Shown: piece after piece, positions 1-29,559 of the stretch
Numbering within the stretch: the first letter of the stretch is position 1
Layout: every line of letters begins with the position of its first letter
Source of the DNA: a virus
DNA length: 29,559 nucleotides
IMG/VR virus record: IMGVR_UViG_3300033156_001057
Span: 1-29,559 of that record
Reading direction: 5' to 3' (one strand)
Notes under the pieces: model-generated
The model's input: the letters and a program-made list of their open reading frames with translations, nothing else
Database searches by the model: none
What the model was told of the DNA's origin: nothing
Translations under genes and position numbers: made by a program

Positions 1-155
1 TGAAGCAATTCATTGATCGGACGGGGCTTCCCCTTCAGCCGCACCCGGAGTTCAAGAAAGCCGACCTCGAAGCTCGCCAGAAGCTTTACCTTGAACTGGC
101 CAAACGAGTTTGGGACCCATCACTAATCCAGGCAGAGCTTGAGGAGAACTGTTAA
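1..155 (+). CDS. 3' end of an unrecognised gene (partial)
   Basis: An open frame enters from the left edge (first whole codon at base 3) and ends at TAA 153-155. The visible ~50 residues are charged and probably helical, containing LPLQPHPEFKKADLEARQKL and ending in AELEENC. The stop overlaps the next start as TAATG, so it is probably translationally coupled to the following gene and belongs to the same operon. I do not recognise the family from this tail. The restriction-type context downstream suggests a defence gene, but that is inference from position only. Confidence 0.55.
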   Translation, partial: KQFIDRTGLPLQPHPEFKKADLEARQKLYLELAKRVWDPSLIQAELEENC

Positions 156-427
156 TGGCAAGAACAAGGAACTCTACCAGAGCCAACCTGGGATTTGAAG
201 ACAAGCTGTGGGCAGCCGCCGACAAGCTTCGTGGCAATATGGACGCCGCCGAATACAAACACGTCGTCCTTGGCTTCATTTTCCCCAAGTACACCTCCGG
301 CACCTTTTCTCGTGGCGTTCGAGGGATCGAACACCACGGTACCGGCGGTTTGGAGCTGACCATCCATAACCTTGACGATCCGGAAAAGGCAAAACCACTA
401 ATCCAGAAGAGTTTTGAAGAAAACTGA
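155..427 (+). pseudogene. HsdM N-terminus fused to a DUF5655-like C-terminus (chimeric remnant)
   Basis: This 90-residue frame starts exactly like a type I restriction-modification methylase subunit (HsdM). After a short leader come NLGFEDKLWAAADKLRGNMD and AAEYKHVVLGFIF, the conserved first ~45 residues. It then leaves that family. The last ~35 residues (VRGIEHHGTGGLELTIHN, then EKAKPLIQKSFEEN) resemble the end of DUF5655-type proteins, where a (W/H)GTG-LE-T motif precedes EKAKPLI-KSY. No methylase motif (DPPY, FxGxG) is present, so it cannot be an active methylase. The simplest reading is an in-frame deletion scar between two former genes. It overlaps the previous gene (TAATG) and the helicase (TGATG), so translation through it may still feed the operon. 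A small functional protein cannot be excluded. Confidence 0.65.
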
Positions 428-3279
428 TGAGTACTCCCTATCACAGCCAGTATTGGGCACATGCACTGACCCTGAGAGGGTCGGGTGGCGATATCGAGTC
501 GCTTTCACGCTCGATTGCCAATGCGCGTGTGGACCTCAATCCTCATCAGATTGACGCGGCTTTATTTGCCCTCAGATCGCCACTATCAAACGGCGTCATC
601 TTTGCTGATGAGGTCGGTCTTGGAAAAACCATTGAGGCGGGAATCGTGCTATCCCAGCGGTGGGCGGAACGCCGCCGTCGCATACTGATCATCGTACCGG
701 CCATGCTCCGAAAGCAATGGCAACAGGAGCTCGAAGACAAATTCTATCTGCCTTCCCTCGTACTGGATACGAAAGTTGCCAACCGACTGCGACATGATGG
801 TTTGGCCAATCCATTCGAGCAGAATGGCCACATCCTCATCTGCTCGTACCATTTTGCTTCAGCAAGAGCTGCCGAGATCAGCCGGATTTCATGGGATGTA
901 GTCATCATTGATGAAGCACATCGCTTGCGAAACGTGTACCGCTCTCGCAACAAAACCGATCCCCTGGCCAGGAAGTCGATGGCACACAAGATTGCCGACG
1001 CCATCGGGCAGTCTCCTAAGCTCCTGCTCACCGCGACACCCCTCCAGAATTCTCTGATGGAGCTCTATGGCTTGGTGAGCGTCATAGATGGCCATGTCTT
1101 TGGGGATTCCACGTCATTCCGTGAGCAGTTTGTCCGTTCCCCCAATGAAGCGCTCCGCAATGGCGAATTGAAACTCCGCCTTGAACCACTTTGCGTGCGC
1201 ACCCTTCGCAAGCAGGTTACCGAGTACGTACCATTCACCAAGCGTGTGCCGATCACACAGGATTTCTTGCCCAGCGATGCCGAGCACGAACTCTACGAGC
1301 GCGTGTCCGCATATTTGCAGCGAGAATGCCTGTTTGCTTTGCCTGCCAGTCAACGCCAACTCATTACACTCGTCCTTCGCAAATTGCTGGCCTCATCGAC
1401 CTTCGCCATCGCCAGAACCCTTCGCCGTCTGAGCCGCCGGCTCGAAAACCTCCAGGAGCAGATCGAGCTGCTCGACGACGAAGACCTGGAGGGAATCGAT
1501 GAATTGGAGGATGAATGGCAGGAAAACGGTCACGACGAAACAGACGCCTTACGGAAGATCGACCCTGCACTGCTCAGGGACGAGCTGGAAGAACTGCGTC
1601 GCTACGCAGACCTAGCCGAAAGCATCCAGAACAACGCTAAGGGCCAGGCCCTCCTCTCGGTGCTTCAGCCGGCATTTGACCACGCCGAGAAACTCGGAGC
1701 CGCTCGAAAGGCGGTGGTTTTCACGGAATCTCGTCGAACGCAGCAGTATCTGTTTGATCTCCTGTCAGCCAATGGTTACGCGGGCCAACTGGTTATGATC
1801 AATGGTTCCAACAACGATCCGCACTCGAAGGAAGTCTATGAGCAGTGGCGCGTGAAGCACGAAGGGCAGGACGTTGTTACCGGTTCACGCCCCGTGGACA
1901 TCAAGGCCGCCCTCATCGAACATTTCCGCGATACCGCCACGGTTCTCATCGCCACCGAGGCTGCCGCAGAGGGCGTGAATCTCCAGTTCTGCTCGCTCGT
2001 CGTCAACTACGACCTGCCCTGGAATCCGCAACGCATCGAGCAACGGATCGGCCGCTGTCATCGCTACGGCCAAAAGCACGATGTCGTGGTCGTCAACTTT
2101 CTCAACCGCCGCAACGAGGCCGACCAGCGCGTTTTTCAGCTGCTTAGCGAGAAGTTCCGTCTGTTCGACGGCGTCTTCGGGGCCAGTGACGAGGTGCTTG
2201 GTGCACTCGAATCGGGTGTGGATATCGAACGGCGGATCGTTCGGGTCTACCAGGAATGTCGGACCTCCGAGGAAATCCAAGCCGCCTTCGACGCCCTCCA
2301 GGCCGAGCTTGACACACAAATTCAGGCTCGCCTGGCGGAGACACGCCGCAGACTATTAGAACACTTCGATGAGGACGTTCGTAGCCGTCTGCGTGTCAGC
2401 CAGCAAAAGACCATCGAAACGCTTTCCCGGCGTGAACGTTGGCTGCTTAACCTCACTCGAACGGAACTGGACAACCTCGCCGAGTTCGATGCGCAGTTGC
2501 CCCGCTTTCATTACACAGGCCCGCGTGCCCGAAAGGGTTGGTACAACCTCGACTGGAAGCAGGCCGAGCAGCGTGGTGAGCACTTCTACCGCCAGGATCA
2601 TCCCCTCGCCGTCCATCTGATTGAACAAGCCATCGCACGCGAATTGCCTGCGGCGCAACTCACACTGGACTACTCCAGTTACGAATCGAAAATCAGCATC
2701 CTCGAACCCCTTGTAGGCCAGTCCGGTTGGCTGGAACTGTCCAAGCTTACTGTCGAGGCGATCAACACGGACGAGTTCCTGATCTTTGCTGCCAGAACAG
2801 ACGGCGGACAAGTCCTCGATGAGGAAATCTGCCGCAAGCTTCTGCTCCTGGCTGGTCGCACGGGTGAGCCGTGCCCAAACGTACCCGACCTGTCGGACAT
2901 TCGGCGAAACGAAGTCCAGGCCAAGCTCAACACCATTGATCAACGCAACAGCCAGTTCTTCGACGAGGAGGTCCTCAAACTCGACCGATGGAGCGAGGAC
3001 CTCAAACAAGGCCTGGAACGGGAGATCAAAGACCTCGATAAACAGATTCGAGAAGCACGCAAGACGGCCGCCCTGGCCCAATCGCTCCAAGACAAACTCG
3101 AAGCCCAGAAAGCCATCAAGGCCCTGGAAAAGACACGCAATACCCGGCGGCGGGAACTCTTTGACGCCCAGGACGCCATCGATGCCCAGCGCGAAGAACT
3201 CATCGCCAACATCGAGAAACAACTCAAACAGCGCCGGAGCGTCCGAACGCTGTTTGCTGTCCGATGGGAGGTGCAGTGA
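427..3279 (+). CDS. SNF2-family DEAD/DEAH helicase of a restriction-type operon
   Basis: A 950-residue superfamily 2 ATPase of the SNF2/RapA type, expected to translocate on or remodel DNA. Visible motifs are Walker A DEVGLGKT (61-68), DEAH (162-165), motif III TATPLQNS (202-209) and the C-terminal helicase lobe with EGVNLQF, then RIGRCHRYGQ near 540-550. An acidic insertion lies around 355-370. The last ~130 residues are a charged coiled coil ending in RWEV. The start ATG overlaps the preceding stop (TGATG). The final codons also carry GGGAGGTG, the ribosome binding site of the next gene. SNF2 helicases of this type are known beside Mod-like methylases and Res-like nucleases. DISARM DrmD is a relative, but no DrmA/B/C is present here. 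Its 3' end has a degraded second copy at 5054-5122. Confidence 0.88.
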   Translation: MSTPYHSQYWAHALTLRGSGGDIESLSRSIANARVDLNPHQIDAALFALRSPLSNGVIFADEVGLGKTIEAGIVLSQRWAERRRRILIIVPAMLRKQWQQELEDKFYLPSLVLDTKVANRLRHDGLANPFEQNGHILICSYHFASARAAEISRISWDVVIIDEAHRLRNVYRSRNKTDPLARKSMAHKIADAIGQSPKLLLTATPLQNSLMELYGLVSVIDGHVFGDSTSFREQFVRSPNEALRNGELKLRLEPLCVRTLRKQVTEYVPFTKRVPITQDFLPSDAEHELYERVSAYLQRECLFALPASQRQLITLVLRKLLASSTFAIARTLRRLSRRLENLQEQIELLDDEDLEGIDELEDEWQENGHDETDALRKIDPALLRDELEELRRYADLAESIQNNAKGQALLSVLQPAFDHAEKLGAARKAVVFTESRRTQQYLFDLLSANGYAGQLVMINGSNNDPHSKEVYEQWRVKHEGQDVVTGSRPVDIKAALIEHFRDTATVLIATEAAAEGVNLQFCSLVVNYDLPWNPQRIEQRIGRCHRYGQKHDVVVVNFLNRRNEADQRVFQLLSEKFRLFDGVFGASDEVLGALESGVDIERRIVRVYQECRTSEEIQAAFDALQAELDTQIQARLAETRRRLLEHFDEDVRSRLRVSQQKTIETLSRRERWLLNLTRTELDNLAEFDAQLPRFHYTGPRARKGWYNLDWKQAEQRGEHFYRQDHPLAVHLIEQAIARELPAAQLTLDYSSYESKISILEPLVGQSGWLELSKLTVEAINTDEFLIFAARTDGGQVLDEEICRKLLLLAGRTGEPCPNVPDLSDIRRNEVQAKLNTIDQRNSQFFDEEVLKLDRWSEDLKQGLEREIKDLDKQIREARKTAALAQSLQDKLEAQKAIKALEKTRNTRRRELFDAQDAIDAQREELIANIEKQLKQRRSVRTLFAVRWEVQ

Positions 3280-3280
3280 C

Positions 3281-4984
3281 ATGGCCCAAAGAACGGATAC
3301 AACCAGCCGAATTACCGTTTACCGCTTGAAGGATAAGCAAGAACTTTCTACGGTTTCCATTTCGCATTGTCGCAAGGTGGCGGAGGGCACCGAAGCACAA
3401 ACGGCATTTGAGTACGCCCTTTGGTTTGCAGACTTTGGCGAATATACGCCAAACTGGTATCCCCCATTCAAAACAATTACAAATACACGTCCTGTAGCCA
3501 AGCAGTCAGGCTTTGTTCTCTTGGTAAATACTCCCAATGCAACCTATGGATGTACTGGCGGTCTTGGTTATCACAAACTGCTTGAGTGTTTCAAGATAGA
3601 GCCGCGTTTTGGAATTACCCTGGCAAAAAAGGTCATGGCAGTGGTCAATTTGAAGGGACTGGTTCAGAAGGATGCAAGCGGCATTGTCAATAATCTCGAT
3701 CGAGTGTTTCGGGGAACATACAATCCGCAAGGGGATATTGACAATCTTCATCGTGTCCTAACGAACATTCGTGCGTCTTTCCCGAAGGGAAGCGAGAAGT
3801 ACGCCGAAATCGGCGCGAGTATTAGGGCTGGAGATTCGTTGGCCGCAAACGGGGCTAAGGACTTCGCTGGAATCTTCGCCTTCATTAAGAAGATCGATGA
3901 GTTGTGGAATGACGACTGCCAAGGTTTGTCCATCCCCGAACTGGAACATATCAATCCAAAACATGACAAAGCCTTAGTGGGTGAGCTGAATCAGGTGCTG
4001 GCCCGCGAGATACTGAAATTCCGGGAAGAGGGGCAGGAAGAACGCCCGAATTTATTCCTCGACAATATCAGCATGGGTTATCTCCCAGATCGAGTGACCA
4101 AATACACTATTACTCATCACCGACAGCAGCACGACTTCTCGACCTATCGAGAGGTCTTTGAAAAACTTGCGGACATTCTGGCAGAATATGATGGTGAGGA
4201 GGATCTGCTGTACACCACGCTGGAATCGGTCAAGATCAAGCTTACGTTTGATGATGACTTCGTTAACAAGCCTAAGCCGATCCTACATTATATTTGCGGC
4301 GACGTAGTACTGAACAATGAAGCGTACTTCATCAACAACGGTTTGTGGTTCAAGGCGAACGCGGGCTTTATTGAGAAGGTGAATTCTGAGCTGGATGAAG
4401 TGCTGTATTTGCCTCCCGACGAGTTCGCGCTCCAGGAATGGAACAACACGGAGGATGAAAACGCCTACAACAGCAAACACGCAGGCCCCGCGCTTGTTGT
4501 ATTGGATCGCCACCTTGTAAGAATCCAACAGGAGAGCGGCCCCATCGAGTTCTGCGACCTCCTACGTCCTGAAGAGGATGGCCAAGTTAGCATAATACAT
4601 GTCAAGAGGGCAAGTGGCGCAGCTCTGCGTGCGTTGTTCGCCCAGGGCTATGTGTCGGCCCGACTCTACTCGGAGAGTGATGAATTCCGACACAAAGTGC
4701 ATGATGCAGAAGTGAGCGGCAGCAACACACTCTCCCAACAGGACAAGGATGAACTTGCCGCCCTCGCGGAGAGACCGAAGCGAGAGTTGTGTGTCGTGTA
4801 TGCTATTTATGACGATACACCATCGCATTGTGTAGAGAATGACGCAGAAAAGGTTACGGAAGCCCTTGACGGCACACTCACCCTCTTCGCCAAGATCGAT
4901 CTTCTGGGCAGGGTGCAAGCAATTCGGTCTCTTGGGTATGACGTAGTAATGACCCGAATTAAACCATACCCCGCACAGGACTGA
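3281..4984 (+). CDS. DUF6119 / TIGR04141-family protein
   Basis: A 567-residue protein that I place in the sporadically distributed TIGR04141 (DUF6119) family. Support comes from overall length and the conserved-looking C-terminal half: a CGDV block, a segment with LWFKANAGFIEKVN, then IEFCDLL followed by IHVKRASGAALRALFAQG. The molecular function of the family is not established. It recurs patchily in genomes and often near defence genes. The long reading frame extends upstream to 2786 inside the helicase gene, but ATG 3281 is preferred: it sits 7 bases after GGGAGGTG and one base after the helicase stop. Base use is visibly AT-richer than in the flanking restriction genes, fitting separate acquisition. 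It occupies the first cargo position between helicase and methylase and is followed immediately by a Mod/helicase scar. Confidence 0.75.
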   Translation: MAQRTDTTSRITVYRLKDKQELSTVSISHCRKVAEGTEAQTAFEYALWFADFGEYTPNWYPPFKTITNTRPVAKQSGFVLLVNTPNATYGCTGGLGYHKLLECFKIEPRFGITLAKKVMAVVNLKGLVQKDASGIVNNLDRVFRGTYNPQGDIDNLHRVLTNIRASFPKGSEKYAEIGASIRAGDSLAANGAKDFAGIFAFIKKIDELWNDDCQGLSIPELEHINPKHDKALVGELNQVLAREILKFREEGQEERPNLFLDNISMGYLPDRVTKYTITHHRQQHDFSTYREVFEKLADILAEYDGEEDLLYTTLESVKIKLTFDDDFVNKPKPILHYICGDVVLNNEAYFINNGLWFKANAGFIEKVNSELDEVLYLPPDEFALQEWNNTEDENAYNSKHAGPALVVLDRHLVRIQQESGPIEFCDLLRPEEDGQVSIIHVKRASGAALRALFAQGYVSARLYSESDEFRHKVHDAEVSGSNTLSQQDKDELAALAERPKRELCVVYAIYDDTPSHCVENDAEKVTEALDGTLTLFAKIDLLGRVQAIRSLGYDVVMTRIKPYPAQD

Positions 4985-4988
4985 ATAC

Positions 4989-5122
4989 ATGACGAAACAG
5001 AAAACGCAACCTGAGTTGACGGGCATACGAAAGAACAACCAGCCGTGGCTGGAGTCGAGAAACAACTCGAACAACACTGGAGCATCAGGATGTTGTTCCC
5101 TATCAGGTGGGAGGTGAACTGA
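4989..5122 (+). pseudogene. Recombination scar: Mod-like 5' end joined to helicase 3' end
   Basis: Two relics are joined here. ATG 4989 opens a frame whose first 24 residues match the start of the Mod methylase at 7748 in 14 of 24 positions (MTKQKTQPELTGIRKNNQPW against MAKRKTKLELTWIGKENRPK). From 5054 another frame reads VEKQLEQHWSIRMLFPIRWE and ends at TGA 5120-5122. This aligns without gaps to the last 22 codons plus stop of the helicase (3211-3279), with 52 of 69 bases identical by my count. The Mod frame itself runs out at TGA 5115-5117 (42 residues). The helicase relic keeps the GGGAGGTG and TGATG arrangement that starts the next gene. It is therefore the left border of the Thoeris cassette. 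Confidence 0.75.
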
Positions 5123-5964
5123 TGCGAATCGCAAAGCTGTTGGTCCAGTCGCTGCTTGCCGCATTTGGTGCGGTATGGCTTGTCTTGGAGGCATATTACA
5201 GTTTGGCCAATACTGCTCCTGATAATCGCATCGGCTTCTCGGGACTTCTGGTTATGAGCCTCGTTCTTGGGGTTGCCTGGTTCATCCTGGATGGGCTCTT
5301 CTTTGCGGGTTACCTGAAACAATCAATTGAAATTAGGAGCAATGCTTTCGATACCTCCATACAGATTGTCTTTGCCGATCTATTCTCGCAGAATGGTTTT
5401 AAGGCCGTTTCGGTCAACGAGTTCTTTGACAGCACAGTTGATGGCGATCACGTATCAGAGGATTCACTTCATGGAATCATGTTGAAAAGGTACTGGGGCG
5501 GAAACATAAGCGACTGGGATAAGCAGGTCGCGGAGGAGCTCAAGAGCATACAGCCCAATGAGGTGGTGGCTGATCGGCCTACCCCAGGGAAGCCGAATAG
5601 GTATCCGATCGGGACAACCGTGAAGGCTTCTACCAATAGCCAGGATTTTCTCTGTGTGGCAATAGCAAGCACGGACGTCGAGACTCTTCAGGCATCGGCA
5701 AACTCGGATGACTTGCACAAGGCTCTTCGGGGTCTGCTCTGCAAAGCTCGAATTGTCTGTTCCGGTGATACCTTGAACATCCCACTACTAGGTAGCGGCC
5801 TCGCCAGGACAGGGATCAAGCCAAACATCATCGTCGATCTAATCCTCTTGACCATCTTCGAAGAAAGTAAAAAGCAGAAAATTACGAACCACATCAGGAT
5901 CGTGCTTCCCAAAAACATGAGGAAACGCATCGACCTGACCGCCATCCAGAAAGATTGGAGGTAA
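5122..5964 (+). CDS. Membrane-macro domain effector, type II Thoeris ThsA-like (DUF6430)
   Basis: A 280-residue protein with two hydrophobic helices (about residues 5-25 and 39-62), then a soluble domain. Its C-terminal part contains IPLLGSGLARTG near 220-232 followed by an alpha-beta segment, as in macro-like DUF6430 domains. In type II Thoeris, a transmembrane protein with a macro domain senses an ADP-ribose-derived signal made by the TIR partner and acts at the membrane, causing abortive defence. The directly adjacent gene is a ThsB-type TIR protein, which makes this assignment strong. ATG 5122 was chosen over GTG 5107 because GGGAGG lies 7 bases upstream of it and it overlaps the stop of the helicase relic (TGATG). 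The effector mechanism is taken from the family, not from this sequence. Confidence 0.78.
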   Translation: MRIAKLLVQSLLAAFGAVWLVLEAYYSLANTAPDNRIGFSGLLVMSLVLGVAWFILDGLFFAGYLKQSIEIRSNAFDTSIQIVFADLFSQNGFKAVSVNEFFDSTVDGDHVSEDSLHGIMLKRYWGGNISDWDKQVAEELKSIQPNEVVADRPTPGKPNRYPIGTTVKASTNSQDFLCVAIASTDVETLQASANSDDLHKALRGLLCKARIVCSGDTLNIPLLGSGLARTGIKPNIIVDLILLTIFEESKKQKITNHIRIVLPKNMRKRIDLTAIQKDWR

Positions 5965-5967
5965 ACC

Positions 5968-6555
5968 ATGGCCTACAGAAATGGAACCTACGTCGCTTTT
6001 CACGCCGGTGGAACAACTGATCCGGCAGCATCCGACATTAAGTATTACAACATAATGAAGGCGTGGGATGCCAGCAAAACGGTTGAATTCGCCTTCACGA
6101 ACAGCCACGAAAAGACATCGGCTGTGCGCGATAGTAGCAAGCGAGCGACTCTGGAACGCCGCATCAAGGAGCGCCTGAACAATTCGAAGCATCTTGTTCT
6201 GATTCTCACGGGTATTACCAAACACGACACCGACTGGGTTCCATTCGAAATTCGATATGCGGTCGATGACTGCGATCTACCTATCATCGCGGCATACCCG
6301 GACTACAGAGTAATCCTTCATCCGCATCTCTTGTCGGACTACTGGCCTCAGGCCCTGGCATCAAGGATCGGGAATGCCAATGCCAACGTGATCCATATTC
6401 CCTTCGCCAAGGAACCGCTTCTGGATGCAATTGGCCAGTTCTCAGTTAACGCGAAGTCTCCTAATGGCGCACACGTGTGTTACACTGCTGATACCCATAG
6501 AAAGTGGGGATTGCTGAATGCCTATGAACAGGAACAGAACTACTTGAAATCGTGA
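5968..6555 (+). CDS. thsB: Thoeris ThsB, TIR-like (DUF1863 type) signalling enzyme
   Basis: A 195-residue single-domain protein with the ThsB/TIR-like pattern: NGTYVAF near the start, SDIKYYN, INSH-type NSHEKTSAVRDSS, then ERLNNSKHLVLIL, WVPFEIRYAVD, LPIIAAYP and IHIPFAKEPLLDAI. ThsB proteins recognise phage and convert NAD+ to an ADP-ribose-type messenger that triggers the ThsA partner. The messenger chemistry is known for the family and is not readable here. A strong GGAGG lies 6 bases before ATG 5968, three bases after the effector gene, so the two are expected to be co-translated in stoichiometric amounts. Together they form a complete two-gene type II Thoeris module sitting inside a restriction operon. 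Confidence 0.82.
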   Translation: MAYRNGTYVAFHAGGTTDPAASDIKYYNIMKAWDASKTVEFAFTNSHEKTSAVRDSSKRATLERRIKERLNNSKHLVLILTGITKHDTDWVPFEIRYAVDDCDLPIIAAYPDYRVILHPHLLSDYWPQALASRIGNANANVIHIPFAKEPLLDAIGQFSVNAKSPNGAHVCYTADTHRKWGLLNAYEQEQNYLKS

Positions 6556-6562
6556 GTTGAGC

Positions 6563-7726
6563 ATGGCGAAACAGAAAACGAAAACTGGAATGTCTCAAAT
6601 CGGTAATGACAAACCGTTGATTGCATGGCTGATCTTGGTGTACGACCGAACGGCCGAGGAACGATTCCCTTTCAAGAGAAAGTGGTATCGCTTTGACTAT
6701 ACCCGTGCCACGCAAGAGGAGGTTCGTGATGTGCTCCATATCTGCGGGCAGAAGGACGATACTGGCTTACCACCCGAACAGGACATGAAGCTGGGCGACA
6801 CCCGCGTATCGTTTCAGCTGGGCGGTAGCAGCGGAACAAGCACACGAATCCTGCAATATCGCCACCTCTTTGAATATGTTCCGGACGAGAGTCGCGTTTT
6901 CTCCGAAGAAGAAGCATCTACCAGCTTCCTGTCCGTTACGCTCCCTCCAGACTCCTATTTTGAGGATGAGAATGAGAACCCCATTACTCTAACGCAGATA
7001 TTCGATGAGGAAGCTCGACGGAGTGGCGGTAACGACGCTTTCGCTATCGTAATGGATCAGCCGGAATCGATTCTCCGATGTGGACCGGTGCAACCAATAC
7101 GACCAGAGCTGTGGCGCAAAGTTAGTGCGGACTTGATGGGACAGCTGTTCGATGTTTGTCGTCAGCTCTTCCATAGCCGTTGGCTTAAAAGCGAGTGCGT
7201 CGTATCCCCTGACGCAAAGGGTTCCTTGCAGGCGGTGCTTCCGATACGCGAAGACTGCATGGCAGTGATCCTGCCATTTCGCCAACTTTATTCGAAGGGC
7301 GGCAGCGATGATCTGTTCAACCGTTGCTGCAAGATCCACGCCCGTCATTGTCCTGCGTCGCACCCGATGCATTGTTGGGTTGAGGAATACAAGAAGCAGT
7401 TTAATGCGTTTCTGAAAGCCCCGGTTGGCTTTCCTTTGAACGGATGCACCCTTGCAGCAAGGCGATACCTCGACGCATTCTCTTACGGTGCCAAGGTAGT
7501 GCATGTCACCAGCAGGACAAACACGCCAGCCGAAGACTGGGATTACCTGCTGCGGTCATTTCCGAAGGAAATGGTCATTATGGGTTATCATTATATCCTC
7601 AGGACGCTGTTGCACAGCGTTTCCATGGCCACACCAGTGTTGTGGCAAAATGTTGGTCATTGGATCAATGAGTGCGGCTGGACTGGAACTGTGCGGCCTG
7701 GAACATCCAATCCATTTGAGGCATAA
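6563..7726 (+). CDS. Unrecognised 387-residue protein with a Mod-derived N-terminus
   Basis: I do not recognise the family. The protein is soluble-looking, with no signal peptide or clear membrane segment. Notable features are a low-complexity GGSSGTSTR stretch near residue 90, an acidic stretch around 130-140 and a Cys/His-rich segment RCCKIHARHCPASHPMHC near 252-269 that could bind a metal. Its first ~14 residues (MAKQKTKTGMSQIG) copy the start of the downstream Mod protein (MAKRKTKLELTWIG), and the first 21 bases are almost identical. The real ancestral start may therefore be ATG 6590, with the leader gained by recombination. TTG 6557 is less likely. It lies 7 bases after ThsB and could be a third Thoeris-associated gene, but the scar at its start argues it is a separate cargo gene. 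Confidence 0.6.
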   Translation: MAKQKTKTGMSQIGNDKPLIAWLILVYDRTAEERFPFKRKWYRFDYTRATQEEVRDVLHICGQKDDTGLPPEQDMKLGDTRVSFQLGGSSGTSTRILQYRHLFEYVPDESRVFSEEEASTSFLSVTLPPDSYFEDENENPITLTQIFDEEARRSGGNDAFAIVMDQPESILRCGPVQPIRPELWRKVSADLMGQLFDVCRQLFHSRWLKSECVVSPDAKGSLQAVLPIREDCMAVILPFRQLYSKGGSDDLFNRCCKIHARHCPASHPMHCWVEEYKKQFNAFLKAPVGFPLNGCTLAARRYLDAFSYGAKVVHVTSRTNTPAEDWDYLLRSFPKEMVIMGYHYILRTLLHSVSMATPVLWQNVGHWINECGWTGTVRPGTSNPFEA

Positions 7727-7747
7727 GCCCCCAAGGAAAACAGGTAG

Positions 7748-9490
7748 ATGGCGAAACGAAAAACGAAACTCGAACTGACTTGGATCGGGAAGGAGAATCG
7801 ACCGAAGCTGGAGCCGAGGATTCTGATCGAAGATCCGGAAAAGTCGTATCACGCGGCCCACCGGGTCGGCGAGAACGACATCTTCGACAATATGCTGATC
7901 TTCGGGGACAACCTGCTGGCCCTCAAGGCGCTCGAGCAGGAGTTCACCGGCAAGATCAAGTGCATCTTCATCGACCCTCCTTACAACACGGGTTCTGCGT
8001 TCAGTCACTACGACGACGGTGTTGAACATTCTTTGTGGCTGTCGCTTATGCGCGACCGCTTGGAGCTTCTCCGCCGGCTTCTTTCGGATGATGGCTCGCT
8101 CTGGATCACCATCGATGACAACGAGTGTCATTACTTGAAAGTCCTGTGTGACGAGATATTCGGTCGAGCCAACTTTGTAGCGAATGTTGTCTGGCAGAAG
8201 AAGTACTCTCCTCAGCCAAACGCGATTTGGTTGTCAGACAGCCACGACCATGTCCTATGTTACGCTCGTAATAAGGACATATGGAGGCCGAATGGATTGC
8301 CGCGCACCGAGGCAATGAATCGCCGCTACAAGAATCCAGATAACGACCCAAGGGGGCCATGGAAGCCCGCTGATTTTACCATCAGTCTTACTGGCGGACA
8401 GCGAGGAGCACAATACGCACGAACCGGTGAATCTGCGAACATATACGAGATCACAACGCCATCCGGAAGGAAGCTAAGGCCAGCGAATGGCAGATGCTGG
8501 GGTGCTTCGCCTGAAAGGTATAAAGAGCTGTTAAATGACAATCGCATCTGGTTCGGAAAAACAGGAAACAATGTTCCGGCACTCAAGAAATTCTTATCTG
8601 AGGTCCAAGACAAGGACGTCGCAAAGACAATCTGGTTCCGCGACGAGGTGGGCGACAATCAGGAAGCAAAGAGAGAAGTCGCGGCTTTTAATCGGGAAGA
8701 GATATTCTCGACGCCAAAACCGGAGCGACTTATCCAGCGTATTCTGACTTTAGCTACGTCATCTGGAGACATTACGCTTGATTCCTTCGCCGGCTCGGGC
8801 ACGACCGGAGCGGTTGCTCACAAGATGGGCCGGCGTTGGATTATGGTAGAGTTGGGCGAGCATTGCCACACGCACATTATCCCTCGGATGAAAAAGGTTA
8901 TAGACGGCGAAGACCAGGGCGGCATCACCAAAGCGGTCAATTGGAAAGGCGGCGGAGGCTTTCGCTATTACCGCCTGGGGCCGACGCTCATTGTCAAAGA
9001 CGAATGGGGCAACCCGGTCATCAACTCCGAATACAACGCTGCGATGCTGGCCGAGGCGATCTGTAAGCTGGAGGGTTTCAAATACGCCCCCAGCGACGAG
9101 GTGTACTGGATTCACGGCCACAGCACGGAGCGGGATTTCATCTACGTTACCACGCAAACCCTGACCCGCGGCCAGCTCCAGCGCCTCAGCGACGAGGTGG
9201 GCGAGAAACGCAGCCTGCTGGTGATGTGCGGCGCGTTCCGCGTGCGGAACCTGGACGACTTTCCCAACCTGACGGTCAAAAAGATTCCCAAGGCGGTCCT
9301 GCGTAAGTGCGAGTGGGGCCACGATGATTACTCACTGGAGATCAAGAACCTCCCCGCCGCCCCGCCAACGCTGGATGAAGAAGAACCGGAAGAGAAACCG
9401 GCCAAACCCCGGCGGAAGTTCGGCAAGGGCAAGGACACGGGGCCCACCTTGTTTGATATGAACACGGCCGGCTCGAAGGGAGGCAAGTAA
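7748..9490 (+). CDS. Type III-like DNA N6-adenine methyltransferase (Mod)
   Basis: A 580-residue site-specific methylase that should transfer methyl from S-adenosylmethionine to adenine and protect host DNA. Catalytic motif IV is FIDPPYNTGSAF (DPPY at 76-79) and the SAM-binding motif I is FAGSGTTG near 346-353. The order IV before I marks the beta class used by type III Mod subunits. Residues ~135-330 are the expected target-recognition region. That stretch is plainly AT-richer in base use than the two ends, suggesting exchange of the recognition domain. The C-terminus has a charged Pro/Glu/Lys-rich tail. ATG 7748 follows AAGGA. The gene is 2 bases from rhuM and 1 kb upstream of the Res partner. 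Confidence 0.88.
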   Translation: MAKRKTKLELTWIGKENRPKLEPRILIEDPEKSYHAAHRVGENDIFDNMLIFGDNLLALKALEQEFTGKIKCIFIDPPYNTGSAFSHYDDGVEHSLWLSLMRDRLELLRRLLSDDGSLWITIDDNECHYLKVLCDEIFGRANFVANVVWQKKYSPQPNAIWLSDSHDHVLCYARNKDIWRPNGLPRTEAMNRRYKNPDNDPRGPWKPADFTISLTGGQRGAQYARTGESANIYEITTPSGRKLRPANGRCWGASPERYKELLNDNRIWFGKTGNNVPALKKFLSEVQDKDVAKTIWFRDEVGDNQEAKREVAAFNREEIFSTPKPERLIQRILTLATSSGDITLDSFAGSGTTGAVAHKMGRRWIMVELGEHCHTHIIPRMKKVIDGEDQGGITKAVNWKGGGGFRYYRLGPTLIVKDEWGNPVINSEYNAAMLAEAICKLEGFKYAPSDEVYWIHGHSTERDFIYVTTQTLTRGQLQRLSDEVGEKRSLLVMCGAFRVRNLDDFPNLTVKKIPKAVLRKCEWGHDDYSLEIKNLPAAPPTLDEEEPEEKPAKPRRKFGKGKDTGPTLFDMNTAGSKGGK

Positions 9491-9492
9491 TC

Positions 9493-10542
9493 ATGGCGGA
9501 CATCGTACCCCAAAGCCCGGGCGGAGAGTTCCTGCTCTACCAGACCGAGGACGGCCAGACACGCATCGAATGCCGCTTCCAAGGGGAAACGGTCTGGCTG
9601 ACGCAGCAGCAGATGGCGGAGCTGTTCGGCGTGGACAAATCCGGCGTAAGTCGCCACTTGAAAAACATTTACGAATCGGGCGAGCTGTCGCAGGAGGCAA
9701 CTGTTGCAAAATTTGCAACGGTTCAAACCGAGGGTCGGCGGCAGGTTGAGCGGGAGATTGAGCATTTCAACCTCGACGCGATTATCTCGGTGGGCTATCG
9801 GGTCAACAGTCTGCGCGGCACGCAATTCCGTATCTGGGCCACGCAGCGCCTGCGGGAATACATCATCAAGGGATTCGCCTTGGACGATGAGCGGCTCAAG
9901 GAGGCCGGCGGAGGCCTTTACTTTGATGAGCTGCTCGCCCGCATCCGGGATATACGCTCGTCGGAGAAGGTCTTCTGGCGCAAGGTGCTGGATATCTACG
10001 CCCTGAGTATCGACTACGACCCGAACACGGATGTTTCCCGCGAGTTCTTCGCGGTGGTGCAGAACAAGATGCACTGGGCGGCGCATGGGCATACGGCTGC
10101 GGAGATCATCGACCAGCGCGTGGACGCGGCCCGGCCCAACATGGGGCTGACGACGTGGCGAGGTGATAAGCCCCGGATGGAGGATGTGAGTATCGCCAAG
10201 AATTACCTGAACGAAAGGGAACTCGATACCCTCAACCGGATCGTAACAATGTACCTGGAATTCGCCGAGTTGCAGGCTTTGAACCGCAAGCCGATGACCA
10301 TGCGAGATTGGATAGCCAAGCTGGATGATTTTCTCAGACTCAGCGAACGGGATATTCTTACTCACGCCGGGACTGTCAGCCACGAGCAGGCCCTTGCCAA
10401 GGCTCGCGAGGAATACGAGAAATATCGCCGGGAGCATCTGAATGATCCTTCGCCGGTTGAGAAACATTTTCTGGAGGCCGTGAAGGAAGTGAAACAACTG
10501 GAAGAGTCAAAAGACCCTTCAGATAAGGAGGGTTCAAAATGA
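9493..10542 (+). CDS. rhuM: RhuM-family protein
   Basis: A 349-residue member of the RhuM family (virulence RhuM-type proteins). The N-terminal part has a helix-turn-helix, WLTQQQMAELFGVDKSGVSR (about residues 35-55). The family core follows with SVGYRVNSLRGTQFRIWATQ, LREYIIKGFALDDERLK, then the RIRDIRSSEKVFWRKV and MHWAAHGHTAAEII blocks. The biochemical role is unknown. RhuM genes are repeatedly found inside restriction-modification and other defence loci, as here between Mod and Res. It starts 2 bases after mod and overlaps res by ATGA, so it is translationally tied to both. A regulatory or toxin-like accessory role is inference. Confidence 0.87.
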   Translation: MADIVPQSPGGEFLLYQTEDGQTRIECRFQGETVWLTQQQMAELFGVDKSGVSRHLKNIYESGELSQEATVAKFATVQTEGRRQVEREIEHFNLDAIISVGYRVNSLRGTQFRIWATQRLREYIIKGFALDDERLKEAGGGLYFDELLARIRDIRSSEKVFWRKVLDIYALSIDYDPNTDVSREFFAVVQNKMHWAAHGHTAAEIIDQRVDAARPNMGLTTWRGDKPRMEDVSIAKNYLNERELDTLNRIVTMYLEFAELQALNRKPMTMRDWIAKLDDFLRLSERDILTHAGTVSHEQALAKAREEYEKYRREHLNDPSPVEKHFLEAVKEVKQLEESKDPSDKEGSK

Positions 10543-13244
10543 GCATCCAACACGTCAACGCCATCAGCAATCGCCTGAGCCTGCGGCCGCCACAGCGGGA
10601 TTCATTGGAAATCCTCGCTCGCGTCTGCGAGATCATCTCGCTCGAAAAGGATGGTGATACCGCCCAGGCCCTGGAGACGATCAAAAGCGAGTTCCCGACT
10701 GTCGAGGACTTTGAGCGGGATTTCCCGTCGCTATGCTTTGCCCTGGCTACCGGTGTGGGCAAAACGCGATTGATGGGCGCGTTCATCAGCTACCTGTACC
10801 TGAGCGAAGGGATACGGCATTTCTTCGTTTTGGCTCCGAACCTGACGATCTACAACAAGCTCGTGGCTGATTTCACCCCGAACACGCCCAAGTATGTCTT
10901 CAAGGGCATCGGCGAGTTCGCCCAGACCCCGCCGATGCTCATCACCGGGGACAATTACGAAAGCGGCGGCGGTGTGCGGCGAGGGGCGCTGTTCGACATG
11001 GGCGAGGTCCACGTCAATATCTTCAATATCTCGAAGATCAACAGTGAGGTGCGAGGTGGCAACGCACCACGCATCAAGCGATTGAGCGAATACATCGGCC
11101 AGAGCTACTTTGATTACCTGGCCGGGCTGGACGACCTGGTGATGCTGATGGACGAGTCGCACCGCTACCGGGCCAGTGCGGGTGTGCGCGCGATCAACGA
11201 ACTCAAGCCGATCCTGGGGCTGGAGTTGACGGCCACGCCGCAGGTGGAACGCGGCCAGCGTACCGAGCCGTTCAAGAACGTGATCTACAGCTATCCGCTG
11301 AGCAGCGCGATGAACGACGGATTCGTGAAAGAACCCGCCGTTGCGACGCGGGAGAACTTTGATGCCGCGAACTACTCGGTCGAGGGACTGGAGAAGGTCA
11401 AGCTCGAAGATGGTATCCGGATTCACGAGAATACAAAGGTCGAGCTCGAAGTCTACGCCCGCAACAACGAGAAGCCGATCGTCAAGCCGTTCATGCTGGT
11501 AGTGGCCCAGGATACGACGCATGCCAACGCCCTACAGCAGGTCATCGAGAGTGATGATTTCTTCGAGGGCAGGTACAAGGGCAAGGTGATTACCGTCCAC
11601 TCGAACGTGCGTGGCGAAGAGAAGGACGAGGTCGTTGAGCAATTGCTCACAGTCGAAAGCCCGGACAATCCTGTGGAGGTGGTAATACACGTCAACATGC
11701 TCAAGGAGGGTTGGGACGTTACGAACCTGTTCACCATCGTACCGCTGCGGGCCGCGAACTCACGGACATTGGTCGAGCAATCGATCGGTCGGGGTCTGCG
11801 CCTGCCGTACGGACAGCGCGTGGGCGTTCCGGCCGTGGATCGCCTGACCATTGTGTCGCACGACAAGTTTCAAGAGATCATCGATCATGCCAATGACCCC
11901 GATTCGATCATCCGGACCGGCGTGGTGATCGGCAAGGATATCCCGGAAACGGGCAAGAAGGCTGTCGTGGTTGAATCGAAGTTTGAACAGATGATCTCAG
12001 TGCCACCGGCGTCTGGAGGAGCCGACAAGCCGGCACGAAGTCGAGGCTTATTCGAGAAGCCTGAAGAGCAGGAAGTCGCCAGAGCAACGTTCCAGGTGAT
12101 TCGTCAGTATGAACGTCTGCGTGGAAGCGACCAGCTCCAGAAAGCGGACATCCAGAAAGAAATCGTCGAGAAGGTCCAGGATATTATCCGGCCGAAGCAA
12201 GGTGTGCTGGAATTCGTCGAGCAAGTGGATGTCCCAACGGTTGTCGAGAAGACAACGGAACTCTACCAGGAAATGTCCATCGACATTCCGAAGATCGTGG
12301 TCGTACCCAAGGGTGATGTGACCGTGGGATACGAAGATTTCGATCTCGACACGAGCAATATAAACCTCCAACCGGTCGCACAAGACATCCTAATTCAACA
12401 TCTTCACGACATGCAGCGATACAAGCTTCGGGACGGGTCGGGAATCGTTGAGGAAGACCGCCCCGAAGACTACCTGGTGCGCGGGCTGATCGACTTCAAC
12501 GACATCAGCTATGACGATCATGCTGCATTGCTCTATAAGTTGGCCGGACAGGTGGTGGCCCATCTTCGGACGTATCTGACCAAGGAGGAAGACGTATTGA
12601 ACGTCCTGCAGTACCACCAGCAATCGCTGGTGAATCTGATCCACGCACAGATGCAGGTTCATTTCGTGGAATCCGCTACTGCGTATGAAGCCCATGTGAC
12701 GAAGGGCTTCCGCACATTACGGCCCAACAACTACACCGCTAGCGCTGACGAGGACGTGCGCGACTTCCGCACGGCGGTCCCGGAGGGCGAAAGACATCGG
12801 ATCAAATCGATGCTGTTCGGTGGCTTCCAGAAGTGCCTGTATCCGGTGCAGAAGTTCGATTCCGATCCAGAGCGACGTTTCGCGGTGATCTTGGAGAACG
12901 ATGAGAATGTCCTAAAATGGTTCAAACCCGCTAAGGGCGACTTTCAGATTCACTACAGCCATGAGGACTCCTACGAACCAGACTTCGTTGTGGAAACGAA
13001 AGCAGGGAAGTTTCTTTGCGAGCCGAAACAAGCCAACGAAATGACCGATGAGACGGTTCTCGCCAAGGCAGACGCGGCTGCGATTTGGTGCGAACGCGCA
13101 ACAAGCAATTCGGCGGAGATCGGTGGTAAGCCGTGGAAGTATCTCCTGATTCCACACGATCAGATATCGGAGCAAATGAGTCTTGCGGGTTTGGCAAGTC
13201 GGTGTACCTACGCCCCAAGAAAGCGAGATGTTACCGGCTCATAA
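10539..13244 (+). CDS. Type III-like restriction enzyme Res subunit
   Basis: A 901-residue helicase-nuclease. The SF2 motor shows Walker A ATGVGKT (about 70-76), DESH in LMDESHRYRA (near 204-207), TATP (near 231-234) and motif VI SIGRGLRLPYG. The C-terminus carries a PD-(D/E)XK-type nuclease pattern: P814-D815 in EPDFVVETKAGKF, then E828-x-K830 in CEPKQANE. With Mod it would cleave DNA unmodified at the recognition site, using ATP-driven movement along DNA. The start overlaps rhuM by four bases (ATGA). Length fits the COG3587 Res family. It is the last gene of the continuous helicase-to-Res run. Only a short stub separates it from the AAA+ gene. Confidence 0.88.
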   Translation: MSIQHVNAISNRLSLRPPQRDSLEILARVCEIISLEKDGDTAQALETIKSEFPTVEDFERDFPSLCFALATGVGKTRLMGAFISYLYLSEGIRHFFVLAPNLTIYNKLVADFTPNTPKYVFKGIGEFAQTPPMLITGDNYESGGGVRRGALFDMGEVHVNIFNISKINSEVRGGNAPRIKRLSEYIGQSYFDYLAGLDDLVMLMDESHRYRASAGVRAINELKPILGLELTATPQVERGQRTEPFKNVIYSYPLSSAMNDGFVKEPAVATRENFDAANYSVEGLEKVKLEDGIRIHENTKVELEVYARNNEKPIVKPFMLVVAQDTTHANALQQVIESDDFFEGRYKGKVITVHSNVRGEEKDEVVEQLLTVESPDNPVEVVIHVNMLKEGWDVTNLFTIVPLRAANSRTLVEQSIGRGLRLPYGQRVGVPAVDRLTIVSHDKFQEIIDHANDPDSIIRTGVVIGKDIPETGKKAVVVESKFEQMISVPPASGGADKPARSRGLFEKPEEQEVARATFQVIRQYERLRGSDQLQKADIQKEIVEKVQDIIRPKQGVLEFVEQVDVPTVVEKTTELYQEMSIDIPKIVVVPKGDVTVGYEDFDLDTSNINLQPVAQDILIQHLHDMQRYKLRDGSGIVEEDRPEDYLVRGLIDFNDISYDDHAALLYKLAGQVVAHLRTYLTKEEDVLNVLQYHQQSLVNLIHAQMQVHFVESATAYEAHVTKGFRTLRPNNYTASADEDVRDFRTAVPEGERHRIKSMLFGGFQKCLYPVQKFDSDPERRFAVILENDENVLKWFKPAKGDFQIHYSHEDSYEPDFVVETKAGKFLCEPKQANEMTDETVLAKADAAAIWCERATSNSAEIGGKPWKYLLIPHDQISEQMSLAGLASRCTYAPRKRDVTGS

Positions 13245-13264
13245 GAAAACGCGAGGAAATGCAA

Positions 13265-13369
13265 ATGAACCATATTCGGCTTGGACAATTACCGCGAAGC
13301 AGGAAATGGCGAAACGTCGTTGAACTCGTCGCTGCCGAGCTAGCCATTCCATCGTTAGCGGCTACATGA
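13265..13369 (+). pseudogene. 34-codon N-terminal gene stub
   Basis: Between res and the AAA+ gene, ATG 13265 (8 bases after GAGG) opens a 34-residue frame beginning MNHIRLGQLPRSRKWRNVVE and ending at TGA 13367-13369. The amino-acid composition looks like the ordered start of a larger protein rather than random sequence, and it stops abruptly. ATG 13259 is an in-frame alternative. I read it as the remaining 5' end of a deleted gene, in line with the other scars in this island, but a genuine small peptide is possible. No parent family could be named with confidence. Confidence 0.4.
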
Positions 13370-13382
13370 GAAAGGACGAGCG

Positions 13383-16325
13383 ATGCCTTCTCAATATGAA
13401 CCCAAGAATCATATCGTTCATGTGGATGTCGCGCCACGCAGCGAAGGCATCCTCGACCAGCGCGAAATCGCTATTCAGTCCTATCAGACCACGATTCCGT
13501 TCGACTATGACGCTCTGAACGAAGGCCTTGAGGCTGCCTGGCTGACACCGCAGATACGGTTCGGCGTGTTTGCCCGCACACTGCTAAAGGCCGACGATGC
13601 TCTAAACGTCGTGCTTGGGCTTCAGGACGAGCTCTCGGTTCGGGCCTACGACTACGATCGGCGTCGCCCCCTGTGGTTTTCGTGGCAGGACGTGATCGTC
13701 GACACGGTGAACATCCGTTACTACCGAGACGACGGTGGGCTTCTGCGATTCAAAACCACCGGCGGTGGACGAAGGATTACCGATGATCGTCTGCAGGAAT
13801 TCAATGCGGCATTCCTGAATATCCCCAAGGACACGGTCAAGAAGCGGGACTTTGACCTTGAGAGGCTTCGTGAGCTCTGTTTCGACCGGTTCGTCGACCG
13901 CCTCTATATGCTTCGCTTTTCCGGTCCTTCTGGAGAAGAGTATCGCAGCATCGATCACGCCATGTTCCAGAGTCGCCGATACATTGACCCGCAGGCGGAA
14001 CGACTTCACGAGGTTCAAGACGACACCGAGGTCACCATTGAGTCTTTTGACTCCGACATTGAGGTGCACGCGGAAGATTTGGCCGCCCCGATCCAAGTGC
14101 GGTTTTTCATTCGCGGCCGGAGCGGGTCGCTACGGCTGCGGTTCCCCAAGATCAGCTACAAAAGCGAACAGAAGACAGTGGAAGAACAAGCACGTATTTT
14201 CTATCGGCTTGTGGATGTCACCGAGAACTTAATTCTGGACGCCGACTACTACACGCACCTGCCGAGGTCGCTTAATGAACTGGACATCGAATTGGGTCTG
14301 TTTCCGGACAACGTAGATCTCACGCAGTTCCGGGAGGTCCTCACGAGTGCGCATGCTCGCAAACAGTTTATCGAGAACCTTGACCTGGGAGCACCATGGC
14401 ACGAGTGGAAGCCACATCTTCGAGCGCTTGATGAGCTTCTTACGTCGGATGTTGTCAGCGATCATGTTGCAGAACTGACGAAGACCCTGGCAAAGGCCGA
14501 TCCGCAGCAAGCCATACGGTTGCTCACCACTTGTCAGCGTGATACGCAGATGAGCCGCGTTGGAACCGTTGTAGCGCACGCAGTCGCGGGCGAGGTTCAG
14601 TCTATCCCAGCGGAGATTCGTGCGCAAGTCGAGGAATCGCTTCTGTCATGGGCGGTTGACCGTGAAGAGGGGAGCTGGGATATTGATCCAGAGACCGGGG
14701 ACATCAGCGTTTTGGACCTCCGGTGGCAGCTTGATGATCTGTCGCTTGATGTAATCCCAAGCGTGCTGTGGAAACTGGTCGGCGTCCTGCATGCGCGCCT
14801 GAGAGCCTGTAGTAACGGAGTGGGGCCGCTCCTGGAGAAGTATGCTTGGTGTATTGCTCAAGCGAAGGCTCTGCCGCCGAATCACTCAAAGAACCCGGCG
14901 GCACTCCGTCTGGTCGCCGCTCGTCGAATACCTAAGTCCGTCCATGACGGGTCAAAGGTGCTCAAGGAACCCGTTAGCGACCTTCCTGCCCTCGATGAAG
15001 GCGTGCTGGATCAGTATGGCCTTCCTCTATGGCCCCAGCTTACTGCGAGCAGAAGCGACAAGAGGGTAATCATATCGAATACAGGCATAGGCGCTGCGAT
15101 TGGGCTGGTCGCACGTCCAGCTGGTGTTCTTTTCGGTGATAACGGTCAGCCGTCTTCGACCGATGTGATTGCTGGCGAGTCCGCTGCGTTTTCCGTGGCG
15201 GATAACGTAACGGCCATCAAGGCAGAGTTTGAGAAGTTCGGACGGCGGTATCAAGCGACCCTCGAGGTTGCTGGAAAACTGCCATCGACAGGTGTTGCCA
15301 ACAATGTCCGCGCGTTGCCCGCCGCCATCAACCGCAAACGCCGTGCGGCGCAACGCGAGTATCGTGAGGCCATTGATCCGCAAGGAATCGTGGTGGGATC
15401 AAGCTCTGCAATGCTGGAGGTCTTCGAGAACATCCACTATGCCAACGCAATGGATGGCTGCGCATCTGTGCTCCTCCTGGGAGAGCCTGGCGTCGGAAAG
15501 ACGCATATCGCGCAGCTGCTGCATAAATCGAGCCCCCGAGCGTCAAAGGAATTCAAGGTGGTCAACGCCGGTGGCGGCGGTGGAGACATCAATATCCAGC
15601 GTGGTGAATGGATCGGCTACGGCAAGGGACATGGGATTCAAGGCGTCGACAGTAAGGGACGTGCCGGTCACTTGATAAACGTAGATGGCGGAACACTGTT
15701 TGTCGACGAATTCGCCACCATGTCGCAGGACCTGCAGGTGATCTTCCTGTCCGTGCTCGAGGGCCGTGCCATCGAGAAGATTGGCGGAGATCCCGTAACG
15801 CCGGACGTCCGATGCATATTCGCCACCAACGCCGACATCGACGCGGCTGTGGCAGCCGGTACTCTTCGACGAGACCTCGTTGACCGCATTCGCATCACCT
15901 TTCGCATCCCACCATTGCGGGATCGCCGCGGCGACATACTCATTCTGGCGAAACACTTCGCTGCCGACCACGGCATAACAGATCGTTGTCTGGCCGCGCT
16001 TCTTCGCTACGACTGGCCGGGCAATGTTCGCGAGTTGCAGAATCTGGTTGATCGTGCCGCAGCACGCAAGAGGACCGAGGACTCGGTGGCCATTGACTTG
16101 GGACACATCGATCTGCCCGGTGAAATCACCACAGTCGTTGAGGCACTCGATGATAACGCTTGTCGGCGAGAGCTCTGGTGCCTCGCCGATGAAATAGCCC
16201 GTGACGAAGGCTTTGCTCCGGGGGCTGGCCTCCAGCGACGAGCTGGCGAGATCATGGGGGTTGGTGAAGCGCAGGCGTCGAAGATGTACCGGGCGCACGG
16301 TCTCACGAGCGCCGCCACAGCCTGA
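13383..16325 (+). CDS. AAA+ ATPase of sigma-54-activator type lacking the GAFTGA loop, with large N-terminal region
   Basis: A 980-residue protein. The C-terminal third is a sigma-54-activator-like AAA+ domain: Walker A GEPGVGKT (700-707), Walker B GTLFVDEF (770-777), sensor FATNADID, the arginine-finger region RRDLVDRIRI, PPLRDRRGDI and YDWPGNVRELQNLVDRA. A helix-turn-helix-like tail follows. The sigma-54-contacting GAFTGA loop is replaced by GHGIQG (749-754), so ordinary sigma-54 activation is doubtful. The first ~650 residues match no family I know. They are probably a sensor, with beta-rich and helical parts and no membrane helix. The start has AAGGA 5 bases upstream. The gene follows res in the same direction and may sense infection or control this operon or the next gene, where a -24/-12-like site lies. 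That link is inference. Confidence 0.72.
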   Translation: MPSQYEPKNHIVHVDVAPRSEGILDQREIAIQSYQTTIPFDYDALNEGLEAAWLTPQIRFGVFARTLLKADDALNVVLGLQDELSVRAYDYDRRRPLWFSWQDVIVDTVNIRYYRDDGGLLRFKTTGGGRRITDDRLQEFNAAFLNIPKDTVKKRDFDLERLRELCFDRFVDRLYMLRFSGPSGEEYRSIDHAMFQSRRYIDPQAERLHEVQDDTEVTIESFDSDIEVHAEDLAAPIQVRFFIRGRSGSLRLRFPKISYKSEQKTVEEQARIFYRLVDVTENLILDADYYTHLPRSLNELDIELGLFPDNVDLTQFREVLTSAHARKQFIENLDLGAPWHEWKPHLRALDELLTSDVVSDHVAELTKTLAKADPQQAIRLLTTCQRDTQMSRVGTVVAHAVAGEVQSIPAEIRAQVEESLLSWAVDREEGSWDIDPETGDISVLDLRWQLDDLSLDVIPSVLWKLVGVLHARLRACSNGVGPLLEKYAWCIAQAKALPPNHSKNPAALRLVAARRIPKSVHDGSKVLKEPVSDLPALDEGVLDQYGLPLWPQLTASRSDKRVIISNTGIGAAIGLVARPAGVLFGDNGQPSSTDVIAGESAAFSVADNVTAIKAEFEKFGRRYQATLEVAGKLPSTGVANNVRALPAAINRKRRAAQREYREAIDPQGIVVGSSSAMLEVFENIHYANAMDGCASVLLLGEPGVGKTHIAQLLHKSSPRASKEFKVVNAGGGGGDINIQRGEWIGYGKGHGIQGVDSKGRAGHLINVDGGTLFVDEFATMSQDLQVIFLSVLEGRAIEKIGGDPVTPDVRCIFATNADIDAAVAAGTLRRDLVDRIRITFRIPPLRDRRGDILILAKHFAADHGITDRCLAALLRYDWPGNVRELQNLVDRAAARKRTEDSVAIDLGHIDLPGEITTVVEALDDNACRRELWCLADEIARDEGFAPGAGLQRRAGEIMGVGEAQASKMYRAHGLTSAATA

Positions 16326-16433
16326 CTTTCCTCCAGGCCCTAGATACTTTCCTCTTCGTCGGGTTGTCTTTCCTGGCCCGTCTTCACACTTCGAATACCG
16401 CCGTTTCCCCTGCAAAAGTGCCCTTTTCTGAAT

Positions 16434-16449
16434 TGGCACACCTGTTGCT
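16434..16449 (+). promoter_or_regulatory. Sigma-54-like -24/-12 promoter sequence
   Basis: TGGCACACCTGTTGCT fits the sigma-54 consensus TGGCAC-N5-TTGC at all ten fixed positions. GG (16435-16436) and GC (16447-16448) are separated by the exact 10 bases. Transcription would start near 16460, only two bases before ATG 16462, giving an almost leaderless message or implying a later start codon. It lies 108 bases after a gene for a sigma-54-activator-like ATPase. A chance match is not excluded, and that ATPase lacks the GAFTGA loop. Confidence 0.4.
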
Positions 16450-16461
16450 TTTATGTAGGGC

Positions 16462-16791
16462 ATGAGCGCGAACCCAAAGAAACAGAATCTCTCGTTAGCA
16501 CAACAACGACTCATCGAACTCATGCAGCGGATCAATTTTGGCCGCATCGAAGGGTTATCGGTGCGCCGTGGCCAGCCGGTGCTGGACCCGCCGCCGCGTG
16601 TGGTCCGCGAGATCAAGTTCGGCGGCGAGAACGGACCACGCCCAGAGGCCACCAAGCAGGACTTCGAGCTGAAGGCGTTGGTGCGGGACCTCTTTGCCCA
16701 CCTGGAGGCAATGGGCAATGGAGTCGTGCGGTGCATCGAGATCAAGCACGGCCTTCCCTTCCGGATGACCGTCGAGGAGGTGTTCGCCTAA
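16462..16791 (+). CDS. Small protein of unknown function (109 aa)
   Basis: I do not recognise this 109-residue soluble protein. It starts with a polar leader, then a helix (LAQQRLIELMQRINFGRIEG), a Pro-rich loop (QPVLDPPPRVVREIKFG) and an alpha-beta segment ending in CIEIKHGLPFRMTVEE. Amino-acid use looks like a real, constrained protein. ATG 16462 has only a weak ribosome site (AGGG). The next in-frame ATG, 16522, also lacks a good one. It stands between the defence island and the sigma-factor-led operon and has 185 non-coding bases after it. It probably belongs to the mobile element. Confidence 0.6.
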   Translation: MSANPKKQNLSLAQQRLIELMQRINFGRIEGLSVRRGQPVLDPPPRVVREIKFGGENGPRPEATKQDFELKALVRDLFAHLEAMGNGVVRCIEIKHGLPFRMTVEEVFA

Positions 16792-16865
16792 GCAACGGGG
16801 GTCGGCTCCCCACATGAGATGTGAAGTAAAGGAACTGAGTACCTGACAACTAACCGGCCACGAAG

Positions 16866-16971
16866 TGGAGGCGTTGTGGGTGCCGCAGAAGCGGCAATCC
16901 TGCAACGCCTCCACTGCATGTGGTCGCCGCTTCGGTTGGCACCCACGCGACGCCTCCCGGCCAACGGGAGG
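16866..16971 (+). promoter_or_regulatory. Structured leader with alternative pairings hiding the sigma-gene ribosome site
   Basis: A perfect 11-bp inverted repeat (TGGAGGCGTTG 16866-16876, CAACGCCTCCA 16903-16913) encloses a second perfect hairpin (TGCCGC 16881-16886, GCGGCA 16891-16896, loop AGAA). Downstream, CCTCCCG 16953-16959 pairs with CGGGAGG 16965-16971, which is the ribosome binding site of the sigma gene. GGAGGCGT (16867-16874) can pair equally with ACGCCTCC at 16905-16912 or with the identical ACGCCTCC at 16950-16957. The second choice would break the hairpin that hides the ribosome site. This is a two-state switch by sequence; function is inferred. Confidence 0.45.
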
Positions 16972-16976
16972 TCCAA

Positions 16977-17573
16977 ATGGACACCAACAAGAAGCAGTAC
17001 GGAATCAATGATTACGGGGAAGAACTCATCCACCACAAGGCCCGCCAACTCGTCGGCACGGCGGGCTTCACCGTGGATGACGTCGAGGATTTGGAACAAG
17101 AGATGAGACTCGACCTGTTGGAACGCTTACCGAAGTTCGACCCGAACAAGGCCACGTACAACACGTTCGTCTCCCGACTCGTCGAGCGGAAGATCAGTAA
17201 TCTGATCCGCCATCGTACACAAGAGATGCGCGACTTCCGATGCGAGGAAGGCTCGATCCATGACGTTGTCGAGTCCGGCGACAGCGGCGACGAAAAAGTC
17301 GAACGCATCGAGACCGTCACGCAGGATGAGCAGGATTTTCGTTTGGGCAAGCACGTTCGTTCGACGGAAGAACGTTGCGATCTGAAGTTGGATATTTCGC
17401 TCGTGCTGTTGAAGCTTCCGCCCGATCTGCGGGAATTGGCGGAGCTCCTACAGGCCATGTCCATCACCGATGTGGCCCGTGAGTTGGGTATTGCCCGGCC
17501 TACGGTTTACGACCGCCTCAAGCGATTGCGTCAAGCCTTCGAAGAACTGGGAATCCACGGCCAATTGTACTGA
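16977..17573 (+). CDS. Sigma-70-family RNA polymerase sigma factor of a mobile element
   Basis: A 198-residue sigma factor of minimal (ECF-like) layout. Region 2 is seen at about 35-85, with DLEQEMRLDLLERLPKFDPN and TFVSRLVERKISNLIRHR. An acidic linker covers ~90-125. Region 4 lies at 145-192 (LPPDLRELAELL, then the helix-turn-helix SITDVARELGIARPTVYDRL). It would direct host RNA polymerase to the element's own promoters. ATG 16977 is 5 bases after GGGAGG. The frame is open back to 16920, but there the sequence is the structured leader. It heads the recombination and replication genes and is followed by 77 bases containing a partly paired stem (CCGACGGTTT 17578-17587 with AAACCGCGTCGG 17628-17639). 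No anti-sigma gene is adjacent. Confidence 0.82.
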   Translation: MDTNKKQYGINDYGEELIHHKARQLVGTAGFTVDDVEDLEQEMRLDLLERLPKFDPNKATYNTFVSRLVERKISNLIRHRTQEMRDFRCEEGSIHDVVESGDSGDEKVERIETVTQDEQDFRLGKHVRSTEERCDLKLDISLVLLKLPPDLRELAELLQAMSITDVARELGIARPTVYDRLKRLRQAFEELGIHGQLY

Positions 17574-17650
17574 ACCACCGACGGTTTTCCTCTGCGCGGG
17601 GTAAGTAACTAATAGGCGGCCAGAGACAAACCGCGTCGGAGCCAAGAACA

Positions 17651-18460
17651 ATGAACGAGAGTATCGACCTGAACATCCTCGAAGCTGAATCGGCTGAAGA
17701 ATACCACGCCAAGGCGAGCGAGTATCTCTCAAGCCATCAATTGCTGGACTTCATGCGATGCCCGTGGCTGCACCACAAGAAGGCCATTGGACTGATTGAG
17801 GACAAGGATTCGCCGGCCTATCTGGTCGGGCGAGCCGCACACGTTCGCATCCTCGAAGGCCGCAACGTCTACGAGACCGCCTTCGCACTCGGCGGGCCGA
17901 TCAATGAACGTACCGGCAAGCCCTACGGAGCAAACACGAAAGCCTTCGCTGAGTGGGCACATGCCCAAGGCAAACCGGTGCTGTCCCACGATCAGGTCGA
18001 ACTCATCGAGCAGATGGCCTCGGGCGTCGCCATGAACGACGAGGCGGTCGACCTGCTTCTGTATGGCCGGGCCGAAGGTGTCGTGCGGGCCGAGTACTGC
18101 GGCGTGCCGTGTCAGATTCGCATTGATTGGGTGCATCCGCATCGCGGGATCGTGGACTTCAAGACCTGCGACGACCTGACCTGGTTCGAGTCGGACGCTC
18201 GGCGCTACGGTTATCACCGGCAGATGGCGTTCTACCAAGCTGTTCTGGCCCAATCCCTCGATGGTTTGCTCGTTCCCGTTCATCTCGTCGCCGTCGAGAA
18301 GAAGGAACCGTTCCGCTGCGGTGTATGGCGTGTCAGCGATGACACGCTCGCCATTGCCCAACGTGAGAACGAGGCCGCCATTCGTCGGCTGGTGGCTTGC
18401 CGCAAGCAGAACCACTGGCCGACTGGCTACGAGGAGGTGCGCGTCCTCGACATTGCGTGA
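17651..18460 (+). CDS. RecE-like PD-(D/E)XK exonuclease (DUF3799 type)
   Basis: A 269-residue nuclease of the PD-(D/E)XK group found in phage recombination modules (RecE/DUF3799-like). Key residues are visible: H64 in GRAAHVRILEG, D159 in CQIRIDWVHPHRG, D169-x-K171 in IVDFKT, and the QMAFYQ motif at 191-196. Such enzymes resect double-stranded DNA to expose a 3' strand for annealing. The Sak4-like ATPase and the DUF669 protein encoded just downstream are the natural partners for that step. ATG 17651 has GGAG 9 bases upstream. The gene is complete at the family length, and its stop runs into a long inverted repeat. Confidence 0.82.
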   Translation: MNESIDLNILEAESAEEYHAKASEYLSSHQLLDFMRCPWLHHKKAIGLIEDKDSPAYLVGRAAHVRILEGRNVYETAFALGGPINERTGKPYGANTKAFAEWAHAQGKPVLSHDQVELIEQMASGVAMNDEAVDLLLYGRAEGVVRAEYCGVPCQIRIDWVHPHRGIVDFKTCDDLTWFESDARRYGYHRQMAFYQAVLAQSLDGLLVPVHLVAVEKKEPFRCGVWRVSDDTLAIAQRENEAAIRRLVACRKQNHWPTGYEEVRVLDIA

Positions 18461-18546
18461 GTGTTCGCGCCCGGGCGGCTTGTGGTGGGTCCACAGAAAA
18501 GCGACGGCCACCCGCCCGGGCGCACTTCGGCAGGGCCGGAACACTC
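18459..18546 (+). other. Large GC-rich branched inverted repeat
   Basis: GAGTGTTC (18459-18466) is the exact reverse complement of GAACACTC (18539-18546). Inside it GCGCCCGGGCGG (18467-18478) is the exact reverse complement of CCGCCCGGGCGC (18512-18523). Their loop holds a further TGTGG/CCACA stem (18481-18485, 18491-18495). The element starts at the stop codon of the nuclease gene, so it could end or attenuate transcription or protect RNA ends. No U-run follows, so it is not a standard intrinsic terminator. Its 3' arm overlaps the tRNA-like element, so both structures cannot form at once. Confidence 0.55.
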
Positions 18547-18592
18547 GGAGCTCATAACTCTGGGGACGTGGGTTCGACTCCCACGCCTGCCA
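18529..18592 (+). tRNA. tRNA-like element, CAU anticodon, D-arm missing
   Basis: The 3' part is tRNA-like in detail. The T-arm is GTGGG-TTCGACT-CCCAC (18568-18584). The acceptor 3' strand GCCTGCC (18585-18591) is followed by A. The anticodon arm is CGGAG-CTCATAA-CTCTG (18546-18562), with CAT at 18553-18555, as in Met or Ile2 tRNAs. The 5' GGCAGG (18529-18534) pairs with CCTGCC. Only 10 bases (18536-18545) stand where a D-arm of about 18 should be, so total length is 64. CCA is not encoded. It may be a degenerate tRNA, a tRNA mimic or the trace of an attachment site. Confidence 0.42.
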
Positions 18593-18672
18593 TTGCTTTT
18601 GAACCCCGGAAGTTGCTGGCCAGCGCAACGGGATGTGTAACCCGTGACAGCAAGTGAACTGGGAGTATCGAC

Positions 18673-18993
18673 ATGATCCAGAACTATCGCAACAACGACC
18701 CGCCCACATCGGCGCTGGCCGGTCGAGACATGGAGGCCGGCGGCTCAGCGAAACAGCAACGCGAGATGTGCCTTGATGTGGTCATCGCGATGCCGGGCCT
18801 GACCGCCCGCGAGATCGAAGACCGCCTCGGCATCAAGGCCCACAAGCGCCTGCCGGAACTGCGGGCCGACGGGCTGATCTGCAACGGTCACATTCGCGCC
18901 TGCAGTGTCAGCGGACGCCATGCCATGACCTGGTATCCAGGCGAAAACGACGAACACGAATCCCCCAACGCAGGAGAACCCAAATGTCATTGA
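18673..18993 (+). CDS. Small winged-helix DNA-binding protein
   Basis: A 106-residue protein. The centre reads CLDVVIAMPGLTAREIEDRL, then GIKAHKRLPELRADGLI, the layout of a winged helix (helix, turn, recognition helix, wing with CSVSGRHAMTWYPG). It resembles small phage regulators with MarR-like folds. GGGAG is 7 bases before ATG 18673. The end overlaps the start of the Sak4-like gene by 10 bases, indicating coupling. It could regulate the element's operon or act with DNA replication proteins. The target is unknown. Confidence 0.65.
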   Translation: MIQNYRNNDPPTSALAGRDMEAGGSAKQQREMCLDVVIAMPGLTAREIEDRLGIKAHKRLPELRADGLICNGHIRACSVSGRHAMTWYPGENDEHESPNAGEPKCH

Positions 18994-19766
18994 TGAACCA
19001 AATTCACACCGGGCGGCGAATCATGCCGCCCCGCATTCTGATGTACGGCACCGAGGGTATCGGCAAAAGCACGACGGCTTCGCAGGCTCCAAAACCCATC
19101 TTCATCCCCACCGAAGATGGGCTGGATCAGATCGACTGCGCTTCGTTCCCCCTGGCCCAGCGCTTCGATGAAGTCGTATCGGCCATCTCGGCGCTGTACA
19201 GCGAGGAGCACGATTACCAGAGCGTCGTGATCGACAGCCTGGACTGGCTGGAGCGGCTGATCTGGGACGACGTCTGCCGCGAATACGGTGTGAAGTCCAT
19301 CGAGAAAGCCGACGGCGGCTACGCCAAGGGATACACCCACGCACTGACCCAGTGGCGTGAAGTCCTCAACGGCCTGGACGCTCTGCGCAATGAGCGAGGC
19401 ATGGCCGTCATCCTGCTGGCCCACGCCAAAGTCGAAAAATTCGAGGACCCCGAATCGGTCGCCTACGACCGCTATTCACCCCGCCTTCACAAGCACGCCG
19501 CAGCGCTGGTTACCGAGTGGTGTGACGGTGTGCTGTTCGCCACGCGCAAGTTCCGCACCGAAAGCGAAGACGCCGGTTTCAACCGCACGCGCAGCATCGC
19601 GGTGGCGCTGGGCACCGACGGTGGTGAGCGCATCCTCCGCACGGTCGGCGGGCCGTCGTGTATCGCCAAGAACCGCTACTCCCTACCGGCTGAACTGCCC
19701 CTGTCGTGGGCGGCGCTGATGAACGCAATGACCAACCCTAACTCCGAGGAGATTGACAATGGCTAA
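18984..19766 (+). CDS. Sak4-like RecA-fold ATPase (AAA_24), recombination/annealing
   Basis: A 260-residue RecA-core ATPase of the AAA_24 type that includes Sak4 phage recombinases. Walker A is GTEGIGKST (22-30), Walker B is SVVIDSLDW (80-88), and ILLAHAKVE in mid-protein is the next strand. The YDRYSPRLHK segment is also typical. These proteins promote strand annealing or exchange in phage recombination. Position between a RecE-like nuclease and a DUF669 gene supports this. AGGAG lies 8 bases upstream of ATG 18984. It overlaps both neighbours (10 and 8 bases). Confidence 0.8.
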   Translation: MSLMNQIHTGRRIMPPRILMYGTEGIGKSTTASQAPKPIFIPTEDGLDQIDCASFPLAQRFDEVVSAISALYSEEHDYQSVVIDSLDWLERLIWDDVCREYGVKSIEKADGGYAKGYTHALTQWREVLNGLDALRNERGMAVILLAHAKVEKFEDPESVAYDRYSPRLHKHAAALVTEWCDGVLFATRKFRTESEDAGFNRTRSIAVALGTDGGERILRTVGGPSCIAKNRYSLPAELPLSWAALMNAMTNPNSEEIDNG

Positions 19767-20217
19767 CCTGAATGGATTTGATGCACGAACTGTTGAACCC
19801 ACCGCTGATTTCGAGCCGATTCCGGCAGGCAAGTATCTCGCCGCGATAACCGAAAGCGAGATGAAACCCACCAAGAGCGGATCGGGCAGTTATCTCCAAC
19901 TGTCCTTCACCATCCTGGAGGGCGAGTACAAGAACCGTGTCCTGTGGGCCCGGCTGAATCTCAACAATCCCAACGCCACAGCCGTCAAGATCGCCCGGTC
20001 TGAACTGTCGGCGATCTGTCACGCGGTCGGCGTGCTGTCGCCGAAGGACTCGGTCGAACTGCACAACTTGCCGCTTCTGATCACGGTCAAACTCAAGAAG
20101 CGCGACGACACCGGCGAGCTGACCAACGAGGTCAAGGGCTACGCCAAGAAAGAGACGGCCACCGGTCAGCCGCAGCAGGCACCCGTCGCCGACAACACAC
20201 CGCCGTGGAAACGATAA
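19759..20217 (+). CDS. DUF669 protein (single-strand-binding partner of Sak4-type recombinases)
   Basis: A 152-residue DUF669 protein. The conserved part reads FEPIPAGKYLAAITESEMKP, a glycine-rich turn, LQLSFTILEGEYKNRVLWARLNL, then a helical CHAVGV region. The C-terminus is Pro/Gln-rich and ends in PPWKR, a flexible tail like those of single-strand-binding proteins. DUF669 genes sit beside Sak4-like and RecE-like genes in phages, where they are thought to coat single strands. ATG 19759 is preferred over TTG 19753, with GAGGAG 7 bases upstream. It overlaps the ATPase gene by 8 bases. Confidence 0.82.
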   Translation: MANLNGFDARTVEPTADFEPIPAGKYLAAITESEMKPTKSGSGSYLQLSFTILEGEYKNRVLWARLNLNNPNATAVKIARSELSAICHAVGVLSPKDSVELHNLPLLITVKLKKRDDTGELTNEVKGYAKKETATGQPQQAPVADNTPPWKR

Positions 20218-20228
20218 AGGGGGTCGCT

Positions 20229-20627
20229 GTGGTAATCACGCTTCCTTATCCACCCTCGATCAACCACTATTGGCGGCGGGTCGGGCCGCGCACCTTGATC
20301 AGCCGGGAGGGCCGGACGTTTCGCAAGAACGTCTGCGCCCTCCTGGGCGGTGGCGGTCCTCGAAAGCCGCCCTCAGGCGGTCGCATCGCTTTGTGCATGG
20401 ATGCTTTCCCGCCCGATCGGCGTCGGCGCGATCTGGACAACATTCAAAAGCCGGTGCTCGATGCACTCGAACACGCAGGCGTCTACGTCGACGACAGCCA
20501 GATCGATCTATTGATCACGAGGCGGTGCGAACCAGCCAAGGGTGGCAGGCTCGATATTCGCATCGATGAGCTACCGCTGGGTCGCTGCCCGCTATGTGGT
20601 GCAGCTTTCAATCCGGAGAACAACTGA
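20229..20627 (+). CDS. rusA: RusA-type Holliday junction resolvase
   Basis: A 132-residue endonuclease that should cut four-way junctions. The family signature is clear: PYPPSINHYWRR near the start, then RRRDLDNIQKPVLDALEHAG with D68 and D70, and VYVDDSQI with D88/D89, the metal-binding carboxylates. GTG 20229 was chosen because GGGGG precedes it and the product then starts at the usual point (VITLPYPPS). GTG 20205 would add eight residues and overlap DUF669. The C-terminus adds CPLCGAAF, a lone CxxC pair not needed for RusA activity. Confidence 0.85.
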   Translation: MVITLPYPPSINHYWRRVGPRTLISREGRTFRKNVCALLGGGGPRKPPSGGRIALCMDAFPPDRRRRDLDNIQKPVLDALEHAGVYVDDSQIDLLITRRCEPAKGGRLDIRIDELPLGRCPLCGAAFNPENN

Positions 20628-20630
20628 ACG

Positions 20631-21290
20631 ATGACCAAGCCCGGACGAATCTACATCGCCGGTCCGATGACCGGCATACCCAAACATAACTTCCTGGCCT
20701 TTCACGCGGCGGCGGAGCGGTTGCGGCAAGCAGGCTGGGAGGTCGTGAACCCGGCGGAGAACTTTGGCGGACAAACCGATCTGCCGCGAGAGACCTACCT
20801 TCGGGCCGACGTGGCGCTGCTGGTGGACTGCGATGCCGTCGCGATGCTGTCGGGCTGGGAGAATTCGCGAGGGGCCAAGCTGGAATACCTGCTCGCGCGG
20901 GAACTGGGCGTGCCCGTCCTCAATGCAGAAAACCTCCAGCCGCTTCAGAGAGCTCCCGTGCCCCTGGTCCACCTGCATCGACTCCGTATCCGGTGTGAGC
21001 AGTCCAGCGACACGCCCGAGTCCGTTCTGGACGAGGCGAAACGCATCACGGCATCCGATCGCAAGGACGATTACGGTCACCCGCGTGAAGACTTCGCCCG
21101 GACGGCGCGGATGTGGACCGGCATCTTGGCGGCAAAGTTGCGCGAGGGCGCGGAAGTCTCGGCCATGGACGTGCCCTTGTGCATGATCGCAGTCAAGCTC
21201 GCACGTCAGGCCCATCGTCACAAACGCGACAACCTGGTGGACATCGCCGGTTACGCCCGAACGGCTGCCATGGTCGCGGGGAATGAGTGA
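20631..21290 (+). CDS. DUF4406-DUF6378 fusion protein
   Basis: A 219-residue two-domain protein. Residues 1-~105 are DUF4406-like, related to nucleoside 2-deoxyribosyltransferases: RIYIAGPMTGIPKHNFLAF, then GWEVVNPAEN, and DCDAVAMLSGWENSRGAKLE with the Asp and the SxG-A-E pattern. Residues ~120-219 are DUF6378-like, a small phage domain: ITASDRKDDYGHPREDFART and VPLCMIAVKLARQAH, then DNLVDIAGYA. Both are usually separate phage genes. A joint role in nucleotide metabolism for replication is inferred. ATG 20631 is 3 bases after rusA, and its stop overlaps the next start (TGATG). Confidence 0.75.
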   Translation: MTKPGRIYIAGPMTGIPKHNFLAFHAAAERLRQAGWEVVNPAENFGGQTDLPRETYLRADVALLVDCDAVAMLSGWENSRGAKLEYLLARELGVPVLNAENLQPLQRAPVPLVHLHRLRIRCEQSSDTPESVLDEAKRITASDRKDDYGHPREDFARTARMWTGILAAKLREGAEVSAMDVPLCMIAVKLARQAHRHKRDNLVDIAGYARTAAMVAGNE

Positions 21291-21487
21291 TGTGCGACTT
21301 GTGGCCTGATCAGAAACCCCGGCGCAGGAAATGCCAGTTCTGCAAGCAGGAGCGGGACTGCAAGCACGGCCCCGACCCGTTTCTTCTCTACAACTTCGAC
21401 GAAATCGAAATGGTCTGGTTCTGCAGCGACTGCTACTTCGTCCGCGAGAATGGCCTGCATCTTCCTGATTACGAGGAGGAAGTATGA
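21290..21487 (+). CDS. Small zinc-binding protein
   Basis: A 65-residue protein with two CxxC pairs, CQFCKQERDC near residue 15 and WFCSDCYF near 42, the layout of a treble-clef or zinc-ribbon domain. It ends in an acidic tail (DYEEEV). Start and stop overlap both neighbours (TGATG before, ATGA after), so it is an integral gene of the run. The function is not identifiable. A nucleic-acid or helicase accessory role would fit its position in front of the helicase. Confidence 0.65.
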   Translation: MCDLWPDQKPRRRKCQFCKQERDCKHGPDPFLLYNFDEIEMVWFCSDCYFVRENGLHLPDYEEEV

Positions 21488-23202
21488 CGACGGTGGTCGC
21501 CCCCTCCAACGTGATCACGTTACGCCCATACCAGGTCGAGGCGATCAGCGCCGTCTACGACCATCTACGTCGCCGCGATGACAACCCGTGCGTGGTAATC
21601 CCCACAGCTGGGGGTAAGACGCCGGTGATGGCGAGCATCTGCCGCGACGCGGTGCAGCAGTGGGACGGTCGCGTTTTGATCTTGGCGCATGTCAAAGAGC
21701 TGCTCGAGCAGGCCGTCGACAAACTGCACATCATGGCCCCGGACCTGTGGAACCGGATCGGCGTCTACTCGGCGGGCCTGCGCAGCCGCGATACTGACCA
21801 CCCGATCATCGTGGCCGGCATCCAGAGCGTGTATCGGCGTGCAGCCGAGCTGGACGCATTCGACCTGATCACGGTCGACGAGGCGCACCTCATCCCGCCT
21901 TCCGGCGAGGGCATGTATCGACAATTCCTGGCCGAGGCGAAGATCGTCAATCCGAACGTGCGGTTGATCGGCCTGACGGCGACGCCGTACCGGATGAGTA
22001 CAGGAATGATCTGTGGGCCGGAGAATCTGCTGAATCACGTGTGCTACGAGGTGGGCGTCAAGGAACTGATCGTCCAGGGTTACATCTGCCCCTTGCGGAG
22101 CAAGGCGGGCAAGATCAAGGCCGACACATCCAACCTGCACATTCGCGGCGGCGAGTTCATCGCGGGCGAAGTCGAGCAGCTCATGGACGACGACTCGCTG
22201 GTGCGCTCCGCGTGCAGGGAGATTATCGAACATAGCGCCGACCGGCATTCGGTTCTGATCTTCGCCTCCGGTGTGAAACATGCCCAGCACGTTCAACGCA
22301 TCCTCGGAGAGCTGAGCCACGAATGCGGGTTCGTCTGTGGTGAGACACTGCCATTCGAGCGTGCTGAGACGTTGCAGCGATTCAAGGACGGCGATCTGAA
22401 GTACCTGGTCAATGTCAACGTACTGACCACCGGCTTCGACGCGCCCAACATCGACTGTGTAGCCATGCTTCGCCCGACGAACTCACCGGGTCTCTATTAC
22501 CAGATGGTCGGTCGCGGTTTCCGCCTGCATCCGGGCAAGGATAACTGCCTGGTGCTCGATTTCGGCGGCAACATCCTGCGACACGGACCGGTTGACGACC
22601 TCCAAATCAAGGAGCCTGGACAGGGCAACGGCGAAGCGCCGGCCAAGGAATGCCCCGAATGCAATGCCGTGATCCATGCCGCCTACGCAACCTGTCCCGA
22701 GTGCGGGTACGAGTTCCCGCCGCCACAGCGCGAGCAGCACGACAGTCAGGCATCGACCGCTGGCATCCTCTCCGGCGAGGTCACCGAGACCGAGTACGAC
22801 GTGCAGGATGTGTACTTCTCCGTGCACGTCAAGCGCGACGCACCGGAAGATCACCCGCGCAGCATGCGTGTCGATTACCGCGTCGGCTTCAACGACTACC
22901 GCAGCGAATGGGTCTGCTTCGAGCACAACGGTTACGCTCGCGCCAAAGCCGAAGCGTGGTGGCGAGCGCGCAGCAACGAGCCGGTGCCCGACACCGCCGA
23001 ACAGGCCGTGGACATCTGCGAGGCAGGAGGCATTGCCGAGACCAAGGCTATCACCGTGCGCAGTGTCACCGGCGAGAAGTACGACCGCATCACGGACTAC
23101 CAGCTCGGCCCGATCCCGCCAAGGCTGGACGGCAGCGACGAACGTGATGACGGCAATCTGCCGGACTACGAGTGGATAGAGGACGACGAAATTCCCTTCT
23201 GA
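21484..23202 (+). CDS. DEAD/DEAH-box SF2 helicase of a replication module
   Basis: A 572-residue superfamily 2 helicase. The motifs are LRPYQVEAI (Q-like), Walker A PTAGGKT (40-46), DEAH (132-135), TATP (165-168), TTGFDAPNID (motif V) and QMVGRGFRLHPG (motif VI). A four-cysteine zinc ribbon follows (C390, C393, C404, C407, in CPECN and CPECGYEFP). The final ~160 residues form an extra domain common to phage SSL2/RadD-like helicases. It probably unwinds forks or recombination intermediates. GAGGAGG lies just upstream of ATG 21484, which overlaps the Zn-protein gene. Confidence 0.87.
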   Translation: MTTVVAPSNVITLRPYQVEAISAVYDHLRRRDDNPCVVIPTAGGKTPVMASICRDAVQQWDGRVLILAHVKELLEQAVDKLHIMAPDLWNRIGVYSAGLRSRDTDHPIIVAGIQSVYRRAAELDAFDLITVDEAHLIPPSGEGMYRQFLAEAKIVNPNVRLIGLTATPYRMSTGMICGPENLLNHVCYEVGVKELIVQGYICPLRSKAGKIKADTSNLHIRGGEFIAGEVEQLMDDDSLVRSACREIIEHSADRHSVLIFASGVKHAQHVQRILGELSHECGFVCGETLPFERAETLQRFKDGDLKYLVNVNVLTTGFDAPNIDCVAMLRPTNSPGLYYQMVGRGFRLHPGKDNCLVLDFGGNILRHGPVDDLQIKEPGQGNGEAPAKECPECNAVIHAAYATCPECGYEFPPPQREQHDSQASTAGILSGEVTETEYDVQDVYFSVHVKRDAPEDHPRSMRVDYRVGFNDYRSEWVCFEHNGYARAKAEAWWRARSNEPVPDTAEQAVDICEAGGIAETKAITVRSVTGEKYDRITDYQLGPIPPRLDGSDERDDGNLPDYEWIEDDEIPF

Positions 23203-23218
23203 TGGAGAAGACAAACCC

Positions 23219-23443
23219 ATGCATAACCCCGCGTCCCTGAACACTATCGCCTCGGCACTCAATGCCGTGCTGGCCGTGCCTATCGATGATTTGGAAAAGG
23301 CCATGCAGCACGCCCATGAATGCGACAGCAGACAGCTGGACGATCCACCGGAAGTGTTCACGGTATCCCGCCAGGCGTTGCGGATGCTCTGGCACTTCCG
23401 CTGCAATCTCGACGCAGTCAGGGTCTTCACGGAGTCCGAATGA
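23219..23443 (+). CDS. Small hypothetical protein (74 aa)
   Basis: A short, mostly helical acidic protein (ASALNAVLAVPIDDLEKAM, then RQALRMLWHFRCNLDAVRVF). I do not recognise it. GGAGAAG precedes ATG 23219. It begins 16 bases after the helicase gene, and its stop overlaps the primase start (ATGA), which supports real translation. A longer frame from 23320 overlaps it in another phase but belongs to the primase gene. Confidence 0.55.
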   Translation: MHNPASLNTIASALNAVLAVPIDDLEKAMQHAHECDSRQLDDPPEVFTVSRQALRMLWHFRCNLDAVRVFTESE

Positions 23444-26079
23444 ACCTGCTTGAGACAGCACAATCTTACATTGCAGCCGGGCTGTGCGTGTTACCCGCCG
23501 ATCGTTCGCAAAAGCGGCCGATCGTTGGCCGATGGTCAAAGTTTCGCAAGAGACTTCCCACAAGCGAGGAACTCTCGGCGTGGTTCGCCAACGAGTTGGA
23601 CGCGGTCTGCATTCTCTGTGGGGCGACGTCGAACAACCTGGAGATCATCGACTTCGATGCCGGGGGCGAGTTGTTCGACGCATGGTCCGACAAGGTGCGG
23701 GCTGCCGCGCCGGGCCTGATCGAAGAGCTCGTCATTCAGTCTACCCAGTCCGACGGCCGACACGCAGTCTACCGTTGCGCCAGTCCGATTTGTGGCAGCA
23801 TGAAACTTGCCCAGCGACAGATGGACGACGGCAAGATTGTCGCACTCATCGAAACGCGTGGCGAAGGTGGGTTGTTCCTCTGCGCGCCGACAGCGGGATA
23901 CGAGCTGATCCAAGGCGACCTGGCAAATCCGCCCGTGCTCACCGTGGCCGAGCGCGACCTTCTGCTCCAGACGGCGTGGGAACTGAACGAATACTTGCCG
24001 CCGGTGGTCGATGGTCCGACCTGCCTGACCGGCAGGCAGGCGCTCTCGGAGAATCTCGGCCACAAGTGCGCATCATCGCCAGACAATTCGCACAGTGGCG
24101 ACTTGTCCGCAGAGAACTCGCATAAGTGCGATTATCCGTCGGACAATGGCCATCATGCGTCGATGTCCGAAGACATTTCGCACAATGGCCAGCTCTCGGC
24201 AGACAATTCGAACGCCCGCCCGATCTCGGCCGACAGTTCGGACAATGCCGCCTGTCAGTCGCACAATTCGCATAACTCGGCCTGTGCGTCAGACAATGCG
24301 CACAATCCGCCATTGTCGGCGGAGATTTCGCACAGTGGCGATTGTCCGTCGAACAATGGCGTTGTCGGTCGGACAAGCCGGTTATCCGTTGGACAAGGCG
24401 GCTCTCCGTCGAACAATGCCGACAGGCCTGGCGATGATTTCAACCATCGCGGAGATGTGCGGGCTGTGCTCCAGCAATTCGGATGGGTTCGCACCAAGGG
24501 CGGCCAAAACGAATACTGGCGACGACCGGGCAAGGAATCGGGCACGTCCGCTACGCTCAAGGACCGGGTTTTCTACGTTTTCTCGTCGAATGCCGCACCG
24601 TTCGAGCCGAACCGGGCCTATTCTCCGTTCGCGGTCTACACATTGCTCCACCATGGCGGAGATTTCGAACAGGCCGCGCGATCTCTGCGAGAACTTGGCT
24701 TCGGTGGCGATTCTCTGGCCGACAACGCCTCAGGTGCGAACATCTCGGCCATTATGCGAATGTCCGCCGCACCCGGCGCTTGTCCGCCAGACAATTCGCA
24801 CAACGGCAACCTGTCCGCAGAGAACTCGCATAAGTGCACTTGTCCGTCGGACAATGGCGACTGTGGGCGATCTCTGGCCGACAATTCAGACCATGGTCCA
24901 CCTATCCAACGCCTCAAGGGGCTGATCGACAACTTTGACGGCCTGAACACGCCTGTTATCCATGGTCTGCTCCGCGAAGGCGAGACCATGAATATCATCG
25001 CCAGCCCGAAAATGGGCAAGAGCTGGTTCGTCTCGGCGCTGGCGATCTCCATCGCATCGGGTCTGGACTGGCTCGGCTTGGCGGTAGAACAGGGCCGGGT
25101 GCTGCACATCGACAACGAACTGCATGCCTGCACCAGCGCCTACCGTTACGGCGTGCTCAGTGAGGCCATGGGCCTGCCGCAGCATCTCTACAGCAATAAC
25201 ATCGACATGGTCTCCCTTCGGGGGCAGTTGCGCGACCTCTACTCGATGGGCAGTCTGTTCAGCCAGGTAGCGCCCGGCCAGTACAAGCTCGTCATCATCG
25301 ACGCGTTCTACCGCACGCTGCCTCGGGACACCGACGAGAACGATAACGGGGCCATCGCCAACCTCTACAACCGGATCGATCACTACGCAGCCCAGCTGGA
25401 GTGTGCGTTCGTCCTGATCCATCATTCCAGCAAGGGCAACCAGTCCGGCAAGGCGGTTACCGACGTCGGGGCCGGGGCCGGCAGCCAATCCCGGGCAGCC
25501 GACACACACCTGATCCTCCGCCCCCACGAGGAGGATGGCGTCGTCGTCCTGGAATCCGCCGTCCGCAGTTGGCCGCCAATGGCCCCCAGGGCGTTGGTGT
25601 GGCATTGGCCGCTGTTTACCCCCACCGACGAAGTAGACACCTCGGCCCTGCGGGGCGCAGCCAAACCGAAATCAAAACCCAAGGATGTCTCCCTAGCCGA
25701 CTTCGTCGCCCAATGCATCGCCGTCAACGACCCCTGCTCGAAACGATCCATTCACTACGAAGCCGGCCAGCGGTTCGGCCTGTCCGAACGCCAAGCCTAT
25801 GGGATGCTCGACCTTGCTATCGAGCGCGGCCTGGTCGCCAGAATCCGCACCGGCTCGCAGATGCGATATGTCAAAAACCGCCCCGGCCTCAGCGGCGACA
25901 AGGCGCTCTGGACGGCGGCGCTGCTGGCCCATGATCCCAATGCAGAGGCCCAGCAGATCGCCTCCAGGGTGGGGGTCTCCGAGCGATACGTGCGGAAAAT
26001 CCGCAACGAAAACAAAGGACTTACGGCGGAACTGGAACGGAACTCGCCGGAACTGAGTTCCGGAACTGGGCGGAACTAG
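23440..26079 (+). CDS. Primase-polymerase fused to RecA-like replicative ATPase
   Basis: An 879-residue replication protein. Residues 1-~200 form a prim-pol-like domain (LPADRSQKRPIVGRWSKFRK, then the acidic IIDFDAGG and SDGRHAVYR). At 213-~325 lies a linker of ten-residue repeats. Residues ~335-430 hold a primase-associated module (YWRRPGKESGTSATLKDRVF, FAVYTLLHHGGDFEQAAR). Four more repeats follow at 449-488. A RecA-type ATPase has Walker A ASPKMGKS (521-528) and Walker B LVIIDA (617-622). The C-terminus has winged-helix and HTH segments (SERQAYGMLDLAIERG, VGVSERYVRKIRN). It should prime and possibly unwind DNA for element replication. ATG 23440 overlaps the preceding stop. An upstream in-frame extension to 23320 is inside that gene and was rejected. 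Confidence 0.83.
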   Translation: MNLLETAQSYIAAGLCVLPADRSQKRPIVGRWSKFRKRLPTSEELSAWFANELDAVCILCGATSNNLEIIDFDAGGELFDAWSDKVRAAAPGLIEELVIQSTQSDGRHAVYRCASPICGSMKLAQRQMDDGKIVALIETRGEGGLFLCAPTAGYELIQGDLANPPVLTVAERDLLLQTAWELNEYLPPVVDGPTCLTGRQALSENLGHKCASSPDNSHSGDLSAENSHKCDYPSDNGHHASMSEDISHNGQLSADNSNARPISADSSDNAACQSHNSHNSACASDNAHNPPLSAEISHSGDCPSNNGVVGRTSRLSVGQGGSPSNNADRPGDDFNHRGDVRAVLQQFGWVRTKGGQNEYWRRPGKESGTSATLKDRVFYVFSSNAAPFEPNRAYSPFAVYTLLHHGGDFEQAARSLRELGFGGDSLADNASGANISAIMRMSAAPGACPPDNSHNGNLSAENSHKCTCPSDNGDCGRSLADNSDHGPPIQRLKGLIDNFDGLNTPVIHGLLREGETMNIIASPKMGKSWFVSALAISIASGLDWLGLAVEQGRVLHIDNELHACTSAYRYGVLSEAMGLPQHLYSNNIDMVSLRGQLRDLYSMGSLFSQVAPGQYKLVIIDAFYRTLPRDTDENDNGAIANLYNRIDHYAAQLECAFVLIHHSSKGNQSGKAVTDVGAGAGSQSRAADTHLILRPHEEDGVVVLESAVRSWPPMAPRALVWHWPLFTPTDEVDTSALRGAAKPKSKPKDVSLADFVAQCIAVNDPCSKRSIHYEAGQRFGLSERQAYGMLDLAIERGLVARIRTGSQMRYVKNRPGLSGDKALWTAALLAHDPNAEAQQIASRVGVSERYVRKIRNENKGLTAELERNSPELSSGTGRN
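24076..24420 (+). repeat. Array of 30-bp degenerate direct repeats inside the primase gene
   Basis: Ten back-to-back 30-bp units run from 24076 to 24375, with two or three ~20-bp units after them. The consensus core is about RGACAATTCGCACAATGGCG with a TTGTCCGTC-type junction, so neighbouring units create dyads such as TTGTCCGTCGAACAA. Each unit codes for ten residues of the type SxDNSHxxxL. The units are strictly in phase with the frame. This could be simply a flexible protein linker, or DNA iterons lying within a replication gene as in the lambda O gene. Confidence 0.7.
24784..24903 (+). repeat. Second array of the same 30-bp repeats (4 units)
   Basis: Four more units of the 24076 array appear at 24784, 24814, 24844 and 24874, coding for PPDNSHNGNL, SAENSHKCTC, PSDNGDCGRS and LADNSDHGPP. 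Units two and three are almost identical over about 48 bases to 24105-24152, which implies recent copying or gene conversion between arrays ~710 bp apart. A weaker unit (SLADNASGAN) lies just upstream near 24710. Confidence 0.65.
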
Positions 26080-26258
26080 TTCCGCGAAGGAATGATGCAA
26101 GCCATGAACAGGACAGCATTTACAAAACGGAACTGCAGTTCCGTGTCGAAAAACATGCGGCGCGCCGCAAAACGTGTCTCAGTTCCGCGAGCACCGTCTT
26201 TGCAACACCGTGGTAATGAAGCACTTACAGAAATCTGTCGCGGAACTATGGGCGGAAC
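26028..26258. repeat. Cluster of GGAACT/AGTTCC sites with three palindromes
   Basis: About a dozen GGAACT or AGTTCC hexamers lie in 230 bases, spanning the end of the primase gene and the non-coding region after it. Three form exact dyads with growing spacers: GCGGAACTAGTTCCGC (26070-26085, spacer 0), CCGGAACTGAGTTCCGG (26047-26063, spacer 1) and CGGAACTGCAGTTCCG (26128-26143, spacer 2). Single sites flank them. This is the pattern of a multi-site operator or replication iterons. The bound protein is unknown. Confidence 0.6.
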
Positions 26259-26268
26259 TCAGCACAAC

Positions 26269-26337
26269 CACCCCCCTACGGGGGGTGTACGCGGGCGTCT
26301 GAAACGCCCCGCGATACACCCCCAAGGACGTAGGGGT
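26269..26337 (+). promoter_or_regulatory. Large imperfect hairpin with an alternative fold
   Basis: The full fold pairs CCCCTACG (26273-26280) with CGTAGGGG (26330-26337), then GGGGGTGTA (26281-26289) with TACACCCCC (26315-26323), then CGCGGGCGT with ACGCCCCGCG around a CTGAA loop. A competing small hairpin pairs CACCCCCC (26269-26276) with GGGGGGTG (26280-26287). It sits 38 bases before the gene at 26375 and next to the GGAACT cluster, with no U-run. It may be an attenuator-like leader or part of an origin. Confidence 0.45.
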
Positions 26338-26374
26338 CATCGCGACGATTCGTCGCCCAGGCAAGGAGAATGAA

Positions 26375-26656
26375 ATGAGACAGATCATGATTGAAAGTCC
26401 GCTTCTGGAAGAGTGGCTGCGGACAGCATTCGTAGACGAGCACGGCCAGGTCTTCCTGCCCTGTGGAGCGTTCGACAATGAACTCAAGACGCTGCTGTGC
26501 ATATCGCATGACGGCGTGGGGTTCGTGCGGCATGAAGGGCATATCTACGCACCGGCTTCGTGGCTGGCCAGGGAGTATCCCCGCTACGCCCAAGCGATTG
26601 ACACTATCGCCGCCAAGGTAGCGCGGGAGGTGCAGCCCAGTGAGTGCGATGCGTAG
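26375..26656 (+). CDS. Small hypothetical protein (93 aa)
   Basis: I do not recognise this soluble 93-residue protein (LLEEWLRTAFVDEHGQVFLP, then HEGHIYAPASWLAREYPRYA). AAGGAG lies 6 bases before ATG 26375. It follows the hairpin and GGAACT region, so it may be the gene those elements control. It is followed by 122 non-coding bases in which I see only a weak T-run (GGTTTTTTC near 26740). Confidence 0.6.
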   Translation: MRQIMIESPLLEEWLRTAFVDEHGQVFLPCGAFDNELKTLLCISHDGVGFVRHEGHIYAPASWLAREYPRYAQAIDTIAAKVAREVQPSECDA

Positions 26657-26778
26657 CTATGGTTCCCCCCTGGCCGGATGGTCAGGAGACCGCCGCGGGA
26701 ACAGTCGCGGTCATAGACAGAGTTTGTTTGGCGTCGCCGGTTTTTTCACACGAACCCAACGCACATGGAGGTGCAATC

Positions 26779-28185
26779 ATGACAACGAAGACGTTTGACG
26801 TAGAACTTCGATCCCTTGACGACATCCGGCCCTACGAGGCCAATCCTCGCATCAATGACGATGCCGTGGACGCCGTGGCGGCCAGCCTGAAGGAATTTGG
26901 CTTTCGCCAGCCCATCGTGGTCGATTCCGACGGCGTGATCATCGTCGGCCACACGCGATGGAAGGCGGCCAGGAAGCTGGGCCTGGCCAAGGTGCCCGTC
27001 CACGTCGCCAAGGACCTGTCGCCCGAGCAGATCAAGGCGTATCGCATCGCCGATAACCAAACGAACACGCTGGCTGAGTGGGACTTCGACCTGCTGCCCA
27101 TTGAACTGAAGGATTTGCAGGAGGCCGACTACGACCTGAACCTGCTTGGCTTCGACGATGACGAGCTGGCCAAGCTGCTCGATGGCGACGTGACCGAAGG
27201 GCTGACCGACCCAGACGACGTGCCCGAGCCGCCCGATGAGGCGATTACCCAGCCCGGCGATCTGTGGATTCTCGGCGACCATCGGCTGCTCTGCGGCGAC
27301 TCGGCCAGGGCCGAAGATGTGGACCGTCTGCTCGACGGCGCGACGATCCAACTGTGCAATACAGACCCGCCGTATAATGTCCGCTGCGAACCGCGCAGCA
27401 ACAACGCCGTCGCGGCCGGCAACTCTTCCTTCGGCGACAAGAAAGCCCAGCTCCATCACCAGAGTTTCGACGAAGCCCGGTTCGGTCATCGCAAACCGAC
27501 CGACAAGAAGCTGCGTCCCAAAGACCGGCCGCTCGAAAACGATTTCGTCACCGACGAGGAATTCGACCGGCTGTTGCGGGCATGGTTCGGCAACATCGCC
27601 CGCGTGCTGGAACCCGGCCGGGCCTTCTTCATCTGGGGTGGTTACGCCAACCTCGCCAACTACCCGGCAGCGCTGAAGGAGTGCGAGCTTTACTTTTCGC
27701 AGGGGATCGTCTGGGACAAACAGCATCCAGTTCTCACGCGCAAGGACTTCATGGGCGCGTTCGAACTGGCCTTCTACGGCTGGCGCGAGGGAGCCGCCCA
27801 TAAGTTCTTCGGCCCCAACAACGCCACCGACCTCTGGCACGTCAAGAAGGTCAACCCGCAATCGATGGTTCATCTCACCGAGAAGCCCGTCGAGTTGGCG
27901 GTGCGCGCCATCCAGTACGGCAGCCGACCCGGCGAGAACGTGCTGGACCTTTTCGGCGGTAGCGGATCGACACTCATCGGCTGCGAGCAGACGGGGCGGC
28001 GTGCGTTCCTGATGGAGATGGATGCCCTCTATTGCGATGTGATCGTTCAGCGCTGGGAGCAGTTCACCGGACGGAAGGCGGAGCGCTTGCCTGCCGGTCA
28101 GCCAGGGATCGCTGCAAAGGACGAAGAGTTGCCGAAGAGCACCCCAGCCGAGGCAGCGGCCGGGGTGGAGGAGGTGATGGCGTGA
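26779..28185 (+). CDS. ParB-domain DNA methyltransferase (N4/N6 type)
   Basis: A 468-residue methylase of a kind common in phages and mobile elements. Residues 1-~95 are a ParB-like nuclease/CTPase-fold domain (IRPYEANPRINDDAVDAVAA, VIIVGHTRWKAARKLG). A linker leads to the methylase with motif IV DPPY (196-199) and motif I FGGSGST (392-398), the beta-type order. A Pro/Ala-rich tail follows. No paired nuclease is nearby, so it probably modifies the element's own DNA to evade host restriction or regulates replication. ATG 26779, with GGAGGTG 5 bases before it, is preferred over the open frame from 26644, which lacks a site. It ends 8 bases from a convergent gene. Confidence 0.87.
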   Translation: MTTKTFDVELRSLDDIRPYEANPRINDDAVDAVAASLKEFGFRQPIVVDSDGVIIVGHTRWKAARKLGLAKVPVHVAKDLSPEQIKAYRIADNQTNTLAEWDFDLLPIELKDLQEADYDLNLLGFDDDELAKLLDGDVTEGLTDPDDVPEPPDEAITQPGDLWILGDHRLLCGDSARAEDVDRLLDGATIQLCNTDPPYNVRCEPRSNNAVAAGNSSFGDKKAQLHHQSFDEARFGHRKPTDKKLRPKDRPLENDFVTDEEFDRLLRAWFGNIARVLEPGRAFFIWGGYANLANYPAALKECELYFSQGIVWDKQHPVLTRKDFMGAFELAFYGWREGAAHKFFGPNNATDLWHVKKVNPQSMVHLTEKPVELAVRAIQYGSRPGENVLDLFGGSGSTLIGCEQTGRRAFLMEMDALYCDVIVQRWEQFTGRKAERLPAGQPGIAAKDEELPKSTPAEAAAGVEEVMA

Positions 28186-28193
28186 GGCGGACG

Positions 28194-28850
28194 CTACTTG
28201 GCCAACTCGAACTTACCCCGCTCGGCCTTGCGGAACCGGCTGGCGTCGCCCTTGGTTTTGATCTCGCGATGGATCGCCGCGTAGAGCGTACTGGCTGGTG
28301 TCTTGCCCTTACCCGGCGTCCAGAGGTTTCTCTGGACGGCCAGGTCCACGATGTCCTTACATCGCATCGGGTCGCCGGTGCCCAACGACAGCAGGTGGGC
28401 GGCGGCATCCAACAGGCTCATCGGCTTGGCGTCAGGTTCGCCACCGGTGGCCACACGTTCGCCCGTGTCGCGTTTCGCGGCGTGCTTGGCGTCCTTGGTC
28501 GCCTTGGTGGCCTTCTTCGCCCGTGGGGCCGCCCCGGAAGACTGGGTCATCGCCCGTTCACTGGCGGTCTGGCCGTCGGCGCTGCCAGCACGTTGCTCGG
28601 CCAGCCGAGCGTTTTCCTGATCGGCGGCATGGACGGCCTTGGCATCTTCCGGAGACACCTTCTTGCCCGGCCAGGTCGCGGCCTTGCACCTCAGCCGCTG
28701 GGCGGACTTAATACGAACGGACTTCTTCGTCTTCAGGTTCGTGCCTTCCCAACCACCTCGCGGGTTCTCGCGGTCGATGCGGACCGGGACGATGTTCCCG
28801 CTGACCTTGGCGCTGTAGACGCCGCCGACTTCGACTTCGTTCTGCTTCAT
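28194..28850 (-). CDS. HARE-HTH domain protein
   Basis: A 218-residue protein read from the minus strand. The N-terminal ~55 residues form a small beta-rich domain (EVEVGGVYSAKVSGNIVPVR, RIKSAQRLRC). The middle is a low-complexity basic linker (AKKATKATKDAKHAAKRD). Residues ~140-218 fit a HARE-HTH domain (SLLDAAAHLLSL, then MRCKDIVDLAVQRNLW and TPASTLYAAIHREIKTKG, ending KAERGKFELA). HARE-HTH occurs in chromatin proteins, RNA polymerase delta and restriction enzymes and is thought to sense modified DNA. Next to a ParB-methylase that is suggestive, but unproven. AAAGGA precedes the ATG (complement of 28848-28850). Confidence 0.75.
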   Translation of the reverse strand: MKQNEVEVGGVYSAKVSGNIVPVRIDRENPRGGWEGTNLKTKKSVRIKSAQRLRCKAATWPGKKVSPEDAKAVHAADQENARLAEQRAGSADGQTASERAMTQSSGAAPRAKKATKATKDAKHAAKRDTGERVATGGEPDAKPMSLLDAAAHLLSLGTGDPMRCKDIVDLAVQRNLWTPGKGKTPASTLYAAIHREIKTKGDASRFRKAERGKFELAK

Positions 28851-28889
28851 GATGCTGTCCTTTCTGTTGGGGCCCGGTGGGCCGGTTTC

Positions 28890-29165
28890 CTACAGTTCCA
28901 GTTCATCGATGAGCCGGTTCATTTCGTCTTCGCCGAGCATTTCGCCCAGCAGGTCGATCAGCCACCAGACCTCGCGGTCTACCTCCTGGTCGTTGGTGCG
29001 AACGATCTGGAGGCAAGATGCGATGGCGGCTACGGCTTTCGGGCTGAAGTTGTCCCGGATCGCGTCGATCAGCATCACTTTGGAGTCCGGGTTGTCCGGC
29101 ACGGTCACGTGCGTCTTTCGGCCGTTGTGTTCAGCCTCGTAAGTTTTGGGTCTTCGTCGCGTCAT
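28890..29165 (-). CDS. Small hypothetical protein (91 aa)
   Basis: An unrecognised small protein on the minus strand, basic at the start (MTRRRPKTYEAEHNGRKTHV) and acidic and helical at the end (LIDLLGEMLGEDEMNRLIDE). The start at 29165 gives an 8-base gap to AAGGAG. The ATG two codons earlier (29171) would leave only 2. It is in the same direction as its neighbours and probably co-transcribed with the HARE-HTH gene. Confidence 0.6.
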   Translation of the reverse strand: MTRRRPKTYEAEHNGRKTHVTVPDNPDSKVMLIDAIRDNFSPKAVAAIASCLQIVRTNDQEVDREVWWLIDLLGEMLGEDEMNRLIDELEL

Positions 29166-29192
29166 GGTCATTGCTCCTTCGAGTTGGGGACC

Positions 29193-29420
29193 CTAGATTT
29201 CCATCATGTCCGCGATGTAGTAAACCAGCGATGCCAGGCTGGTTGCGTCCAGCATGCCGCCGTGTTCGATAGCCTCACAGGCCTTGTCCACGAACGGGCA
29301 CTCATCGGCGAACTCACCATCCGGTTCCGGGAACCGCACGGCGAGGCCATGCCGTTCGATTGCCTTGGAGATGTTTCGCAGTTCGTTGACCAGGTCGTTG
29401 GTGGTTTCTGCGTTCTTCAT
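29193..29420 (-). CDS. Small hypothetical protein (75 aa)
   Basis: An unrecognised acidic, mostly helical protein (DLVNELRNISKAIERHGLAV, then MLDATSLASLVYYIADMMEI). AAGGAG lies 7 bases before ATG 29420 on the minus strand, the same layout as the next gene. The frame stays open upstream to the window edge, so it could instead be the end of a longer protein. The ribosome site favours a separate gene. Confidence 0.55.
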   Translation of the reverse strand: MKNAETTNDLVNELRNISKAIERHGLAVRFPEPDGEFADECPFVDKACEAIEHGGMLDATSLASLVYYIADMMEI

Positions 29421-29559
29421 GGTCCGTCTCCTTCGCGTCGGGGGGCAGATGTCGGAAAGCGGCAACAGCCGCAGGTACATGTCGTGGATATCCGAGTTCG
29501 TGCCGTCGTGGCCTTCGAGGAAGCAGAACAGCAACTCGGCGGCGGAACGGATGTCATCC
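29421..29559 (-). CDS. Coding-like partial frame at the right edge
   Basis: Reading the minus strand, this end translates to a protein-like sequence (DDIRSAAELLFCFLEGHDGT, then NSDIHDMYLRLLPLSDICPP) in the same frame as the gene at 29193-29420 and without a stop between them. It is either the N-terminal part of that gene or the tail of a separate gene that has lost its stop. The window ends before this can be decided. Confidence 0.35.

Follow-up and report, generated by a model that had tools for sequence, protein, structure and literature searches.

Leaders in which alternative helices expose a ribosome site are already known as a kind of regulatory device. Translational attenuators of the ermC type share with the leader described here mutually exclusive helices, one of which covers the Shine-Dalgarno; unlike them, our leader has no conserved leader peptide and carries an added third partner, the 5′ strand P. 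The toxin mRNAs hok and H. pylori aapA1 (PMC6733600) also have an early 5′ hairpin that is replaced by a longer-range pairing controlling translation, whereas the leader studied here lies in no toxin-antitoxin locus, has a sigma factor as its target and showed no antisense RNA or 3′ processing. In the case of the families of Rfam release 15, riboswitches included, the likeness lies in the leader position and the alternative helices. As in a riboswitch, a conserved covarying aptamer-like domain (the hairpin P:A, found before two modules) is followed by an alternative expression platform, which differs between the modules. No conserved short leader ORF, as in leader-peptide attenuators of the ermC or trp type, was found, nor, in the window, the G+C-rich hairpin followed by a U-tract that marks an intrinsic attenuator.

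No family of Rfam release 15 reached its gathering score, and at E≤1 only unrelated miRNA and sRNA families appeared, with scores far below cut-off. Structured-RNA surveys (PMC2864571, PMC11109978) have, according to their main text, likewise found motifs upstream of genes by covariation, and that main text holds no motif upstream of phage sigma factors. Rfam and the open-access literature searched apparently describe neither this leader family nor its strand with three partners, nor the use of such a leader ahead of a phage sigma factor and of a recombination module; the Planctomycetes motif Rhodopirellula-1 (no Rfam number in the survey table) stands outside that comparison.

Gene layout and segments of the leader

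The window, that is, the whole stretch of DNA analysed, comprises 29,559 bases and is a virus record of IMG/VR. The four segments that the initial annotation had singled out between 16867 and 16971 were all found in place by reading the sequence and with a repeat finder, and the gene that follows is, as it had proposed, that of a sigma factor (PHROG 1740, Sigma70_r2). The features needed below are:

427-16325: dense block of defence-type genes upstream of the leader, including a DrmD-like SNF2 helicase
5107-5964: Thoeris ThsA, in the defence block
5968-6555: Thoeris ThsB, in the defence block
7748-9490: type III restriction methylase, in the defence block
9493-10542: RhuM/PDC-S05 protein, in the defence block
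10539-13244: type III restriction nuclease, in the defence block
13383-16325: RtcR/PspF-like sigma-54 activator, in the defence block
16462-16791, plus strand: 109-aa upstream gene, distantly DUF2292-like, adjoining nearly every sigma leader
16841-16852, plus strand: strand P (5′ strand), partner of A
16841-16883, plus strand: sensor-like hairpin P:A (covariation, own-versus-cross test, covariance model match)
16865-16884, plus strand: strand A, common to three mutually exclusive helices, covarying with P, B and D
16867-16874: GGAGGCGT, first segment of the initial annotation
16891-16914, plus strand: strand B, partner of A in the A:B hairpin, including 16905-16912
16905-16912 and the identical 16950-16957: ACGCCTCC, partner segments of the initial annotation
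16938-16957, plus strand: strand D, whose 3′ end covers the ribosome site in states other than A:D
16953-16959: CCTCCCG, complement of CGGGAGG at 16965-16971
16953-16971, plus strand: hairpin sequestering the ribosome site (16953-16959 with 16965-16971)
16965-16971, plus strand: Shine-Dalgarno segment CGGGAGG, read from the sequence, 5 nt ahead of the ATG at 16977
16977-17573, plus strand: sigma-70-type RNA polymerase sigma factor, 198 aa (phrog_1740, E 1.6e-16; Pfam Sigma70_r2, 8.5e-7)

Strand A can enter three helices. With P it forms a hairpin made of 16841-16843:16879-16881, a 2-nt bulge, 16846-16850:16873-16877, 16854-16855:16870-16871 and 16858-16861:16865-16868, closed by a 3-nt loop; with B it forms a helix of 16865-16886 with 16891-16914, longer than the segments first annotated; and with D it forms 9 bp (16876-16884:16938-16946) and 8 bp (16867-16874:16950-16957). 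For the 141-nt region the folding energy is -80.5 kcal/mol, whereas 200 dinucleotide shuffles gave -52.8±3.95, none of them as low (z -7.0). With a fold of -80 kcal/mol, simple melting of the ribosome-site cover, as in an RNA thermometer, is unlikely. The P:A hairpin is matched by its covariance model at a single site in the whole window (64.5 bits, E 3e-15). A short G/C hairpin without a T-run (16796-16811, e.g. GGGGGTCGGCTCCCC) follows the stop of the 109-aa gene in most relatives as well.

The sigma product passes the cut-off for Sigma70_r2, and its region 4 (E 1e-4) falls just below the curated cut-off. Among cultured phages, the 109-aa protein has no relative and the sigma factor only a weak match, in Wolbachia phage WO. 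The 109-aa protein resembles DUF2292 weakly (E 0.004); its AlphaFold model is confident (pLDDT 90.5), with two helix-strand-strand repeats, and Foldseek against the PDB gave no match, a second look yielding nothing above Z 2.8 and no solved relative. A scan of 16400-17000 for sigma-70-type promoter and terminator patterns gave none. Two candidate leader peptides were rejected: the frame opening at GTG 16876 does not stay in register among relatives, with no conserved start or stop, and the ORF at 16813-16845 lacks its TGA end in many relatives (ACCAGACA), being present, among those read, only in the window and in L003.

Distribution of the family and covariation of its pairings

One 18-mer of the leader is found without mismatch in 28 IMG/VR stretches, and in 28 of 28 the whole leader lies between a homologue of the 109-aa gene and the sigma gene. 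Sampling independent of the motif, by searching with the 109-aa upstream protein and then reading the gap to the sigma gene, yielded 77 distinct leaders, with just two loci lacking the sigma gene (L122, L051). Further leaders came from a Candidatus Brocadiaceae contig (L005) and additional Planctomycetota genomes, bringing the family to 90 leaders in IMG/VR contigs and Planctomycetota genomes, which represent 35 lineages less than 80% identical. Nearly all 90 sit between the same two genes. In one Planctomycetota genome (L148) the 109-aa and sigma genes are directly adjacent, with no leader between them; the same genome holds another hairpin match elsewhere, before DUF2924 (G109). A distant sigma relative (L004) has no such leader. 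Virus record L033 carries on its minus strand (10212-10911) a second sigma gene and, with it, an apparent second, divergent leader copy that is truncated by the end of the contig. The two most divergent leaders, L119 (3446-3526) and L145 (1836-1917), have altered P, A and D jointly and kept their pairings, and A-right reads GGGAACG in place of GTGGGTG. As a separate observation, the Sak4-like ATPase of the Brocadiaceae element (L005, 5156-7003) is apparently split in its Walker A motif by a putative intein, which starts after GIGK with AQPLDAKVLTPTGF and ends LLTHNSTWG.

Conservation of the leader starts sharply at ACC 16841-16843, the outer arm of P:A. Because it starts there, and because the conserved hairpin needs 16841-16883, the comparison argues that functional transcripts include 16841-16883.

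Which strands pair with which was assessed in three ways. In an alignment-free test, segments were cut by anchors and the duplex energies of each lineage's own strands were compared with those of strands swapped between the 35 lineages; an independent-pair test used path-disjoint pairs on the tree of the two proteins, by which shared ancestry is removed; and columns were counted in MAFFT alignments made without structure. P:A, with its 5′ strand extended to 16841, gave z -6.3 (independent-pair p 5e-4), whole A with B z -9.8 (p 5e-5), whole A with D z -8.6 (p 0.003) and the ribosome-site hairpin, which has compensatory arms in relatives, z -5.4 (p 4e-4). By parts, own-versus-cross values were -7.0 for A-left with B, -4.7 for A-right with B and -5.5 for the 5′ segment with A-centre. 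In the case of D, A-right gave the best supported long-range helix (z -8.8, p 2e-4), followed by A-centre (z -4.1, p 0.003) and A-left (z -2.4, p 0.014), the least supported part, which is not kept in L113. The GGAGG:CCTCC core of 16867-16874:16950-16957 is nearly invariant and therefore yields little covariation, so that the support for A:D is that of A-centre and A-right. Controls of the permutation test were mostly near zero, the exception being A-left against the Shine-Dalgarno side (z -2.5); in the independent-pair test all control pairings, this one included, were non-significant. A pairing of the two GGCC repeats, between the 5′ strand and either the segment after B or the loop of the ribosome-site hairpin, was discarded (own-versus-cross z -1.2 and +0.5).

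Column counts agree for the two hairpins. For P:A, 94.3% of cells are paired, both sides have changed in at least one lineage for 12 of 15 pairs, and covariation is 0.402 against 0.195±0.012 when shuffled, falling to about 0.1 or less when the partner is slid by 1-3 columns; for A:B, 86% are paired, with double changes in 12 of 21 pairs and covariation of 0.302 against 0.225. Counts for A:D were left out of the evidence because its blocks needed anchoring by complementarity, and the alignment-free tests were used instead; sites found with the hairpin-only model R2 were left out of the P:A evidence, since that model contains P:A. The mean energies of the lineages' own A:B and A:D helices are equal (-28.56 and -28.49 kcal/mol). 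In A:D, G-U occurs in 29 cells and A-C in 6, the asymmetry expected of RNA transcribed from this strand.

P:A and A:B draw on identical columns of A, which means that, as read from these alignments, selection maintains at least two exclusive folds; the third is A:D. At the level of comparative sequence evidence, strand A is shown to be kept for pairing with P, B or D in three helices that cannot coexist, and the 3′ end of D to pair otherwise with the Shine-Dalgarno. The covariation across relatives on which the initial annotation had staked its proposal is thus clearly present for P:A, A:B, A:D and the ribosome-site hairpin; mutually exclusive pairings governing ribosome-site access are strongly supported over the 35 lineages, and the leader ends, as described, in a hairpin over the sigma ribosome site. 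The exclusive pairings of its two-state scheme are likewise real, but the scheme was incomplete, having missed the third partner P, which lies outside the interval reported and forms the most strongly covarying hairpin. The helix of its second state, 16867-16874:16950-16957, exists and is plausible, yet the main long-range helix is 16876-16884:16938-16946.

Predicted states of the ribosome site and competing explanations

In constrained ensembles of the 35 lineages, the median opening of the ribosome site was 0.003 with A:B, 0.28 with A-right:D and 0.48 with both halves of A:D. Among the three pairings, A:D is predicted to be the only one that removes the cover. Stepwise folding of the growing RNA of the window gave P:A as the best structure at about 16879-16904 and A:B from 16909 onwards, with the ribosome-site hairpin appearing at the end, and A:D was never reached in this minimum-energy folding. 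The computed order is therefore P:A, A:B and ribosome-site hairpin, with the site closed in the A:B state and about half open with A:D. The leader had been called an on-switch; A:D is indeed predicted to open the ribosome site, but in the window the folding energies put the closed A:B state about 8.5 kcal/mol below the open one, so that a free on-switch is not automatic.

How would a single strand with three partners control translation? We favour, with a probability of roughly 0.6, the reading that the 5′ leader of this phage or prophage sigma-factor mRNA works as a strand-exchange switch. P:A would be a sensor-like or kinetic hairpin, after which A would be claimed by B (closed) or by D (open). 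According to the ON/OFF logic that the folding models suggest, A:B would be the OFF outcome; P:A would keep A from B during the synthesis of D, and A could then pass to D, leaving the ribosome site exposed (ON). Whatever makes P:A more stable or disrupts it would set the decision, for instance pausing of RNA polymerase, a ligand or a protein of the phage; the leader is probably a sensor of transcription kinetics, of a ligand or of a phage factor. That P:A acts as an ON helper is only a guess, because D would still close the ribosome site if P:A held permanently. The 109-aa protein, whose gene is nearly always adjacent, is a candidate partner.

Several other explanations deserve to be weighed. 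A static pseudoknot, in which a continuous A strand pairs through A-left with B and through A-right with D at the same time, with coaxial helices that either close off the ribosome site or are bound to a protein, would do without strand exchange. It would make use of the best supported long-range helix, A-right:D (z -8.8), which by our estimate of the geometry is sterically compatible with A-left:B. Nevertheless, covariation links A-right to P and to B (z -4.7) as well, and A-centre to P, B and D, and three partners for the same bases are unexplained by a single fold; we regard it as unlikely. A protein-bound translational operator, with P:A recognised by a phage protein (perhaps the 109-aa one) that represses or coordinates the sigma and recombination genes without real strand exchange, would explain why two gene modules are preceded by the same compact hairpin, with its conserved bulge and internal loop, and why the 109-aa gene is nearly always its neighbour. 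That A has been kept able to pair with B and with D would be left unexplained, however, and the search for solved relatives of the 109-aa protein gave none that hints at RNA binding, so that we give this explanation a low probability.

An equally low probability is given to a transcription attenuator, with A:B as an intrinsic terminator, P:A as its antiterminator and D secondary. In 12 of the 35 lineages (e.g. L120, L134, L149), the 8 bases that follow the A:B stem include at least 5 T, and there A:B may serve as a terminator; but in the window the stem is followed by no U-tract (TGCATGTGG) and no terminator-like site, and D and the ribosome-site hairpin covary although termination alone would not need them. 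Finally, strong inverted repeats located in mobile elements could be part of an origin or of a site for recombination or packaging, the palindromes only resembling RNA structure. The excess of G-U over A-C (29 against 6), the sharp 5′ boundary, the fixed position just ahead of the start codon and the covered ribosome site make such a DNA-level element highly improbable.

A second gene context and its implications

A covariance model of the first 78 leader positions, built with the A:B structure only, finds one leader per sigma locus and, in Planctomycetota genomes, also matches upstream of other genes. The clearest of these non-sigma matches lie ahead of a small ORF followed by DUF2924, where the first 48 nt (in L185, L186, L188 and others) give the same hairpin, (((..((((((.(((..((((...)))).))))))))).))). 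The hairpin-only model R2 adds further such sites, often two per genome or contig (G011, G221, G382, G002, G325), those of G221 being 44 kb apart on one contig. DUF2924 follows many of the non-sigma hairpin sites, and among the genomes checked a serine-recombinase-like ORF lies beside it in two (G221, G382). Some weak genome matches to R1 or R2 (e.g. L173-L175), apparently inside ordinary genes, were taken as chance. In the short leaders of the small ORF-DUF2924 module, the ribosome site or the start of the small ORF offers A another partner. Pairing of A with the ribosome site exceeds that of swapped pairs (z -2.5, p 0.005, n=16), and the control pairing of P with the ribosome site does not.

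The same hairpin stands before the small ORF-DUF2924 module, where the ribosome site is an alternative partner of A; P:A is therefore probably a sensor common to both modules, each with an output platform of its own. A further step, which we put forward as doubtful, is that one phage-wide sensor, the 44-nt P:A, heads both the sigma and the DUF2924-recombinase modules and sets them oppositely, a single signal choosing between integration and a sigma-driven programme. Read in this opposite sense, P:A would make the ribosome site accessible in the integration module, yet hold A from opening the sigma gene.

To our knowledge, little is known of phage biology in Planctomycetota, and phage decisions are usually credited to protein repressors. 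Here, an RNA element that is widespread and apparently undescribed lies ahead of both a sigma factor carried by phages and a recombination module. A strand with three partners, two of its long helices being equal in energy, would show RNA strand exchange clearly at work in nature, and the leader offers a directly testable regulatory switch as well as a search model for related elements.
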